From Microvirga ossetica (GTDB lineage: Bacteria; Pseudomonadota; Alphaproteobacteria; Rhizobiales; Beijerinckiaceae): DNA of 64,000 bases. Below the pieces are notes generated by a model. The model did not search any database, was not told the DNA's origin, and saw only the letters and a program-made list of their open reading frames with translations. The stretch is from NCBI RefSeq assembly GCF_002741015.1, contig NZ_CP016616.1, positions 727,501 to 791,500 of the forward strand. Reading direction: 5' to 3'. Below, piece by piece: positions 1 through 64,000 of the stretch (the stretch's first letter is position 1; each line of letters begins with the position of its first letter). Both the position numbers and the translations under genes were made by a program.

Positions 1-212
1 AGTGATGTCCAGAAGGGAGGCCAGCTTTGAGCGAGCACAGTTGACACGGCTTTTGACCGTGCCGACCGCTACTTGATTGCTGGGCTTGGTCGTTTGCAGC
101 GGGACATGGATAATTGAGCCGTCAGACTGTGCCCCAGAGTGGCCGATGAGGTTTACGGAGGCAGATCACTCCTGAACCGAGGAACATCAAATGATCTCAA
201 TAGTTGAGGCGC

Positions 213-467
213 ATGCCTTGGTTTTACCGCCATATTCGACAGGGCGACCAGCTTATCCATGACACTGATGGGATTGAGCTTACCGACCTCGACGCGGATC
301 GGGCGGATGCCCTTGAAGGCATCCGAGACATTCTGGCAGAAGCTATCAAACGCGGGAACGATGTTCCGCTTGACGATGCCATCGTCATAACCAACAAGGC
401 CGGTCGGGAGTTGATGACGATTCCGTTCATTGAGGCCCTGCCCCCACGCCTGCGCGGAGCGGCCTGA
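213..467 (+). CDS. DUF6894 family small protein
   Basis: Predicted 84-residue protein beginning MPWFYRHIRQGDQLIHDTDG. The opening (aromatic residues, then R-x-G-D-x-L-x-D-x-x-G-x-E-L-x-D-L) followed by an Ala/Glu-rich helix is the pattern of the DUF6894 proteins that are abundant in Methylobacterium and Microvirga. Their function is unknown. I chose the ATG at 213 over the upstream in-frame TTG at 204 because family members begin right at the aromatic segment. No clear partner is adjacent. Confidence 0.8.
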   Translation: MPWFYRHIRQGDQLIHDTDGIELTDLDADRADALEGIRDILAEAIKRGNDVPLDDAIVITNKAGRELMTIPFIEALPPRLRGAA

Positions 468-692
468 GGCTGGCAAGGGTCAAGCTCGGGAGAGACCCGA
501 GCCGAGAGGAAATGGACGAAGGCGGGACAACATGGCGTCCCAAAGCCAGTTTCGTCCTTGTAGCGCTCTTATTCTCTTCTAAGATCATTAGAGAACACCG
601 GTCCTCGAACTTAGCAGGGGTACGCGCGTGTCACATCCACTCATTTTGCCAAGCTCGAACCACATGGCCCCCTCTCCGATGAGGAGAAGCAA

Positions 693-1355
693 GTGATCCA
701 GCAGATCACGTCTCGGGTGACCACCTACAAGGCGCATGAGGAGGTGGTGCCCGAGGGCAGCACCCAGTCCCACAGCAGTCTCGTTCTTAAGGGCTTTGCT
801 GCCCGTCACCAGCATCTGGCTGGTGGGAAACGGCAGATCACGGCTTTTCACGTCCCCGGCGATTTTATGGACCTCCACAGCTTCCTCCTCAAGAAGATGG
901 AGGACGGTGTTGGTGCGCTCACACCCTGCACGGTGGCTGCCGTCCCGCACAGTGATCTTCGCGAGATTACGAAGAACTATCCCTACCTCACTCGGGTGCT
1001 CTGGCTCACGACACTCATTGACGCTGCGGTGCATCGCACATGGATCATGACGCTCGGACGAATGGATGCTCGCAACCGGGTGGCGCACTTTCTGTGTGAG
1101 ATGCACGACCGCCTCGAAGCCGTGGGCCTGACGAAGGACCACGGCTATGACCTGCGGATCACTCAAGAAGAGTTGGGCGATGCCTTCGGGCTTACGACCG
1201 TCCACGTCAACCGCATCTTGCAAGAACTCCGGGGCGACGGGTTGATCACCTCACGCGGAAAGAGTGTGGTTATCAATGATTGGGAGCGCCTTCAGAAGGA
1301 AGGCCAATACAATCCTGACTACCTACACCTAAGCCAGCAAATCGAGCGGGACTGA
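693..1355 (+). CDS. Crp/Fnr-family transcription regulator, 5' end probably frameshifted
   Basis: The 220-residue frame carries a cyclic-nucleotide-binding-like beta-roll (about residues 10-120, with a VPEGS turn) and a C-terminal winged helix-turn-helix (about 150-205, RITQEELGDAFGLTTVHVNR). It would act as a DNA-binding regulator; no Fnr-type N-terminal cysteines are visible. The only usable in-frame start is the GTG at 693, which lies inside the conserved domain. Upstream, GTG 628 opens MSHPLI in another frame, and KLEPHGPLSDEEKQ continues in the frame of this gene from 651. Together they read like the normal N terminus of the family, so about one base appears missing near 648-651. The protein may therefore be truncated, or the base may be a sequencing error. 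Confidence 0.8.
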   Translation: MIQQITSRVTTYKAHEEVVPEGSTQSHSSLVLKGFAARHQHLAGGKRQITAFHVPGDFMDLHSFLLKKMEDGVGALTPCTVAAVPHSDLREITKNYPYLTRVLWLTTLIDAAVHRTWIMTLGRMDARNRVAHFLCEMHDRLEAVGLTKDHGYDLRITQEELGDAFGLTTVHVNRILQELRGDGLITSRGKSVVINDWERLQKEGQYNPDYLHLSQQIERD

Positions 1356-1500
1356 CTGCATTCATTTACCCAGAAACTGAGCGATGGTCGGGGCTGCACT
1401 GACTGATCGTATGCTCAATGGACCGGGCCGCCTCGACGCGGCCCATGCTCAGGATGCGCAGACAAAGCTTTGGACTATCACCGCGCCCAAGCACCAGTTA

Positions 1501-1514
1501 GAGCCTCGGACCGG
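1501..1514. repeat. IS630 left terminal inverted repeat
   Basis: GAGCCTCGGACCGG, directly after the TA at 1499-1500. It matches the reverse complement of the right end with one substitution and a one-base length difference. Confidence 0.8.
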
Positions 1515-1580
1515 AAATGAGACTCCTGGCTTCTGTGCGAGGCCGAGCTGTGATTCACTGCCTGGACTGGGAGGTGGATT

Positions 1581-2538
1581 ATGGGTCATTGCTATTCCCT
1601 GGATCTGCGGGTGCGCGTCGCCGACTTTGTCGATGCAGGTCATTCCTGCCGGGCGGCAGCCCAGCACTTTGACGTCAGCGAGAGTTTCGCCATCAAGCTG
1701 GTGCAGCGGAAGCGGCGGTTCGGCTCGCCGGCACCGGCCCGGCAAGGCCGTCCGCCCGGACGCAGCAAGCTGGTGCCCTATGAGAGCTTCTTGATCCAGA
1801 CGGTCGAGGCCGAGCCGGCCATCACCATGCCCGAGCTGGCCGCAAGGCTGCTGACTGAGCATGGGATCGTTGCGGCTCCCGCGATGCTCTCGCGCTTCCT
1901 GTGCCGGCACGGCTTCTCATATAAAAAAATGCCTGATGGCGGCGGAGTGCGCACGCGCCGATGTGCGGGATGAGCGCCGGGTCTGGCATGCCCAGCGCCA
2001 GCCGCGCATGCGCCAGGAGACGCACCGGCTGGTGTTCCTGGACGAGACGTATGTCAACACCAAGATGACGCGCCTGCGCGGGCGGAGCCGCAGGGGCCAG
2101 CGCCTACGCATGAAAGCTCCCTTTGGACACTGGAAAACCCATACCTTTCTGGCTGGGCTACGGTGCAACGAGTTGTGCGCGCCGTGGATCATCGATGGCC
2201 CGATCACCCGGTTGGCGTTCGAGGCTTACATTGAGACGCAGCTCGCGCCGACGCTGCGCAAAGGCGATGTGGTGATCCTCGACAACCTGGCTGTCCACAA
2301 GAGCGAGAAGGCCGCTCAGTGTCTGAAGCAACGCGGAGCCTGGTTCCTGTTTTTACCTGCTTATTCGCCTGATCTTAATCCAATTGAACAGGCCTTTGCC
2401 AAGATCAAAGCGCACTTGCGCAAGGCCGAGGCCCGAACGTTCGACGCGCTCTGGCGAGCGCTCGGTGAGATCTGCAACCTGTTCGAACCACAAGAGTGCT
2501 GGAACTACCTTAAGGCTGCCGGATATGCGTCCGTTTAA
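1581..2538 (+). pseudogene. IS630-family transposase, two frames joined at an A7 run
   Basis: The first frame (1581-1973) gives the helix-turn-helix N-terminal domain. The second frame (from about 1930 to 2538) gives the DDE catalytic domain with [21 protein letters not shown] and SPDLNPIEQ supplying the two Asp and the Glu. The frames meet at seven consecutive A at 1923-1929. Removing one A yields YKKCLMAAE, the usual continuation in this family, so the transposase needs a +1 shift (or loss of one A by slippage) to be complete. It could be a dead copy, a homopolymer sequencing error, or expressed by transcriptional slippage on the A run. Confidence 0.85.
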
Positions 2539-2551
2539 CCGTCCGATGCTC
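2539..2551. repeat. IS630 right terminal inverted repeat
   Basis: CCGTCCGATGCTC, directly before the TA at 2552-2553, starting immediately after the transposase stop codon. Confidence 0.8.
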
Positions 2552-2567
2552 TAACTCTCTGAAATCA

Positions 2568-2730
2568 TTGAACCGGCTGTCTGATCCCAAAATGCTCAGT
2601 GGCAGCCTCCTTGAGGAGCGCTTTGTGAATTTCGTCTATCAGCCGATCACCGATGCAAAAGGCCACGTCTTGGGTATTTTCGTTCAGGACAGCGACGTCG
2701 CGACAGACTACGGATGCACGGGCCCGCGAG
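2568..2730 (+). pseudogene. PAS-domain sensor kinase remnant
   Basis: The frame encodes LLEERFVNFVYQPITDAKGH followed by VLGIFVQDSDV, which is the end of a PAS domain as found in many rhizobial PAS histidine kinases (the usual continuation is GSDVTDR). The match then jumps frame near 2700 (TSRQTTDARAREALVFSL) and stops. No start, no kinase core and no ATPase domain follow, so this is a fragment of about 50 codons. It sits 16 bp from the right end of the IS630 element; a deletion associated with that element is one possible origin. Confidence 0.65.
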
Positions 2731-2775
2731 GCCCTCGTATTCTCCCTGGTCGGGGCATCCCGCCGGGAGGTGGCG

Positions 2776-3021
2776 ATGGCGCGCCTGATGGAGATCGCAG
2801 CCGTGGGTATCCTTGCCGCCGCAGTCGGAGGAACGGCTGGCCTCATCGGCGGCTGGTGGCTGACAACCGAGGCCATGCATATCCCGTGGGAACCGGGGCT
2901 ACTTCCCTTCGCTCTCCCTCTGGTTCTTGGCATTCTCGCCGCGGGAGCAGCAGGAGTGTTCGCCGGTACAGGCTCCCTGCCCCGCGGGCGTGGAGAAATC
3001 GCGCGACGATTGAGCGCCTGA
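2776..3021 (+). CDS. Small two-helix membrane protein, unknown
   Basis: The 81-residue frame starts MARLMEIAAVGILAAAVGG, with a GGGAGG ribosome-binding site at 2765-2770. Two hydrophobic segments are visible (about residues 6-28 and 43-63), separated by WWLTTEAMHIPWEP. The short tail is basic. I do not recognise a family. It follows the PAS-kinase remnant directly, so part of its upstream region is rearranged DNA. Confidence 0.5.
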   Translation: MARLMEIAAVGILAAAVGGTAGLIGGWWLTTEAMHIPWEPGLLPFALPLVLGILAAGAAGVFAGTGSLPRGRGEIARRLSA

Positions 3022-3253
3022 TCCTCCTCCTATGGATCGGGCTTAGTGCCGGTGGGGATGCGAGTGCGGCCGGAGCAGGGCTCGGCGGCCTCGCAGGGAT
3101 CCTGTCGCCTGGAGCAGTATGCTGCCGGACTCATTTCAAGCGAAGATCGGGATTATCATGCCCACTCGTTCCGTATGCTGTGCAGGGAACACACTGGGAG
3201 CTGCTCACGGGCTACAGTCCCATTGACTCTCCCAGGCTGCAAAGGAGACCACG

Positions 3254-3517
3254 ATGCAAATGGACCATGCCGGTCGGAGCGCTACGATCGGCTCGGGTCG
3301 GGTATGGGCCCCGATGATGAGGCTCGCTGGCCTGTTTTTGGCGGGAGCTGTCCTTTTGACCATCATGCTCGTCGGGCTCTTCATTGTACTGCCCGTCATG
3401 CTGATCGGCGGCATCGCCCTATCCTTCTATCTCCGGCGTCGGCTGCGCCGGGCGCAACGAAGGCAGCCCGAAGATGGTGTTATCGATGCGGAATATACCG
3501 TCATTGAACACCGCTAA
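3254..3517 (+). CDS. Small membrane protein with basic tail
   Basis: Predicted 87-residue protein with a strong AAGGAG site at 3242-3247 and ATG at 3254. A long hydrophobic stretch (about residues 23-60, probably two helices separated by a proline) is followed by an Arg-rich segment (YLRRRLRRAQRRQ) and the acidic ending GVIDAEYTVIEHR. That ending recurs in small alphaproteobacterial membrane proteins. Function unknown; the positively charged tail should be cytoplasmic. The 230 bp upstream hold nothing I can identify. Confidence 0.65.
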   Translation: MQMDHAGRSATIGSGRVWAPMMRLAGLFLAGAVLLTIMLVGLFIVLPVMLIGGIALSFYLRRRLRRAQRRQPEDGVIDAEYTVIEHR

Positions 3518-3676
3518 GGATGAATGTGCCCCAGGGGATGATAGTCAGGCCTTGAACCCGGTCTTCCCACCCCCACATTCGCTTACCGGGGTCCGGGCCC
3601 CTCTGGCAGTCTTCTCCAGACTGCGATGTCGGACTCTCTCACCTGAGGAGCAGTGGAACTGCTCCGCATTTGGGAG

Positions 3677-4090
3677 ATGACTGTGACGTCTTATTCCTAC
3701 GTATCACCCCACCATGAGGCCTTTTCTCGCGCTAACGAAACACGTGTGCGTCTCGATACCCTGGCGCGGTTTCTCGACGGCGCTGTCCGCGTTCCGGGAA
3801 CCAACATTCGCTTCGGCGCGGACGCGCTCCTGAATTTGATCCCGGGTGTCGGCACGCTAACCTCAAAGGGCATGTCGGCCTACCTGATCTGGGAGGCGCG
3901 CCGCCTGGGCGTACCCATGTCGACGCTCCTGCGCATGATGGGCAATGTCGGCGTTGACTTCGTGATCAGCGCCATTCCACTCGTGGGCTGGGTCGGCGAC
4001 GTGTTCTACCGCTCGAACCTGCGCAACATGGATCTGCTCCGCAGGCATTTGGACAAGGCGCATCCGGTGCCGAACCGCTTCCAACGCTGA
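3677..4090 (+). CDS. DUF4112 domain protein
   Basis: Predicted protein of about 137 residues. The block from LARFLDGAVRVPGTNIRFG through DALLNLIPGVGTLTSKGMSA to IPLVGWVGDVFYRSNLRNMD is the DUF4112 signature: two Gly/Pro-rich hydrophobic hairpins that probably insert in the membrane. Function is unknown. The ATG at 3677 is possible, but GGGAG at 3672-3676 is better spaced from the in-frame GTG at 3683, so the real start may be six bases later. It lies 69 bp upstream of ftsH in the same direction. Confidence 0.8.
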   Translation: MTVTSYSYVSPHHEAFSRANETRVRLDTLARFLDGAVRVPGTNIRFGADALLNLIPGVGTLTSKGMSAYLIWEARRLGVPMSTLLRMMGNVGVDFVISAIPLVGWVGDVFYRSNLRNMDLLRRHLDKAHPVPNRFQR

Positions 4091-4159
4091 CAGCATCCGC
4101 GATGAGCGCCGGATCAGGCGCTCGTCAGCCTGCTTCAGTGTCGTTCAGAAAGTAACAAG

Positions 4160-6085
<1,926 letters not shown>

Positions 6086-6091
6086 ACCAAA

Positions 6092-6133
6092 GGTGAGAAC
6101 GCGACGGCTTCGACCGCACTCGCCTTTTCTTTT
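6092..6133 (+). terminator. Rho-independent terminator after ftsH
   Basis: GGTGAG (6092-6097) pairs with CTCGCC (6119-6124), with an inner CGG/CCG pairing, followed by TTTTCTTTT at 6125-6133, seven bases after the ftsH stop. Confidence 0.7.
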
Positions 6134-6169
6134 CAGTTCCTCGTCTGGTGGGGGGTAAAAATTTTATCC

Positions 6170-6530
6170 GTGCTGGATTACTTCGGCGATCAGCTCCGTA
6201 TACGGGTCATGAACGTCATGAACGACGCCAAGCGCATGGATGTCATTGGACTGCTCGGGCCCTTGCGGCGCATTGCTCACTCGCTGGCACGGGATGAGAG
6301 CCAAGCCGGGAACTTGGTGCAGGACACCCTTGTTCGAGCCTATGAGCGGCGAAGCTCGTTCCGCCCGGGTGGCAATCTGCGTGGTTGGCTGCTCTCGATC
6401 CTGCACAACACCTTCATCGATCACCGACGGCGTCACGTGGCGGAGTTCCGTCGCCTGGAGCAGGCTGCTGCTGGTGCCGAGACAGCGGCTCCACCGACCA
6501 GGAAAGCCGGGTGCGGCTCCAGCCCCAACC
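6170..6530 (+). pseudogene. ECF sigma factor, region 2 only (broken)
   Basis: The frame from 6170 (probable true start ATG 6209 or 6218) gives a convincing sigma-70 region 2: LLGPLRRIAHSLARDESQAG, then LVQDTLVRAYERRSSFRPGG and NLRGWLLSILHNTFIDHRRR. After about residue 100 the sequence loses similarity and changes frame. Region 4, the helix-turn-helix that reads the -35 element, is absent. It would have been an extracytoplasmic-function sigma factor of the alphaproteobacterial type. Without region 4 it cannot be a normal sigma factor. Confidence 0.75.
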
Positions 6531-6534
6531 TTGG

Positions 6535-6659
6535 TACGCTTCGACAAGGCCAAGGCGGTCTACTGGCAGACCGGCCCTGTCGCCTGCGCACTGACTGGGA
6601 CCGGCGGCGACAAAGTACTGGAGCGGGCAGCCCTGCGGCTGTCGCGCCAGCTTCCGTAA
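6535..6659 (+). pseudogene. Possible anti-sigma factor C-terminal remnant
   Basis: A different frame from the sigma fragment reads VRFDKAKAVYWQTGPVACAL, then LTGTGGDKVLERAALRLSRQLP and a stop at 6657-6659. The W-x-x-G-P-x-x-x-A-L-x-G pattern followed by an amphipathic helix resembles the C terminus of alphaproteobacterial anti-sigma factors, which are normally encoded just after their ECF sigma gene. The position fits: a deletion would have removed sigma region 4 and most of the anti-sigma gene. Identification rests on the short motif and context only. Confidence 0.4.
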
Positions 6660-6678
6660 ACCTCAGGAGAAAACATCC

Positions 6679-7395
6679 ATGAACACTCCCTATGCCTGGC
6701 AGACCGCCACAGCTCGCCCGAGCGGCGCCATCTTCGATGAAGGCCTGCGACAGCACATGCTGCGGGTCTACAACTACATGGGCATCGGGCTCGTCCTCAC
6801 GGGACTGGTCGCCTTCTTTGTCGCCTCGACCCCGGCCCTCTACGTGCCGATCTTCCAGACGCCGTTGAAATGGGTCGTGATGCTGGCGCCGCTCGCCTTT
6901 ATCTTCTTCTTCTCGTTTCGCATGCACGCCATGTCGGCGGCCAGCGCCCAGATGGCCTTTTGGGCCTTCTGCGCCGTGATGGGCCTGTCGCTGGCCTCTG
7001 TGTTCCTGGTGTTCACCGGGGCGAGCATTGCGCGCACCTTCTTCATCACTGCCACCATGTTCGGTGCCACCAGTCTCTACGGCTACACGACCAAGCGGGA
7101 TCTCTCGAAGTTCGGCTCGTTCCTGATCATGGGCCTGATCGGCATCATCATCGCATCGCTGGTCAACATCTTCGTCGGCTCCAGCCTGCTGCAGTTCGCG
7201 ATTTCGATCATCGGCGTGCTCGTGTTCACGGGCCTCACCGCCTACGACACGCAGAACATCAAGGAACAGTATGCGGAAGGCTTCGGGCATGAGGCCAACA
7301 ACAAGATGGCCGTGTTCGGCGCGCTCTCCCTCTACCTGAACTTCATCAACATCTTCCAGCTCCTCCTCAGCCTCACCGGGCAGCGGCAAGAGTAA
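6679..7395 (+). CDS. Bax inhibitor-1/YccA family membrane protein
   Basis: Predicted 238-residue protein with seven hydrophobic segments and the family's features: DEGLRQHMLRVYNYMGIGL near the N terminus, a central SLYGYTTKRDLSKFGSFLIM loop, and the C-terminal TAYDTQNIKEQY plus LYLNFINIFQLLL. Bacterial members act in membrane-protein quality control (YccA modulates FtsH) or in pH-dependent Ca2+ leak. The nearby ftsH, 600 bp upstream, makes a link to proteolysis plausible here. A good AGGAGA site precedes ATG 6679. Confidence 0.95.
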   Translation: MNTPYAWQTATARPSGAIFDEGLRQHMLRVYNYMGIGLVLTGLVAFFVASTPALYVPIFQTPLKWVVMLAPLAFIFFFSFRMHAMSAASAQMAFWAFCAVMGLSLASVFLVFTGASIARTFFITATMFGATSLYGYTTKRDLSKFGSFLIMGLIGIIIASLVNIFVGSSLLQFAISIIGVLVFTGLTAYDTQNIKEQYAEGFGHEANNKMAVFGALSLYLNFINIFQLLLSLTGQRQE

Positions 7396-7438
7396 CTCCC
7401 TGCCCCACAGCTACATTTGATAGTAAGGATTGCCCTTC

Positions 7439-8020
7439 ATGGACCATCAGGATCGTCAGGCCATTGAACAGCTCTTCGGCAAGCTGGCCCAGGTCGAGAG
7501 CCAGTCTGCAGCCCCGGATGCACAGGCGGCGGAATTCATCCGCTCACGGATCGGCCAGCAGCCGAATGCGCCGTACTACATGGCCCAGACCATCGTGGTG
7601 CAGGAGCAGGCGCTGAGTGTTGCTCATGGCCGCATCCAGCAACTCGAGCAGGAACTCGCCAGCCGTCCGGCCAGTGGAGGCGGCTTCCTCTCCGGTCTCT
7701 TCGGCGGGGGCCAGACCCGTCCCCAGCCGCATCAGCCTTACCAGCCGCAGCCGATGCAGGGCCTGCCCCCGCACATGGCGCCCGGCATGGTTCCTGGTAT
7801 GGGAGGCATGGCTCCCGCTCGTGGCGGCGGCTTCCTGGCTGGTGCAGCCCAGACGGCCATGGGCGTCGCCGGTGGCGTGCTCATCGGCAACATGATCGCC
7901 GGCGCCTTCTCAGGCGGGGACGAGGCGAAAGCGGCAGATGCCGGTCAGGCCGAGCCGCAGCAGGCCGCGGCCGAAGACAGCGGTGATACCGGCGAAGACT
8001 TCGGCTTCGATGAAGCCTAA
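7439..8020 (+). CDS. DUF2076 domain protein
   Basis: Predicted 193-residue protein. The N-terminal 85 residues (DRQAIEQLFGKLAQVESQ, then PYYMAQTIVVQEQAL and a coiled coil) are the DUF2076 signature. A Pro/Gln/Met/Gly-rich linker follows, then the hydrophobic Gly-rich segment FLAGAAQTAMGVAGGVLIGN and an acidic tail with GEDFGFDEA. Family members are described as periplasmic ligand-binding or cell-envelope proteins, without an established role. ATG 7439 is used because the upstream TTG adds only three residues. It is 43 bp after the Bax-inhibitor gene and could be cotranscribed. Confidence 0.85.
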   Translation: MDHQDRQAIEQLFGKLAQVESQSAAPDAQAAEFIRSRIGQQPNAPYYMAQTIVVQEQALSVAHGRIQQLEQELASRPASGGGFLSGLFGGGQTRPQPHQPYQPQPMQGLPPHMAPGMVPGMGGMAPARGGGFLAGAAQTAMGVAGGVLIGNMIAGAFSGGDEAKAADAGQAEPQQAAAEDSGDTGEDFGFDEA

Positions 8021-8105
8021 GCCTTGATCGCAAATCAGGCGGCGGGGCTCAGGGCTGGGTTCCGCCGCCCATATGGCATAGCAGCACTGTGAGGACTGCG
8101 ATCCG

Positions 8106-8228
8106 GTGGAGAACGTCGCAGTGCAGGGCGAGAAGGTGACGCTGCGCAACATGGACGTGGCGCAGCTCGATGGGATGACGGCGTTCACCAACGACACCAA
8201 CGCCTTCCGTAAGCTCGACGCTACCTAA
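8106..8228 (+). pseudogene. Possible PRC-barrel protein C-terminal fragment
   Basis: A 40-codon frame reads VENVAVQGEKVTLRNMDVAQ, then LDGMTAFTNDTNAFRKLDAT and a stop. It resembles the tail of periplasmic PRC-barrel proteins common in Methylobacteriaceae, but no start or upstream domain is present. The rest of the 343 bp between 8021 and 8363 shows nothing I can identify. Confidence 0.3.
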
Positions 8229-8363
8229 CAGCTTAGCCTGACGCAGCAGTGATCCCCTAAGCTTCTGCGGCGGTTTAGGGCCTGCTTCAAACCTGGTGGG
8301 CTCCTGGCGTCGCCGCGAGGCGCCTTTATCGCGGAAGCCACGAACCTGAGGAGTACGACGGAT

Positions 8364-8687
8364 ATGGCCAGTTTCGACGATCGCAGGGATACCTTCGAAA
8401 GGAAATTTGCTCACGACGAGGAGCTGCTGTTCAGGGCGACTGCCCGTCGCAACAAGCTGTTCGGTCTTTGGGCCGCCCAGCAGCTCGGCAAGACCGGTAC
8501 GGATGCCGAGGCCTATGCGAAGGCTGTTGTCGTGGCGGATTTCGAGGAAGCCGGCGATGCCGACGTCATCCGCAAGGTGCGCCAGGATTTCGAGGCCGCC
8601 GGCAAGACTGCCAACGATGCTGAGCTGGCTAGTGTCCTGTCCGGCCTGATGAATGAAGCCATCGAGCAGATCAAAGAAGGATCGTAA
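8364..8687 (+). CDS. F1F0-ATPase inhibitor, zeta subunit (DUF1476)
   Basis: Predicted 107-residue all-helical protein. MASFDDRRDTFERKFAHDEE is the conserved inhibitory N terminus, followed by LLFRATARRNKLFGLWAAQQ. The alphaproteobacterial zeta subunit binds the F1 head and blocks ATP hydrolysis when proton-motive force is low. Length and the four-helix pattern are normal. GAGGAG lies ahead of ATG 8364. It stands alone here, away from an atp operon, which is usual for this gene. Confidence 0.93.
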   Translation: MASFDDRRDTFERKFAHDEELLFRATARRNKLFGLWAAQQLGKTGTDAEAYAKAVVVADFEEAGDADVIRKVRQDFEAAGKTANDAELASVLSGLMNEAIEQIKEGS

Positions 8688-8895
8688 GGCTCCTTGCCCG
8701 AGACCGTCTCGCCGTTTCAAGACCGTCAAAAGCTTCCTGAAGGAGCTTTAGGCTGTTGAACCGATGATCGCTTCTGGCGATCATCGGCCAACCGGTTCCC
8801 AGTAAGTCAACTCACAGTCGCCGCTGGCAGGGCTGCCGACGAACTCTTGACCATCCCCCACTCGCATTGCTTCATGTGACCCAATAGACAGGACC

Positions 8896-9564
8896 ATGCC
8901 CGACCCTTCGAGTAGTCTCGCGACCGTCGCGTTAGCCGACGGCGACGCCGAACCGCGACAACGATTTTCCGAGGTCCTGAGAGGCCTCGCAGCTCGGCCG
9001 GTCCCCGTCATCAGTATTGGTGACGTGCTGAATGCCTTTGGCGACCGGGCCTTTGGTGCCCTGATGCTTCTCTTCGCCGCCCCCAACATGCTGCCGCTCC
9101 CGCCGGGTATGTCGGCGCTTCTGGGAGCGCCGCTCCTCTTCATCACCGCCCAGCTCATGCTCGGGCGCGCCACCTTGTGGATGCCGCGCGTCATCCGCGA
9201 GCGGTCGATCTCGCGGGACTTCTTCGCCCTGCTGACGGCGAAGCTCAGCCCCATCCTGCACCGGGCGGAGCGTTTCCTTCAGCCTCGGATCAGCATGCTG
9301 CTCCATCCGGTCCCGGAGCGGATCGTCGGCGCGGCCTGCCTGCTCCTTGCGATCATCCTTTTCCTGCCGATCCCGTTCGGCAACATTCCGCCTGCCTTTG
9401 CCATCGCGGCTTTTGCGCTCGGGATCCTGGAGCGGGATGGCTTCGCCACGATCATCGGTTGGCTCGCGACGATCGGCAGCGTCCTGATCCTGGCCGCGAT
9501 TTCGTCTGCAATCATTGCCGGGATCCGCGCCTTTCTCGAACAGTTGTGGGTTCTCATTGGATGA
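8896..9564 (+). CDS. exoD: ExoD family membrane protein
   Basis: Predicted 222-residue protein with the ExoD signature ISIGDVLNAFGDRAFGALML and the following P-rich segment NMLPLPPGMSALLGAPLLF. Hydrophobic helices continue to the C terminus. ExoD of Sinorhizobium is needed for exopolysaccharide synthesis and alkali tolerance; the biochemical function is not known. The gene is followed 70 bp later by a CorC/HlyC-like gene in the same direction. Confidence 0.9.
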   Translation: MPDPSSSLATVALADGDAEPRQRFSEVLRGLAARPVPVISIGDVLNAFGDRAFGALMLLFAAPNMLPLPPGMSALLGAPLLFITAQLMLGRATLWMPRVIRERSISRDFFALLTAKLSPILHRAERFLQPRISMLLHPVPERIVGAACLLLAIILFLPIPFGNIPPAFAIAAFALGILERDGFATIIGWLATIGSVLILAAISSAIIAGIRAFLEQLWVLIG

Positions 9565-9635
9565 TTAACCCGGCCGGACCCCTGCGGCGGCAACGTTGAC
9601 AACTTTGGAGCGGCGCCACGCGCGCCGGAAGACCC

Positions 9636-10928
9636 TTGCTCGAACTCGGCATAGCCATCCTGCTGATCGGCCTGAACGGCCTTTTTGCACTGTCCGAACT
9701 GTCCATTGTCTCGGCCCGCAAGGCCCGCCTGAAGAACATGGCTGACAGCGGTCGCGCGGGCGCCGCCACAGCCCTCAGGCTGGCGGAGGACCCCGGACGG
9801 TTCCTGTCGACGGTCCAGATCGGCATCACTCTCGTCGGCATCCTGGCAGGCGCGTTCTCCGGCGCGGCGCTTGGCGATCGCCTCACCCAGATCCTGCTCG
9901 ATCAGGGCATGCCCGAGCGCGCCGCCGAGCCACTCGGCTACGGCCTCGTGATCGGCTTCATCACCTATCTCTCGGTCGTGGTGGGCGAGCTCGTGCCCAA
10001 GCATCTGGCGTTGAAGAACGCCGAGGGGATCGCCTGTACGGTCGCACCGCTCATGGCGCTGATCTCCCGGATCGGGGCTCCCGTGGTCTGGCTGCTCGAT
10101 GCCTCGACCAAGCTGATCTTCCGCCTCTTCGGCCAGAGCACGGCATCCGACAGCATGGTGACCGAGGAAGAGATCAAGACCATCATGGCCGAGGCGGAGA
10201 CCGCCGGTGTGATCGAGACGGACGAGCGCAAGATGATCGCGGGTGTCATGCGCCTGGGCGACCGGGCAGTGCGTGGCGTGATGACGCCGCGCACCGATGT
10301 CGACTGGATCGATGTCGACGACACAGCAGCCGAGATCCGCGAGGTTCTGATCACCACCGCCCATTCCCGTCTTCCGGTGGCCCAGGGGCACCCCGATAAT
10401 ATGCTGGGCGTCGTGCAGGCGCGGGAACTCCTGGCCGCCTCGCTGCGCGACGAGCCCCTCGACATTCGGGCCCATATCCGCAAGGCCCCGATCATCCCCG
10501 ACACCCTCGACGCGCTCGATGCCCTGGAGGTGCTGCGGCGGGCCGAGGTGCCGATGGCGCTCGTGCACGATGAGTACGGCCACTTCGACGGCATCGTCAC
10601 CCCGGCCGACATCCTCGATGCCATCGCGGGGGCATTCCGCTCGGATGAGGGAACAGCCGAGCCGGAAGCCATGCAGCGCGAGGACGGCTCCTGGTTGCTC
10701 GCGGGCTGGATGCCGGCGGACGAAATGGCCGATCAGCTTGGGATCGCCCTGCCCGAACGGCGTGACTACGAAACCGTCGCCGGCCTAGTGATCGGCGAGC
10801 TCCAGCACCTTCCCAGCACCGGCGAAGCCGTCGAGACCCTGGGCTGGCGTTTCGAGGTTGTCGACCTCGACGGCAGGCGCATCGACAAGGTGCTGGCCTC
10901 CCGGATCGAGACCCAGGAAGCGGCCTGA
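9636..10928 (+). CDS. CorC/HlyC-type CNNM transporter-associated protein
   Basis: Predicted 430-residue protein. Order: N-terminal DUF21/CNNM membrane domain (about 1-190, starting LELGIAILLIGLNGLFALSE), a pair of CBS domains (about 205-330, with RGVMTPRTDVDWIDVDD and VHDEYGHFDGIVTPADILDA), and a C-terminal CorC_HlyC FAD-like domain (about 345-425, with RRDYETVAGLVIGEL). Members take part in Mg2+/Co2+ efflux or membrane homeostasis; the old name hemolysin is misleading. TTG 9636 is used because the membrane helix begins at once. The stop is two bases from the next start, so the next gene is likely cotranscribed. Confidence 0.92.
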   Translation: MLELGIAILLIGLNGLFALSELSIVSARKARLKNMADSGRAGAATALRLAEDPGRFLSTVQIGITLVGILAGAFSGAALGDRLTQILLDQGMPERAAEPLGYGLVIGFITYLSVVVGELVPKHLALKNAEGIACTVAPLMALISRIGAPVVWLLDASTKLIFRLFGQSTASDSMVTEEEIKTIMAEAETAGVIETDERKMIAGVMRLGDRAVRGVMTPRTDVDWIDVDDTAAEIREVLITTAHSRLPVAQGHPDNMLGVVQARELLAASLRDEPLDIRAHIRKAPIIPDTLDALDALEVLRRAEVPMALVHDEYGHFDGIVTPADILDAIAGAFRSDEGTAEPEAMQREDGSWLLAGWMPADEMADQLGIALPERRDYETVAGLVIGELQHLPSTGEAVETLGWRFEVVDLDGRRIDKVLASRIETQEAA

Positions 10929-10930
10929 TC

Positions 10931-11473
10931 ATGCACAAGCGCGTTGTTCCGATTGTTGGGATAATCCTTTACCCGCTCGGCGCACAGGCAGCGGCCTCCA
11001 AGCTGGAGCAGGCGATCTTCCGGCCCCGATTCCCTGCGGAGCACTTCGTCCTGCAAAGCGCAGGCGACGGTGACCATCTCCGGTTCGAGATCAAAGTCCG
11101 CCGCACCGGCGAGACCTTTCCGTATCGGGTAAATGTCGACCGCCGTAGCGGGGAAGGCGCGATTGAGGCCATCGCCGACGGTCAAGGGCAGAACACCGGG
11201 ATCCGATCGACCTTCAAGCTGTACGACCTCAAGGGGCTGAATACCTCCGCGTCGCAGGAGATCAGTCATGTGTCCTTCTACCATCTCGGTCGGGCCTTCG
11301 TTGACATTCGCCTACGCGAGCGCCGCAATCCCGAACCTTACACCTCCCCTCCCTCGGGCGTCTGGCGCGTCAGCGACTGCCGGACCGACCAGCCGCTGCG
11401 GGCTTGCAAGGTGCCGCACGACCGGAAACCGAAAACACGGCAGTCGTCCCTGGCTTCGATGTTTTCCCATTGA
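10931..11473 (+). CDS. Exported hypothetical protein
   Basis: A 180-residue frame starting two bases after the previous stop. Residues 1-20 (MHKRVVPIVGIILYPLGAQA) look like a signal peptide. The rest is mixed beta-type sequence with no recognised domain, and two cysteines late in the protein (SDCRTDQPLRACKV) could form a disulfide. Codon use is GC3-rich like its neighbours, and the tight spacing supports it as real. I do not know the function. Confidence 0.6.
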   Translation: MHKRVVPIVGIILYPLGAQAAASKLEQAIFRPRFPAEHFVLQSAGDGDHLRFEIKVRRTGETFPYRVNVDRRSGEGAIEAIADGQGQNTGIRSTFKLYDLKGLNTSASQEISHVSFYHLGRAFVDIRLRERRNPEPYTSPPSGVWRVSDCRTDQPLRACKVPHDRKPKTRQSSLASMFSH

Positions 11474-11486
11474 AAGGAATTCCTGA

Positions 11487-11945
11487 ATGATCCGCTTGAA
11501 CCATCTCCCGGCACTGGCAGTCGTCCTCGCCGGCTCGCTTGCGATCCCGGCGGGCGTTGCCTTGGCCCAGAGCAACAGTGTCTATCGCAGCGCGGACGCG
11601 GTCGCGGGCAAGTCCGAGCGTCTGGGGGTGTACGGCAACGTGCAAAAGGATTGCACGCCCGGTCCCCTGCCGACCGTGCGTGTGGTGACCCCGCCGAAGC
11701 ATGGCGAGTTGAACGTGCGCAGCGGAACCCTGAAGGTGGGCCGGATCACCCGCTGCCCCAAGCTGGCGCCGAAGGCACAAGGGATCTTCTACAAGGCCAA
11801 CTCCAGCTACAAGGGTCCTGACGAGGTCAGCTACGAGGTCAGGTCGGCCAGCGGCAAGGTGGAGGCCCATACCGTCAGGATCACGGTGAAGGACGCATCG
11901 CCGGCAGACGCCAAGCCGACCCAGGACACCGATCCCGACCTGTGA
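11487..11945 (+). CDS. Exported Ig-like/cadherin-like protein
   Basis: Predicted 152-residue protein with a clear signal peptide (about 1-27, ending GVALA/QS). The mature part contains VRVVTPPKHGELNVRSGTLK and FYKANSSYKGPDEVSYEV, the P-x-H-G-x-L ... Y-x-P-x-x-x-G-x-D-x-x-x-Y pattern of bacterial cadherin-like or Ig-like beta sandwiches. Two cysteines (DCTPG, RCPKL) could pair. Probably periplasmic. GAAAGGAATT precedes ATG 11487, and it is 13 bp from the previous gene, so both may be cotranscribed with the CorC-like gene. Confidence 0.75.
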   Translation: MIRLNHLPALAVVLAGSLAIPAGVALAQSNSVYRSADAVAGKSERLGVYGNVQKDCTPGPLPTVRVVTPPKHGELNVRSGTLKVGRITRCPKLAPKAQGIFYKANSSYKGPDEVSYEVRSASGKVEAHTVRITVKDASPADAKPTQDTDPDL

Positions 11946-11999
11946 GGACGAAGCCGATGTGCAGACCCTCGTCTCCTCCGCGCTGAAGCATCCTGCCGC

Positions 12000-12022
12000 A
12001 AGGACTGCGTCACGCGGTCCTT
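12000..12022. terminator. Bidirectional hairpin between convergent genes
   Basis: AAGGACTGCG pairs with CGCGGTCCTT (one G-T wobble) around a three-base loop, in the gap between the exported-protein gene and the convergent desaturase gene. No long T run follows. Confidence 0.6.
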
Positions 12023-12030
12023 CGTGATGC

Positions 12031-13206
12031 CTATGGGGCAATGGCACCCAAGCGGGCGCCGACGGCCTCCAGGATCATGCGGTGGGCCCGCTCGACGATC
12101 TCGTCCAGGGAGCGTGTCTTGACGAACATGCCTGAGGCCCGCGCGCCGATCTCCTCCCGGGTCGGAAGGTGCGGCAGATGTACATGGGCCAGCACCTCGT
12201 GGGCCCTGTGCTGCGCCGCCGCGATCCTTGCCCGAAGGTCGGCAAGACCCGGCGTGGTTTGCAGCGCCTGGTTCAGCCGGGAAGAGATCGCCTCGACGTT
12301 GAACGTGGCGACGACATCCTTCGCAGCGCGGTCGATCACCCGCGAGCCGAGCTTCTGCTCGTTCCTGAGCACCGCCTCGGGCGGGCTCTTGAGGTCCCAC
12401 ACCACGCCGAGCCAGGAGAGCACCTTGATGATGTAGAAGGTCGGATCGATCTCCCACCAGCGGAAGCCCTGGCGCACGCTCGCCTGATAGGCATGATGGT
12501 TGTTGTGCCAACCCTCGCCCATGGTGAAGAAGGCGAGCAGCCAGTTGTTGCGGGAGTCGTCACCCGTCACGTATCGCTTCGAGCCGTGCACGTGGGCGAG
12601 CGAGTTGATGCAGAAGGTGGCATGATAAACCGCCACCGTGCTCCAGAAGAAGCCGACGATGAGGCCCGACCAGCCCACAATCAGGAACGTGATCACGGCC
12701 AGCACGACCGCAGGCAGCAGCTCGTACTTATGGAGCCACATCAGCTCCGGATACTTGGTGAGGTCGCCGACCTTGACGAGATCGACCGTGTCGTGCTTGC
12801 GGGCGAAGATCCAGCCTACATGGGCAAAGATAAAGCCGGTGTGCCGGGGTGAATGGACGTCATGCCCGGTATCGGAGAACAGGTGGTGGTGCCGGTGCTT
12901 GGCGGCCCACCACAGCACGCTCTTTTGGGCGGAACTCTGGGCCAAACAGGCGAGAATGAACTGGAACACGCGACTCGTGACATAGGAGCGATGCGAAAAG
13001 TAGCGATGGTAGCCGGCCGTGATCCCGAACATCCGTAGCCAGTACAGGACGATGCCGAGCACGACTGCCTCCCCGGTCACGCCGGACCAGATCGCCGCAA
13101 AACACGCCAGGTGAACCAAGATGAAGGATATCGTCTGCGGATAGACGATATCGTCGTGATCATGATGATCATCATGCAGATGCGTGGGCGGGATTGCAGA
13201 ACTCAT
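12031..13206 (-). CDS. Membrane acyl-CoA desaturase (delta-9 type)
   Basis: Predicted 391-residue diiron membrane desaturase that would insert a double bond into acyl chains and adjust membrane fluidity. All three histidine boxes are visible: HRYFSH at 67-72, HRHHH at 104-108 and HNNHH near 240. Four hydrophobic helices surround them in the usual order. The N terminus is His/Asp-rich (HLHDDHHDHDD). The C-terminal 110 residues are a helical extension beyond the catalytic core. ATG 13206 is preferred over an in-frame TTG at 13248, which has no better ribosome site. It is convergent with the genes on its left. Confidence 0.93.
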   Translation of the reverse strand: MSSAIPPTHLHDDHHDHDDIVYPQTISFILVHLACFAAIWSGVTGEAVVLGIVLYWLRMFGITAGYHRYFSHRSYVTSRVFQFILACLAQSSAQKSVLWWAAKHRHHHLFSDTGHDVHSPRHTGFIFAHVGWIFARKHDTVDLVKVGDLTKYPELMWLHKYELLPAVVLAVITFLIVGWSGLIVGFFWSTVAVYHATFCINSLAHVHGSKRYVTGDDSRNNWLLAFFTMGEGWHNNHHAYQASVRQGFRWWEIDPTFYIIKVLSWLGVVWDLKSPPEAVLRNEQKLGSRVIDRAAKDVVATFNVEAISSRLNQALQTTPGLADLRARIAAAQHRAHEVLAHVHLPHLPTREEIGARASGMFVKTRSLDEIVERAHRMILEAVGARLGAIAP

Positions 13207-13274
13207 TCCAAACTCGTGTTGGCATAGGTGGAAGTTGGGCTTGGCCAATGGTCCAAACCTCGCGGATGAATTGT

Positions 13275-13691
13275 TTAGCTGTAACGAATCAGGGGCAAAA
13301 GCGTAGCTTGGTGCGGCTTAGCAGACCCTGCGGGTACGGATCGAATGCAGAGCTCAGCTTGTTCGGATTGAACCGATAACCTTGGGCTGGTTCGTAGCGG
13401 CTGTGCACGATAGCCATAGATGGTGTTGGGCCCGGCGTCAGGCAAATAGCCGTGCCAGACTTCGTTGGTGTACTCGGGCAGCTCGATCTGCTCGAGCTCT
13501 ACCTGTCCCTTGTCGTCGAAGAGGTAGAGCTCAACCTTGGTGGCATGAGTGGCGAACAGGGCGAAGTCGACACCGAGACTGTTCCAGGTTGCGCCCAGGG
13601 GATTTGGTCGACCCTCTCGCACGGCGGATCGTCGGGTGGCCCGGGGCGCGGCAGCCTCGGACTGAGCCCCCTTGGGCTCGGAGACATTCAT
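13275..13691 (-). pseudogene. Glycogen debranching enzyme GlgX, N-terminal remnant
   Basis: Residues 27-95 match the start of GlgX: REGRPNPLGATWNSLGVDFA, THATKVELYLFDDKGQ, then IELPEYTNEVWHGYLPDAGP and NTIYGYR (CBM48 domain). After YGYR the frame changes. The shifted frame still reads RYEPAQGYRFNPNKL, so one indel near 13400 breaks the gene, and homology ends by about 13345. The roughly 550 residues of catalytic domain are missing. The intact gene would remove alpha-1,6 branches from glycogen; this piece cannot. Confidence 0.85.
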
Positions 13692-13839
13692 GTGGGAATC
13701 CGCTTCGAATGCGAGCCGTCAAGGCTTGCTCTCTGGTCGTTGCCAACGGGCGAGAAACGCTCAAGGTTCGGTTGTCGGTCCGAACGACGGCAGATCCTTC
13801 TTGCGGTGCGCCGCTTCGGAGCGGTAGGTCCAGCTCAAT

Positions 13840-14244
13840 TCATTCGATGATCGGTTCCCCTGAGCCATCGAGACGCTCGACGGCCGCGCGCTCCTTGCGC
13901 AGCGTTATGGGCACCTCGACGTTCTCGACCGATGCGGTGCGGCGGATTCGGACCTCCTCCACCAGCACGAGTTGCTTCTCGACGACGAGGCGCTCCTCGA
14001 ACACGGGAACGATCGTGACGTCACCGTCCGTGCGGATCTGCGGAATGGTATCGACGACGCGGTTGACGGGAATGCGTTCGACCTCGACCGTTTCCAGCGA
14101 CAGCATCTCCTTGAGGATGCGCTCCTCGGTGTCGACGGTGGTCTTCACGATGACCCTGCCGCTCGCCACCTGCCGCTTGGCGATCCTGGCTTCCTCCTCG
14201 ACGATCGGGATCACGAGCGTGTCGGACTTGTCGGTCTCACTCAT
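13840..14244 (-). CDS. DUF2382 (YsnF/AvaK-type) protein, copy 1
   Basis: Predicted 134-residue protein composed of a DUF2382 domain: VIPIVEEEARIAKRQVASGR, then IVKTTVDTEERILKEMLSLE and the closing ITLRKERAAVERLDGSGEPI. The alternating beta/charged pattern is typical. DUF2382 proteins are stress-associated and of unknown biochemistry. ATG 14244 follows a GGGAG at good spacing; an upstream in-frame ATG adds ten residues without support. It is one of three paralogues within 6 kb. Confidence 0.88.
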   Translation of the reverse strand: MSETDKSDTLVIPIVEEEARIAKRQVASGRVIVKTTVDTEERILKEMLSLETVEVERIPVNRVVDTIPQIRTDGDVTIVPVFEERLVVEKQLVLVEEVRIRRTASVENVEVPITLRKERAAVERLDGSGEPIIE

Positions 14245-14303
14245 CTCGATACTCCCGGAGGTGGGCTCGCGCATGGTTTAATACCTTTTACTCGCTCAAG
14301 AAG

Positions 14304-14344
14304 AGCAGGCGCTTGCGTCGCTGCGAAGCGAGGAAGCGCCTGCT
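14304..14344 (-). terminator. Strong hairpin downstream of the YciE/YciF-like gene
   Basis: AGCAGGCGCTT (14304-14314) pairs perfectly with AAGCGCCTGCT (14334-14344) around a 19-base loop that can pair again internally. It lies 16 bp beyond the stop of the minus-strand gene ending at 14360, and CTTCTT follows on that strand. Confidence 0.75.
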
Positions 14345-14359
14345 TTCAATAACGTTGGA

Positions 14360-14860
14360 TCAAGCGGATGGGGAGGCGGCGATTGCCGTCTTGTTGATCT
14401 CGGTCTCCGCGAGCCGCGTCAGCTTCTCGTCGGCCGCCTTCTCCTCCTCCAGGGTCTGTCCAAGCAGCGCCGCCACCTCGCTCTCTCCGCAATCCTGCGC
14501 GATGGTCTTCAATGAGCCGTAGCTGGCGATCTCGTAATGCTCGACCTTCTGCGCTGCCATGACGAGCGCCACGTCGAGCAGCTCGCTCGGAAGCCCCTCC
14601 TCCATCACCTCTTCCGCCTCTGCGATCAGGCCTTGCGTGGCTTCGCAGGTGTTGCCATCGGGATCGGCTCCCAGGTGCTCGAAAGCCTGCTTGAGGCGCT
14701 CGACCTGATTCGCTGTCTCCTGGCGATGGGTTTGGAACGCCTGCTTGAGGTTCGGGGACGTGGCGGCATCGGCCATGGCGCCGAGACCTTCCAGAATCTG
14801 GGTCTCGGAGCTGTAGGTGTCTCTCATCTCTTCGATGAGCAGGTCCTTGATCGTTTGCAT
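14360..14860 (-). CDS. YciE/YciF ferroxidase-like protein (DUF892)
   Basis: Predicted 166-residue four-helix protein: IKDLLIEEMRDTYSSETQIL at the start, FQTHRQETANQVERLKQAFE, then KVEHYEIASYGSLKTIAQDC and TLEEEKAADEKL. The spaced Glu/His residues correspond to the ferritin-like metal site of this family. YciE/YciF are stress-induced proteins thought to be iron-binding. It starts seven bases after the upstream YidB-like gene, so the two form an operon ending at the hairpin 14304-14344. Confidence 0.92.
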   Translation of the reverse strand: MQTIKDLLIEEMRDTYSSETQILEGLGAMADAATSPNLKQAFQTHRQETANQVERLKQAFEHLGADPDGNTCEATQGLIAEAEEVMEEGLPSELLDVALVMAAQKVEHYEIASYGSLKTIAQDCGESEVAALLGQTLEEEKAADEKLTRLAETEINKTAIAASPSA

Positions 14861-14867
14861 GATGTCC

Positions 14868-15272
14868 TCATGGTTCTGGTGGTTGATGCGTCTTGTGTGC
14901 GTCCGGCACCTGACCCAACGGCGTCAGCTTATCGACGATACCGGGCAGGTGCTGGGAGAGTTCCGTGAGCAGTTCCTGGCTTGGAAGGCCGGACTGGCGC
15001 GCAAGGGCATGGATCGTTGCCGGACCGAGGGCCTCCTCGAGATGGTTCGGCGTGACCGGCTCGTTTTCACCCAGGCCGACCCAGGATTGAGCGATCGCGC
15101 CGTGGCCGCAGTGGATAAAGCGATCGAGGAGCTGGCGGAGTCCTTCGCCATGCTCCTTGCCGCCTCGTGATGTCAGGAGAGCACTGACAGCGACCGCGAT
15201 CGGCGAGGAGGGATCGATGCTGCTCGCCGATGGTCCGTAAATGCCGCGGGCGGCCTCATCGAGGAACTGCAC
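14868..15272 (-). CDS. YidB family protein (DUF937)
   Basis: Predicted 134-residue protein with the DUF937 pattern: LRQLLDRFIHCGHGAIAQSW followed by VGLGENEPVTPNHLEEALGP and LARQSGLPSQELLTELSQHL, ending LTPLGQVPD. The LT-x-x-G-x-x-P ending is diagnostic. Function unknown. In many proteobacteria it sits with stress genes, as it does here, directly ahead of the YciE/YciF-like gene. Confidence 0.9.
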   Translation of the reverse strand: MQFLDEAARGIYGPSASSIDPSSPIAVAVSALLTSRGGKEHGEGLRQLLDRFIHCGHGAIAQSWVGLGENEPVTPNHLEEALGPATIHALARQSGLPSQELLTELSQHLPGIVDKLTPLGQVPDAHKTHQPPEP

Positions 15273-15296
15273 CGTTGTTCTCCGTATCGGGTGAAT

Positions 15297-15323
15297 GGGG
15301 GCGGACCCGATCGGGGCCGCCCC
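15297..15323 (-). terminator. GC-rich hairpin after DUF2382 copy 2
   Basis: GGGGCGG (15297-15303) pairs with CCGCCCC (15317-15323), with further CCC/GGG pairing inside, starting 8 bp beyond the minus-strand stop at 15331. Confidence 0.6.
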
Positions 15324-15330
15324 GCAAGGC

Positions 15331-16200
15331 TCAGACCGAGCGATTCAACGTGGCCTTGTCCGTCGCGACCCGATCGTCCTCGACATCGACCTTGGTCGAG
15401 CGGACCTTGTCCGACACGGTCTCGGTGCGCTGTTCGACGCCCTTCTTGACCACCACCTCGCCGGTGACGCGAGCTTCCTTCGAGACCACGGCCTCTTCCG
15501 AAGTTGCTCGAGCTTCGATTGTGCGCTCGCGGAACGCATCGTCCCCGACCGCCGTGGCGCGATCAACAGGGCGACGCTCGACGTGGACGCTCTCGGTGCG
15601 CAGGCTGACCTGCTCGCTCACCGGTGTCTCGACCACGTAGCTGCGCACCTTGACACGGCCCCGGCTGACATCCCGCTTGCCGACGCGGAGCTGCTCCTCG
15701 ACCACCGGGATGACCTCCTCGCCAGCATCCGCCGCGCGGCTTGTGGTGGGTACGTTCGCCTCCCTGGTTGTCGCAACATTCATGGCAGTGGTTCCTGGCG
15801 TATAGCCCTGCCAGCCTTCGGCGCGCCATGCGCTCTCGCGCTCCTCCAGGTCGACGGTGCCGTATTCCTCGAGAATGTCCTCGGCGCGCTCGGCCTGGGC
15901 CGGATCAACCATGACGGTCACCATGGAGCTGCCGCGGTGCATGGCTTCGGCATAGGTGGAGCGATCCTCGTCGGGCAGGAAGAAGTCAGCGAGGGAGGCA
16001 AGAAAGCCCTTCTCATCGCGGTCGGTGTCGTAGGATGAGCCCGTCGCCGGAGATGAGGCGCTGTCGTCCTCCGGCATCAGCGTGATGCTGGTGCGCGAAA
16101 TGCCGGCGCTGACGAGTTCGTCGATGGCTCTCATGGCATCGCTGCGATTGTCGAAGAGGGCCGTCATCGTCTGCCGGGCTGTCATGGTCTGTTGGGTCAT
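15331..16200 (-). CDS. Two-domain stress protein: GsiB/17M-like N terminus plus DUF2382, copy 2
   Basis: Predicted 289-residue protein. Residues 1-110 (TALFDNRSDAMRAIDELVSA, then GISRTSITLMPEDD and SMVTVMVDPAQAERAEDILE) form the ferredoxin-like fold of the heat-induced 17M-type domain. Residues about 160-285 are DUF2382 (VIPVVEEQLRVGKRDVSRGR, then VKVRSYVVETPVSEQVSLRT). This fusion is common in alphaproteobacteria and is stress-linked. ATG 16200 has a GGAG site; the upstream in-frame ATG at 16242 overlaps a palindrome and is unlikely. It is separated from the PhnA-like gene by 75 bp containing a 30-bp palindrome. Confidence 0.9.
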   Translation of the reverse strand: MTQQTMTARQTMTALFDNRSDAMRAIDELVSAGISRTSITLMPEDDSASSPATGSSYDTDRDEKGFLASLADFFLPDEDRSTYAEAMHRGSSMVTVMVDPAQAERAEDILEEYGTVDLEERESAWRAEGWQGYTPGTTAMNVATTREANVPTTSRAADAGEEVIPVVEEQLRVGKRDVSRGRVKVRSYVVETPVSEQVSLRTESVHVERRPVDRATAVGDDAFRERTIEARATSEEAVVSKEARVTGEVVVKKGVEQRTETVSDKVRSTKVDVEDDRVATDKATLNRSV

Positions 16201-16228
16201 CGTGGTATCTCCGTGATCTGTGTGGACC

Positions 16229-16258
16229 CGATCAGTCGACACCGGTGTCGACTGATCG
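16229..16258. promoter_or_regulatory. Perfect 30-bp palindrome between two stress genes
   Basis: The left half CGATCAGTCGACACC is followed directly by its exact reverse complement. It lies 17 bp beyond the stop of the PhnA-like gene and 28 bp before the start of DUF2382 copy 2, both on the minus strand. It may be a transcription terminator or attenuator, or a repressor operator. Confidence 0.6.
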
Positions 16259-16275
16259 AAATGATGGCTGTCGGC

Positions 16276-17238
16276 TCATGCCGTCTTGGTGGAGGAGCCG
16301 GTGCTCCGCGTGGTCAGGAACCGCGCCGTGATAGTCGGATCGACCGCACCGAGGCGTCCGCCGAACCAGGCTGCCAGGGCGCCGAGAAGAAGGGCGAGGC
16401 TGGCGAGAAGGGCTCCGCGAGAGACGGCCTTGGCGGCCGTGTCGGCAGCCTGCGTCGCCTGCTGCTTGGCCCGGTCCGCCGTCTCGCGATACTGCTTTTC
16501 GTAACCTGCAACGCGGGTGCGTGCCTCCTCGATCGGAATGTTCTGCGAACGGGCGAGTGCCTGGGCGGCCTGCTCGCGGGCATCGTTGGCTTGGGCCTGG
16601 TTGCCGGTCACCAATGCACGCATGCTGGCGATGGCCGTATCCCGCAAGGCGGCCGGATCGTTGCCGGTCGAGCCGCGCAGCGACTGCTCGATCGAGGCGA
16701 ACGGGTCGGTGCTATTAGCCAGCGCCGGTGCGGCCGTCTGGGCCACTGATGTCGCCGTGCGACCAAGACCGCCCAGGGCACCGCTGACCGTGTTGAACGC
16801 GCCGCCGACGAGACCGCCGACTGCCGTGCTCAGCAGATAGAAGATCACCAGCGTGGTCATCGCCCAGGTGGTCAGGCCATGCCAGCCACCGGTCGATGCC
16901 TTTGGCTGACCCGACAGGCGGCTCGCGACGTAGCCGCCGATGAAGGCAGCAACGATGCCTGACAGCGCCCACCAGATCCCGGCTCCGATCGAGAAGCTGC
17001 TGACGGCTGGGTTGTCGCCGGTCATGGGATCGAGCGTCGAAGCGCCGATGCCGATCCCGATCATGTTGAGGACGAGCTGTGCGACGAGGCCTGTGACCAC
17101 GCCGGCCAGAACGGCGCCCCACGAGACCTTGTTGATCAGGATCGTGCGGGCATCCTCGGTGGGTGTGACCCCACTGATGTGAGGGGCGTCGGTGTTGCCC
17201 CGCGAGCGTGGAGTGTCAGGGTATGCGGTAGACGTCAT
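16276..17238 (-). CDS. PhnA-like membrane protein
   Basis: Predicted 320-residue protein. Order: short polar N terminus, LINKVSWGAVLAGVVTGLVA (helix 1), GIWWALSGIVAAFIGGYVAS (helix 2), TTWAMTTLVIFYLLSTAVGG (helix 3), a long helical Ala/Gln/Arg-rich soluble part (about 180-270, coiled-coil-like), and a last helix ending LGALAAWFGGRLGAVDP. Methylobacteriaceae homologues are annotated PhnA-like but share nothing with the PhnA hydrolase that I can see. Function unknown; the setting suggests envelope stress. Confidence 0.8.
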   Translation of the reverse strand: MTSTAYPDTPRSRGNTDAPHISGVTPTEDARTILINKVSWGAVLAGVVTGLVAQLVLNMIGIGIGASTLDPMTGDNPAVSSFSIGAGIWWALSGIVAAFIGGYVASRLSGQPKASTGGWHGLTTWAMTTLVIFYLLSTAVGGLVGGAFNTVSGALGGLGRTATSVAQTAAPALANSTDPFASIEQSLRGSTGNDPAALRDTAIASMRALVTGNQAQANDAREQAAQALARSQNIPIEEARTRVAGYEKQYRETADRAKQQATQAADTAAKAVSRGALLASLALLLGALAAWFGGRLGAVDPTITARFLTTRSTGSSTKTA

Positions 17239-17310
17239 CGTGATCTCCTGTGGGGACGGGGGATGGCCGACCTTGAGAGCACAAGGACATCGACGATCAC
17301 CGTAGTTGGG

Positions 17311-17469
17311 GGCAGGAAGGGCCGCATTGCAGGCGCAATGGCTGGACGCGGCCTGTATATTGAACCCAACGCCGCTCCCGGTCGGGCGATCCGGTGCAAA
17401 TCCGGTGACCCGCTATGCGAAGATGCATGGCCCCCATCCCAAGGGGGACTCGGCCGCAGTCAACCTGCC
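17311..17469 (+). promoter_or_regulatory. Cobalamin-riboswitch-like leader (possibly degenerate)
   Basis: The closing stem P1 is visible as GGCAGG (17311-17316) with CCTGCC (17464-17469), the latter within AGTCAACCTGCC, close to the AGGAGACCTGCC end of B12 riboswitches. The core shows GGG..CCGGTGCAAATCCGG..CCCGC at about 17384-17412, matching the B12 box pattern GGTGnAAATCC with its flanking P4 pairing. A nested stem GCCGC/GCGGC with inner ATTGC/GCAAT lies 5' of it. The CCCGC is followed by TATGCG where AACTGT is expected, so the site is divergent. It precedes OsmC by 150 bp. Confidence 0.5.
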
Positions 17470-17620
17470 GTGCCGGGCCATGCCGGGGAAGAACGGAGGT
17501 CGTCCCCATCCAGCCAGCGAGGCTCCATGCGTTTTCGCTTACCCGGTAACCGATCTTGCTTGGCTCGGAACGCGGGCGGAGGCGTTACCCTCGACATCCA
17601 CCGATCCAAGGAGCCGCCCA

Positions 17621-18169
17621 GTGACCGACCGCAGGACGCCAACGTCCGGACAGCCGCTCGGGCTTCTCGGGCAGGGCGGAGAGGATTTGCCGGTGACAAC
17701 AGGCAAGACCCTGTCGCCGTCGACCCGGACGCTGCGATGCCGGACCGAGGCCACAGGGCGGTTCAGCCAAAGGCATCACGTGCGCGACCTGGCGCCGTTC
17801 GGCGGCGGGAGCGACGTGGAAGCACTCACTCTACTCAATGACGACACAATGCCGAGTCCCTCGGAGGCGCTCCTCGCGGCCCTGGGCTCCTGCCTGTCGG
17901 TCAGCATCCAGGCCAACGCGGCTGCCCGGGCGATTCCAATCCGCCGGCTCGCGATCGAGCTCGAGGGCGACATCGACCTCGCGGCCCTGTGGGGCACGGG
18001 AGACCTGGACTTCAAGGGTCCCGGATTCGAGACGGTCAGCGTCAGCGTGCGGATCGAGGCCGACACGCCCCGCGACGTCCTCAAGGCGCTCCTCGATCAC
18101 GCGGTGCGATGGTCCCCCGTCGCCAACACCCTGTACAACCCGATCAACCTCGACATCGCATTGGCATGA
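17621..18169 (+). CDS. OsmC/Ohr family protein
   Basis: Predicted 182-residue protein. The region PSPSEALLAALGSCLSVSIQ holds the C-terminal peroxidatic-type Cys of the OsmC fold. It is followed by the long helix and by FKGPGFETVSVSVRIEADTP and WSPVANTLYNPINLDIALA. OsmC/Ohr proteins reduce organic hydroperoxides; many alphaproteobacterial members are of unknown substrate. GTG 17621 has an ideal AAGGAG seven bases upstream, so I reject the longer frame that runs from 17306 through the leader RNA. Only one clear active-site cysteine is seen in this part; the second is replaced in the final strand (SPVANT). Confidence 0.85.
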   Translation: MTDRRTPTSGQPLGLLGQGGEDLPVTTGKTLSPSTRTLRCRTEATGRFSQRHHVRDLAPFGGGSDVEALTLLNDDTMPSPSEALLAALGSCLSVSIQANAAARAIPIRRLAIELEGDIDLAALWGTGDLDFKGPGFETVSVSVRIEADTPRDVLKALLDHAVRWSPVANTLYNPINLDIALA

Positions 18170-18368
18170 TGCCCCCACCCTTCGATCTTGAAGGTACGAA
18201 TGCCGGTGCTTTGGATGAAACTGGCGACCGACGCCACCCCGCTGGCAGTCGAGGCGCAGTCCGTGATCTGGAGCTGGCCAAACACAGCGATGACCTGCGC
18301 AATTCCGAGACTCCGCGCTCGTTTGAATCGCCAATGTGATGGAACGATGGTGACTGCCGCCCAGAACC

Positions 18369-18608
18369 TTATTTCGTCCTTGCCGAGCTCATCTGGGATG
18401 CAAGCATCTCCTGCCATTGTTCGAAGCCTTTGACGGCCGTCGGCAGCCAGGCCCTGATCATCGCATCCGGCTCCATCGACCTCAGGTTGGCAGACAGGCG
18501 CTCCTGCATCTCGCTCATCAAGTGCTCCTGCATGGGCTGCACATCCGGCAAGCCGAAGAAGGTGCGTGCTTCCTCCGGTGTGCAATCAACGTTCATCGTG
18601 ACCTTCAT
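18369..18608 (-). CDS. DUF6489 family protein
   Basis: Predicted 79-residue protein: MKVTMNVDCTPEEARTFFGL, PDVQPMQEHLMSEMQERLSA and a final WQEMLASQMSS. This is the DUF6489 pattern found beside phasin or PHA-related genes in alphaproteobacteria. Function unknown. AAAGGA precedes the ATG. The 200 bp to its left (18170-18368) contain no gene I can support. Confidence 0.85.
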   Translation of the reverse strand: MKVTMNVDCTPEEARTFFGLPDVQPMQEHLMSEMQERLSANLRSMEPDAMIRAWLPTAVKGFEQWQEMLASQMSSARTK

Positions 18609-18953
18609 CTGACATTTCCTTTTTGAGGTCAGCCATTTGGCCGCCGTGGGTCTCCATGACAGCGGCGATCAAAAGGGTTGGTTCCAAGTTGCCGCCCATG
18701 ATCTGGTCCACGCCCCTGTTCGCAACCTTGAGCCCGCGGGCATCGGACGGCTGACGGGGGCGCTTTGGAGGACACAACGCGTCAGTTCCTCGGCTGCCTC
18801 TTATTCCTTCGACAGGGGGCTCGCCCATCGACCGTCACGGAACCCGATCCAGTGCAGTCCCGAAGTGGCGGCATCCCTGTTCGGGTTGTGAGCACACAGA
18901 TCGCGGGCGCGAGCCGCGACCTGTGTGCAAGGTGAGGTCTTGCTTTCGTGACC
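18609..18953. other. Intergenic region with a long hairpin
   Basis: No supported gene. An open frame at 18586-18828 on the minus strand lacks recognisable features. The region holds the hairpin at 18892-18928, listed separately. Confidence 0.5.
18892..18928 (-). terminator. Long hairpin after DUF2382 copy 3
   Basis: GCACACAG-ATCGCGG pairs with CCGCGA-CCTGTGTGC around a seven-base loop, giving about 15 base pairs. It lies 26 bp beyond the minus-strand stop at 18954. No T run follows. Confidence 0.6.
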
Positions 18954-19571
18954 TTACTTGCGGCTGGAGGCGATCGCGGGTCGCGTCCTGCCGGAGCGAT
19001 GGTTCTCGTCGGAGTGCTGGATCTCGATCTCGTGGCGACGGACGGTGTCCCGCACGGTCTCGATCCGTTGGGTGCGCTCCCGGCGCACGACGACCTCTTC
19101 CCGCACCTTCACGCTCTTGCCCACCACGGGCCGCTCGGACGTCTCGATCATCTCGATCGTGACTTCGGTCAGGGTCTCGCCCGTCACGGCATCGGTGACC
19201 GGCTTGCGCCGTTCCACGATGACCTTCTCATCATACAGCGTCACCTGCTGTTGAACCGGGGTCTCCACGACAACGCGGCGCACGGTGGTGGTGCCGCTGG
19301 TCACCGTCTGCTTGCCCACGATCAGGGTCTCTTCCGCAAGCGGGATGATCTCCTCTGCCTGCGAGGATGGTTGGAGGTTAATGGGCCGAGCTACGGAACG
19401 ACCCAGCGGAGCGCTCCACATGTCAAACATGGCATCCCAGAAGATCGAGCCGGTGCTCATGGGAGCTCTCGCCATACGCTGAGTCCGTTCTGCGGCACTC
19501 TGGACCATCTGCTTGGCACTCTCATCAGCGTTGGCAGGAGCTGTCTGATTAATTTGTCTGCTCGTTGTCAT
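18954..19571 (-). CDS. DUF2382 protein, copy 3
   Basis: Predicted 205-residue protein. Residues 1-70 include a phasin-like helix (SAKQMVQSAAERTQRMARAP) and a hydrophobic SIFWDAMFDMWSAPL. Residues about 72-185 are DUF2382: EEIIPLAEETLIVGKQTVTS, RRVVVETPVQQQVTLYDEKV, then IETSERPVVGKSVKVREEVV and VVRRERTQRIETVRDTVRRH. Stress-associated family of unknown biochemistry. ATG 19571 has GAGG five bases upstream; the earlier in-frame start at 19613 has none. Confidence 0.88.
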   Translation of the reverse strand: MTTSRQINQTAPANADESAKQMVQSAAERTQRMARAPMSTGSIFWDAMFDMWSAPLGRSVARPINLQPSSQAEEIIPLAEETLIVGKQTVTSGTTTVRRVVVETPVQQQVTLYDEKVIVERRKPVTDAVTGETLTEVTIEMIETSERPVVGKSVKVREEVVVRRERTQRIETVRDTVRRHEIEIQHSDENHRSGRTRPAIASSRK

Positions 19572-20187
19572 ATGATCCTCATGGGCGGTGAAAAAAGTAA
19601 TTACCAGACGCAATACAAAGGTGGTGTTGCCACACTTCCCGGTGTCGCAAGCGAGCTGTAGGCATGGGGTTAAGGAAGTGCCGTTGAACTGGAGACAGGT
19701 AGTACCGACTTGAACTCCGGAAGCGGTGCTTCACGCACTAGGAAGGTTATCTCGCAACTGCGAGCGATTTGCTGCAATGCACTAGAGCAACTACCTCAGG
19801 CGGGAACGGTTCCTCCAATCGCATCGTGCGCCCCGTCGCGCCCTGACTCAACATAACGTAATTCACTATCATGACTTCTAAGCAGGGTTTTCCTTTTACC
19901 CCAACGATCGGCAATGATCGGCACGACAAACGTAAGAGAGCCAATTTCTGCAATTGAATAGCAGTAATGGCTCATCCTAGTGTTCTGTCACATGGCACAC
20001 CCGCCGTGCTGAGAGGGTCTGATGGACAATGCCATAATAAAATTGGATCTCATCCTTGAACAATGAGATGAAAATACTATATATTATTTATTCAGCTCGA
20101 CATATTTTCGTCACAGCGCGTGGTTTACGCTTCAAAGCGTCGAGCCACATCTTTTTCTATCCTATGTTTATCATCCTATGAGGCAAA
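19572..20187. other. 616-bp intergenic region, unusually AT-rich near its right end
   Basis: No supported gene. Between about 20035 and 20160 the sequence is markedly AT-rich for this genome (for example TACTATATATTATTTATTC), directly ahead of the divergently read hemerythrin-phasin gene. This is a likely promoter region or horizontally acquired DNA. A short minus-strand open frame at 19747-19953 has no recognisable motif. Confidence 0.5.
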
Positions 20188-21180
20188 ATGACCACCAGAA
20201 CCTTCAGCCAAACGCCGCCGGATAAGGCAAACGAACTCTTCGAGAAGCTCCTCGCCACCTCCGATAACGCAGCCAAAACCCGTGAGCGGCTGCTTTCTGA
20301 CCTGACAGAGGAGCTCGACCTCCTGGCTAATCTCCAGGAACAGCACCTCTTTCCCGTCTTGAACAAGCACGGGATGCAGGACCTGGTTCAAGAGGCCATC
20401 CAGGACAACCAGGAAACGACTGCGCTCCTGGCGGAATTGGACCGCACGCCGAAAAATAATGGTGAGTTCCTCAAGAAGGTGACCGAGTTGAGGAAAGTGT
20501 TCCAGCAGCATATTCGCGACGACAAGAAGGAGCTGCTTCCGGCGGTGCTCAAGGTCTTGAGCGACGAGGAGGCTGAAGCGGTGGCCGAGCAAGTGCAGGA
20601 TGAGATGGCGAGTGTCGAAGAGGCCAAACGGGCCGAGGCCAAGCGGGCCCGCGAGCAGATCGAAATCGTCCAGCAGGTCGGGGACGATGTGACCAGCACG
20701 GTGCAGGCTGGAGCGGAAGGAGCCCAAACGATGGCGCGGACCATGCAGGAAGCAGTGCAGACCAGTCTCAGCACGGCATCGGAGCTCGCCCGCCTCTCCA
20801 CAGACCAGGCGATGCAGCTCTTCAATACCCGTAAAGGGGACTCCCGGAGCCTTGGCGACGAGACCTCGCGGAACCTGCAAGCCCTTGCGCAATCCGGTAC
20901 GGTTCTGGCCCGTGGTGTCCAAGACGTTTCCCGCGAATGGTTTGAGTTGAGCCAGAAGCGTCTTCTGAAGAACCTTGACGGCTTGAGCAGTCTGGCACAG
21001 TGCCGGTCGGTTCCGGACTTTATGGCGGTCCAGACCTCGCTCATCCGCGACAACCTGGAACAGACCCTCGACAACAGTCGGCGGATGGCGGACCTCACGC
21101 GTCAGCTCGCCGATGAGGCAAGTCGGATCGTAACGGCTCAGTCGGAGAAAGCGCTCCAGCGCGTCAGCCGGGCCGCTTGA
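20188..21180 (+). CDS. Hemerythrin-like plus phasin fusion protein
   Basis: Predicted 330-residue, all-helical protein. Residues about 10-140 look like a hemerythrin HHE domain: LLSDLTEELDLLANLQEQHL, FPVLNKHG, and FQQHIRDDKKELLPAVLKVL supply His/Glu metal-ligand positions. Residues about 185-328 look like a phasin_2 domain, including LARGVQDVSREWFELSQKRL and DFMAVQTSLIRDNLEQTLDN. Hemerythrin domains bind O2, NO or iron; phasins coat polyhydroxyalkanoate granules. The fusion would place an O2/Fe sensor on a storage granule or membrane surface. A strong terminator follows. Confidence 0.85.
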   Translation: MTTRTFSQTPPDKANELFEKLLATSDNAAKTRERLLSDLTEELDLLANLQEQHLFPVLNKHGMQDLVQEAIQDNQETTALLAELDRTPKNNGEFLKKVTELRKVFQQHIRDDKKELLPAVLKVLSDEEAEAVAEQVQDEMASVEEAKRAEAKRAREQIEIVQQVGDDVTSTVQAGAEGAQTMARTMQEAVQTSLSTASELARLSTDQAMQLFNTRKGDSRSLGDETSRNLQALAQSGTVLARGVQDVSREWFELSQKRLLKNLDGLSSLAQCRSVPDFMAVQTSLIRDNLEQTLDNSRRMADLTRQLADEASRIVTAQSEKALQRVSRAA

Positions 21181-21214
21181 TGGACCCACTCTGACGTTTT
21201 GTCCCCATGAGACC

Positions 21215-21242
21215 ATGCCCCGGGCTTCCAAGCCTGGGGCAT
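21215..21242 (+). terminator. Terminator after the hemerythrin-phasin gene
   Basis: ATGCCCC-GGGCTT pairs with AAGCC-TGGGGCAT around a two- to four-base loop, followed by TTTG, 35 bp after the stop. Confidence 0.75.
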
Positions 21243-21809
21243 TTGCATCGAGCCGGGCTGACCACGATCAGCAAAGCATGCGGCCGGAAACCCACCCAAT
21301 GAGTGCCATGCCGATCCAATGGCTATCAACCAGCGAGGGTGGTGCCTTTCATCTCTTGCCTTGATAGCCCCAACGGTCGTTGCCTTCGCCAACGCCCTCC
21401 TACAAGTTATCCATGGCCGTAGCACCGTGAGCTGTCATGGCTGGAGTTTCGCTTCGCCACGCGCTCCAGGGCATCGGACACAATATCCGTGCTCTTGTGC
21501 ATGGAAGATAGGAATGGGACGGTCTTCGCGCCCCCTCATGAGGTCCGACCCATCTTCGTTTACCAATCTGGCAGAATAGTCCGGGAAGATTGAGCGGCGT
21601 TCGGGAGCAACCGGCAGGATTTTGTGAAGGTCCACTCATCGTGAGTTTGCAGAAATTCAGCGTACTTCCGGAACGTGCCAGGAGCCGTCATTCCGGCAGA
21701 ATTGAATTTGGGCGTCTGTGATCATCACGAGTTCCGTGTTTGGACTGAGCCGAGCGCTCGTAACCTCAGTGCGAGACTCGCTCGACAGATCACCACTGGC
21801 ATCGGACAG
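21243..21809. other. Intergenic region, nothing recognised
   Basis: About 570 bp with irregular codon periodicity. Open frames on both strands at 21319-21639 show no domain or motif. Confidence 0.5.
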
Positions 21810-22910
21810 TCAGACACACGTCCACACGTTAACGGGCAGAGTGACTCCGCGCAAAGAGTGGTGCCCCCCATCAGAAAGCCGCCGTAATACTACCAACTCA
21901 TCGCCGCTCTCTTCACATGCCCGTGCAATCAAGGATTGACTTACAACCAGTGGCGATTGCAGCACTCGGCACAGCTCCTGCATCCTGCTCGCGGTATTCA
22001 CCGTAGCACCGATGGCGGTGAAGCTCATGGATTCGCGCGTTCCGATATCGCCAAGAACAACCACGCCGAAATTGGCGCTGACGCCAACATCAATCGGACT
22101 ACGGCCAGCTCTCATCCGCTTCGCATTCCAAAGCTCCACCTCATCGATGATGCTAACCGCGGCGTGCAGTGCATCGGTCGCCTCACCTCCGGTCGGGGTG
22201 GGGACGCCGAAGAGCGCCATTATCGCATCGCCCGAAAACTTTTCGATGGAGCCCCGTTGCGCGAAGATCACCTTTGCCATCCGACGGTAGAACGACCGAA
22301 GCAGTCCAACGACACGCTCAGGCGGCAAGCTCTCACTGATTGCAACAAATCCGACGATGTCAACAAAGAGAACCGCTATCGCCTGCCGCCGCACAGGGCC
22401 GAGAGGGTGGTCTCTTTGAGCCAAGGTTTCGACCATTGCAGGCGAGAAGTAGCGCGCGAGGTTGGCCTTCTTCCGGTCTGCCTCACGGGCAGCTTGTTGT
22501 GCTTGCGCGAGACGCCGTTCGGCCGCGACCCGCGCGGTGACATCGCGTTGGACTGCAACGAAGTGGGTAATCTGACCGGCCTTGTCTCTCAATGGGGTGA
22601 TTGACCACTCCATGACGAACTGACTGCCGTTCTTGTGATAGTTGACCGTTTGGCCTTCCCAACGGCGTCCGCTCTTGAGCGTTTCCCGCATTCCCCGAAA
22701 AATGGAAAGGTCAGTCTTTACACCTTGAAGAATTCGGGGCGATTTGCCGATCACGTCGCGCGCGCTCCACCCCGTCATTCGTTCAAAAGAGGGGTTGGCA
22801 TAGACGATGATCGGACCAGGCCTTTCCAGATCAGCATCGGTTACCAGAATGCTTTCTGATGCTGCTTCGAGTATTGCGAAGGGCTCGATCCCAGTACCAT
22901 CAAGGGTCAT
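21810..22910 (-). CDS. PAS domain plus class III adenylate/guanylate cyclase
   Basis: Predicted 366-residue soluble protein. Residues 8-135 are a PAS/PAC sensor of LOV-like layout (YANPSFERMTGWSARDVIGK then SPRILQGVKTDLSIF), but GKSPRILQG replaces the GRNCRFLQG of true LOV photoreceptors, so the flavin-binding Cys is absent. A coiled-coil linker (about 135-160) leads to the cyclase domain (about 175-365), with AVLFVDIVGFVAISESLPPE giving the metal Asp, and IEKFSGDAIMALFGVP. It would make a cyclic nucleotide in response to an unknown signal. Transcribed alone. Confidence 0.92.
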   Translation of the reverse strand: MTLDGTGIEPFAILEAASESILVTDADLERPGPIIVYANPSFERMTGWSARDVIGKSPRILQGVKTDLSIFRGMRETLKSGRRWEGQTVNYHKNGSQFVMEWSITPLRDKAGQITHFVAVQRDVTARVAAERRLAQAQQAAREADRKKANLARYFSPAMVETLAQRDHPLGPVRRQAIAVLFVDIVGFVAISESLPPERVVGLLRSFYRRMAKVIFAQRGSIEKFSGDAIMALFGVPTPTGGEATDALHAAVSIIDEVELWNAKRMRAGRSPIDVGVSANFGVVVLGDIGTRESMSFTAIGATVNTASRMQELCRVLQSPLVVSQSLIARACEESGDELVVLRRLSDGGHHSLRGVTLPVNVWTCV

Positions 22911-23264
22911 CTGCGGTCTCCCAACCGACGCTCGAAGTGGCCTGCTATCATTCAGTACCGTTCACCAGAGCGTATCCCGAACATTTGGAATATCCAGCAA
23001 GAACGCTTGGCGTGATACAGTACCATTCGGGACGGTTCTGGTGCATGGCAGATCTCGTGGGCGGTGACACTGTGCTTGCGATCGCCTCACCTTCTCAGTC
23101 AACTGGATCTTCAGGGGCAGAGGGTTTTTGCGGTCAGTTGCTTATGGGCGGCTTGCTGGTCTTTGCTACCGAATGCTCCCCTGGTCGATGACGGGCAGCG
23201 CCCTCATTATGAGCCCTGATCGAACTCCAGCCATAAGGTGACCGCTGTCCTCAGCGTTCTCCTT
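22911..23264. other. Intergenic region, nothing recognised
   Basis: No supported gene. CAGTACCGTTC and CAGTACCATTCGG occur about 65 bp apart near 22953 and 23018, a short imperfect direct repeat of unknown meaning. Confidence 0.4.
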
Positions 23265-23367
23265 CCGCGATGGCGCCGCGCTCATCCTGACCGACGAGGT
23301 GGAAGCTGTTCTTGTCCAGATCGATGCCCAAGGTGGTGATAACCGCAGAGGAAGAAGACCGTGACAT
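23265..23367 (-). pseudogene. IS110-family transposase N-terminal remnant
   Basis: Reading the minus strand from ATG 23367 gives MSRSSSSAVITTLGIDLDKN, then SFHLVGQDERGAIA. GIDLDKN-x-F is the start of the DEDD RuvC-like domain of IS110 transposases. Homology ends after about 33 codons and the remaining 300 or so residues are absent. This is a scrap of an insertion sequence next to the phospholipase gene. Confidence 0.75.
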
Positions 23368-23480
23368 GGGACGTGCTCCTTACGTGGCCCGAAGCCCAAC
23401 AGCTTACGAACAAGCGCGGCAGGAGCACGGCCGACGATCCCATTAGGCGACAGTCCCCTGGGGCGAAAGGACGCTCAACA

Positions 23481-24926
23481 TCACCTGAAGATGGGCAGGT
23501 GAGGCCGGGACAGGGCATGCCAGAGGGACCGCGGGCGCTCCGGATCAAGCAGCTCGTGATCCGCCAGTGCCTTCTCTGCATCGTTGATCTTCGGTGGATC
23601 GAACGCCCGAAGAGAGCGCCCGGGCCCTGAGAGCACCTCGATCGCCGCAATCAGCGAGCAACGCTCTGCCACGATGGCAGAGACCTGCTCCGCCGACGTG
23701 CCAAGATGCTCAGCCAGAAGCCGCGTGCGAAAGCTCCGGATCCCATCGGCGACGTGCGTGTCATCATCCGCCTCCAGCGCGAGGTCGCATTCGGTGTCGT
23801 AGCCCATCGAGCGGTTGTTCAGGTTGGATGACCCCACCCGCAGCAGCCGGTCGTCCACGATCATAATCTTGGCGTGAACATAGATCGGCTGCTCCCCCGC
23901 CGTGACGGGCGTATAAACCCGCAGGCGGCCGAAGCGGTCGCGGCGCCTGAGCATGGCCAGAAGCCGCGCGCGGGCCGAGCCCATGGCCTCCTCCTCAAGC
24001 CAGCCCTCGGCCGATTCAGGGTTGATGATCACGAACTCGGGTCCGTCCGGCTCTCCGAGGCGCCGGGCAATGGCTTCCGCAACGGCACGGGAGGCGAAGT
24101 ACTGGCTCTCTAGGTAAACGCTCCTGCGAGCGGCCGCGATCGCGGTAACGTACAGCGCTTCGACCTCGCGCACCTCGATCCGGGTGTCGTAGGCCGGGAT
24201 GGTCCGGGCGATCGCGACCGCCACGTCGGCCATGTCGACGGGCAGGCCGTCGGGCCAGGGGTCCGAGCCAGCAGGCGGTGGTGCCAGAACCTCTCCCGAT
24301 GCCTGCTGCCAGCGCTCACGGGCGTGATCGCCCAGGGCCTTGGCCGCCGGTCCGCTCACGGCCGTGGTGGCATCATGCCACGGCCCGTAGGCACGCCGCG
24401 TAAACGGGCGGCGACGGCGGGGATCGGCATCGCGGTGCTCCGACGTGTCCCAACGATCGCCTGTCATGTCGATGCCGCCGCAGAAGGCAACGGCGTCATC
24501 GATCACGACGATCTTGTGGTGGTGCGCCGCGCCAGGAGGATGGGCGCCATCCAGCTTGAAGGTGATGCGCTCATGCAAAGCCCATTGGGCCACCCGGAAG
24601 AGGGTTGTGCCTCGCCACAGGGCCTTCACCATGCCGAGGTCCCATTTCAGGATGTTGACGTGAAGACCCGGCCTGGTTTCGACAAGCCACGTCAGGAACG
24701 CCCCCAACCGCTTGGGGGATTCACCCGTCCCGTCGGTCGGGTCGAGGTCGATGCGGGTATCGAAATCCCACCCGATCATGAGGATGGAATGCTGCGCCTT
24801 GAGCATGGCTGACCGAGCGGCCCGGAAGTAGTCAGCGGCATCGACGATGAGGGCGACGCGGTCGGCCTGCTCGATACGCCAGCATGTATGACCGGGCCGC
24901 AAGACTCGCACTGCTACTCTCTCCAT
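23481..24926 (-). CDS. Phospholipase D/cardiolipin synthase-like protein
   Basis: Predicted 481-residue protein with two HKD catalytic motifs: HHHKIVVIDDAVAFCGGIDM near residue 136 and HAKIMIVDDRLLRVGSSNLN near residue 350. The pair forms one active site that hydrolyses or transfers phosphatidyl groups. GWDFDTRIDLDPTDG and LESQYFASRAVAEAIARRLG are typical of the bacterial PLD-like group often found with membrane-associated DedA or endonuclease-domain proteins. No signal peptide is visible, so a cytoplasmic or peripheral location is likely. No operon partner. Confidence 0.93.
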   Translation of the reverse strand: MERVAVRVLRPGHTCWRIEQADRVALIVDAADYFRAARSAMLKAQHSILMIGWDFDTRIDLDPTDGTGESPKRLGAFLTWLVETRPGLHVNILKWDLGMVKALWRGTTLFRVAQWALHERITFKLDGAHPPGAAHHHKIVVIDDAVAFCGGIDMTGDRWDTSEHRDADPRRRRPFTRRAYGPWHDATTAVSGPAAKALGDHARERWQQASGEVLAPPPAGSDPWPDGLPVDMADVAVAIARTIPAYDTRIEVREVEALYVTAIAAARRSVYLESQYFASRAVAEAIARRLGEPDGPEFVIINPESAEGWLEEEAMGSARARLLAMLRRRDRFGRLRVYTPVTAGEQPIYVHAKIMIVDDRLLRVGSSNLNNRSMGYDTECDLALEADDDTHVADGIRSFRTRLLAEHLGTSAEQVSAIVAERCSLIAAIEVLSGPGRSLRAFDPPKINDAEKALADHELLDPERPRSLWHALSRPHLPIFR

Positions 24927-25583
24927 CGCCCGACACCCTGCATCCTCGGTCCTTCGGGACGAGCGTGTCCCTATCTCGGGTGCCGTGGCTGTAAACTGGA
25001 TGCGATCGTCTACGGTTCCGCCGAGAAGCCGTGAGCACGGCCTCGGTCACGGACAGCCCTTCAGCTTGGCAGTGAGAAGGTCCGCTCTTCGCTCCTGACC
25101 TGCCCTCCCCTGCTGTCGTGAATGCCAGCGGGTAGCTAACGGCCTCCTGCCCTACCCTGATCACCGCAGCAGACGTGGCACAGACCTCAGCAAGGCTTCT
25201 CTCACTCAGAAGCGGACAGGATCAGGCATGACATGAAAGCAGCAGGAGCGTGACGCATGCGGAACCTCCCGATAGGGACTGCCATGGGAAAGCACCATGA
25301 TCGGCTCAGTTCCAAACTCGGTCGCCCAGCAACATCACAAACTGGTGCTTGCTGGGGAGTAAGGCCTTCCCGCTCGAGTAACTGAATAGGTTTGCTTGTC
25401 CCATGGGCACGAAGTGGAGCTGCTACTCCCAAGGGCTTAAGGTCTGCTCAGGGTCAGACATTCGCATTCCGGCGGCTCAATAAACGTCGTCTCTTGAACG
25501 CCGAAGCGGACCAAACGCTTACGTCTCGGGAGTGCCAATTGCCGAAGTTCCAGCCGATCAAGTCAAGAATGTCCCGTCGTGCG
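24927..25583. other. 657-bp intergenic region with one copy of a diverged repeat
   Basis: No supported gene. The part at 25447-25520 resembles 27075-27150 (see repeat entries). The rest shows nothing identifiable. Confidence 0.5.
25447..25520. repeat. Diverged intergenic repeat, copy A
   Basis: Shares the series GGGTCA, CGGC-GCTC, AACGTCG-CTC and GCCGAAGCGGACCAA, in the same order and spacing, with copy B at 27075-27150. Lies 60 bp beyond the 3' end of the amidase gene. Confidence 0.6.
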
Positions 25584-26999
25584 TCACGCACGCGGATCGA
25601 TAGGTGTGATCCCGTGCAATCCGAGGATTTCCTCAAGGGCACGTGCTCCGGCAAGGACGCGTCCCTCCGCACGCGGGCGGCCGACAATCTGCAAACCAAC
25701 GGGGCGGCCGTCGCGGGTGAAGCCACACGGCAGACTGAGGGCCGGTGATGCCGTCAGGGTGATCGCGTAAGCAATCGCCAACCACTCGACATAGTTCGAG
25801 AAGGTATGGCCTGCGCATTGGCTCACATAGCGTTCATCTGCTGGATAGGCAGCCACAATCGTCGCCGGACACAGAAGCAGGTCGTAGGTGTCGAAGAAGG
25901 CGTTCATCCGCCGAAACAGGGCGGCGCGCTGGTTCTCCGCCCGCACGACATCGGCCATCGTGTAGTTCAAGCCCTGCTCAATGTTCCAGATCACCTCCGG
26001 CTTCATCTTGTCCCGGTGGTTCTGCAAGAGCCCGGCATAGCTGACAGCGAACGACATCCCGCGCAGGACCTGGAACGTATCATGGGCCTCTGAGAGGTCG
26101 GGATGCGCCTCTTCGACGATCGCACCCAGTTCCACGAACCGTTCGGCCGCGGCCTGACAGATGGCCGCCACCTCGAGGTCGACCGGCGTGATCCCCAGAT
26201 CGGCCGAGAAGGCGACCCGCGTCGGTCGCCAGCCGGAGCGTGCCGCGGCCAGAAAGTTTTCGGTTCTGGGCAATGACAAGGGATCGCCAGGGCTCTCCCC
26301 TGTCATGGCATCGAGAAGCAGGGCGGTGTCCTCCACGGTCCGGCCCATGGGGCCGTTCACGCTGAGGAGCCGGTCAGTCTTCGCGCCAGGAGTGCTGGCG
26401 ACGCGGCCGGGGCTCGGCCGCAGGCCGACCACACCGCAGAAGCTGGCCGGATTGCGCAGGCTGCCGCCGAGGTCGGAACCCTGCGCCACCCATGCCGTTC
26501 CGGTGGCGAGTGCGACCGCAGCCCCACCCGACGATCCCGCGGCGGACAATGCCGTGTTCCATGGGTTGCGCGTGGTGCCGAAGACCTCGTTGAAGGTATT
26601 GCCGCCCGCGCCGAACTCCGGCGTGTTGGACTTGGCGTAGATCAGGCCGCCTTCAGCTTCGATGGTGTTCACCAGGATGTCGGAGGCCTCGGGGACGAAG
26701 TCGGCGAAGATGGGCGAGCCGTAGGTGGTACGAACGCCCGCTACGTCGGTCAGGTCCTTGATCGGCACAGGCAGCCCCGCCAGCAGGCCTCGCTCGTTCG
26801 GAGGGCGCTGCATCAGCCGACGGGCCTGTTCGCGAGCCCGCTCGAAACAAAGGATTGGCAACGCGTTGACGGCGCTGTCCACGGCAGCCAGTCGGGCCTC
26901 GAGAGCGTCGAGGCAATCGAACGGTGTGACCTCTCCTCGTCTCAGAAGGTCGACGACCGCACAGGCTGTTAGTTTTATCAAGTCCTCATCACATGCCAT
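25584..26999 (-). CDS. Amidase signature family hydrolase
   Basis: Predicted 471-residue protein with the full Ser-Ser-Lys triad: Lys81 in PVPIKDL, Ser156 in AGSSGGAAVA and nucleophile Ser180 in GSDLGGSLRNPASFCG. These enzymes hydrolyse carboxylic amides to acid plus ammonia; length and layout are those of free-standing amidases rather than GatA of the tRNA amidotransferase. The substrate cannot be told from sequence. No signal peptide. It is followed on the same strand only by intergenic repeat sequence; the histidine kinase upstream is separated by 185 bp. Confidence 0.93.
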   Translation of the reverse strand: MACDEDLIKLTACAVVDLLRRGEVTPFDCLDALEARLAAVDSAVNALPILCFERAREQARRLMQRPPNERGLLAGLPVPIKDLTDVAGVRTTYGSPIFADFVPEASDILVNTIEAEGGLIYAKSNTPEFGAGGNTFNEVFGTTRNPWNTALSAAGSSGGAAVALATGTAWVAQGSDLGGSLRNPASFCGVVGLRPSPGRVASTPGAKTDRLLSVNGPMGRTVEDTALLLDAMTGESPGDPLSLPRTENFLAAARSGWRPTRVAFSADLGITPVDLEVAAICQAAAERFVELGAIVEEAHPDLSEAHDTFQVLRGMSFAVSYAGLLQNHRDKMKPEVIWNIEQGLNYTMADVVRAENQRAALFRRMNAFFDTYDLLLCPATIVAAYPADERYVSQCAGHTFSNYVEWLAIAYAITLTASPALSLPCGFTRDGRPVGLQIVGRPRAEGRVLAGARALEEILGLHGITPIDPRA

Positions 27000-27074
27000 G
27001 ATCGTCTCACCCGTCGATTAAGACTTACCATGAGAGCCTCAGCTAAGTCCCATGTTACTGCCTACAAAGGTCAG

Positions 27075-27150
27075 TTCTGGGTCAATGTTTCACCTCCCGG
27101 CAGCTCGACCAACGTCGGCTCATGAGCGCCGAAGCGGACCAAGCTCTTTG
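27075..27150. repeat. Diverged intergenic repeat, copy B
   Basis: Counterpart of 25447-25520 in the same orientation. It lies 35 bp beyond the 3' end of the histidine kinase gene. Confidence 0.6.
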
Positions 27151-27184
27151 GTCGTCTTGGGCGACGAACGATCCCGCAAGGATG

Positions 27185-28324
27185 TCAGTGCACCGCGAAT
27201 GGACTCGTGGCGGCAGGCTCCCGACCGCTCCCGAGGTCAGACGCGAACCCGAGCGGCAGGGTGGCGACGACCAGCGTACCCCGGGCGTGGCTCAGGAGCC
27301 GCAGGTTGCCGCCGAACCGCAGCATGCGGGCCCGCATGCCAGTGACGCCGACCCCGAGTAGGGGCCCGCCCTCAGCCGCCTTCCGGACGCCGCAGGATAA
27401 CCCGCAGCCATCGTCGAGGACGCGCAGCTTCAGGGTATCGGCCCCAACCCGCAGGTCGATGATCAGCCGGGACGCGGCCGCATGCCGATAGGTGTTGGTC
27501 AGCGCCTCCTGGATGACCCGGAGCAGCGCACGCTGGACATCGACGGGGAGGCTGTCGGCCGTGTCGGGCATGCGGACGGACGTGTTCAGACCTGTCCGGC
27601 GCGCGAAGCCGGCCGCAAAAGCCTGCACGGTTCCAGCCAAGCCGCCATTCTCCAGGCCCGGCGGGTGCAGCAGATAGGTGAAGGTGCGCAGCTCCCTGGC
27701 GGCTTCCTCCACCGCGTCCGCCGCCTCGTCGAGCACCTTCTGGCCGTCCCCAGAGCCGACGTACTGCTTCAGCCGCATGAGGTGGAGGTCGGCTGCCACG
27801 AGATGCTGGGCGGTCGAGTCGTGCAACTCCTCGGCAATCCGTTGCCGCTCCTCGTCCTGGAGGGTCAGGAAGCGCCCGGCGAGTTCGTCCAAGGCCGCCG
27901 TGGCGGCACGCTGTTCCGTGACGTCGGTGAAGAAGACGCTCAATCCCTCCGTCGAGGGGCAGACCAGCAGATCGAGACAGCGGCCAGGCCGCAGGCCGGA
28001 CATCACCCCACGCCGGATGCGGCGGCGCCCCTCCATGCCCTCGCGGATCAAGCGGCTGCACTCGGCATCAGGATTGCACAGGTCCCAGAGGCACGTGCCC
28101 AGAACCCTGTCCGGCTTCGGCCCCACCCAGTCCCTCGCCGCCTCGTTGAGGTCGGTGATGCGGTAAGACCTGTCCAACGTGAAATAACAGTCGCTGACGC
28201 TGGCCAGGACGGACCTGAGCCGCTCGTTTGCATGGTCGACCTCTTCCGCCGCTCTGATGCGGCCCCGCAGGTCACGCTGCTGCCGTTTCTCCGATGCGGT
28301 CCGCGGCGAGGACAGGTCACCCAT
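27185..28324 (-). CDS. PAS domain histidine kinase, NarX/DegS type
   Basis: Predicted 379-residue cytoplasmic kinase without membrane helices. Residues 20-145 form a coiled coil plus PAS domain (VLASVSDCYFTLDRSYRITD). Residues 150-220 are HisKA_3, with the phosphoacceptor His in EERQRIAEELHDSTAQHLVA. Residues 250-360 are the HATPase domain (IQEALTNTYRHAAA for the N box, LDDGCGL and GVGVTGMRARM for the G boxes). This class partners LuxR/NarL response regulators, and the LuxR-type gene at 29648 or the NarL-type gene at 39771 are candidate partners. Confidence 0.93.
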   Translation of the reverse strand: MGDLSSPRTASEKRQQRDLRGRIRAAEEVDHANERLRSVLASVSDCYFTLDRSYRITDLNEAARDWVGPKPDRVLGTCLWDLCNPDAECSRLIREGMEGRRRIRRGVMSGLRPGRCLDLLVCPSTEGLSVFFTDVTEQRAATAALDELAGRFLTLQDEERQRIAEELHDSTAQHLVAADLHLMRLKQYVGSGDGQKVLDEAADAVEEAARELRTFTYLLHPPGLENGGLAGTVQAFAAGFARRTGLNTSVRMPDTADSLPVDVQRALLRVIQEALTNTYRHAAASRLIIDLRVGADTLKLRVLDDGCGLSCGVRKAAEGGPLLGVGVTGMRARMLRFGGNLRLLSHARGTLVVATLPLGFASDLGSGREPAATSPFAVH

Positions 28325-28749
28325 GGCGCAGCTCCAGGACGAGGGAACAACCGGACGACGGAGATTGTCGCGGTGCCGTCGATGTGTCTGGCTAGGCGAT
28401 CCGCATCCGATTGGCTTGGCAGTCTAACATAGATTAAACGGCGACGGGATGGGACGGCACCGGCTCGCGTTGGCATGTGTATCGGCACCAATGGCGGCTC
28501 GGGCACTGACCTATGAGCGCCGATGTAGTTCCCACCAGAGCATCGACCTTACTGTGTGCAAACTCCGGAAGGTCCGGAGTGGGTCAAACTGAGCCGTTGA
28601 GCGTGGCCTTGTGAAGGTCAGCTTACCCTATGAGCTGCGGAAGTACGGCTTTCGTCTGCCTCGTGCCAAGAACCGACCTAGCCAACCGGTCAGTACCCAG
28701 AAAAGGCATTTACCAGCAGGATGAACGGCGATCCTCAGTGAGGTGCATC
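28325..28749. other. Intergenic region between divergent genes
   Basis: 425 bp between the histidine kinase and the HtrA-like gene, with no supported gene. CCGGAAGGTCCGG at 28568-28580 is a short inverted repeat. It should contain both promoters, but I could not place them. Confidence 0.4.
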
Positions 28750-29676
28750 ATGTCCACCCCATCATCCAACCCCTCGTCGCTCGACGCCATCTCAGATCGC
28801 ATCGCCAACCTTTGCGACGGAATCGCGCCGAGGCTTGTGGTCGTTCATGGCCCTCGACGCAGGTCCTCGACAGGCATCATCTGGCGTCCCGGACTGGTCC
28901 TCACCGCAGAAGAAGCGCTGGAAGCAGACGAGGATATTCTGATCACTCGTCCAGACGGAAACCAAGTCGCCGCAAGTCTCGTCGGTCGTGATCCAAGTAC
29001 AGACATTGCCCTCCTGCGGACGGAGGAGCAGCCCATCGCCAATGTTCCCCTTGCAGACACGTCCGGGCTCCGCGCCGGACATCTTGTGCTTGCGGCAGGT
29101 CGTCAATCCGAGGGATTGTGCGCCGCTCTCGGCATTGTGGCTCTTGCAGGCGGCCCATGGAGAAGCCTCCGCGGCGGCCATATCGATCGAAGAATCCATC
29201 TGGATGTTAAACTCGACACCCGATCGGAGGGAGGAGTCGCGCTCGACGCCAATGGGCAGATCCTCGGAATGACAGTGCTCGGCCCCCGGGGACGGGTTCT
29301 GGTCATCCCGTCCGAGACGCTCGAGCGCGTGGCACAGCAATTGCTCACCCATGGCCGGATCGCTCGCGGCTATCTGGGCCTCGGCCTCCAGTCAGTGCGG
29401 ATCGATCGGACCATCGCCGACGCGGCAGGGCTTGCAGAGCCCAAGGGGCTCATCGTCATCAGTGTGGATCCCAATGGCCCCGGGCAGAGAGCCGGGATCA
29501 AGCAGGGCGATATTCTCATCCGTTGGGATACCGATCCCCTGCACTCAGTCCGTCGCGTTTACACACTCCTCGGGCCCGAGAGCGTCGGTCGATCCATCAC
29601 GCTTGGAATGCTGCGAGGGGGGGAGCAAATATCTTGCACTATCGTGATTGCAGAACGTCCCAAACCTCAAGAGTGA
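28750..29676 (+). CDS. HtrA/DegP-like trypsin fold plus PDZ, catalytic residues replaced
   Basis: Predicted 308-residue protein without signal peptide. Residues 25-200 follow the S1C trypsin fold and 205-305 are a PDZ domain (GYLGLGLQSVRI, then GLIVISVDPNGPGQRAGIKQ). The catalytic Asp position is kept (DPSTDIALL, Asp85). The His position in LTAEEAL is Glu55 and the serine position in TRSEGG is Glu160, so the triad is lost. It is therefore probably a peptide-binding or scaffolding pseudo-protease. GAGG precedes ATG 28750. The downstream LuxR regulator starts 29 bp before its stop, implying coupled translation. Confidence 0.85.
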   Translation: MSTPSSNPSSLDAISDRIANLCDGIAPRLVVVHGPRRRSSTGIIWRPGLVLTAEEALEADEDILITRPDGNQVAASLVGRDPSTDIALLRTEEQPIANVPLADTSGLRAGHLVLAAGRQSEGLCAALGIVALAGGPWRSLRGGHIDRRIHLDVKLDTRSEGGVALDANGQILGMTVLGPRGRVLVIPSETLERVAQQLLTHGRIARGYLGLGLQSVRIDRTIADAAGLAEPKGLIVISVDPNGPGQRAGIKQGDILIRWDTDPLHSVRRVYTLLGPESVGRSITLGMLRGGEQISCTIVIAERPKPQE

Positions 29677-30235
29677 GGCAGTGCAGCGCATCGCACTCCA
29701 GATCGATGATCCAGACCTGCTCGGCCTCATCAGTACGATGCTGGCCGGCGAGCCGGCCAGGATTGCTCTGGACCCCAAAGAGCCCGACGTAGTGATCGCC
29801 GATCACCTGCCTGTTTGCGAAGGGGTACCAATCATCGTTCTTGAAGACTCGGCGGATCCGCTTGAGATCCTGAAGGCTGGAGCCAGAGGAGTGCTGCCGC
29901 GTAGTTCCACTCTCTCGGATCTGCTGCTCGCCATCGATGCTGTCGCCCAAGGCTTTGCGATCTTGCCTCGCGACATCCAGTGGCCGGACAGCACGCGAGA
30001 CCCCGCTTCGGACAAACCCTCTCCTACCCAGCGGGACCCCATGCTCACGACCCGGGAGCTCGATGTCCTGCGGTTGCTAGCAGAGGGCGCCTCCAACAAG
30101 CTGATTGCCCGAAGGCTCGGAATCTCCTTCCACACTGCCAAGTTTCACGTAGCTTCAATTGCGGCAAAGCTCGACGCCACAGGCAGAACAGACGCGGTCG
30201 CGCAGGCCGTACGCCTCGGGCTCATCCTGTTGTAA
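29648..30235 (+). CDS. LuxR-family response regulator with degenerate receiver
   Basis: Predicted 195-residue protein. The C-terminal 65 residues are a clear LuxR/GerE helix-turn-helix (MLTTRELDVLRLLAEGASNK, LIARRLGISFHTAKFHVASI). The N-terminal 120 residues follow a receiver-like alternation (VVIADHLP, VPIIVLEDSADPLEILKAGA) but lack the paired acidic residues at strand 1, and the phosphoacceptor position is only tentatively the Asp in VVIADHLP. It may work without phosphorylation. The start is uncertain: TTG 29648 or GTG 29681. Overlap with the HtrA-like gene suggests that the two proteins work together. Confidence 0.85.
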   Translation: MQNVPNLKSEAVQRIALQIDDPDLLGLISTMLAGEPARIALDPKEPDVVIADHLPVCEGVPIIVLEDSADPLEILKAGARGVLPRSSTLSDLLLAIDAVAQGFAILPRDIQWPDSTRDPASDKPSPTQRDPMLTTRELDVLRLLAEGASNKLIARRLGISFHTAKFHVASIAAKLDATGRTDAVAQAVRLGLILL

Positions 30236-30252
30236 CCTAGCTTGCAGGCTCA

Positions 30253-30744
30253 TTACGCGCCGATTGGTATCTTAAGTGCCTGACCAGGGAAGATCCGATC
30301 CGGATCACTGATGACCAGTGGATTTGCCCTGACAATGTCCTGGAAACGGCGGGGATCGCTGTAGTGGTCGTGCGCGATCTTCGCAAGTGTGTCGCCGCGC
30401 TGGACCGTATGAAGACGGAAGCCTACGTACCCGGGTACGATATTAGGCCCGAAGATAACGGGGACAATCACTTTGTTGATTTCTGAGCCGTCTGCTGCGC
30501 TCTCCTCGAACACCTCGACGAACAGACGGTCCAACTGGAAGACGGCTCCAGATACGTCAATTGACAGGTGGAACTGTCCGTGCTCACCGGTCCCGCCACC
30601 GACCGTGAAGTGGCCTGTGCGCTCGTCATGACCGTCATGGACGCGATATTGAAGAATGGCTTCAAACCCTGAGCCAATGCCTCCGATCAGGACAGGATTG
30701 CCCACCAAGTCGAACGGCTTGGGTTGCTGGATCTCGTTCGCCAT
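30253..30744 (-). CDS. Gmad2-like Ig domain plus LysM protein
   Basis: Predicted 163-residue protein. Residues about 10-105 form a beta-sandwich like Gmad2 (PFDLVGNPVLIGGIGSGFEA, then LQYRVHDGHDERTGHFTVGG). Residues 112-162 are a LysM domain (HTVQRGDTLAKIAHDHYSDP then RIFPGQALKIPIG) that binds peptidoglycan glycans. There is no evident signal peptide, so export is not explained by the sequence. It is convergent with the LuxR regulator and 90 bp downstream of the peptidoglycan-binding gene on the same strand; the two may be coexpressed. Confidence 0.87.
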   Translation of the reverse strand: MANEIQQPKPFDLVGNPVLIGGIGSGFEAILQYRVHDGHDERTGHFTVGGGTGEHGQFHLSIDVSGAVFQLDRLFVEVFEESAADGSEINKVIVPVIFGPNIVPGYVGFRLHTVQRGDTLAKIAHDHYSDPRRFQDIVRANPLVISDPDRIFPGQALKIPIGA

Positions 30745-30834
30745 ACCTGCTCTCCTCGACCAAACCTGCGCTGCTTCGCCCGATCCGAAATGATGTGCGA
30801 TCGGAGTGCAGCCACCCCCGATGATCCACCTCAG

Positions 30835-31281
30835 TCAGCTCGCCGGCCCTTCGTTCTCCAGTGCAGCAACAACCGCCCAGGTTTTCGGGCCCACGACGCC
30901 GTCCACAGCGAGATCAAACCGTTGCTGAAGCTGTCTCACTGCCGTTTCTGTTTTCGGGCTGAAGCGTCCATCGACCCCGCCTGTGTCGAAACCAACCGCA
31001 CTCATCCGACTCTGAAGGCGGCGGACTGGCAGGCCGGTTGAGCCAAGGCGGAGAACTGGCTCGCTCTGGTCGGCTTCATCGATATTGATCCACGTGACCC
31101 GGCCGACGACCCCATCCGCAGCGATGCCCTTTGACTGCTGAAAGGATCGGACTGCGCGCTCAGTGCTGGCCCCGAAGACACTGTCGATCGGCCCTGGATC
31201 ATGTCCGAGGATCTTGAGGGCCTCCTGCAAGTCCTGCACAGCGGGATCAGTTGAACCCTTCTTCAGAACTGGTTCCGCCAT
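30835..31281 (-). CDS. Protein with two peptidoglycan-binding domains
   Basis: Predicted 148-residue protein made of two tandem PG_binding_1 repeats: residues 4-70 (STDPAVQDLQEALKILGHDP, FGASTERAVRSFQQSKGIAA) and 76-142 (TGLPVRRLQSRMSAVGFDTG, FSPKTETAVRQLQQRFDLAV). Each ends in DGVVG-x-x-TW. No catalytic domain and no signal peptide are visible. Probably acts with the LysM protein just downstream. Confidence 0.9.
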   Translation of the reverse strand: MAEPVLKKGSTDPAVQDLQEALKILGHDPGPIDSVFGASTERAVRSFQQSKGIAADGVVGRVTWINIDEADQSEPVLRLGSTGLPVRRLQSRMSAVGFDTGGVDGRFSPKTETAVRQLQQRFDLAVDGVVGPKTWAVVAALENEGPAS

Positions 31282-31780
31282 AGCGTGCTGCCTCCTGAAA
31301 TTGGCCTACATCTAGTCTGCTGCTCACAGCATCAGAGTACACCCGATCACAATTCGACATGTGCTCGGCCGCACTTTGCTGGCGCGGTCTTGGGTTGCAG
31401 GCCCGAGTGTTCTACTTCGTGCTACAATCAACTGCACTCTTGCGCGTCAGCTTGGGCCGGTGTGAGCGCCTGCTGCGCGAACAGCGCACCGTCGGTATCG
31501 CCACAGGGGAATGTCTGCTCCGAGGCAGTGAACTTCGCTCACTGACAGGAATATCCGCTGTTCCTATCCAGAGCACATGTACGGCTCACGTCCGGGGAGT
31601 GCCAATATGCGACATTCCCAGTCTCCACGTTGAATTTCGCGGAACGCCATGTGTGGAATGGATATGTCGGGAGGTTCAGGCCCTTCCTGGCGCGCAATCT
31701 CGCCCAGCCCTCGGCCGCCCGCACGCGCTGGACAACGTCCTGCGGGGACGCGGCCGCCAGGGTCCGTTCGTCACCGCATG
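31282..31780. other. 499-bp intergenic region, nothing recognised
   Basis: No supported gene on either strand. Codon periodicity is irregular, consistent with decayed sequence. Confidence 0.45.
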
Positions 31781-32083
31781 CTAACTGCATCCCCGCAGGC
31801 GACAGGAGTTCGACCGGGCCGTGCAGCGGTTCATCGCGGTGCGACGTGCCTGTTCCCGGGTCGATGCCCGACCCGTGAAGACCTGGCCGCGCGAATTGAC
31901 GGACGTGCATCTCCAGGGACGACGTGCCTGCGCAAATTCGAACAGGGACGACGATAGGCCTGAAGGCAGGGCCACGCCTCGGGCATGTGCACCGATGTCC
32001 GCCGGTGGCCCACTCGGCTGAACCTGGTCAGCTTGAGCTGCTACTGAGATCGTCAAGGCCAGAAACAAGATCATGCCACGCAT
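31781..32083 (-). CDS. Small exported protein
   Basis: Predicted 100-residue protein with a signal peptide (MRGMILFLALTISVAAQA). The mature part includes RRPWRCTSVNSRGQVFTGRA, then TREQARRTAMNRCTARSNSC. The W-x-C-x-x-x-N-x-x-G-x-x-F pattern followed by an A-x-x-x-A-x-x-x-C helix resembles DUF4189-like periplasmic domains; three or four cysteines could form disulfides. GGAGAAG lies immediately before the ATG. It begins 12 bp after the stop of the beta-helix membrane gene, so it may end that operon. Confidence 0.7.
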   Translation of the reverse strand: MRGMILFLALTISVAAQADQVQPSGPPADIGAHARGVALPSGLSSSLFEFAQARRPWRCTSVNSRGQVFTGRASTREQARRTAMNRCTARSNSCRLRGCS

Positions 32084-32095
32084 CTTCTCCTCCCA

Positions 32096-33775
32096 TCATT
32101 GCGACTTCACGAGGCCGGAAAACCCGGCGACCGCCAGCAGGCTCAGGGCCCATCCCACGACGGACTGAAAGTAGAAGTAGGTCAGGGCAGACGTGCCCCA
32201 ACGCTTCGATGGATCCGGCCGCCAATATGCCTTCTGATCTATCTCGAGCACCGGCAGCAGCGTGTCCAGGGAGTACATCCAGGCATTGAATCGAGGATAG
32301 CTCGACGCCTCCCACTGCTCGCGGAAACACGCCAACTGCGTCTGCCCCGTCTCGGCACGTCCGCTCACGGACTGCTGCGTCGATGCGAGAAAGCGCTGCT
32401 CAGACTTGCCGACCCCGCACAGCGTCCACTCGGGCGAGCGCAGGACCACGGGGCTGTTCGGCTTGAAGGCATCCTGTCGCTCCGCGTATCCGAAGATGAT
32501 GACGCCGAAAAGCCAGAAGAGCGTGAGCCATACGAAGGCCAGCAGCGGCTGGCGCCCGTAGGCGACCGTAACCTCGAGAATGCCGTCCTTGACGGCGATC
32601 ATCCCCCGCCACAAGCGCGACCGCGCCCGCTTCCGGCGGGCCCGCCTTTGCAGGCGCTCCTTGGCGATGAGCACGGCGCGCGCATCCTCATCGTGTCCCA
32701 TCTCGCGAAAGACCGTCGCAAGTTGCTCGAAAGGTTGCGGCCAGAAATCCTCGCCCCAGCGCTCCGGCGTCTGTAACGAGAGCCAATCGAGGCGGCCCCT
32801 GGCATCGACCGGCCCGTCGATGAAGGCGCCGTAGCGGCAGCGGTTCAACCGGACGTCGCCCTTGCCGGGCCAGCACGCGAGATCGTCATGGACGGTGTCG
32901 ATCGAGGCCCCCTGCATGTCGAGCAGACCCTTGACCTCGGCTCCGTTGCGCAGGAAGAACGCGCCTTCAATCAAGGTGCGGCTCAACTGGAGCGCATTGT
33001 GACCGGGATTGACGAAGGCCGCGCCGGAGCAGTCCAGGTCCCCTCGGATGCGGGATCCCGGCAGCCGCACCTCGCCATCGACGCGGGCGGCGCGCAGGAT
33101 GACGCTGCCGCCCGCGTTGATGGCATCCGCCGCGACCGCGACCTTGTCCGGACGGGAGACGACGGCCCCGGCGCAATCGAGATCGGCCTCGAGCCGCGCG
33201 CCCGACAGGTTCACGCCGCCGCGGATGTCCGCGCCCCTCAGGTAGACATTGCGGACCTCGAGGCGTCCGGCATCAAGGGCGATGCCGTCGGTTACGTGAA
33301 CGGTCGCGCCGTCACAGGAAAGGTTGCCGCCGAGACGCGCGTCGGCGAGGCGGATGCCCCCGCTGACGTGGGCGCCGCGCAGGTACAGCCCGCCGCGGGT
33401 CTCAAGGCGTTCGGCCGCGAGGCCGGGGAGGAAGGAGCCGTCCAGGAACAGGCGGTCGATCACGGCCGAGCTCAGGACCGGAGTAGCGTCGAACCGGCAG
33501 TCCTTCAGCCCGATATCGCGCGGCACCCGGCATGCCTCGAGGTCGAGCACACCCTTGATGTAGGCCCCGCTCAGCCGCAGGCCTTTCTCGTGCAGCCTGT
33601 ATCCCTCCTCGCCGCCCAGCAGGAGGAACCTCAGGAGGGCCGCGCGGATGACCCGTTTGGGATCCTCGACCTCCGGGCGCAGGCCATCGCCGAGACGATC
33701 GAGATCGCCGCTGAGGAGCCGGGCAACGATCTCCGCCTCCGCCGGCAGGAAGGGCCGGAAGCTGTCGCTCTGCAT
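32096..33775 (-). CDS. Right-handed beta-helix membrane protein, unknown
   Basis: Predicted protein of about 559 residues. Residues 60-330 consist of regularly spaced repeats such as GLYLRGAHVSGGIRLADARL, NVYLRGADIRGGVNLSGARL and VILRAARVDGEVRLPGSRIR, a pentapeptide-like pattern that should form a right-handed beta-helix. Residues about 330-420 are helical and basic. The C-terminal part has two hydrophobic helices (LLAFVWLTLFWLFGVIIFGY; VVGWALSLLAVAGFSGLV) around a domain with two cysteines. Homologues are often misannotated as membrane-associated oxidoreductase; no redox motif is present. ATG 33775 is preferred. Last of three same-strand membrane genes. Confidence 0.75.
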   Translation of the reverse strand: MQSDSFRPFLPAEAEIVARLLSGDLDRLGDGLRPEVEDPKRVIRAALLRFLLLGGEEGYRLHEKGLRLSGAYIKGVLDLEACRVPRDIGLKDCRFDATPVLSSAVIDRLFLDGSFLPGLAAERLETRGGLYLRGAHVSGGIRLADARLGGNLSCDGATVHVTDGIALDAGRLEVRNVYLRGADIRGGVNLSGARLEADLDCAGAVVSRPDKVAVAADAINAGGSVILRAARVDGEVRLPGSRIRGDLDCSGAAFVNPGHNALQLSRTLIEGAFFLRNGAEVKGLLDMQGASIDTVHDDLACWPGKGDVRLNRCRYGAFIDGPVDARGRLDWLSLQTPERWGEDFWPQPFEQLATVFREMGHDEDARAVLIAKERLQRRARRKRARSRLWRGMIAVKDGILEVTVAYGRQPLLAFVWLTLFWLFGVIIFGYAERQDAFKPNSPVVLRSPEWTLCGVGKSEQRFLASTQQSVSGRAETGQTQLACFREQWEASSYPRFNAWMYSLDTLLPVLEIDQKAYWRPDPSKRWGTSALTYFYFQSVVGWALSLLAVAGFSGLVKSQ

Positions 33776-33883
33776 CAGGCGAACCCTCCGTGTGCGTCCC
33801 AATCGGGAGCGCCGATGCTTGGAGAAGATCACAAGTTCGTCCAGTCCCTTCCATGAAGCAACAGGCATCGGAGACGGGCCGTT

Positions 33884-34846
33884 TCATGCGAGGGCGTCCG
33901 CCAGCATCCCGTAGCGCACCCTGACCATGCTCAAGCTGCGGTAAAACTTGATCAGGTTCTTCCAGGGACGATCGATGCGGGTCATCCCGGTCAGGGCGGC
34001 CACCACGGTCCCGACATCGGTCTGGCCCCGGAGCACGAGCCATCCTCCCAGTATGAGGATGCCGACGATGCCGAGGGCGGCCAGCGCATTGAGCGCCGCC
34101 TTCGAGGACAGCTTGCGGATGTGGATGCGCCGGCGGAGGTTCAGGACATCGTCGAACACCTCCAGGATCGTTGCCTCCGGCCACGGGTCCGCCGCATCGA
34201 TGGCACGATCCGCGGCCGTGCGCAGACGCTCCATGCGCTTCTTCACCAACGTGTTCACCGGTCCCTGGACGGCGATCACGATCACGGCTTGCGGCATCGC
34301 GACCGCCACGATGAACGCGCCCAGGAGCGGCTCGCTCATTGCGATGAAGGTGAGCACGCTCAGAAGGGTCCCGAACTCAAGGAGCGGCGTCGTGATCGCC
34401 TCGCCGACGAAAAGGCCGACGCTCTCGGCCTCGGCGGTCAGCATGCTGACCACGGTGCCGTCCGCTGTCCGGGTCGGGTCGCCGGCATCACGCTTGCGGG
34501 TATGATTGGCCAGGAGGCGGCCGCGGATGCGGCGCACGATGGTTTCGCCGAGCATCGCGCTGCGGTATTGCAGATAGAGCTTGAGCGCCACGGCGAGCAG
34601 GCTTGCCGCCGAGTATTGGGCGCCGAGCGCCAGCACCTGATGCAGCGAGATGCTGCCGTAGGCCAGCCCGTTGATCAGGGTTTGCTGAAAGTAGAGCGGC
34701 ACGGAAGCAAGCATGGCGATCGCGAGCGAGAGCCCGATCAGCAGGAGTTGCGCCTGTTTCGATTGACGCCAGAGCAGCCGGTAGAATTGGGACAATCGAC
34801 CAGTCTGCGCGCTGTTACCGTCAGGAGCGGGATCCGACCGAAGCAT
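33884..34846 (-). CDS. ABC-transporter-type membrane domain without ATPase
   Basis: Predicted 320-residue protein with the six-helix exporter fold (LLLIGLSLAIAMLASVPLYF ... YSAASLLAVALKLYLQYRSA, coupling-helix region RGRLLANHTRKRDAGDPTRT). It stops after the last helix. There is no nucleotide-binding domain in the protein or in the neighbouring genes, so it is not a complete transporter. It may use an ATPase encoded elsewhere or have another role. ATG 34846 is used. It lies between the beta-helix gene and a small membrane gene on the same strand, with gaps of 108 and 77 bp. Confidence 0.8.
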   Translation of the reverse strand: MLRSDPAPDGNSAQTGRLSQFYRLLWRQSKQAQLLLIGLSLAIAMLASVPLYFQQTLINGLAYGSISLHQVLALGAQYSAASLLAVALKLYLQYRSAMLGETIVRRIRGRLLANHTRKRDAGDPTRTADGTVVSMLTAEAESVGLFVGEAITTPLLEFGTLLSVLTFIAMSEPLLGAFIVAVAMPQAVIVIAVQGPVNTLVKKRMERLRTAADRAIDAADPWPEATILEVFDDVLNLRRRIHIRKLSSKAALNALAALGIVGILILGGWLVLRGQTDVGTVVAALTGMTRIDRPWKNLIKFYRSLSMVRVRYGMLADALA

Positions 34847-34923
34847 TGCAGGCCCTCCATTCTTCCGTAACGAACGGTCGACTGGCCCCCAGACCGAGCG
34901 GGTCCAGGACCGCCGGCTGACGC

Positions 34924-35484
34924 TCACTCCACCGATCGGTTCACGACGACCCGCGCGGCCGCCAGGCGGCGGTAGAGGGTCCGGCGCCGCACCATGGGCA
35001 GCCAGTCGTAGAGCACCATCTCGGCGGGTCGCCAGATCACGACCCAGCCGACGATGACGAAGCTCTCCTGGAGCACGCGGCCGAACGGCCCCCCGGACGC
35101 CTCGGACAGGCGCCAGGCGACGAAGAGGCAGCCGCTTAGCACCGCGACGCCGATCGCGAAAGCCAGGCGGGCATCACGGAACAACGCCTGCATCGCCCTG
35201 GTCTCCGAGCGGGCCCGTGCGGTGAACCAGCCGGCAATCGCCGCGGCGAGATCCTGCGCTGTGTTGCCCTTGCCGCCGCGGGAGGGCAGGTCGATCAGGA
35301 TCTCGATCGGCTGGTCCTTCGCCAATTCCTGCGCCCATTCGACGATGAACCGTTCGGCATCGGCCGAGAGGTCCTTCTCATGAAAGGGAAACGGATCCAA
35401 GGTGTTGAAGAGCTGGGCCCCGTCCCGGAGCGTCAGCTCGATCCTCCCGACAGCGCGTGGCCGTGCCGTGCCGCTCTCGCTCAT
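34924..35484 (-). CDS. Conserved membrane protein, unknown
   Basis: Predicted 186-residue protein. The N-terminal soluble part reads RIELTLRDGAQLFNTLDPFP, then FHEKDLSADAERFIVEWAQE. Two hydrophobic segments follow (LAFAIGVAVLSGCLFVAWRL and ESFVIVGWVVIWRPAEMVLY), with the ending YDWLPMVRRRTLYRRLAAAR. This combination (LF-x-x-LDP-x-PFHE-x-DL and a W-R-P-x-E-x-x-x-YDW motif) recurs in an uncharacterised bacterial family. It appears to be the first gene of a three-gene membrane operon. ATG 35484 is preferred over 35514. Confidence 0.7.
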   Translation of the reverse strand: MSESGTARPRAVGRIELTLRDGAQLFNTLDPFPFHEKDLSADAERFIVEWAQELAKDQPIEILIDLPSRGGKGNTAQDLAAAIAGWFTARARSETRAMQALFRDARLAFAIGVAVLSGCLFVAWRLSEASGGPFGRVLQESFVIVGWVVIWRPAEMVLYDWLPMVRRRTLYRRLAAARVVVNRSVE

Positions 35485-35701
35485 CCGTTGCCGCCCGTGG
35501 CGAGGTTCATCCATCCGGTGCCCGTTCGATCCGCGGACCTAGGCGCCGGCAGCCTGATCGCATTCGGGATTCTAGCCATGGACTGGCCATTGGCAATCGG
35601 GTGGAACCCTGGGCTCAGACCCTGCGAGCGCTGAGGAACCGGGTCTGCCGTCCCGGTTCACGACGGCGCCATTTGGAACCCGCCGGATCCCTGTCCTAGA
35701 G

Positions 35702-35716
35702 TGTCGCGACGCGACA
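35702..35716. promoter_or_regulatory. Near-perfect inverted repeat upstream of the patatin gene
   Basis: TGTCGCGACGCGACA, six-base arms around a three-base centre, 12 bp before ATG 35728. It overlaps where a leader or operator would be. Confidence 0.4.
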
Positions 35717-35727
35717 CGAGGACTTGC

Positions 35728-36978
35728 ATGACCCTCCTCCGACCTGCTGCCTGTCGGCCCGGCACCTTCCTCCCTGTTCTCTTCGCGTGGGTGCGGCGGG
35801 CGTGCCACCCGATCGCCGCGGCAACCCTCGGCATGGCCTTGGCCGCTTGCGGGACCCCGCCGCGGGTTCCCTTCACGGCGGAACAGCAGGTGGAGGCTAA
35901 TGTTCCCGGCTTCCGGAATGTGCGGTTCTGGGCCGATTCCCAAACCGTGGCGCGCGAGGCGGCACGTTTCTCGCAGCAGCAACCGGGCGAGTTCAGCTAT
36001 CTCGCCCTGTCGGGCGGCGGCGGGGACGGCGCCTTCGGGGCTGGATTGCTGAACGGCTGGACCCAGGCCGGCGGCCGGCCCGCCTTCACGGTCGTGTCCG
36101 GCGTCAGCACGGGCGCGCTCATGGCGCCGTTTGCCTTCCTCGGGCCAGCCTACGATGGAACCTTGCGCGAGATCTACACGGGTGGCTTCGGCATTACCCT
36201 CATCGACTCCCCAAGCCTGATCAACGCCGTCTTCGGATCGGGCGTGTTCGATGGCAATCGCCTGCGCTCCCTCGTCCGGAAGTTCGTGACGGACCGTGTG
36301 GTCGCGCAAATCGCGGACGAGCATCGCAGGGGCCGCCGTCTGCTCATGCTCACCACCAATCTCGACGCACAGCGCCCCGTGATCTGGAACATGGGCGCCA
36401 TCGCGGCCAGCGGCTCGCCTGATGCGGCAGATATGTTCCGCTCGGTGATGACCGCTTCGGCCAGCATCCCCGGCGTGTTTGCCCCGACCCTGATCCCGGC
36501 GGAAAGCAACGGCTACGTGTTCAGCGAGATGCATGTCGACGGCGGCGTGACGGCGAACGTGTTCATCCTGCCGCAGGACATCCTGCTGCGGAGCCCGCGC
36601 CTGCTGGCGGGACGCCAAGCCAACTTCTACGTGATCATGAACGGCAAGATCGAGCCGTCCTTCGATGTGGTCCGCAACCGCACGACGGACATAGCCGGCC
36701 GGGCCATCTCGACGATGACGCAGGTCCAGTCGCGGGCGACGCTCCAGGCCGTCCATGCCTTCGCCCGCCGCAACGGCATCGGGTTTCATCTCGCCTTCAT
36801 CCCGGAGGACGTCCCGGACGGCGGGTCCATGGGCTTCGATACCGGCTACATGCGCGGCATCTATGCGCATGGCTATGAGCGGGCACTGTCGGGAAGTATC
36901 TGGAGCACGAGCCCGCCGGGAGTGCCTGCCCACGCCGTCCAGGTCACCACGACGGTCAATCGGGCAGACCGCCGCTGA
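35728..36978 (+). CDS. Patatin-like phospholipase lipoprotein
   Basis: Predicted 416-residue lipoprotein. A basic N terminus and hydrophobic stretch end in the lipobox GMALAACG, giving a lipidated Cys. The patatin domain (about 85-360) has the glycine-rich oxyanion loop LALSGGGGDGAFGAG, nucleophile elbow GVSTG and the catalytic Asp in HVDGGVT, so the Ser-Asp dyad is complete. It would cleave acyl chains from lipids at the outer membrane or periplasm. ATG 35728 is preferred to GTG 35701, which overlaps an inverted repeat. It is divergent from the membrane operon on its left. Confidence 0.92.
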   Translation: MTLLRPAACRPGTFLPVLFAWVRRACHPIAAATLGMALAACGTPPRVPFTAEQQVEANVPGFRNVRFWADSQTVAREAARFSQQQPGEFSYLALSGGGGDGAFGAGLLNGWTQAGGRPAFTVVSGVSTGALMAPFAFLGPAYDGTLREIYTGGFGITLIDSPSLINAVFGSGVFDGNRLRSLVRKFVTDRVVAQIADEHRRGRRLLMLTTNLDAQRPVIWNMGAIAASGSPDAADMFRSVMTASASIPGVFAPTLIPAESNGYVFSEMHVDGGVTANVFILPQDILLRSPRLLAGRQANFYVIMNGKIEPSFDVVRNRTTDIAGRAISTMTQVQSRATLQAVHAFARRNGIGFHLAFIPEDVPDGGSMGFDTGYMRGIYAHGYERALSGSIWSTSPPGVPAHAVQVTTTVNRADRR

Positions 36979-37080
36979 GTGCCGGCCGAACCGTGCGAGC
37001 CAGGGAGAACGGCCGACGATGATCGCCTGGCCGAACGCGATGGCGATCATGAGGATCCATGACGCCTTTTCCTCCGCCTG

Positions 37081-37218
37081 GACGTGATTGGGGGTCGTCG
37101 CACCTGTATGGGTGTCGCCGTGGGTGAGCGGCCTGATGGTGTTCGGCGAAATGGCGGCGCCACATCATGTCTCCGGCGTCGAGACGAGCAGATCCAGGCC
37201 CAGGCGCTGCGACAGGAA
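37081..37218. repeat. Glutaminase 3' end and flank, shared with 61259-61396
   Basis: Read on the minus strand, the last 18 codons of glsA and about 85 bp beyond it match 61259-61396 (plus strand) over nearly the whole length, including the shared block CAGGCCGCTCACCCAC. Confidence 0.85.
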
Positions 37219-38166
37219 CTGCGCCGCCAGTTGCCCCCTGACGCTGTTGCCAGCCTCGTCGAGCGGTGGCGCGAACGTGCCCAGGCCGCCCTTGCCGGGG
37301 GAGACCGTGACGATGCCGCCGCCGATGCCGCTCTTGCCCGGCAGGCCGATCTCGTAGAGCCAGTCGCCGGAGGTCTCGTACAGCCCGGCCGTCAGCATGA
37401 CGGCGAGGGCGTAGTGGCAGACGTCCGGACCGACCAACTGCTCCCGGGTGACCGGATTGAAGCCGCCGTCGGCGAGCGTCGCTCCCATGATCGCAAGATC
37501 CCTGGCGCTCACGTTCAGCGAACATTGCTTCGTGTAGAGATCGACAGCCTCGGCGGGATCGCAGTAGATGCAGCCGAGGCTCTCGAGCATCCAGGCGATA
37601 CTGCGGTTGCGGAAGTTCGTCTCGGAGGCAGACGCATAGACCTCCTCGTTGAGCGGCAGCTCGCGTCCGGCGAAACGGGACAATCCCTCGTGGATGAACT
37701 GCCACTTGGCTTCCATGTTCTCGCCGGGCACGAGGCTCGTGGTGGCGATCGCACCCGCATTCACCATCGGGTTGGTCCGACCGTCCGGATTTCGTTCGAT
37801 GCCCGCAAGCGAGTTGAACGAATGGCCCGTGGCGTTCACGCCGAGCCTTTCGCGGGCTCCCGTCGCGCCGATCAGGTCGCAGATCAGCGCAAACATGAAC
37901 GGCTTGGAGACGCTCATGATGGTGAACTCGTGCTCCGCGTCTCCGACCGAGAACACGCCACCGTCCGTTCCCACGACGCAGATTCCGAACAGGTCGCTCG
38001 GCACGCGGGCGAGCGCCGGATAGACCTGCGAGACCTGTCCCTGGTCAATGGACCGGAATCGCTCGTGTGCTTCCATCACCAGCCGCTTGACGGACTCTGC
38101 AGACGGCAGCCGCCCGGTCGAGATGTATGAGGTTCCGGGGCTCACGATCGGGTTCAGCAGTTCCAT
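37165..38166 (-). CDS. glsA: Glutaminase
   Basis: Predicted 333-residue serine-dependent beta-lactamase-fold glutaminase that converts glutamine to glutamate and ammonia. The catalytic S-V-S-K motif is at 85-88 (FTIMSVSKPF). Other family blocks are NSLAGIERNPDGRTNPMVNA, SLNVSARDLAIMGATLADGG and LPGKSGIGGGIVTVSPGKGG. Length is normal. The enzyme can support acid resistance through ammonia production, which would fit the envelope-stress setting. A decayed copy of its 3' end lies at 61259-61311. Confidence 0.96.
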   Translation of the reverse strand: MELLNPIVSPGTSYISTGRLPSAESVKRLVMEAHERFRSIDQGQVSQVYPALARVPSDLFGICVVGTDGGVFSVGDAEHEFTIMSVSKPFMFALICDLIGATGARERLGVNATGHSFNSLAGIERNPDGRTNPMVNAGAIATTSLVPGENMEAKWQFIHEGLSRFAGRELPLNEEVYASASETNFRNRSIAWMLESLGCIYCDPAEAVDLYTKQCSLNVSARDLAIMGATLADGGFNPVTREQLVGPDVCHYALAVMLTAGLYETSGDWLYEIGLPGKSGIGGGIVTVSPGKGGLGTFAPPLDEAGNSVRGQLAAQFLSQRLGLDLLVSTPET

Positions 38167-38217
38167 ACCTCACCTCCCTCTCGCAATCGTAGAACAGTCC
38201 CGGCCGCATCCGACCGC

Positions 38218-38454
38218 CTACCAGCGGCCCCTACGACGGACCCAATGGCCCGGCACCCAGATGAACCTAGGCCGTGGCCGCGGACGGCGCTCGACCCGTC
38301 GGCGTGGCGCGGGTGGACGTCGGCCGGGCCGTGGCCTCTGAGGACGACGTTCGGGCCGCGGCTGGGCTTCGGCGTCCGTCGATGCCACGGTGCCGAGCGG
38401 GATGGCCAGCACCGCGCCGAGTAATCCGGCCAGAAGGGATCGTCGTGACAGCAT
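38218..38454 (-). CDS. Small exported Arg/Pro-rich protein
   Basis: Predicted 78-residue protein: a signal peptide with a twin-arginine-like start (MLSRRSLLAGLLGAVLAIPL) and a mature part rich in Arg and Pro, ending FIWVPGHWVRRRGRW. The W-V-P-G-H-W motif is that of YXWXPG/BcpO-type repeats in small periplasmic proteins. Function unknown. It lies 52 bp upstream of glsA and 28 bp downstream of the DUF1269 gene, all on the minus strand. Confidence 0.65.
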   Translation of the reverse strand: MLSRRSLLAGLLGAVLAIPLGTVASTDAEAQPRPERRPQRPRPGRRPPAPRRRVERRPRPRPRFIWVPGHWVRRRGRW

Positions 38455-38482
38455 CGCAATCTCTCCCGCTGTCTTCAATGCG

Positions 38483-39052
38483 TCAGGCTGGATGAGCGGC
38501 CATCGTGCCCGCGGCTTCCACACCCTCGCTCGCGCTCGGCGGGTGCGCCCGCGACAGGGCGGCCTGGAGCTTGGCTTCCTGCTCCGGCGACAGCGAGGAG
38601 CGGATCACGTGTCCCTTGAACTCCTTCAGCTCGGCCAGCACCTTCTCGGGCTGGGACTTGCGGATCAGCAGGAACAGTGCCGAGGTTTCGGGCTTCAGCG
38701 TATCGCCGAGCGACTTAATGAAGTCGTCGTTGATGCCGTAGTCGATCATGTTCCCCGACAGGGCGCCCGAGCCGGCCCCGACGGCCCCGCCGATGGCAAA
38801 CCCGGCGAGCGGATTGAGGAACAGGAGACCGATCAGGCCGCCCCACAGCGCGCCGGACAACCCCCCGGAGGCGGCGCCGAGGCTCACCAGGTTGACGCTC
38901 TGCTTGATGCGGACCGCGCCATCCTGGCTGCGGATGGCGACCACGGCGTCCTCGAGATCGATCAGGTATTCCTTTTGCATCCGGGTCAGTTCGGTCAGGA
39001 CCCGGTCCGCATCGGTCAGGTTGTCGAACCCGACGACCAGCAGTTCAGCCAT
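38483..39052 (-). CDS. DUF1269 family membrane protein
   Basis: Predicted 189-residue protein starting MAELLVVGFDNLTDADRVLT. Typical DUF1269 blocks: EYLIDLEDAVVAIRSQDGAV, the Gly-rich membrane hairpin GGLSGALWGGLIGLLFLNPL then AGFAIGGAVGAGSGALSGNM, and YGINDDFIKSLGDTLKPETS. Function unknown; often stress-linked. The ATG at 39052 is chosen because the upstream extension has no similarity to the family and lacks a ribosome site. It is divergent from the lipoprotein/regulator pair on the right. Confidence 0.9.
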   Translation of the reverse strand: MAELLVVGFDNLTDADRVLTELTRMQKEYLIDLEDAVVAIRSQDGAVRIKQSVNLVSLGAASGGLSGALWGGLIGLLFLNPLAGFAIGGAVGAGSGALSGNMIDYGINDDFIKSLGDTLKPETSALFLLIRKSQPEKVLAELKEFKGHVIRSSLSPEQEAKLQAALSRAHPPSASEGVEAAGTMAAHPA

Positions 39053-39262
39053 GGGATGCTCTCCTCGAGTGGGACAATCAATGCAGGTCGAACACGTGCA
39101 TGAGAGTATTGGTCGCGAGCCGTGAGGCAATTGGGTGTAACCCTGAGTCTCAGCGGGGATTGTCCCGAGGGCGCATCCAATGAACCGCCGTCCCGGAAGC
39201 CCGCCCGGCATCCGGGACGGCGGCATCGGTCAGGCGCGGAGGATGGCCGTAACCGGCCCTGA

Positions 39263-39312
39263 CGGGACATGTCCCGTTCGATTCGAGGGTTTCCCCCAAT
39301 ACCCGAACGCGA
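39263..39312 (+). promoter_or_regulatory. Palindrome plus conserved motif upstream of the lipoprotein-regulator pair
   Basis: CGGGACATGTCCCG (39263-39276) is a perfect 14-bp palindrome. Ten bases later comes GGGTTTCCCCCAATACCCG (39287-39305), which recurs at 62034-62052 upstream of a second, broken response regulator. The arrangement suggests an operator or promoter element for the downstream genes. Confidence 0.5.
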
Positions 39313-39384
39313 TGCGATGGCTGAAGCTGCCCTGTCCCCGCCAGACCGCGGGGATGCGATTCGTACCCCAGAAGGGATGATCCG

Positions 39385-39660
39385 ATGCAAAAGATCATGA
39401 CAGCCATAGCCGCCGGTGCGCTCATGCTCTCCGTCGCGGCTTGCGAGACCCCCGGCGAACGGGCCGTCGGCGGCGCCGCCATTGGCGGCCTCGCGGGTGC
39501 CGCGATCGGTGGAGCGGCGACAGGCCGGGCCGGCGGGGCCCTGGCCGGAGGGGCGATCGGTGCGGCCGGCGGTGCCATCGTCGGCAGCGCCACGGCCCCG
39601 CGGAGCCGCTGCCCCTATGGGACCTTCCGCGACCGATGGGGCAATCTCCGCTGCCGCTGA
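39385..39660 (+). CDS. Glycine-zipper lipoprotein
   Basis: Predicted 91-residue protein. Signal peptide with lipobox LSVAAC (lipidated Cys near residue 20), then a Gly/Ala zipper of repeated GGAAIGG-type units (about 29-68) and the ending CPYGTFRDRWGNLRCR with two cysteines. Glycine-zipper lipoproteins of the YMGG/OsmB type are outer-membrane stress proteins. GAAGGGATG precedes the ATG. The response regulator gene starts 110 bp later on the same strand. Confidence 0.85.
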   Translation: MQKIMTAIAAGALMLSVAACETPGERAVGGAAIGGLAGAAIGGAATGRAGGALAGGAIGAAGGAIVGSATAPRSRCPYGTFRDRWGNLRCR

Positions 39661-39770
39661 AAGGCCGGCGAGGTCGACCGCCGGCCAGCCCCTGCTCCTT
39701 CCGCGCCCGGGCCGCGTCGCGCCGGCCGCGGCGGCATGAGTGAAGCGTCCTCGGAAGGACACCTCCGGCC

Positions 39771-40403
39771 ATGACCCGCATCCTGATCGCCGATGACCAT
39801 GACGTCGTCCGCTCCGGGCTCCAAGCCATCCTGGGCGACCAGCCGGGCTGGGAGGTGGTCGCCGAGGCTGAGGACGGCCGGCAGGCGGTCGAGCTCGCGG
39901 CCGCGACGCAGCCGGACGTCGCCATCCTCGATTACCAGCTTCCCATCATGAACGGCGTCGAGGTGACCCGGCAGATCCGGGCCTTCCAGCCCCGGACGGA
40001 GGTGCTGATCTTCACGATGCACGGGAGCGAGCCGCTGATCCGGGAGCTGCTCGAGGCCGGGGCGCGAGGCTACCTGCTCAAGTCGGACGCGCGGCGGTTC
40101 CTCCTCCCGGCGGTCGAGACCCTCGCCCGACACCAGCCGTTCTTCACCGGCCGGGTCTCGGAGGCCCTGCTGGCGGCGTACCTCGCGAAGGCAGCCCCGC
40201 CGGGCGACGCGCTGTCACCCCGGGAACGCAGCGTGTTGCAACTCATCGCGGAAGGGCGCACGAACAAGGAAGTGGCGCAGCTTCTCGCCATCAACCTGAA
40301 GACCGCCGAGAGCCACCGCGCCGCCGCCATGCGCAAGGTCAACGCGCACTGCACCGCCGATGTCGTCCGTTACGCGATCCGCAACAAGCTCGTCGAGCTG
40401 TAG
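39771..40403 (+). CDS. NarL/FixJ-family response regulator
   Basis: Predicted 210-residue protein. The receiver domain (1-120) has Asp8-Asp9, phosphoacceptor Asp54 in VAILDYQLP, the conserved Thr/Ser in IFTMHGSE and Lys105 in LLKSDA. The LuxR helix-turn-helix (145-205) reads LSPRERSVLQLIAEGRTNKE, VAQLLAINLKTAESHRAAAM. It needs a HisKA_3 kinase partner such as the one at 27185-28324; none is adjacent. A paralogue lacking the first strand lies at 62153. Confidence 0.95.
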   Translation: MTRILIADDHDVVRSGLQAILGDQPGWEVVAEAEDGRQAVELAAATQPDVAILDYQLPIMNGVEVTRQIRAFQPRTEVLIFTMHGSEPLIRELLEAGARGYLLKSDARRFLLPAVETLARHQPFFTGRVSEALLAAYLAKAAPPGDALSPRERSVLQLIAEGRTNKEVAQLLAINLKTAESHRAAAMRKVNAHCTADVVRYAIRNKLVEL

Positions 40404-40448
40404 GCCTCCCTTGAAGGCAGCGCATGGCGGTTCGACGCAACCGGAAGG

Positions 40449-40685
40449 ATGCCGGCCATGACGATGCAGGCCATCACACCGACGGATGGCTCCGCCATCG
40501 GTTCCCGTCCGATCGCGGTTCGAGCGGCGCGGGCTTCGGCCACGGGCCTGTCGCACACCATCGCCGATGCCGGGACCGTCACGTCCCCGCTCGTCCCCTG
40601 GAACCCGTGCGACGCCCATATGGCAGCCGTGGTCGGTGTACCCACCCTGCTCTACCTGCCTTTCTGTCTCTTCAACATCGCATGA
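40449..40685 (+). pseudogene. NhaC-type Na+/H+ antiporter C-terminal remnant
   Basis: The frame ends GLSHTIADAGTVTSPLVPWN, then PCDAHMAAVVGVPTLLYLPF and CLFNIA. The L-S-x-x-x-x-D-x-G-T-V-T-S-x-L-x-P-W-N-x-C block is the hallmark of the NhaC C-terminal half. Only the last 46 or so codons (from about 40545) are recognisable, and the upstream part of the frame has no similarity to transporters. The intact protein would have about 460 residues. Confidence 0.7.
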
Positions 40686-40746
40686 CGCCTGCTGACGCTG
40701 GCCATCGCCTTCAGGCCATCGCGGCGGCTCCAGGGAAGCAGGACGC

Positions 40747-41469
40747 ATGGAACCCAATCTGATGGCCGGCAGTCTCGCCATCCTGTCGGTCACGTTCAAC
40801 CTCGCGCTCGGCCTCGTCCTCGGCGCGTCGATCGGTCTCGAGCGGCAGTGGCGGCAACGCCACGCCGGGCTGGCCACCCATGCCCTGGTGGCAGTCGGAG
40901 CGGCCGCGTTCACATCCGTGCCGGGGCTGCTCCCCTCCGTCGGGGACGCGACCCGCATGGGCGCCCAGGTCGTCACGGGCATCGGCTTCCTCGGTGCCGG
41001 GCTCATCATGCGCGATGGCCTCAGCGTGCGCGGCCTCAGCACGGCCGCCACCGTCTGGGCGACCGGCGCCGTCGGGGTGCTGGCCGGCTATGGCCTGCGC
41101 ATCGAAGCCGCGGAGACCGCTGCCTTCATCATCGGAGCCAACCTCCTGCTCTCACGTGCGGGCTCCTGGATCGAGCGCTTGCGGCCGGAACCCGGGATAG
41201 CCGAGCGGTTCTACGTGATCGACCTCACATGCGCGGCCAGGGACGAGGCGACCGTGCGCACCCAGCTCCTCCAGGCGGTGAGCGCCCGCGGGCTGCGGCT
41301 GCAAGGCCTCGAGAGCCACACCGTGGAAGGGTCGTCGCGGGTCGAGGTCGAGGCAACCGTCTACACGGCCCGCCAGGAGGACACCCTCGTGGAACGGCTC
41401 GTCGGCGAGCTCAGCCTGCTGCCGCACATCCACGCGACGGGCTGGACTTCCACGGCTCCCCCGGAGTGA
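40747..41469 (+). CDS. MgtC/SapB family protein
   Basis: Predicted 240-residue protein. Residues 1-140 are the MgtC membrane domain (LGASIGLERQWRQRHAGLAT, HALVAVGAAAFTSV, GIGFLGAGLIMRDGLSVRGL, STAATVWATGAVGVLAGYGL). Residues 155-235 form an ACT-like soluble domain. MgtC proteins modulate F-ATPase activity and help survival at low Mg2+ or acid pH. All conserved membrane-domain blocks are intact. A perfect nine-pair hairpin follows the stop. Confidence 0.93.
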   Translation: MEPNLMAGSLAILSVTFNLALGLVLGASIGLERQWRQRHAGLATHALVAVGAAAFTSVPGLLPSVGDATRMGAQVVTGIGFLGAGLIMRDGLSVRGLSTAATVWATGAVGVLAGYGLRIEAAETAAFIIGANLLLSRAGSWIERLRPEPGIAERFYVIDLTCAARDEATVRTQLLQAVSARGLRLQGLESHTVEGSSRVEVEATVYTARQEDTLVERLVGELSLLPHIHATGWTSTAPPE

Positions 41470-41475
41470 GGCCGT

Positions 41476-41497
41476 GTCGGACGGTGACCCGTCCGAC
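41476..41497 (+). terminator. Hairpin after the mgtC-like gene
   Basis: GTCGGACGG (41476-41484) pairs perfectly with CCGTCCGAC (41489-41497) around TGAC, seven bases after the stop. No T run follows. Confidence 0.6.
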
Positions 41498-41819
41498 TGC
41501 ATCCTGCCGCCTTTGCGCAACCCGCCGGGATGGAGCGGGAGCCGACATCAGGTACGCGGGTGGCATGGACTTGATGGCGTGAGCTTCCGCAGGGCTTCGG
41601 TCCCCGACCGCGCCGGACGCGATGCCCCGAGACAGGATTGAGCACGTTACCGCATTTCGGTTGGGGCCCGCCATTCCCCGCACCGGGAAGGATCTTTCGG
41701 CACGACCTCGGGCCAATTCCCGGTCCGCCCCAGGGTTAACCCCGATAGACCCGTTGCTTGCGAGGGATAACCTGAGGGGTCAGCAAGGTCGGCCACCTTC
41801 CCTTCGAGGAGTACGTCCC
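41498..41819. other. Intergenic region, nothing recognised
   Basis: No supported gene in these 320 bases. It should contain the promoter of the AraC-type gene. Confidence 0.4.
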
Positions 41820-42821
41820 ATGGCTGAAGTGACGTCAAGGAGCAATGCCGTTTCCGCAATAGCCCGACCCAGGTTGGCCCGGACCAGCGATAGCCGGGAG
41901 ATTAGGATCCGCCAGGCGTCGACGTTCTTTGAGGGACGCACTGGCTCCCTCGATCGCGAGGCGCACGCGAAGGAACTCGATTATCGATCCTGGGACTTGG
42001 GCGTCATCCGGTTGGAACGGATTTCACTGGTCCGGAGAACGGGAAGGACGCATCACCGCTTCACTGCCCTGGCTGATGGCAGGCCTTGCGGGAGAGATTC
42101 CCGGTCTGGTGCGTCAGCGTACTTGCAGCAGGGATCGCCGCCTGAGCTGAATTTCCGGATCCTTATCGCCTCACTCGACGAGGAGACCTTCGAGCACCTC
42201 CTGACCGCTTTCGTTCCGTGCACGCTGATCGGGAAACCGGTGCCATTGCGAGGCGGGGAGCCCATGGTGGCCCTGAATTCGTGGCAAGGTGCCATTCTTG
42301 CGGACCATCTCCTCTCGTTGGCCCGTGAGCTGCCCTCGATCCCGAAGGCGCACTGGCCGATGCTGGGTGCGGTGACCTGCTGTCTGGTTCAGAGCTGCCT
42401 CGTTCCCGCGCCGGGCAATCCCGCACGGACCGACACGTCGAGAGCCACGGCACTTCGCGAGCGTCTCCGCTGCGTCGTCAGACGGAACATGAACTCGCCG
42501 GATTTCGATCCGGAGGCGCTCAGACGGCTTGTCGCGATGTCGCGATCCAAGCTTTACCGTATTTTCGAGGGGGTTGGCGGCGTCGCGCGGTTCATCCAGG
42601 ACGAGCGCCTCGACGCGGCCAGGCAACGCCTCGCCGACATCGGGGACAGGACCTCGATCAGGGCGCTGGCCGGTGAGGTCGGGTTCCTCGAACACTCGAC
42701 CTTCAGCAGGGCGTTCAAGCTGAGATACGGCAGCAGTCCCTCGAAATTCAGGGAGATGGTTTCCGCCCATCATCCTCTCGAGACCCGTGACCATCGACAT
42801 CACGCCGGGAGCATGCCTTGA
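41820..42821 (+). CDS. AraC-family transcription regulator
   Basis: Predicted 333-residue protein. The C-terminal 100 residues hold the two AraC helix-turn-helix motifs (DPEALRRLVAMSRSKLYRIF, then DRTSIRALAGEVGFLEHSTF and SRAFKLRYGSSPSKFREM). The N-terminal 220 residues would be the sensing part. Between about residues 70 and 105 the sequence (RTGRTHHRFTALADGRPCGR) is less regular than in relatives, so a compensated frame error is possible. GAGGAG precedes ATG 41820. It is convergent with the RND operon; whether it controls that operon is unknown. Confidence 0.85.
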   Translation: MAEVTSRSNAVSAIARPRLARTSDSREIRIRQASTFFEGRTGSLDREAHAKELDYRSWDLGVIRLERISLVRRTGRTHHRFTALADGRPCGRDSRSGASAYLQQGSPPELNFRILIASLDEETFEHLLTAFVPCTLIGKPVPLRGGEPMVALNSWQGAILADHLLSLARELPSIPKAHWPMLGAVTCCLVQSCLVPAPGNPARTDTSRATALRERLRCVVRRNMNSPDFDPEALRRLVAMSRSKLYRIFEGVGGVARFIQDERLDAARQRLADIGDRTSIRALAGEVGFLEHSTFSRAFKLRYGSSPSKFREMVSAHHPLETRDHRHHAGSMP

Positions 42822-42938
42822 TCGTGCGACGGGTCCGCGCGACATGTGCAGGCTTGACGATCGTCATCACATACACACCATCGGTCCGGAGCAAGGTCGG
42901 ACGCTGCCCCTGTCTTCAGAACGGACCACGCTGCCGCC

Positions 42939-44099
42939 TCAATTGGAGCGGGACATTGCGCCGGCTCTCTGTTCACGGGCAGTCGCCGGCCGCGCCCTGA
43001 GGGGAGCCACCCGCTGGCCCGGGTGAAGGGCCTGGACACCGCCGGTGACGACGACATCGTCCGGATCGAGCCCCTGCGAGACGATCACCCGGTCGGCATC
43101 GAAGCGCAGGATGTCGACATTCCGCAGGGAAACGGTCGACGTCGCGGGATCGATGATCCACATGGCCGGCGATTGCCCGGCCTGTGTGAGAGCGCTGGCC
43201 GGAACCGCGATGACCGCCGGAGAGAGCAGTTCGATCGTGCCGATGACAGTTGATCCCAGCCGCATGGCCTCCGGAGGATCTTGCAGGCTGACCCGGACCT
43301 GGAACGTGCGGGTCACAGGGTCCGCCTGCGCGGCGATCTCGCGGACGCGCCCGACGGCGCCGACGGAACGGTCATCGGCAAGGGCAACGCGGATGACCGG
43401 ATCCTCGTCCTGCTGCTCGAGGAAACGCGCGGGGACGTTGAAGACGGCATCGCGTCCGTCGTCGCGGGCCAGTCGCACGATGGCCTGGCCCGGCTGCACG
43501 ACTTCGCCGGGCTCGGCGCTTCGGGCCGTCACCACGCCGGCAGTGCTGGATCGAAGCTCCGTGAAGCCGAGGCGATCGCGCGCCAGTTCGACACGTGCCT
43601 CGGCGTCCTCGAGGCCGGATTCGGCGGCATTCCTGGCCTGCAAGGCCTGGTCGAAGCGCGGCCGGGTCGTGAAACCCTGCGCCATGAGCTGTTCCTGGCG
43701 GTCGAAGGCATTGCGGGCCGTACCTACCTCGCCTCGCGCGGCCGACAGGGCCGCCTTCGCGGCAGTAAGGGCGTTTTGTTCGGTTTGCGGGTCCAGCCGG
43801 GCAATGAGCTGCCCGGCCGCGATCCGGTCGCTGACATTCACGGGGCGCTCCACGACGCGGCCACCGATGCGGAACGCAAGCGCGACGTTGTTCTCCGCCT
43901 GGATCTCGCCCGAGAGCTGGATATCGTTCGCCAGCTTGCTCGCCTCCACCGAGACGACATCGACAGGGCGCCCCACACCCGGCGGAGGCGTTTCAGCCTG
44001 ACCGCATGCGGCCAGTCCGGAAAGGATGACGGCGGTCATCGCCGGGCCTGATCGGAGCCATGCAGTCAATCGTGAGGTCGGGGCGGTCATAGCGGTCAT
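42939..44099 (-). CDS. RND efflux periplasmic adaptor, second copy
   Basis: Predicted 386-residue membrane-fusion protein. Lipobox-like ending LSGLAACG suggests a lipoprotein. Order: biotinyl-lipoyl half (ENNVALAFRIGGRVVERPVN), alpha-helical hairpin (about 110-180), second half (AGVVTARSAEPGEVVQPGQA), beta-barrel (about 210-280) and membrane-proximal domain. It bridges the RND pump to an outer-membrane channel. Its ATG overlaps the stop of the pump gene by four bases, so it is the third gene of the operon. It is related to, but clearly different from, the adaptor at 47179. Confidence 0.93.
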   Translation of the reverse strand: MTAMTAPTSRLTAWLRSGPAMTAVILSGLAACGQAETPPPGVGRPVDVVSVEASKLANDIQLSGEIQAENNVALAFRIGGRVVERPVNVSDRIAAGQLIARLDPQTEQNALTAAKAALSAARGEVGTARNAFDRQEQLMAQGFTTRPRFDQALQARNAAESGLEDAEARVELARDRLGFTELRSSTAGVVTARSAEPGEVVQPGQAIVRLARDDGRDAVFNVPARFLEQQDEDPVIRVALADDRSVGAVGRVREIAAQADPVTRTFQVRVSLQDPPEAMRLGSTVIGTIELLSPAVIAVPASALTQAGQSPAMWIIDPATSTVSLRNVDILRFDADRVIVSQGLDPDDVVVTGGVQALHPGQRVAPLRARPATAREQRAGAMSRSN

Positions 44100-47000
44100 G
44101 ATCCAGACGCTCCCGCAGCCGCCGGAACGGCGTCCATGTGGGCCGCCGCGGACGAACGCCTGTCGAACACGGTGACATAGAGCGTGGGCAGCAGGATCAG
44201 GGTGAGGACCGTGGCGACCAGGAGCCCGCCCATGATCGCATAGGCCATCGGGCCCCAGAAGACCGTCGGTGCGATCGGGATCATGCCGAGAACGGTGGAG
44301 ATCGCCGTCAGCATGATCGGGCGGAACCGCGTCGTGCTGGCGTCGAGCGCGGCGTCCACGACGCCCTTGCCGCCGGCTCTCTCCGCCTCGATCTGCCCGA
44401 TGAGGATGACGGCATTCTTCGTGATGATGCCGATCAGGGCGAGAACGCCGAGCAGCGCGACGAAGCCAAGCGGCCGACCCGATATCAGCAGGGCCCCGAC
44501 GACGCCGACGAGGCCCAAGGGGGCGATGCAGAGGACCAGGCCAAGCAGCTTGAAGCTGCGCAACTGCGCCATGAGGACCGTCAACATGATCAGGAGCATC
44601 AGCGGAACCACCGCGATCACCGATGCCTGCGACTTCGCGCTCTCCTCGACGGTCCCGCCGACATCGATCCGGTATGAGGACGGCAAGGTCCGCCTCAGCT
44701 CATCGATCTTCGGGGCTAGGGCGGAGACGGCCGTTTCAGGAAGGATACCGGGCGCGACATCGGCGGCAACGGTCAGCGTCGGCACCCGGTCCCGGCGCCA
44801 GACCAGGGGTGTATCGAGCCCATAGTCGAACGTGACGAACTGCGACAGCGGCACGGATCGGCCGCCCGGCAGGGCGACCTGCATGGTCCTCAAAGTCTCG
44901 ATCGAGGCTCGCTCGTCGTCCCTTGCGCGTGCGACGACATTGACCAGATAGATGCTGTCGCGCACCTGGGTAACGACCGTTCCGGACACGACCGTGTTGA
45001 GAATGGTCGCGAGCGCCGCCGAGCTGAGGCCAAGGCGCCTCGCCTCATCCTGGTCCACCCGCAATTGAAGCTTGCGCGCTGGCTCGATCCAATCGAAGTT
45101 GACCTGCTTGGCCTGAGGGTTCGAGGCGACGACCTGGGCCAGTTTCATGGCGATGGTGCGGACCTCGCCGATTTCAGGGCCGGTGACGCGGTATTGCAGC
45201 GGCCAGCCCACGGGCGGTCCGAGTTCCAGGGGGTAGACCCGCCCGACCAGATTCGGGAACTCGCTGGCCAGCATCGCTTCCAGCTTCACCTGAAGCCTTT
45301 CCCGGGCGGGCACATCCCTTGCGACGATCACGGCCTGGCTGAAGAAATCGTTCGGAAGCTGGACATTCAGGGGAAGATAGAAGCGGATCGCGCCGCGCCC
45401 GACGTAAGTGCTCCACCGCTCGACGTCGGGATCGTCCTTCAAGGCGGCGTCGAATCGACCGACGAGTTCCTCGCTCGCGAAGATCGAAGCATTTTGAGGC
45501 ATTGTCAGGTCGACCAGAAGCTCCGGGCGGTCGGACGCCGGGAAGAACTGACGCGGCACCAGCGGAAGGGCCAACAGCGAGGCGACGAACAGGCCGATGC
45601 TGACGGCAATCGTGAGCCACCGGGCCCTGATGGCGCCGGAGAGGAGCCGCCGAAAGAGCACGACCGCGCGGCCGGGCGGTGCATCGGCTGAAGAGGTCTT
45701 CGGCTTGGACAACATTGCGACGCCGAGCACCGGCGCGAACACCACCGCCACAAGCCAGGAGATGACCAGGGCGATGCTGACGACGGCAAAGAGCGAAAAC
45801 GTATACTCGCCCGCCGAGCTTGCGGCGAAGCCGATCGGGACGAACCCGGCGATCGTCACCAGCGTTCCGGCCAGCATCGCCATGGCATACCGCTCGAAGG
45901 CGTAGGTCGCGGCCTTCTCCTTTTCGTCGCCCGCCGCGAGGCGGGTCACCATGGCGTCCGTGGTCGTCATGGCATCGTCGACAAGCAGGGCCAGCGCGAT
46001 GATGAGCGCCCCCAGGGATATGCGCTGCATGTCGATGTCGACGACATCCATGATGGCGAGCACGGCAGCGAGAGTCAGCGGAATGGACAGGGCGACGACC
46101 AGTCCGGGCCGGACCCCGAGACTGACGAAGCTCGCGACGAGGATGATGGCGACCGATTGCCAAAGCGACGTCATGAAGTCGGCGATCGCGTGATCGACGG
46201 TCACGGCTTGGTCGGCAACCAGATGCGGTTCGATGCCGAGCGGCAGGTTGGCCGTGATCCCCGCCATCGCCTTCCTGACATTGTCGCCGAGCGCCAGGAT
46301 ATCGCCGCCGTCCCGCATGGCGATGCCGAGGCCGATCGCCTCCTGCCCGTTGACGCGAAACATCGGCTGCGGCGGGTCGGCCGGGCCGCGCTGTACCGTT
46401 GCGATATCGGCCAACCGAACCATCCGGTCCCCCACCGGGAAGTTCACGTCGAGAAGATCGGCTTCCGTCTCGAAAGCCCCGGATACGCGCAGGGCCATGG
46501 TCTCATTCCGGGTCTGGAGCGCACCCGCCGGACGCACAATGTTCTGGCTCTGCAAGGCCGTCAGCAGAACCGTCCGGTCGATGCCCAGATTGGCCAGTTC
46601 CCTCACCGAGAATTCGACGAAGATCCGCTCGTCCTGGGCGCCGATGATCTCGATCTTGGATACGTCGGGAACGAGCAGGAGCCTGGAACGGATGTCCTCG
46701 ACGTGATCCCGCAACTCCCGACGGGTGAACCCATCGGAGGTGAAGCCATAGATGATGCCGAACGTGTCGCCGAACCGGTCGTTGAAGAACGGCCCGAGCG
46801 TGCCGGCCGGCAACGTGTGGCGGATGTCCGTCACCAGGTTGCGGACCTGATACCAGGTATCCTGCACGTCCGATCCCGGGATCGACTGCTTCAGGTTGAC
46901 GAAGATCGTGGTCATGCCCGGTGTGGTCGAGCTTCGGAGGAAGTCGAGGCCGGGTGTTTCCTCGAGTTGACGCTCGAGCCGTTCCGTGACTTGCGTCAGG

Positions 47001-47182
47001 GTATCTTCCATGGTCGCACCGGGCCAGGCCGCAGCGACGACCATCGTCTTGATGACGAAGGACGGATCCTCGTTGCGGCCAAGGCGAAAGAATGCCAAGA
47101 GACCGGCGGCAACGGCCACGATCATCAGATAGGTCACGACGGAGCGGTTCCTCAGTGCCCATCCCGACAGGTTGAAGTTCAT
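44096..47182 (-). CDS. RND-family multidrug/solute efflux pump permease
   Basis: Predicted 1028-residue inner-membrane pump of the AcrB/MexB superfamily, normal length. It has 12 membrane helices in two six-helix halves, two large periplasmic loops, and helix-4 residues with two Asp in VDDAMTTTDAMV (proton relay) within LGALIIALALLVDDAMTTTD. The sequence is closer to the shorter VexF/CzcA-like proton-driven group with dual adaptors than to AcrB. Substrate cannot be told. No TolC-type channel gene is adjacent. Both ends overlap adaptor genes by four bases (ATGA), so translation of the three genes is coupled. Confidence 0.95.
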   Translation of the reverse strand: MNFNLSGWALRNRSVVTYLMIVAVAAGLLAFFRLGRNEDPSFVIKTMVVAAAWPGATMEDTLTQVTERLERQLEETPGLDFLRSSTTPGMTTIFVNLKQSIPGSDVQDTWYQVRNLVTDIRHTLPAGTLGPFFNDRFGDTFGIIYGFTSDGFTRRELRDHVEDIRSRLLLVPDVSKIEIIGAQDERIFVEFSVRELANLGIDRTVLLTALQSQNIVRPAGALQTRNETMALRVSGAFETEADLLDVNFPVGDRMVRLADIATVQRGPADPPQPMFRVNGQEAIGLGIAMRDGGDILALGDNVRKAMAGITANLPLGIEPHLVADQAVTVDHAIADFMTSLWQSVAIILVASFVSLGVRPGLVVALSIPLTLAAVLAIMDVVDIDMQRISLGALIIALALLVDDAMTTTDAMVTRLAAGDEKEKAATYAFERYAMAMLAGTLVTIAGFVPIGFAASSAGEYTFSLFAVVSIALVISWLVAVVFAPVLGVAMLSKPKTSSADAPPGRAVVLFRRLLSGAIRARWLTIAVSIGLFVASLLALPLVPRQFFPASDRPELLVDLTMPQNASIFASEELVGRFDAALKDDPDVERWSTYVGRGAIRFYLPLNVQLPNDFFSQAVIVARDVPARERLQVKLEAMLASEFPNLVGRVYPLELGPPVGWPLQYRVTGPEIGEVRTIAMKLAQVVASNPQAKQVNFDWIEPARKLQLRVDQDEARRLGLSSAALATILNTVVSGTVVTQVRDSIYLVNVVARARDDERASIETLRTMQVALPGGRSVPLSQFVTFDYGLDTPLVWRRDRVPTLTVAADVAPGILPETAVSALAPKIDELRRTLPSSYRIDVGGTVEESAKSQASVIAVVPLMLLIMLTVLMAQLRSFKLLGLVLCIAPLGLVGVVGALLISGRPLGFVALLGVLALIGIITKNAVILIGQIEAERAGGKGVVDAALDASTTRFRPIMLTAISTVLGMIPIAPTVFWGPMAYAIMGGLLVATVLTLILLPTLYVTVFDRRSSAAAHMDAVPAAAGASGS

Positions 47183-48276
47183 TGCGGTTGCGCTCCCGGC
47201 AGACTTACGGATTGGCCCTCGCGCAGAAGACTGGCACCGGCGGTCACGATGATGTCCCCTGCTGCCAGGCCCTTCGCGACGAGGGCCGTCGAGGGACCGG
47301 CGCTAATGACATCGAGCCTGCGCCAATTGACCTTGCTTGTGCCCGGATCGACCGCCCATACGCCAATGTCCTGCCCCCGCCGCACCAGTGCCGTGGAGGG
47401 GATCGCCAGCGCCGTATCCGCGCTCCTCCGGAGGGTGCCCGAGACGGCCGTGCCAAGCCTGAACGATTGCGGCGGATCGGTGAGGCCGACACGGATGGCA
47501 AACGTTCGGGTGACGGGATCCGCCTGGGGAGCGATCTCCCGAACCCGGCCGTGGGCCTTGACGTTCGGGTCGCTGGCCAAACCGACGACGACCTCGACGT
47601 CCGGCGTTGCCGCCCGAGCCAGGTCGGCCGGGACCTCGAAAACGGCATCGCGACCGTCCCGCCGGGCGAGTTGCACGATCATCCGGCCGGCTGCGACCAC
47701 CTCACCAGGCTCCGCGCCGACTGCCGTTACGACGCCGGGCGCATCCGCCTTCAGGGTGGTGAACCCGACGACATCCTCGGCGGTCCGGACACGGGCCTCG
47801 GCCCCGTTCACCTGTGCCTGCGCCGCCGTGCGCGCTTGCTCGGCGGCCTCGAAATCGGCTCGCGTGGTGATGCCGCGTTCGAGAAGATGACGCTGCCTTT
47901 GATACTGGTTGTCCGCCTGCCCCAGGGCGCCCTGGGCCGCCGTCAGCGCCGCCCGCGCGGAGCGCAGCTCGTTGAGCTCGTTCTCCGGGTCGAGACGTGC
48001 GACCACCTCTCCCTCGCCCACCGACACTCCGACGCGGGCAGGCCTTTCGACCAACCGGCCGCCCAACCGGAACGCCAGGGATGCCTGGTCCTGGGCCTCG
48101 ATGTGGCCCGCGAAACCCACATCCGCTGACTTGACGGCAGGCTCGACCACGATGACACGGGCGGGTCGGACCGGTGCCGGCGCCTCGACCTCGGCCTGGC
48201 ACGCGGCGCACCAGAGCGCGAGGGCGACCGGAACGGCGACTTGCAACGGAGGACGAGAGCCGGAATCGAGCATCAT
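47179..48276 (-). CDS. RND efflux periplasmic adaptor, first copy
   Basis: Predicted 365-residue membrane-fusion protein, first gene of the operon. The N-terminal signal ends ALWCAACQA, a likely lipoprotein signal. Blocks: QASLAFRLGGRLVERPARVG, a helical hairpin (LRSARAALTAAQGALGQADN ... EQARTAAQAQVNGAEARVRT), APGVVTAVGAEPGEVVAAGR and PQADPVTRTFAIRVGLTDPP. Two different adaptors serving one pump suggest a hetero-adaptor complex, as in MdtA- or TriAB-type systems. The promoter should lie in 48277-48611. Confidence 0.93.
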   Translation of the reverse strand: MMLDSGSRPPLQVAVPVALALWCAACQAEVEAPAPVRPARVIVVEPAVKSADVGFAGHIEAQDQASLAFRLGGRLVERPARVGVSVGEGEVVARLDPENELNELRSARAALTAAQGALGQADNQYQRQRHLLERGITTRADFEAAEQARTAAQAQVNGAEARVRTAEDVVGFTTLKADAPGVVTAVGAEPGEVVAAGRMIVQLARRDGRDAVFEVPADLARAATPDVEVVVGLASDPNVKAHGRVREIAPQADPVTRTFAIRVGLTDPPQSFRLGTAVSGTLRRSADTALAIPSTALVRRGQDIGVWAVDPGTSKVNWRRLDVISAGPSTALVAKGLAAGDIIVTAGASLLREGQSVSLPGAQPQ

Positions 48277-48388
48277 ATCCTACATCCTGCGTGATGAGTC
48301 CGCCTCGCAATCCATCGTCAGGACCTGTCACGCTCGCCCACCTAGGTACAGGGTATCAGAATGTCCCGCTCGCGCAGATTAGCTCATC

Positions 48389-48463
48389 ATCCCAACCCTG
48401 CGCGATGCATCCCATTTTTGGATCACGGCCCTCGCGTTGTGAGGTTCATCCCACAAATTGGGA
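48389..48463. promoter_or_regulatory. Repeated ATCCCA half-sites in a divergent promoter region
   Basis: ATCCCA occurs at 48389-48394, 48409-48414 and 48448-48453. The second is followed by TTTTTGGAT and the third by CAAATTGGGA, giving inverted repeats ATCCCATTTTTGGAT and TCCCACAAATTGGGA. The cluster lies between the RND operon and the AbgT gene and could be the operator of one regulator acting on both. Confidence 0.45.
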
Positions 48464-48611
48464 CGGCCCGTCTAAGCCTGGGACACTGCGCCGATGCATT
48501 ACCGAACGGGCACGCTAAGCTCACTTGGGTCACCGCTGGGCACCGTTGCGTCGATGCGGCTGTGGTAAGCCGGTTCCCGGCGCGACGGTCATTCCACTTG
48601 AGGCGATGGCG

Positions 48612-50183
48612 ATGGCAATCATTCACACGGCGCCCAAGTCCCTGGACACCCAGCCCAAGACCGTCATGCAGCGGTTCCTCGACGGCGTCGAACGGGTGGG
48701 GAACATGGTTCCTCACCCCGTGGTCATTTTCCTGATCCTCATCGGTATCGTCATCGTCCTCTCGGCCCTGCTCAGCCTGTTCGGCACCGCCGTCTCCTTC
48801 GAACGAATCAACCCGGACACGCACCAGGTCGAGACCGCCACCACGGAGATCCGCAGTCTGCTGAACACGGACGGCATCCGATTCCTATATTCATCGCTGA
48901 TCCCGAACTTCATGAGCTTCACCGCGGTCGGGCTGATGATTGCCGCGATGATCGGCGCCGGAGTGGCAGAGGAGTCCGGTCTGGTCACCGCACTGATCCG
49001 CAAGCTCGTCATCGTCTCACCGGCCTGGGCTCTCACCTACATTCTGTCCTTCGTCGGAATCCTCTCCAGCATCGCGGCCGATGCTGGCTATCTGGTCCTG
49101 ATTCCGCTCGCCGGCATCGCCTATCTCGCCGTCGGACGGCATCCCATTGCCGGCCTCGCGCTCGGTTTCGCTGCCGTGGCCGGGGCCTTTACCGTGAACA
49201 TGCTGATCAAGCCGCTCGACGCCGTGCTCGTCGAGTTCACCAACGACGCGGCTCATCTCGTCGATCCCAACCGCTCCATAGGCCTTACCTCGAATATCTG
49301 GTTCTCGTTCGCCTCTGTGCTGTTCCTCACCGTCGTCGTCGCCTTCATCACCGACCGGATGATCGCGCCCCGCCTGGGAACATACGATCCGAGTCTGGCA
49401 GCGGAAGGAACCACGACCGAGCAGGGCGCCGAACTGTCGGAACAGGAGTCCCGCGGCCTGCGGTTCGCCGGCATCGGGCTGCTCGGGCTGATCGCGGTCT
49501 TCTGCCTCCTGACCCTTCCTTCGGGCGCACCGTTGCGCAATTCCGACACCGGGGAGCTCATCGGCAACTCGCCGTTCATGAACGGGCTGATTGCGCTGAT
49601 CATGCTGATGTTCCTCGTCACGGGCTGGACCTACGGCATCGGCGCCGGCACGCTGAAGACGCTGCCCGAGGTGATCGCGGCGATCGAGAAGTCGATCAGG
49701 AATCTCGGCGGCACGATCTTCCTGTTCTTCGTCCTGAGCCAGTTCGTCGCCTATTTCACCTACACCAACATGGGCACGGTGATGGCGCTCAGCCTGTCGG
49801 GTGCTCTCCAGGCCGCCAATATCGGCGCGCTGCCGCTGCTGCTCGGCTTCATCGTCGTCGTCGCGATCATCGATCTGCTGCTGACCGGCGCCATCGCCAA
49901 ATGGGCGATCTTCGCCCCGGTCTTCGTGCCGCTGCTCATGAAGCTCGGGGTCGAGCCGGAAGCGGTGCTCGCAGCCTATCGCGTCGGTGACTCGCCGATG
50001 AATGCGATCACCCCCCTGAACGCCTATTTTGCGCTCATGGTCGGGTTCACGCAGAGATACGACCGGACCGCGGGCGTCGGCACCGTCGTGTCGCTGATGC
50101 TTCCCTACGTCATATGGATGTTCATTCTCTGGACCGCCCTCTTCGCCATCTGGAAGATGCTCGGGCTCCCATGGGGACTATGA
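48612..50183 (+). CDS. AbgT family transporter
   Basis: Predicted protein of about 523 residues with 9-11 membrane helices. AbgT hallmarks: RFLDGVERVGNMVPHPVVIF at the start, FTAVGLMIAAMIGAGVAEES, SIAADAGYLVLIPLAGIAYL, and AYRVGDSPMNAITPLNAYFA near the end. E. coli AbgT imports p-aminobenzoyl-glutamate; other members export sulfonamides using proton-motive force. ATG 48612 is best spaced from GAGG at 48600-48603; ATG 48606 is also possible. The next gene, a peptidase 22 bp downstream, favours uptake of a peptide-like substrate. Confidence 0.94.
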   Translation: MAIIHTAPKSLDTQPKTVMQRFLDGVERVGNMVPHPVVIFLILIGIVIVLSALLSLFGTAVSFERINPDTHQVETATTEIRSLLNTDGIRFLYSSLIPNFMSFTAVGLMIAAMIGAGVAEESGLVTALIRKLVIVSPAWALTYILSFVGILSSIAADAGYLVLIPLAGIAYLAVGRHPIAGLALGFAAVAGAFTVNMLIKPLDAVLVEFTNDAAHLVDPNRSIGLTSNIWFSFASVLFLTVVVAFITDRMIAPRLGTYDPSLAAEGTTTEQGAELSEQESRGLRFAGIGLLGLIAVFCLLTLPSGAPLRNSDTGELIGNSPFMNGLIALIMLMFLVTGWTYGIGAGTLKTLPEVIAAIEKSIRNLGGTIFLFFVLSQFVAYFTYTNMGTVMALSLSGALQAANIGALPLLLGFIVVVAIIDLLLTGAIAKWAIFAPVFVPLLMKLGVEPEAVLAAYRVGDSPMNAITPLNAYFALMVGFTQRYDRTAGVGTVVSLMLPYVIWMFILWTALFAIWKMLGLPWGL

Positions 50184-50204
50184 GCTGATGCCAGAATTCA
50201 ACGG

Positions 50205-51416
50205 ATGGAAACGATGAGCAGCTCTGCGATCCCCCTCGATGTCGCCGCCGCGGAAGATCACCTGATGCGGTTCCTCTCGGTCGAGGGCGTGACCGGACAG
50301 GAGGCCGCCATCGCGGCGGCCGTTTCCGACACGCTCAAGACGGCCGGCGTGCCGGCCTCCGCGATCCACTTCGACGAAGCGCACAGGCGCATTCCCGTGC
50401 CGACGGAAACCGGCAACCTGATCGTCGATCTGCCCGGAACGCGGCCGGGAGCGCGGCTGCTGTTCTCGACCCATCTCGACACCGTGCCGCTCTGCGCCGG
50501 CGCCAAGCCGCGGCGCGAGGGCGACCGCATCGTCGGGGACGGCACGACGGCTCTCGGCGGCGACAACCGCACCGGCTGCGCCATCCTCGTCGTCCTTGCG
50601 GAGACGCTCCTGAAGCACAACCTGCCGCATCCGCCGATCACGCTGCTCTTCACGGTCCGCGAGGAGAGCGGCCTGCACGGCGCACGCGAGCTCGATCCCG
50701 CCGATCTCGGCGGCGCCGCGATGTGCATCAACGTCGACGGCCAGGATCCGAACGATCTGATCGTCGGAGCGGTCGGCCAGGAGAACTGGCAGGTCGAGAT
50801 CACCGGCAAGGCCTCGCATGCGGGCGTCGCGCCCGAGAAGGGCATTTCCGCGACGCTGGTGGGCGCCGTCGCCCTTGCCGAGGCTAAACGCGAAGGGTGG
50901 TTCGGCAAGGTGGCGAAGGCCGGCGGCCGCGGCACCAGCAATGTCGGGATCTTCGGCGGCAAGGACGGCAAGGCCGCGGGGGACGCGACCAATGTCGTGA
51001 CCGACTACGTCTTCATCAAGGGCGAGGCGCGAAGCCCGACCTCCGCCTTCGCCGAGGCGATCGCGAAGGGTTTCGAAGCGGCATTCCGGAAGGGCGAAGA
51101 GGAAGTGAAGGACGATGAAGGCGAAACGGCGAAAGTCGCCTTCACCCATACCCCGTCCTACCCGCCGTTCAATCTGGACGAGACGGCGCCAGTGGTGCAG
51201 CGCGCGACCAGGGCCATGACCGCGCTTGGCCTCAAGCCAAACTACCTGTTCTCGAACGGCGGCCTCGATGCCAATTGGCTCGACAAGCACGGTGTCCCCA
51301 CCGTCACCATCGGCGCCGGGCAGGCGGAGATCCATACGATCAAGGAATACGTCAACTTGCCGGAATTCGCCACCGGATGCCGCCTCGCGTTGCTGCTGGC
51401 CACGATCGAGGACTAG
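50205..51416 (+). CDS. Peptidase T-like M20/M42 aminopeptidase
   Basis: Predicted 403-residue zinc peptidase. Metal ligands in order: His in LLFSTHLDTVP, bridging Asp in LGGDNRTGCA, catalytic and ligand Glu in VREESGLHG, Asp in CINVDGQDP and His in AEIHTIKEY. The dimerisation domain (about 200-310) begins EITGKASHAG. It would remove amino acids from tri- or dipeptides in the cytoplasm. Start may be ATG 50214 rather than 50205. It stands 22 bp after the AbgT gene, so the pair probably imports and then hydrolyses a peptide or aminoacyl conjugate. Confidence 0.93.
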   Translation: METMSSSAIPLDVAAAEDHLMRFLSVEGVTGQEAAIAAAVSDTLKTAGVPASAIHFDEAHRRIPVPTETGNLIVDLPGTRPGARLLFSTHLDTVPLCAGAKPRREGDRIVGDGTTALGGDNRTGCAILVVLAETLLKHNLPHPPITLLFTVREESGLHGARELDPADLGGAAMCINVDGQDPNDLIVGAVGQENWQVEITGKASHAGVAPEKGISATLVGAVALAEAKREGWFGKVAKAGGRGTSNVGIFGGKDGKAAGDATNVVTDYVFIKGEARSPTSAFAEAIAKGFEAAFRKGEEEVKDDEGETAKVAFTHTPSYPPFNLDETAPVVQRATRAMTALGLKPNYLFSNGGLDANWLDKHGVPTVTIGAGQAEIHTIKEYVNLPEFATGCRLALLLATIED

Positions 51417-51535
51417 GTGGGCAGCGACATCACGCCGTTTGATCCAGGTCCCCGTCGTCGGCTCATGCTGCGACGCCGTCCCCTCTCGCTGTTCGCCGAC
51501 GACATGTCCGAACGGCCCCACGGGGAGATGAGCGG

Positions 51536-53365
51536 TTGAGTCCCATCGCTTCCATCGCTGCCATTATCGCCGCTGCCGTCGTCCTGTTCATCTGGAACAG
51601 GCTGCCGGTCGTCGTCGTCGCCATGGGCACCGCGCTCGCCTTGTGGGCGACGCAGGTCCTCACGCTGGGTCAGGCGCTGGGCGGCTTCGGCGATCCGGCC
51701 GTCATCTTCATCGCCTGCCTCTTCATCGTCAGCGCCGGGCTCGAGACGACGGGGGTCACCGCATGGGCCGGGCAGCTTCTGATCCGCGGCGCCGGCAAGG
51801 AGAGCCGGACGCGCCTCCTCCTTCTCACCATGAGCCTCGTGGCCGTACTGACCGCCTTGATCAGCGTCAACGGCGCCGTCGCTGCCCTGCTGCCGGTCGT
51901 GGTCGTCATGGCGGTGCGCCTGAAACGGAAGTCGTCGCAGCTTCTGATGCCGCTCGTCTTCTCCGCCCATGCGGGATCGATGCTCGCGCTGACCGGCACG
52001 CCGGTGAACGTCCTCGTCTCCGAGGCAGGGCTCGAGGCCGGCGTGGGTGGGTTCGGCTTCTTCGAGTTCGCCCTCGTCGGCATTCCGCTGCTCGCCGGCA
52101 CGATGGCGATCATCGTCCTCTTCGGCGAGCGCCTCCTGCCCCAGCGCAACGGCGCCAAGATGCCGGCCGACCTCAGCCGCCATGCCAGGACGCTGGTGGA
52201 GCAATACGGTCTCGCCGACGGCATCTTCCAGATGCAGGTGCGCGCGACCTCGCCCTATGTCGGTCTTTCTCCGTCCGGCATCGATCTCTCGTCCTTTCCG
52301 GGCGTACAGCTCGTCGCCGTCCAGGAGGGCGAGAGCGCCGCACCGCTGCGCCGTCCCGTGGAGGACGGCGATCAGATGCTCGTGCGCGGGCATGCCGAAG
52401 CCGCCGCTTCCCTCGCCGCGCGGATGCATCTCTCGTTCCGCGAGGATGTCGCATCGGGCCAGGGTGAAGAGACCCTGTTCAATCGTCAGTCAGGCCTGGC
52501 CGAGGTGGTGATCCCACCACGCTCGGGCCTCGTCGGCCAGACCGTGTTCCCGGGCATGGTCACCGAGAGCGGCGACCTCGTCGTTCTCGCGGTGCAACGG
52601 GCCGGAGCCGAGGCCGGCGCCGCCAACCAGGTTTCCGGTCGCGGCATCGCGTTGCGCGCCGGCGACACCATGCTGCTCCAGGGAACCTGGAAGGCCCTCG
52701 ATGTTCACCTCAGCGATCCGGACGTGCTGGTGGTCAACTCGCCCGAGCTCGTGCGGCGCCAGGCCGTGCCCATGGGACCGGGCGCCTATCGGGCGATTGC
52801 CGTGCTGATCGGTATGGTGTTCCTGCTCGCGACCGGTCTCGTGCCGCCCGCCGTCGCCGGCCTTCTCGCCGCCGGCGCCATGGTCCTGTCCCGGATCCTG
52901 ACCGTCGAGCAATCCTACCGCGCCATCGACTGGACGACGGTGATCCTCGTCGGTGCGCTGATGCCGCTATCGACGGCAATGGTGCAAACGGGAGCGGCGC
53001 AGCTCATGGCCGAAGGCCTGGTCGGGCTCGTCGGCGACGCCGGGCCCGTTGCCCTGCTCGCTGGCCTTTTCCTTCTCACCGCCGTCATGGGCCAGTTGAT
53101 CAGCAACACCGCGACCGCGCTGATCGTCATCCCCATCGGCATGGCGGCCGCGGCGAGCATGGGGATCTCGCCGCGCCCCGTTCTCATGAGCACCGCGGTG
53201 GCCGCCGCCGGTGCCTTCCTGACCCCCATCGCGACGCCGACCAACCTGATGGTCATGGGGCCGGCAGGATACGCGTTCGGCGATTACTGGAAGCTCGGCC
53301 TGCCGCTGCTCCTCTGGTTCTTCGTCGTGTCGGTTTTCCTCGTGCCGCTGATCTGGCGGTTCTGA
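51536..53365 (+). CDS. SLC13/CitT-type permease with TrkA-C (RCK_C) domains, copy 1
   Basis: Predicted 609-residue inner-membrane transporter. The membrane halves (1-205 and 415-609) have the DASS/ArsB-NhaD fold, including ALTGTPVNVLV and ISNTATALIVIPIGMAAAAS then FLTPIATPTNLMVMGPAGYA. Two soluble RCK_C domains (about 215-300 and 305-390) interrupt them. Such proteins are Na+- or H+-coupled anion transporters or Na+/H+ antiporter-like carriers with ligand gating. TTG 51536 has GGGGAG eight bases upstream. It precedes mrpE by 21 bp and is probably cotranscribed. Confidence 0.92.
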   Translation: MSPIASIAAIIAAAVVLFIWNRLPVVVVAMGTALALWATQVLTLGQALGGFGDPAVIFIACLFIVSAGLETTGVTAWAGQLLIRGAGKESRTRLLLLTMSLVAVLTALISVNGAVAALLPVVVVMAVRLKRKSSQLLMPLVFSAHAGSMLALTGTPVNVLVSEAGLEAGVGGFGFFEFALVGIPLLAGTMAIIVLFGERLLPQRNGAKMPADLSRHARTLVEQYGLADGIFQMQVRATSPYVGLSPSGIDLSSFPGVQLVAVQEGESAAPLRRPVEDGDQMLVRGHAEAAASLAARMHLSFREDVASGQGEETLFNRQSGLAEVVIPPRSGLVGQTVFPGMVTESGDLVVLAVQRAGAEAGAANQVSGRGIALRAGDTMLLQGTWKALDVHLSDPDVLVVNSPELVRRQAVPMGPGAYRAIAVLIGMVFLLATGLVPPAVAGLLAAGAMVLSRILTVEQSYRAIDWTTVILVGALMPLSTAMVQTGAAQLMAEGLVGLVGDAGPVALLAGLFLLTAVMGQLISNTATALIVIPIGMAAAASMGISPRPVLMSTAVAAAGAFLTPIATPTNLMVMGPAGYAFGDYWKLGLPLLLWFFVVSVFLVPLIWRF

Positions 53366-53386
53366 TCGGCCAACCGGTGATCACCA

Positions 53387-53923
53387 ATGAGCGACACAGA
53401 TTCGGACCGTGACAATACCAAGCCCCCCTTCCGGTCACACGGAGTGGTCAGCCTCTGGGCCGTGCTCTTCGTCGTGTGGATGGTTGCCAATTCCACCCTG
53501 GCGGTCGTCGTCGTGCTGCTCGGCGCGGCGATCACGCTGCCCATCGCCTGGATCTTCGCCTCCTCCGGCGGCCCCTGGAACCGGATCCGCTGGACTCCCG
53601 ACGGGCTCCTTCACTTCTCGCTCTACGGCGCGACGTTTCTCGTCGAGCTCGTCAAAGCCAACATCACCATGATGCGCTACGTCTATGCGCGGCGGATCGA
53701 TATCAAGCCGGGCATCGTCAAGGTCCGCACACGTCTCAAATCGCCGATCGGCCGCCTGGCCCTTGCCAATACGATTGCGCTGACGCCGGGCTCGCTCGTG
53801 ATGGAGTTGAGGGGCGACACGCTCTTCATCCACCTGCTCGATATCGACGGCATCGACGCCGACGCGACGACCGATGCAATCGTCACCCCCTTCGAAAGGC
53901 ATTTGGAGCACGTCTTTGGCTGA
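53387..53923 (+). CDS. mrpE: Mrp/Mnh antiporter subunit E
   Basis: Predicted 178-residue protein: two or three N-terminal helices (LWAVLFVVWMVANSTLAVVV), FSLYGATFLVELVKANITMM and the soluble C-terminal domain with LANTIALTPGSLVMELRGDT and LFIHLLDID. These are the MnhE blocks. It is a membrane subunit of the multisubunit Na+/H+ antiporter. First of the Mrp-type genes here; its 3' end overlaps subunit F by eight bases. Confidence 0.93.
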   Translation: MSDTDSDRDNTKPPFRSHGVVSLWAVLFVVWMVANSTLAVVVVLLGAAITLPIAWIFASSGGPWNRIRWTPDGLLHFSLYGATFLVELVKANITMMRYVYARRIDIKPGIVKVRTRLKSPIGRLALANTIALTPGSLVMELRGDTLFIHLLDIDGIDADATTDAIVTPFERHLEHVFG

Positions 53924-54176
53924 AACCATCGTTCAGCTCGCGGCTGTCCTTATCCTCGGCGCCATCCTGCTTGGGATCACTCGGCTGATGCTCGGCCCGA
54001 CTCTGATCGACCGCATCGTCGCGATCGATATGCTGACGATCATCGCGATCTCGCTCATCGTCCTGTATGCCCATGTTTCGGGACGGTTCGTGTATATCGA
54101 TGTCGCCCTCGTCTATGGATTGCTGAGCTTCCTGGCGGTGCTGGCGCTCGCGCGCTTTCTCGAGAAGGGACTCTAG
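53916..54176 (+). CDS. mrpF: Mrp/Mnh antiporter subunit F
   Basis: Predicted 86-residue protein with three membrane helices and the MnhF motif RLMLGPTLIDRIVAIDMLTI. TTG 53916 is chosen because GGAG at 53905-53908 is well placed and relatives begin near ETIVQLAAVLILG; the earlier ATG 53874 would add 14 residues inside mrpE. Forms part of the Mrp membrane complex. Confidence 0.9.
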   Translation: MAETIVQLAAVLILGAILLGITRLMLGPTLIDRIVAIDMLTIIAISLIVLYAHVSGRFVYIDVALVYGLLSFLAVLALARFLEKGL

Positions 54177-54179
54177 CGC

Positions 54180-54428
54180 ATGCTCCAGCTTCTCATCCTG
54201 GTGGTCTGCGCCGGCATTCTTGTCAGCGGGCTTCTTGCGGTGTGCCTGAACAACCTCATTGCCGCGATGGTGAGCTCGGGCCTGGCCAGCCTGCTCGCGT
54301 CGGTGTCGTTCCTGCTGCTCGCGGCTCCGGACGTGGCGATGGCGGAGGCGGCGATCGGATCGGGCCTCACCACCTTCATCTTCATCTATGCCCTCCGCCA
54401 TGCCGGTCAGGGGGGACATGAACCATGA
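54180..54428 (+). CDS. MbhD/DUF4040-type subunit (separate MrpA C-terminal piece)
   Basis: Predicted 82-residue protein with three helices and the DUF4040 block LLAAPDVAMAEAAIGSGLTT. In classical Mrp systems this domain is part of the large MrpA subunit; as a free-standing gene it is the arrangement of Mbh/Mbs complexes and group-3 Mrp antiporters. It begins three bases after subunit F and overlaps subunit G by four bases. Confidence 0.9.
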   Translation: MLQLLILVVCAGILVSGLLAVCLNNLIAAMVSSGLASLLASVSFLLLAAPDVAMAEAAIGSGLTTFIFIYALRHAGQGGHEP

Positions 54429-54769
54429 TCGAGCTGACCGGAAGCCTGTTGATCCTGTCCGGCGCCGTATTCCTGTTCTCGGCCGGCCTCGGCCTCGTGC
54501 GTATGCCGGACGCCTACACCCGCATCCAGGCAGGAACAAAGGCGACGACGCTGGGCAACATATTGATCGTGATCGGCCTTGCCTTCTATCATCCGGAATG
54601 GACCCTCAAGCTGGTCCTCGTCATCTTCTTCGTCCTGCTGACGAATCCCGTCTCCTCCCATGCCCTGTCGCGCGCCGCACATCGGATCCGCACGCCGATG
54701 GCCTCGGCAACCGTGACGGACGCGCTTGCCGACGATGAGACGGCGGGCGGATCGGGGGGAGCGGCATGA
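54425..54769 (+). CDS. mrpG: Mrp/Mnh antiporter subunit G
   Basis: Predicted 114-residue protein with three helices: LTGSLLILSGAVFLFSAGLG, then LVRMPDAYTRIQAGTKATTL and LVLVIFFVLLTNPVSSHALS. The RMPDAYTRIQA-x-TK motif is diagnostic for MnhG. Both ends overlap neighbours by four bases (ATGA), indicating translational coupling. Confidence 0.93.
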   Translation: MIELTGSLLILSGAVFLFSAGLGLVRMPDAYTRIQAGTKATTLGNILIVIGLAFYHPEWTLKLVLVIFFVLLTNPVSSHALSRAAHRIRTPMASATVTDALADDETAGGSGGAA

Positions 54770-55458
54770 TCTATCGTGCGGGCGTGCTGTTTACCGTCGC
54801 ATTGTTCGGACTGATCTTCGTCCGTCTGGCCAGCAGCTATGCGGAACGGTCGACCCTGCGTCCCCTTGCGGAGCATTACGTGTCGCAGGCCCCCGTCGAA
54901 CTCGGTGTCGCGAACATCGTCACCGGGATTCTCATCGCCTATCGCGGCTTCGATACGCTGGGTGAGGTTGCCGTGCTCTTCATGGTCGCGGCCAGCGTCG
55001 GCCTGCTGCTCAGGAAGGACGAAGCCGGCCGGAGGGATCCGGAGGAACGTCGGCGCGGGCCCGCCAGCGAGATCGTGACGACCGGCTCTCGGGTCCTGCT
55101 GCCCGTGATCCTCACCTTCGGCGCCTACGTCATCGTCAACGGCCACCTGTCCGCCGGTGGCGGGTTCCAGGGCGGAGCCATCGTCGCCTCCGGGGTCATG
55201 CTGCTGCTCCTGGCCGACCCGGGAGCACGGCTCAACGCCGCGGCGTTGAGCGTGATCGAATCCCTTGCCGGCATGGCGTATGTCGCGATCGGCATGATCG
55301 GACTGGTCCTGGCCGGGGGCTTCCTCGACCCTCGGTTCCTGCCGCCGGGCGAGGTTGGTGCCTTCATCAGCGCGGGCGCCATTCCGCTGGTCTCGGCATT
55401 GCTCGGCATCAAGGTCGGGGCAGAGCTCAGTGTCATCATCAACCGCTTCCGAAGTTGA
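54766..55458 (+). CDS. MbhE plus MnhB fusion subunit
   Basis: Predicted 230-residue protein. Residues 1-90 resemble MbhE (SQAPVELGVANIVTGILIAY, RGFDTLGEVAVLFMVAASVG). Residues 105-228 are the MnhB domain (PVILTFGAYVIVNGHLSAGG, GFQGGAIVASGVMLLLLADP). In Mrp antiporters these parts are the C terminus of MrpA and the separate MrpB. Here they are joined and detached from the antiporter module. It lies between subunits G and C. Confidence 0.9.
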   Translation: MIYRAGVLFTVALFGLIFVRLASSYAERSTLRPLAEHYVSQAPVELGVANIVTGILIAYRGFDTLGEVAVLFMVAASVGLLLRKDEAGRRDPEERRRGPASEIVTTGSRVLLPVILTFGAYVIVNGHLSAGGGFQGGAIVASGVMLLLLADPGARLNAAALSVIESLAGMAYVAIGMIGLVLAGGFLDPRFLPPGEVGAFISAGAIPLVSALLGIKVGAELSVIINRFRS

Positions 55459-55470
55459 GCGATCGAGTCC

Positions 55471-55842
55471 ATGGCAACGATCCTACCGGTATCCTCCATC
55501 CTGCTGGTCACAGGCTTCGGGCTCTCCCTGATCGGCCTTTGCGGCATCCTGATGCACCGCCACCTGCTTCGCATCATCATCGGGTTCGCCCTGTTCGGCA
55601 CCGGTCTCCACATCGTCATCGTTGCAACCGGCTATGTAACCGGCGGCACAGCACCGATCATCGACCGTGCGCTCGGCCCGGCCGAGGCAGGGCATGCGAT
55701 CGACCCCATCCCTTCCGCGTTGGTGGTGACGGCCATCGTCATCGGCTTCGCCGTGACGTCCATCATGCTCGCTTATGCAGTCCGTCTCCATTCGGCCAAG
55801 AAGACCTTCGACATCGGTACCTTCACGGAGCCGAAATGGTAG
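55471..55842 (+). CDS. mrpC: Mrp/Mnh antiporter subunit C (NuoK-like)
   Basis: Predicted 123-residue three-helix protein of the NuoK/MnhC family: LVTGFGLSLIGLCGILMHRH, then LLRIIIGFALFGTGLHIVIV and DPIPSALVVTAIVIGFAVTS. The D-P-x-P-x-A-L-V-x-T-A-I-V-I block is diagnostic. The next gene starts inside its last codons. Confidence 0.93.
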   Translation: MATILPVSSILLVTGFGLSLIGLCGILMHRHLLRIIIGFALFGTGLHIVIVATGYVTGGTAPIIDRALGPAEAGHAIDPIPSALVVTAIVIGFAVTSIMLAYAVRLHSAKKTFDIGTFTEPKW

Positions 55843-58800
55843 CGAGCCTGTTCCATCCGCTGAACATATTCGTTCTTGGACTGGCAGGCGGATTCGCCAT
55901 TCCGCTGCTCGTTCGGATCGGTGCTGCGTGGCTTTCAGTGGGGTTCTTCATCGCACTCGTCGGGATTGGGGTCATCAGCGCCGTTTCGCTGCTTCGCGTT
56001 CTCGGCGGCGAGCCCCCCATCGATATCCTCACGGCAGGATCGCTGCCGCCTGTCTCGATCAGTCTGCGCCTTGGCCCGTCCGAAGGATTTGTCGCCGCAA
56101 GCGTCAATGTCATTGCCATCCTGGGAGCGCTGCATCTTTGGGATCGGCTGCGTGGCAACTACGCGGCGTTGCTGCTCTATCTGGGCCTCACCATGGGCAT
56201 CAACGGCATGGTGATGACCCGGGATCTCTTCAATCTCTTCGTCTTCCTGGAGATCGTCTCCATTGCGACCTATGGACTTCTCGGGCTTGAGCGAACACCG
56301 GCCGCGTTGGGAGCGGCGTTCAAGTTCATCATGGCGACAGTCATCGCGTCGTCGTTATTCATGCTCGGCACCGGTCTGCTCTATTATGTCACCGGCACTC
56401 TCAGCATCGATACCCTGGTTGCCGCCAAGTCCGACATCACCGGTCCAATCGGCGCGGCTGCTCTGCTTCTCCTGCTTGCCTGCCTCGTCATCGAACTGAA
56501 GCCTTTCCCCGCCAATGGCTGGGGACTCGACGTCTATGAGACCGCGCCGAACGGCGTCGCCGCGATGATCTCCGTCGGTGTTTCCGCCGGCGTGTTCTTC
56601 TCGCTCGTGAAACTGCTTCCCCTCTTCGAGGACCAGCTCCCCATCCTCGCCGTCTCGGGCGGAGCCACGTTCCTGTTCTCCAACCTGATCGGCTTGAAGC
56701 AGTCCAACATCCAGCGGCTCCTCGGCTATTCGTCGATCGGTCAAATGGGCCTGCTCCTCCTCGGGTTGGCGCTTCTGCATCAGGTCGGCGCTCTGGCATC
56801 GATACCGCTGGTGGTGGGTGGCCTGTTCTTGAATCATCTTCTCGCCAAGGCCGGACTCTTCTGGATCGCAGCAGTGATCCGGCAGCGCGATCTCGACAAG
56901 GCTGTCGGCCTCGCCGGCCGCCCATTCCTCGCGGGGCTGCTGACCCTCTTCCTCGTGGCCATCGCCGGCCTGCCGCCCTTTCCCGGGTTCTGGGCCAAAT
57001 GGGAGCTGGTCATGCAACTGACCGGCGCTGCCGAGCTGCCCTGGGTCGCGCTGATCCTCTGCGGTTCGCTGCTGGAAGCTGCGTATATGTTCCGCTGGTT
57101 CACCCGCGCCCTCTGCACGCAGGAAAGCGGACCGACAGAGATGCCGTCTGCCGCCGCGTTGTTCCCCATCGTGGCCGTCGCGCTCCTGCTGTGCGTCTCC
57201 GGCTATGTCGCGGCACGCGCCTCCGGAGCAGGCGAACCCTGGATGTTCGGCCCGCTCCTTGCCGGCACCGTCCTCTATGCGCTCGACCGCATGCCGGGCC
57301 GGGCAAAGAATGTGCTGATGCTTGCCGTCGTCCTTGTCGTCGGCGGTCTCCTGGCGCAAGCCACCCAGGGCATTGCCTGGCTCTTCGCGATCCTGCTCCT
57401 GGCTGGCAGCCTCGTCATCGCCGCGGCGGGATTGTACAGGGACGATGAACGCCCCGGCTACTATCCGATGCTGGCGATCCTCCTGCTGTCCATCCAAGCG
57501 CTGCTTCGATCGTCGACGAGCCTGGAGTTCTTCTTCAGTTGGGAGATCGTAACTCTCTCGACCTGCTTCCTGATCGCGAAGGGCCGGGGCGCGGGGCCGC
57601 ATGTGCTGAGCTTCCTGCTGTTCTCTTTGCTGTCCGCCTTTCTTGTGCTGGCGGGTTTCGCCGGTATCGCCGCGATCAGCGGCTCGACCAGCCTGGGCGC
57701 GCTGATGACGAGCGGCCCGGACGCCAGCGTCGCTTTCGCGCTCCTCGCGGTCGGCTTCCTGATCAAGGCGGGTGCGATCGGCGTGCATGTCTGGCTGCCG
57801 GGAGCCTATTCCGAGGCAGATGACGACTTCACCGCGATGGTGTCAGGCGTTGTCAGCAAGGTTGCGGTCTTCGGTCTGCTTATGGGGACCTACCTCGCGA
57901 TCCGGTCCGAGGTGGGGCTGGAGCTCGCGCATGCGATGGCCTGGCTCGGCATGCTGACAACGATTGCCGGAGCCTTGATGGCGCTCCGACAGACCGATTT
58001 CAAATGCCTCCTTGCGCTCTCCAGCATGAGCCAGCTCGGCTACATCGTCACCGCAATCGCGCTGATGAGCCATCTCGGCTGGGTCACCGCGCTCTATCTC
58101 GTCGCGAACCACATGATGGTGAAAGGAATCCTCTTCCTCGCCGTCGCCGGAATTATTCTGCGCACGGGCTCGCGCAGCTTCCCGAACGCGGGCGGGCTCC
58201 TCCGCGCAATGCCGGTAACCTTCGCCACCGTGCTCGTCGCCGTCATTTCGATGTCGGGTCTGCCGCCCCTGATGGGCTTCGGTGGCAAGTGGTTGCTGTT
58301 GAGCGCCATGACGGAGAAAGGCTGGCACTTTCTCGCCGTCGCGGGGCTCGTGGCGACCTTCCTCGGCTTCCTCTACATGATCCGTCTCGTCAGCGGCCTC
58401 TTCTTTGGGCCGTATAGGAGCGAGCAGGTGAAAGTCAGCGAGGCGCCAATGACTCTCCTCGTTCCGCAACTCGTGCTGATCGCGGGTATCCTCGTTCTTT
58501 CACTCTACCCGAAGTTGCTGATGGATCCCGTTTCCGCTGCAATCGACCCGCAATTTGCCTCGACGCTGGTCTGGGAGGGGATGTCCCTGGAGACGATCTA
58601 TGGCTACTGGAATCCGACGCCGATCATGATTATCGCTTTGATGGTCGCGGCGGTCCTCGGACTGATCGCCTGGCTCGCATATTCCGGCAACCGGCGGAAT
58701 GTCGTCGATCTTCGTCGGTTCTTCGCCTTCTATCGTCCGGTCATCGGCTTCGCATCGCCTCCTGTTGCCATCGTCTTCTGGCGGAGCATCGCGGACGGCA

Positions 58801-58940
58801 CGCTTGCCGCCGCGAATTTGGCCCGAGGAGTCTATTCCGGCAACGGCCAGACCTATGCCCTGCATGTGCTGCTCTATTTCCTGGTCATCTATGTCACGAG
58901 CACCGGACTCGCGGGGATATGGGCCGGGGGCTGGCCGTGA
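55836..58940 (+). CDS. Double antiporter-module subunit (MrpD-like and MrpA/D-like in one chain)
   Basis: Predicted 1034-residue membrane protein. Two Proton_antipo_M modules follow one another. Module 1 (about 100-430) has DLFNLFVFLEIVSIATYGLL near residue 130, a lysine in FSLVKLLPLF near 257 and QRLLGYSSIGQMG near 290. Module 2 (about 540-880) has FFFSWEIVTLSTCFLIAKG near 562, FLIKAGAIGVHVWLPGAYSE near 641, CLLALSSMSQLGYIV near 722 and HMMVKGILFLAV near 758. Each keeps the Glu of the membrane helix and the central Lys needed for proton or sodium translocation. In usual Mrp clusters these are two genes. The ORF is continuous; ATG 55836 overlaps subunit C by seven bases. Confidence 0.93.
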   Translation: MVASLFHPLNIFVLGLAGGFAIPLLVRIGAAWLSVGFFIALVGIGVISAVSLLRVLGGEPPIDILTAGSLPPVSISLRLGPSEGFVAASVNVIAILGALHLWDRLRGNYAALLLYLGLTMGINGMVMTRDLFNLFVFLEIVSIATYGLLGLERTPAALGAAFKFIMATVIASSLFMLGTGLLYYVTGTLSIDTLVAAKSDITGPIGAAALLLLLACLVIELKPFPANGWGLDVYETAPNGVAAMISVGVSAGVFFSLVKLLPLFEDQLPILAVSGGATFLFSNLIGLKQSNIQRLLGYSSIGQMGLLLLGLALLHQVGALASIPLVVGGLFLNHLLAKAGLFWIAAVIRQRDLDKAVGLAGRPFLAGLLTLFLVAIAGLPPFPGFWAKWELVMQLTGAAELPWVALILCGSLLEAAYMFRWFTRALCTQESGPTEMPSAAALFPIVAVALLLCVSGYVAARASGAGEPWMFGPLLAGTVLYALDRMPGRAKNVLMLAVVLVVGGLLAQATQGIAWLFAILLLAGSLVIAAAGLYRDDERPGYYPMLAILLLSIQALLRSSTSLEFFFSWEIVTLSTCFLIAKGRGAGPHVLSFLLFSLLSAFLVLAGFAGIAAISGSTSLGALMTSGPDASVAFALLAVGFLIKAGAIGVHVWLPGAYSEADDDFTAMVSGVVSKVAVFGLLMGTYLAIRSEVGLELAHAMAWLGMLTTIAGALMALRQTDFKCLLALSSMSQLGYIVTAIALMSHLGWVTALYLVANHMMVKGILFLAVAGIILRTGSRSFPNAGGLLRAMPVTFATVLVAVISMSGLPPLMGFGGKWLLLSAMTEKGWHFLAVAGLVATFLGFLYMIRLVSGLFFGPYRSEQVKVSEAPMTLLVPQLVLIAGILVLSLYPKLLMDPVSAAIDPQFASTLVWEGMSLETIYGYWNPTPIMIIALMVAAVLGLIAWLAYSGNRRNVVDLRRFFAFYRPVIGFASPPVAIVFWRSIADGTLAAANLARGVYSGNGQTYALHVLLYFLVIYVTSTGLAGIWAGGWP

Positions 58941-59175
58941 GCACCGATGCAGCGTCCCGCACGACATCGTCGGCTGGGCGGAATGGCGCGGCCGAGTGAT
59001 GCCGGACCGTGCAATGAGAAGGGGGGCAGGGTTGATGGCTTGACCCCATGTCCCACGACCGTGCCAAGCGTCCCATTGAGTCGTCGCCGCCCGGGAATTT
59101 GGTTGCCGCCAGCGCTGCGCCGACCCAATCTGGTGCTCACCAGCGCAACGATCGGCCGTACGAAGAAATCCTGGA

Positions 59176-60996
59176 ATGCCTGAACTTGCTGTCACCCTCG
59201 GCCTGCTTGCCGCCGCGATCGTGATGTTCGCCATCAACAAGCCTCGCCTTGACGCCGTGGCGCTGATCATGCTCACGGCGCTGCCCCTGACAGGCGTGCT
59301 CACGATGCAGGAAGCGCTCGCAGGCTTCAGCGATCCCAACATTGTCCTGATTGCCGCCCTGTTCGTGATCGGAGAGGGATTGGTGCGAACGGGCGTGGCC
59401 CAGGGGCTCGGCGATTGGCTGACCGCAAAGGCCGGGGCGAACGAACTGCGCTTGACAACTCTCCTGATGACGGTCGTCTGCGCGCTCGGAGCTACCATGA
59501 GTTCGACGGCCGTGACGGCAATCTTCATCCCGGTGGCGCTGCGGATCGCCCAAGGCACGGGCATCCCGCCTGGCCGATTGATGATGCCGATCAGCTTCGC
59601 GGCCCTGATCAGCGGGATGACGACCCTGGTCGCAACGGCGCCGAACCTCGTGGTCAACAGCGAACTCGAGCGTCACGGCATCGCGGGCTTTTCGTTCTTC
59701 AGCTTCACGCCGTTCGGCGTTCCCATCCTGGTGCTGGGCATCATCTACATGGCGTTCGCGCGACGCTGGTTGCCGGCTGAAAATCGGGCGAGGACCGTCA
59801 ACCGGCCGACATTCGCGACCTGGGTCGACGAGTATGGGCTCGCGGACCGCGAATACCGTCTTCTCGTGACCGATCGCTCGCCGCTCGCCGGCAGGACCTT
59901 GGAGGAACTCGACCTGCGGGGCTCGTCCGGGGCAAACATCATCGCCATAGAGAGAAGCCGCAACTTCTCGAGGGAGCTGCTACGGCCGACCGCAAAAATG
60001 GAAATCGAGGTCGGCGATGTCCTGCTGATCGACTTGTTTTCGGATAGCAGGGGCATCCAGTCCATTCGCGACGATTTCCTCCTCGAGGAGTTGCCGCTGG
60101 AGGGGACCTATTTCAGCGATCGTTCGCAGGAGATCGGATTGGCGGAAGTCATCGTGCCGCCATCGTCGGATCTGGTTGGACGGTCGGTGATCGAAGCGCA
60201 TTTCCGGAGTCGCTTCGGACTTTCGGCGATCGGCCTCAGGCGGGGCCGTATCGTGCACGACCGAAGTCTCGTCAACGAAAGGCTCGACGTCGGCGACATG
60301 CTCCTGCTCGTCGGGACCTGGAGCGATATCGAGCAACTTCGGTCGGACGATGGAGACCTGGCGATCATCCGGCTCCCCGCCGAACTCGACGAGGTTCTCC
60401 CGGTCCCCGGAAAGGCCCTTCAGGCGGTTGCTTGTCTGGTGCTCGTCGTCGGGCTGATGGTCAGCGGGGTCATTCCGAACGTGCACGCTGCGTTGATCGG
60501 GTGCCTGCTGATGGGTCTGCTGGGGTGCATCGACCTTCCCAGCGCCTATCGCTCCATCGACTGGAAAACCATCGTTCTCATCGTCGGCATGCTGCCGTTC
60601 TCGATCGCGTTGCAGAGGACCGGAGGAGTGGACTTGGCCGCCGACGCCCTCATGGCACTCATCAGCGAAGCCGGGCCCCGTGTGATCCTTGGAGCCCTCT
60701 TTCTCATCACCGCGCTGCTCGGCATGTTCATCTCCAACACCGCGACAGCGGTCCTGATGGCGCCGGTCGCCCTTGCGGTGGCCAAGGATCTGAACGCTTC
60801 GCCGTATCCCTTTGCCATGATCGTCGCCTTGGCCGCCTCAACCGCTTTCATGACGCCTGTCTCGTCGCCGGTGAACACCCTCGTCGTCGGCCCAGGGAGC
60901 TATTCGTTCGGAGATTTCATAAGGCTTGGCGTGCCTTTCTCCATCCTCGTCCTTATCGTTTGCGTGATCATGGTGCCTTGGGTCCTGCCGATGTAG
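59176..60996 (+). CDS. SLC13/CitT-type permease with TrkA-C domains, copy 2
   Basis: Predicted 606-residue transporter with the same architecture as copy 1: membrane halves (1-200, 415-606) around two RCK_C domains (about 215-300 and 320-395). Landmarks are FSDPNIVLIAALFVIGEGLV, SSTAVTAIFIPVALRIAQGT, LVATAPNLVVNSELERHG and FISNTATAVLMAPVALAVAK with PVSSPVNTLVVGPGSYSFGD. The two copies are diverged paralogues, not a recent duplication. It lies 235 bp after the antiporter gene in the same direction, with a weak ribosome site. Confidence 0.92.
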   Translation: MPELAVTLGLLAAAIVMFAINKPRLDAVALIMLTALPLTGVLTMQEALAGFSDPNIVLIAALFVIGEGLVRTGVAQGLGDWLTAKAGANELRLTTLLMTVVCALGATMSSTAVTAIFIPVALRIAQGTGIPPGRLMMPISFAALISGMTTLVATAPNLVVNSELERHGIAGFSFFSFTPFGVPILVLGIIYMAFARRWLPAENRARTVNRPTFATWVDEYGLADREYRLLVTDRSPLAGRTLEELDLRGSSGANIIAIERSRNFSRELLRPTAKMEIEVGDVLLIDLFSDSRGIQSIRDDFLLEELPLEGTYFSDRSQEIGLAEVIVPPSSDLVGRSVIEAHFRSRFGLSAIGLRRGRIVHDRSLVNERLDVGDMLLLVGTWSDIEQLRSDDGDLAIIRLPAELDEVLPVPGKALQAVACLVLVVGLMVSGVIPNVHAALIGCLLMGLLGCIDLPSAYRSIDWKTIVLIVGMLPFSIALQRTGGVDLAADALMALISEAGPRVILGALFLITALLGMFISNTATAVLMAPVALAVAKDLNASPYPFAMIVALAASTAFMTPVSSPVNTLVVGPGSYSFGDFIRLGVPFSILVLIVCVIMVPWVLPM

Positions 60997-61258
60997 CACA
61001 CGTTAGAGGCGGTTCTTCAACGGAAGGGGGCAGACGTGATCATGACGATCAGGCGGCGCATGGCGGACTCCCTGTCCCAGGGTGCTACCGGAGCGTAACG
61101 CCACGGCTGCAAGTGACGTTGCTCAGGTCAAAGACCGGGAAAGCGCACATTGATCACGGAGCCGCCAGGCGTCGGGGGATAACCGCCGTGCCGCGGTGGA
61201 CCTCCCTGAAAGGTCAAGCCGGTGTCGCGGTCGCCGGCTCCCGCCCCGAGGGCCTACT

Positions 61259-61311
61259 GCCTTTCGCAGCGCCTCGGCCTCGACCTGCTCGTCTCGACAC
61301 CGGAGGCATGA
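61259..61311 (+). pseudogene. Glutaminase 3'-end remnant
   Basis: Reads LSQRLGLDLLVSTPEA and a stop at 61309-61311, against LSQRLGLDLLVSTPET at the end of the intact glutaminase at 37165. Upstream of 61259 the similarity fades, so only the last 16-20 codons survive. The surrounding 61000-61490 otherwise holds no supported gene. Confidence 0.8.
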
Positions 61312-61396
61312 CGATGCCGTGCCATGTCGCCAGACATCTTCAGGCCGCTCACCCACTGAGGCATCCATGACAGGCGCAACGGCCCTCAGTCACGTG
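61259..61396. repeat. Glutaminase 3' end and flank, shared with 37081-37218
   Basis: Inverted relative to the first copy. It includes the last codons of glsA and about 85 bp beyond. Weaker similarity continues to about 61480, where GGTCAGGCGATCAT matches GGCCAGGCGATCAT of the first locus. Confidence 0.85.
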
Positions 61397-61493
61397 CGGT
61401 CGGAAGATCAGGCTTCCTGGACCCAAAAACGCCCTCGCGCTCGGTCAGGCGATCATGTTCTTCAACCGATCACCAGGGCGGCTAACCCGCCGA

Positions 61494-61718
61494 TCAAGTG
61501 GCTTGGTCCAGTTTGCCCGCCAGAAAGCGGAACAGGAGCGCGAGCAGGGCACAGACCACGCTGCCGATCAGGTCCGCGGAGACCGTCATCGGGAAGCTCG
61601 CCACACCCAGGGCCGTCGCGATCGCGAGAATCACCATCAGTACGGCGGCGCCGAGCAGGATCCAGCTCAGGCCATACAGCAGAAGGGCCGAGATGTTGAA
61701 CCCTATGCGGATGCGCAT
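61494..61718 (-). CDS. Small membrane protein, unknown
   Basis: Predicted 74-residue protein with two hydrophobic helices: ISALLLYGLSWILLGAAVLM (about 9-35) and ADLIGSVVCALLALLFRFLA (about 48-68). The short basic N terminus MRIRIG should be cytoplasmic. I do not recognise a family. It lies between a glutaminase scrap and a broken response regulator, in rearranged DNA, but its codon use and intact hydrophobic pattern support it. Confidence 0.55.
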   Translation of the reverse strand: MRIRIGFNISALLLYGLSWILLGAAVLMVILAIATALGVASFPMTVSADLIGSVVCALLALLFRFLAGKLDQAT

Positions 61719-62033
61719 GCTTGGCTCCCGTCACGATCAACCTGCGCTCACAGCGACGGATCCCTTGCCCGGCCGTGCACCAGGGCATGCCGTTCCGTGC
61801 CGACAGCGTGGCCCGGCACGAGAGTACCGAGGACGGGCCACGACACCATCGGGCAAAACCCCGAACCGGGACCGGAATTGTCCTGAGGACACACGCAAAA
61901 ATCCGCCTACGCCGGACCGCCATGCGGCCACTTTCTCCGTAATCGACAGTCCGTCCCACTCCCAAGGGCTTCCGAGACGGTCTGCCAGGGGATGGTCGGG
62001 ACGGCCGATAGAGCCTCTCGCCCGAGGATTTCA
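61719..62033. other. Intergenic region, nothing recognised
   Basis: No supported gene. The region ends at the motif shared with 39287-39312. Confidence 0.4.
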
Positions 62034-62059
62034 GGGTTTCCCCCAATATCCGAACACGA
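62034..62059 (+). promoter_or_regulatory. Second copy of the regulator-upstream motif
   Basis: GGGTTTCCCCCAATATCCG, continuing AACACGA, matches 39287-39312 at all but a few positions. Here it lies 94 bp before the first codon of the broken response regulator, with no lipoprotein gene between. Confidence 0.5.
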
Positions 62060-62152
62060 GGCAATGGCGGAACTTGTCGGCATCCGCGGCCCACCCTGTG
62101 CCGACCCTGGTCCGAGCTTCTTTCGCATCTCGGCCGCATCGCGCCGACCCCG

Positions 62153-62899
62153 GTGGCCGCGGACGGCAAGCGCGCGGTCGAGCTCGCAGGCGAGACCCAG
62201 CCGGATGTCGTGATCCTCGACCACCGGCTCCCGCTCATGAACGGCATCGATGCGACCCGGGAGATCCGGGCGTTCCACCCACAGACGGAGGTGCTGATCT
62301 TCACCATGCACCAGGGCGAGCCGCTGCTTCGCGAACTCCTCGAGGCGGGCGCGCGCGGCTACGTGCTCAAGTCGGATGCCCGACGCGTCCTGATCGCGGC
62401 GGTTGACGCGCTGGCGCGTCACCAGCCCTTCTTCACCGGACAGGTCTCGGAAACCCTGCTGAGTTCCTACCTCGCCTTCGGCTCTCCTCCGGGCGATGTC
62501 CTAACGCCCCGCGAGCTGGGTGTGGTGCAACTCATCGCGGAAGGACGAACCAACAAGGAGGCGGCCCAGCTCCTCGGCATCAACCTCAAAACGGCGAAAA
62601 CCTACTGTTCCACGGCTATGCGAAAGCTCAAGGCGCACACGTCTGCCGACCTGGTCCGCTACGCGGTCCGCAACAAGCTGGCCGAGCCTCAATTAAATTC
62701 GAGTGGTGCCTACAGCCGTGCCCGATCCTCCGGCCGAGACGCTGGGCACCCTTGGGTGCCCTTTCCGTCCAACGAGTCAAGCAGGACCGCGAGCGAGCGG
62801 GTGTCGACGTGGTGGGCGCACAAGGTCAGGTATCTTCGAGAACGCCAGCCTCGTGGCGGATCCGGCCAAGAACTTGGTCATCATCATGAAGGACGGTAG
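62153..62899 (+). pseudogene. NarL/FixJ-type response regulator lacking its first 30 residues, with run-on tail
   Basis: From residue 2 to about 181 the frame closely follows the regulator at 39771: VVILDHRLPLMNGIDATREI with the phosphoacceptor Asp23, GARGYVLKSDARRVLIAAVD, and the LuxR helix-turn-helix LTPRELGVVQLIAEGRTNKE. Strand 1 with the paired acidic residues is missing, so Mg2+ binding and phosphorylation should fail. The normal stop after NKLAE is lost and about 65 unrelated residues follow. The helix-turn-helix is intact, so an unregulated DNA-binding protein cannot be excluded, using GTG 62153. Confidence 0.8.
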
Positions 62900-62927
62900 G
62901 ATCCACAAGGATACACTGCCCAGGTGA
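62841..62927 (+). pseudogene. Amidohydrolase C-terminal remnant
   Basis: Reads NASLVADPAKNLVIIMKDGR, then IHKDTLPR and a stop. The pattern L-x-x-P-x-x-x-x-x-V-x-K-D-G-x-x-x-K is the last strand pair of imidazolonepropionase-like amidohydrolases. Nothing of the metal-binding barrel is present. Confidence 0.55.
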
Positions 62928-63022
62928 GGCTCCTCCGGGCCGGGCGCATCGGTCTTGCGTCCCATCGCCGGCACGGCTCGCGGCAGAGCCCGGGCTTGGG
63001 TCGGCACAGCCAGGAGGGGACC

Positions 63023-64000
63023 TTGCGAACGACCATTGGTGTATGGCTGAAACGGGTCGCGGTCGGCCTGGGCCTTCTCATGGCCCTGGCAGCGTGTCTC
63101 GTCGTTGCCGGCCTGGCGTTCCGGGCCTGGGACGCCCTTCGTGCCCCTCCGCTCGAGGCTTGGCACACATACGTTCCCGACGAGCCTGCCGCCGACGCAA
63201 TCGACGCCATGGATTGGGCCGCTTACCTCCGGAGGGAGGAGCGGCTCATTGCCGACGTGAGGCGGGAAGTCTTCCGCGCTCCGGATGACGGAGCGGCGAT
63301 CCCGATCAGCCGGTATGTCACCGGCAGCCCCGTCGACCCAGGGACATTCGCGAGCGACTGGAATCGCTCCTACGTCATGGTGCCCGAGGACACGCCGGTC
63401 GGAGCCGCCGTGTTCCTGCACGGCCTCACCGATGCCCCCTACAGCCTCCGCCATCTCGCTGCCGTCTACCGCGACCGTGGCTTCGTCGCCGTCGGCATCC
63501 GCCTGCCCGGGCATGGCACCGTTCCCGCAGCCCTTGCCGAGGTGGAATGGGAGGACTGGATGGCGGCGACCCGGCTGGCCGTGCGGGAAGCCGTCCGGCG
63601 TGCTGGGCCGGGCAAGCGGCTCCATGTCGTCGGCTTCTCGAACGGCGGCGCCCTGGCGATGAACTATGCACTCGACGCCGTTCTGGACGACGGCCTGCCA
63701 AGGCCCGAGCGCCTCGTCCTGCTCTCGCCGATGATCGGGATCACGGCATTCGCCCGCTATGCTGGCCTTGCCGGGTTGCCCGCCTTCTTCCCGGCCTTCG
63801 CGCGAGCCGCCTGGCTCGACGTGCTGCCCGAGTTCAACCCGTTCAAGTACAATTCCTTCCCTGTGAACGGGGCGCGGCAGGCCTACCAGGTTACGCAGGC
63901 AGCCCAGGATCGCATCAACCAGGCCGCTGTCGAGGGCCGCATCGCTGCCCTTCCGCCGATCCATACGTACCAGTCCGTGGCCGATTTCACCGTCAGCACC
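63023..64000 (+). CDS. Alpha/beta hydrolase, membrane-anchored, cut by window end
   Basis: At least 326 residues, still open at 64000. TTG 63023 has AGGAGGGGA at 63012-63020. Residues 10-35 (VAVGLGLLMALAACLVVAGL) form a membrane anchor. The hydrolase domain has the oxyanion HGLTDAPYSLRHLAAVYRDR, RLPGHGTVP and the nucleophile elbow GFSNGGALAMNYALD, as in carboxylesterase/monoacylglycerol lipase-like enzymes. The catalytic His should lie beyond the window. Substrate unknown. Confidence 0.88.
   Translation, partial: MRTTIGVWLKRVAVGLGLLMALAACLVVAGLAFRAWDALRAPPLEAWHTYVPDEPAADAIDAMDWAAYLRREERLIADVRREVFRAPDDGAAIPISRYVTGSPVDPGTFASDWNRSYVMVPEDTPVGAAVFLHGLTDAPYSLRHLAAVYRDRGFVAVGIRLPGHGTVPAALAEVEWEDWMAATRLAVREAVRRAGPGKRLHVVGFSNGGALAMNYALDAVLDDGLPRPERLVLLSPMIGITAFARYAGLAGLPAFFPAFARAAWLDVLPEFNPFKYNSFPVNGARQAYQVTQAAQDRINQAAVEGRIAALPPIHTYQSVADFTVST

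Follow-up and report, generated by a model that had tools for sequence, protein, structure and literature searches.

Two questions are raised by a run of transport genes in the 64,000-nucleotide stretch of Microvirga ossetica DNA analyzed here (the window): what kind of antiporter lies at its center, and whether that antiporter and the transporters around it form one system. The earlier note had described the run as lying on one strand from an AbgT gene to a second SLC13 gene, with short gaps or overlaps, and the Pfam and NCBIfam scans bore this out. All of the genes are present on the plus strand at approximately 48606–60996, and neighboring genes overlap or are 3–235 nt apart (Table 1). The arrangement is not due to chance, as the core genes keep this order throughout the window's clade (36 of 36 loci). 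A listed frame, 55455–58940, begins inside MrpC and was replaced by MrpC (55471–55842) and the double antiporter (DD; 55836–58940), and the MrpF start at 53874 was replaced by TTG 53916, most likely the true start, in agreement with the Rhizobium SL42 annotation (86 aa). The length of DD equals that of database entry P0001. The designation "peptidase T" held at the superfamily level only: the protein belongs to M20 and its nearest model is the 'PepT-like' TIGR01883, but its score is 180 bits against a model cut-off of 274. The TrkA_C match of the first SLC13 permease (SLC13a) is marginal (27.5 bits versus a cut-off of 27).

Table 1. Features of the locus, with positions in the window.
Feature	Position	Strand	Basis and remarks
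AraC-family regulator (HTH_18)	41622–42821	+	Pfam; candidate locus regulator
HlyD – RND permease – HlyD	42939–48276	-	Pfam; divergent from AbgT
Operator-like tandem repeat TGGGAT-N14-TGGGAT	48389–48414	-	second pair in 5/5 antiporter-bearing genus loci
Operator-like tandem repeat TGGGAC-N14-TGGGAC	48459–48484	+	upstream of AbgT
AbgT-family transporter	48606–50183	+	PF03806, 528 bits; alternative ATG start 48612
M20 metallopeptidase, PepT-like superfamily member	50205–51416	+	TIGR01883; nearest in the PDB to 3gb0_A, an entry named Peptidase T
SLC13a, SLC13/DASS (SLC13/CitMHS) permease	51536–53365	+	Pfam; marginal TrkA_C
MrpE (MbsA-like)	53387–53923	+	PF01899; best PDB relative 6u8y_A (MbsA)
MrpF	53916–54176	+	PF04066; start inferred from relatives
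MbhD (taken as MbsD counterpart)	54180–54428	+	PF13244
MrpG	54425–54769	+	PF03334
MbhE-MrpB fusion (MbsE-like)	54766–55458	+	Pfam (MbhE + MnhB); 6u8y_E, 32–227 to 32–227
MrpC	55471–55842	+	PF00420
Double antiporter DD, 1034 aa	55836–58940	+	two Proton_antipo_M stretches; MbsH-like half and MbsH'-like half
Operator-like tandem repeat TGGGAC-N14-TGGGAC	59050–59075	-	upstream of SLC13b
SLC13b, SLC13 permease	59176–60996	+	Pfam; two TrkA_C stretches

Taken together, the seven antiporter genes correspond to the membrane arm of MBS, an archaeal sulfane-sulfur reductase, except that the counterparts of MbsH and MbsH' form a single chain. In the PDB search, MBS from Pyrococcus furiosus (PDB 6U8Y) was the best match of both DD halves, the MbhE-MrpB fusion, and MrpE. 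The membrane-arm subunits A, B, C, D, E, G, H, and H' all have counterparts in the core: A, E, H, and H' were equated by the PDB search, and B, C, D, and G by Pfam family and a presumed mapping only, in which we take MrpF to be MbsB, MrpG to be MbsC, and MrpC to be MbsG. The C-terminal tail of DD is the counterpart of TMH15, the loop, helix HL, and TMH16 of MBS. The earlier note had not recognized this respiratory character of the antiporter. The core, which is hosted by soil alphaproteobacteria, differs from MBS in lacking MbsJ, K, L, M, and N and the TMH8 lysine of MbsH. The position of this lysine (K250) is occupied by Ser, Ala, or Thr in the stand-alone sequences, with K259 located two helical turns beyond it in 34 of 35, and thus the first DD half may not conduct like MbsH. 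In the stand-alone clade, both pump units have retained their charged residues.

The core also resembles the Mrp/Mnh/Pha (CPA3) antiporters, with which it shares the B, C, D-like, E, F, and G parts and the stand-alone state. MrpB, C, E, F, and G and two antiporter-fold units are present, both units being in one chain. Unlike in CPA3, there is no single-chain MrpA; what would be its antiporter half is joined with the D-like half in DD, and separate MbhD and MbhE-MrpB genes supply the MbhD/MbhE-type tail. The core might accordingly be an irregular 'group 3' Mrp antiporter with a duplicated D subunit, from a lineage that never had a redox arm. Clusters of group 3 with two mrpD genes are recorded for cyanobacteria and Microbacterium (PMC5703873), and the E, F, G, B, and C parts are all there. 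However, DD, the MbhE-MrpB fusion, and MrpE are nearest to MBS, not to Mrp chains.

The distribution of the redox arm bears directly on this alternative. Redox-bearing bacterial relatives (L028-L036, L038-L040, L042, L044, and L117-L123; hosts in Rhodobacterales, Marinimicrobia, Bacteroidetes, Spirochaetes, and others) resemble the window in the fusion of DD and in having all of E, F, G, MbhD, MbhE-MrpB, and C. Their gene order is F-G-MbhD, and their DD is 35–45% identical to that of the window. NuoH directly follows DD in all 21 distant-relative loci with room for it, and NuoB-C-D and a NuoI-GltD flavoprotein also follow in those with enough sequence; in L028, where the contig ends, the arm is visible as NuoH only. 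In the window's clade, the redox arm was found in none of the 36 loci. The window itself gave no match for NuoH/B/C/D/GltD-type genes, nor for the NuoD/NuoB-type (large/small subunit) genes of a Group 4 membrane-bound hydrogenase, and the one NuoH of the genome lies away from the window. The stand-alone clade is monophyletic in the tree made (placement support of L030, 0.594), and the nearest sisters and all three outgroups used carry redox genes. In an entropy comparison that ignored kinship, constraint was most relaxed at the loop docking the redox arm in MBS. The tree, the gene order, and the redox-bearing outgroups point to a single loss of the redox arm. Two unfused loci, L045 and L053, which were left out of the tree, have the same core genes and none of the five redox genes; redox-free versions therefore occur outside the clade, and denser sampling might shift the root. 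These two loci favor the group 3 alternative, whereas the redox genes of the sisters and outgroups and the relaxed docking loop oppose it, and we consider it quite improbable.

We regard it as probable, with good though not full confidence, that the core (53387–58940) is an MBS-type membrane arm that lost its redox arm once and now works as a stand-alone antiporter, in a run that is operator-controlled in Microvirga. The original bacterial enzyme would have been a respiratory one of the MBS type (complex I-like), and the loss would date to the ancestor of a clade made up mainly of Hyphomicrobiales. The remaining product is likely to be a stand-alone, Mrp-like monovalent cation/H+ antiporter, in which DD would provide two proton-conducting units in one chain and MbhD, MbhE-MrpB, C, E, F, and G would form the cation-path module. 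Its putative antiport activity would drive Na+ or K+ out of the cell at the expense of the proton gradient. The Microvirga core would have come to lie downstream of an independent AbgT-M20-SLC13 cassette and upstream of the second SLC13 gene.

The genes flanking the core were examined across genomes. The double antiporter is present in five of 48 genus genomes, and AbgT-M20-SLC13a and SLC13b are beside it in all five, although the cassette of G777 is scrambled between N runs and SLC13b of G793 is partial (1–396 of 606). Within the genus, SLC13b was found only with the antiporter. The earlier note had proposed a self-contained module, in which the antiporter would make a Na+ gradient for AbgT and SLC13 uptake of anions and peptide-like substrates and RCK domains might provide gating, and its linkage was expected to be conserved in relatives. 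The linkage tallies show that this holds inside the genus and mostly fails outside it. In the Rhizobiaceae draw, an M20 orthologue accompanies the antiporter in five of 14 carriers and missing in nine; in the order-wide draw of 397 genomes, the antiporter and the M20 orthologue occur together in the window's genome only, the other 17 carriers (10 stand-alone and 7 redox-bearing) having no M20 orthologue at E 1e-100. The joint presence in five Rhizobiaceae genomes, against approximately 0.8 expected, gave a Fisher p of 4e-4, or 0.003 without the center genome, which was picked for having both; kinship was ignored in both values.

The AbgT-M20-SLC13a genes are an autonomous cassette, because a second copy, 90–95% identical, exists elsewhere in the same genome without the antiporter, and the three genes were found in all 13 loci fetched from antiporter-free Rhizobiaceae genomes. 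In E. coli, AbgT belongs to the abgABT p-aminobenzoyl-glutamate system together with AbgA and AbgB. The window run resembles it in having AbgT beside an M20-family hydrolase, but it has a single PepT-like M20 gene, not AbgA and AbgB, and an SLC13 partner; its identification as such an operon was thus rejected. The run consists of separable parts brought together and not of one widely conserved module. Conservation in the genus, the repeats common to AbgT and SLC13b, the Rhizobiaceae co-occurrence, and the lack of a further Mrp-type chain in the PF00361 search of the genome favor one functional module, in which the antiporter would energize AbgT and SLC13. The antiporter-free cassettes, the M20-lacking carriers, and a divergent gene that separates SLC13a from MrpE in Rhizobium SL42, tibeticum, and T136 speak against it, and we consider a single functional module doubtful.

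The common tandem repeats at AbgT and SLC13b suggest that the run in Microvirga is probably co-regulated. The space separating AbgT from the divergent RND pump contains tandem repeats phased at 20 bp in all five antiporter-bearing genus genomes, such repeats also precede SLC13b in three of the five, and three of the seven such sites in the whole genome are in the window locus. These operators would control the run, presumably transcribed as an operon, and the divergent pump. The nearby AraC-type protein is perhaps the regulator that binds them; a homologue (66–80%) occurs near HlyD1/RND in all four other antiporter-bearing genus loci. RND and HlyD2 are in the equivalent place in L021 and L136-L138. 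Promoter and terminator scans showed no excess over shuffles.

The run may instead be part of a detoxification or stress island, comprising AraC-regulated RND efflux, an AbgT exporter, and SLC13 and the antiporter for membrane or pH stress, with nutrient uptake being secondary. RND/HlyD genes recur near the core (in the window, L021, L022, L024, L101, L112, and others), and a DUF900 hydrolase, arginine deiminase, and amino-acid permeases are encoded close to several cores. The sole PDB relatives of AbgT, 4r0c and 4r1i, are presumably sulfonamide exporters. However, the EcfG-type stress promoter pattern occurs only once in the window, at 26475, against 0.89 expected. We give this island a real but minority chance. 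A broader scenario, in which the MBS-type arm shed its electron-transfer arm, spread in bacteria of soil and nodules, and came under a private AraC-type operator in Microvirga, where it would energize AbgT and SLC13, appears rather unlikely as a whole.

Two studies (PMC7419157; PMC7684303) trace respiratory complexes back to Mrp antiporters. If the loss of the redox arm is true, the change from a respiratory complex to a simple antiporter would be the reverse of this usual story. With its pump charges kept and its docking loop unconstrained, the stand-alone clade would be a natural experiment on a membrane arm without electron transfer, and the redox-bearing and stand-alone versions, approximately 37% identical, would offer a pair in which the residues that link electrons to ions could be sought. 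For the Microvirga host, the finding would give a name to an uncharacterized antiporter whose DD is the sole Mrp-type chain in the genome by PF00361.

Profile scans of the window (C1:727501-791500; the whole genome measures 9.63 Mb over 6 contigs) found every gene that the earlier note had named between AbgT and SLC13b, the second SLC13 permease, which lies downstream of the double antiporter chain (hereafter DD, an MbsH-like half fused to an MbsH'-like half). Three boundaries were corrected. The name peptidase T held in one respect only: the PDB entry nearest to the M20 protein, 3gb0, is named Peptidase T, but the protein falls under the cut-offs of the listed PepT models.

Corrected boundaries of antiporter genes in the window
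Feature	Coordinates	Length	Remark
DD	55836-58940	1034 aa	corrected boundary
MrpC	55471-55842		corrected boundary
MrpF	probable start 53916		corrected boundary

Judged by its relatives, the core of the locus appears to be the orphaned membrane arm of a respiratory enzyme of the type of MBS, the membrane-bound sulfane sulfur reductase of Pyrococcus furiosus. Loci with a best DD piece above 250 bits were compared for five redox genes (NuoH, NuoB, NuoC, NuoD, and a NuoI-GltD flavoprotein). None of the five was found in the 36 loci, including the window, with DD identity of at least 52% (stand-alone), at least 2.9 kb downstream being examined in each. In the 23 loci with identity of at most 45%, NuoH starts 0-51 nt past the DD alignment in all 21 having downstream sequence (L037 and L041 terminate at DD); the full set is present in 15 of these, and the remaining 6 run into contig ends before it. 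The NuoH-like protein is closest to MbsM and the NuoD-like protein closest to MbsL. The sole NuoH of the window's genome lies about 5 Mb away, near complex I antiporter genes. Gene order agrees with the split: F-MbhD-G in 36/36 stand-alone loci, and F-G-MbhD in 21 of the 23 redox-clade loci (the 21 showing both genes) and in 5/5 loci with unfused H and H'. Loci L029-L044 and L117-L123, from several phyla, hold bacterial MBS-like complexes with a fused H-H' and the NuoI-GltD flavoprotein, of which no description was found in the literature searched.

A 58-sequence tree was built from 35 stand-alone and 19 redox-bearing sequences, one unknown, and three outgroups; in it the stand-alone sequences form one clade with an SH-like value of 1.000 for the split in the Newick file; the 0.943 appearing after rooting is a displaced label and not the support of this split. 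Next to this clade, within the redox-bearing set, are L028 (0.982), whose redox arm is visible only as far as NuoH, and L044 (0.946), which has the full set. The three outgroups, with H and H' unfused, possess redox genes too. On this sample, a single loss of the redox arm would be the simplest history. The alternative, a group-3 Mrp antiporter from a lineage that never had a redox arm, draws on two unfused loci outside the tree, L045 and L053, which share the same core and in which none of the five redox genes was found. Because of these two loci we raised that alternative slightly, to a still improbable reading, and slightly lowered our confidence in an MBS-type membrane arm that lost its redox arm and is now a stand-alone antiporter, which we nevertheless regard as quite likely. 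The clusters of L045 and L053 combine an E-F-G-MbhD-MbhE/B-C core with extra antiporter genes. Mrp groups 1-3, two-mrpD clusters among them, are treated in PMC5703873, and MBS with its proposed path from Mrp in PMC7684303. The covered parts of a complex I survey (PMC12361115) contain nothing on this group, and a table in the Rhizobium sp. SL42 genome paper includes a row of mrp genes (PMC12993520). No recognised description of a fused H-H' membrane arm without a redox arm was found in the literature searched.

Conservation along DD also points to a loss of the redox arm. Column entropy, compared between the stand-alone (35) and redox-bearing (19) sequences ignoring kinship, averages 0.20 bit lower in the stand-alone set, whose columns are overall the better conserved. 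Of all 25-residue windows, 950-974 shows the strongest reversal, +1.50 bit where the window means have an SD of 0.45. Residues 945-980 are nearly gap-free in the alignment. In the structure model, 950-974 falls between helices 928-951 and 975-999 and corresponds to the TMH15-16 loop of MbsH'; in MBS this loop connects the pumping module with the membrane-anchored peripheral module (PMC7684303). Eight positions are fixed in the redox-bearing set and free in the stand-alone set, and four of them fall within 945-969. The relaxed loop would be a second sign of redox-arm loss.

The self-contained module proposed earlier, in which the antiporter powers or balances uptake by the carriers, stood by half: within one genus the run is a real unit, probably under shared regulation, but it is made up of cassettes that can be separated. 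Among 48 genomes of the genus, DD occurs in 5, M20 in 12, and SLC13b in 5; the DD genomes and the SLC13b genomes are the same five, all within the 12. L021 and L136-L138 have the same gene run as the window, scrambled between N runs in L137 (G777), and the SLC13b match of G793 covers 1-396 only. In 346 genomes of the family of R. tibeticum, the centre genome counted in, DD occurs in 14, M20 in 19, and both in 5 (Fisher p 4e-4, or 0.003 omitting the centre genome, kinship ignored), with a spacing of 7-8 kb in four and about 20 kb in G570. The comparison of neighbourhoods across Hyphomicrobiales thus bore out the linkage to the cassette (AbgT-M20-SLC13a) and SLC13b within the genus, but in the order draw of 397 genomes (DD 18, M20 26) both occur in the window's genome alone; the other 17 DD genomes are 10 stand-alone and 7 redox-bearing. 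The M20 orthologue was absent at E 1e-60 from 5 of 7 named DD genomes tested (two Burkholderia/Paraburkholderia, Rhizobium GN54, Chelatococcus, and Pseudochelatococcus).

The cassette also occurs without the antiporter. It is in order in 13/13 compared loci (L140-L152, covering 13 of the 14 Rhizobiaceae genomes that have M20 but no DD; AbgT of L152 is clipped at a contig end). Phyllobacterium zundukense and S. meliloti pSymA carry it too, as do 7/7 genus loci of DD-free genomes (L169-L175; in L175 SLC13a is inverted). SLC13a of pSymA (L103 11298-13134) is in three pieces with no single joining frame and is probably a broken gene. The window's genome carries a second, antiporter-free copy (C1 ~1674287-1679101; L124) with 90-95% protein identity; AI-2E-like (46%) and DUF1269-like (40%) genes lie near it.

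Within the genus, tandem repeats suggest that the run is probably a co-regulated unit. TGGGAC-N14-TGGGAC occurs twice in the window (0.02 expected), upstream of AbgT and of SLC13b, and a TGGGAT pair adjoins the AbgT-side repeat in the divergent AbgT/HlyD region. The motif was picked after sight, so that the window enrichment is post hoc, and the independent part is the genome count and conservation in relatives. The whole genome has 7 matches to TGGGAY-N14-TGGGAY, 3 of them in the window, and 0 to a reversed control motif. The 1.64 Mb of compared loci contain 8 exact TGGGAC pairs, every one of them in a genus locus with the antiporter and upstream of either AbgT or SLC13b. The pair precedes AbgT in 5/5 such loci, which are related to each other, and SLC13b exactly in 3/5 and loosely in L021, none being seen in L136; it is missing upstream of AbgT in the 8 genus loci without the antiporter, the second copy included. 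No TGGGAC-type pair was found upstream of MrpE, which fits, but does not prove, read-through from SLC13a across a 21-nt gap. Direct repeats with a spacing of about 20 bp suit AraC-family proteins, and each of the five loci has an AraC-type gene close to the RND genes.

Several other genes recur nearby. A DUF900 alpha/beta hydrolase gene (by protein cluster; Pfam in L101) adjoins the antiporter genes in 15 loci, such as L112, L129, and L101, and a DUF1576 gene (Pfam in L109) precedes them in 5/5 of L107-L111 (G418, G395, G345, G268, and G407). The window's 32096-33868 protein, matching pentapeptide-repeat PF13576, shares 61% identity with the protein encoded by the Rhizobium SL42 gene that splits SLC13a from MrpE; L177, L179, and L180 also have it close to the locus.

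The charged residues E139, E220, K222, H334, and K388 of the first half of DD and E570, K644, K675, H759, and K818 of the second are kept in 35/35 stand-alone sequences. The position of MbsH K250 is Ser, Ala, or Thr in these and likewise not Lys in the redox-bearing set; with K259 retained in 34/35 stand-alone sequences, the path through the first half may be a modified one. PF00361 matches in the window's genome only DD (twice) and three complex I genes, and revealed no further canonical MrpA/MrpD there, although several genomes of the genus have long frames resembling MrpA. We infer that the core would export Na+ or K+, driven by protons. Arginine deiminase and amino-acid permease genes near the stand-alone antiporter in L024, L105, L112, L116, L129-L131, and L133-L135, assigned by protein clusters and by Pfam in L112 only, suggest a role of the antiporter in pH stress.
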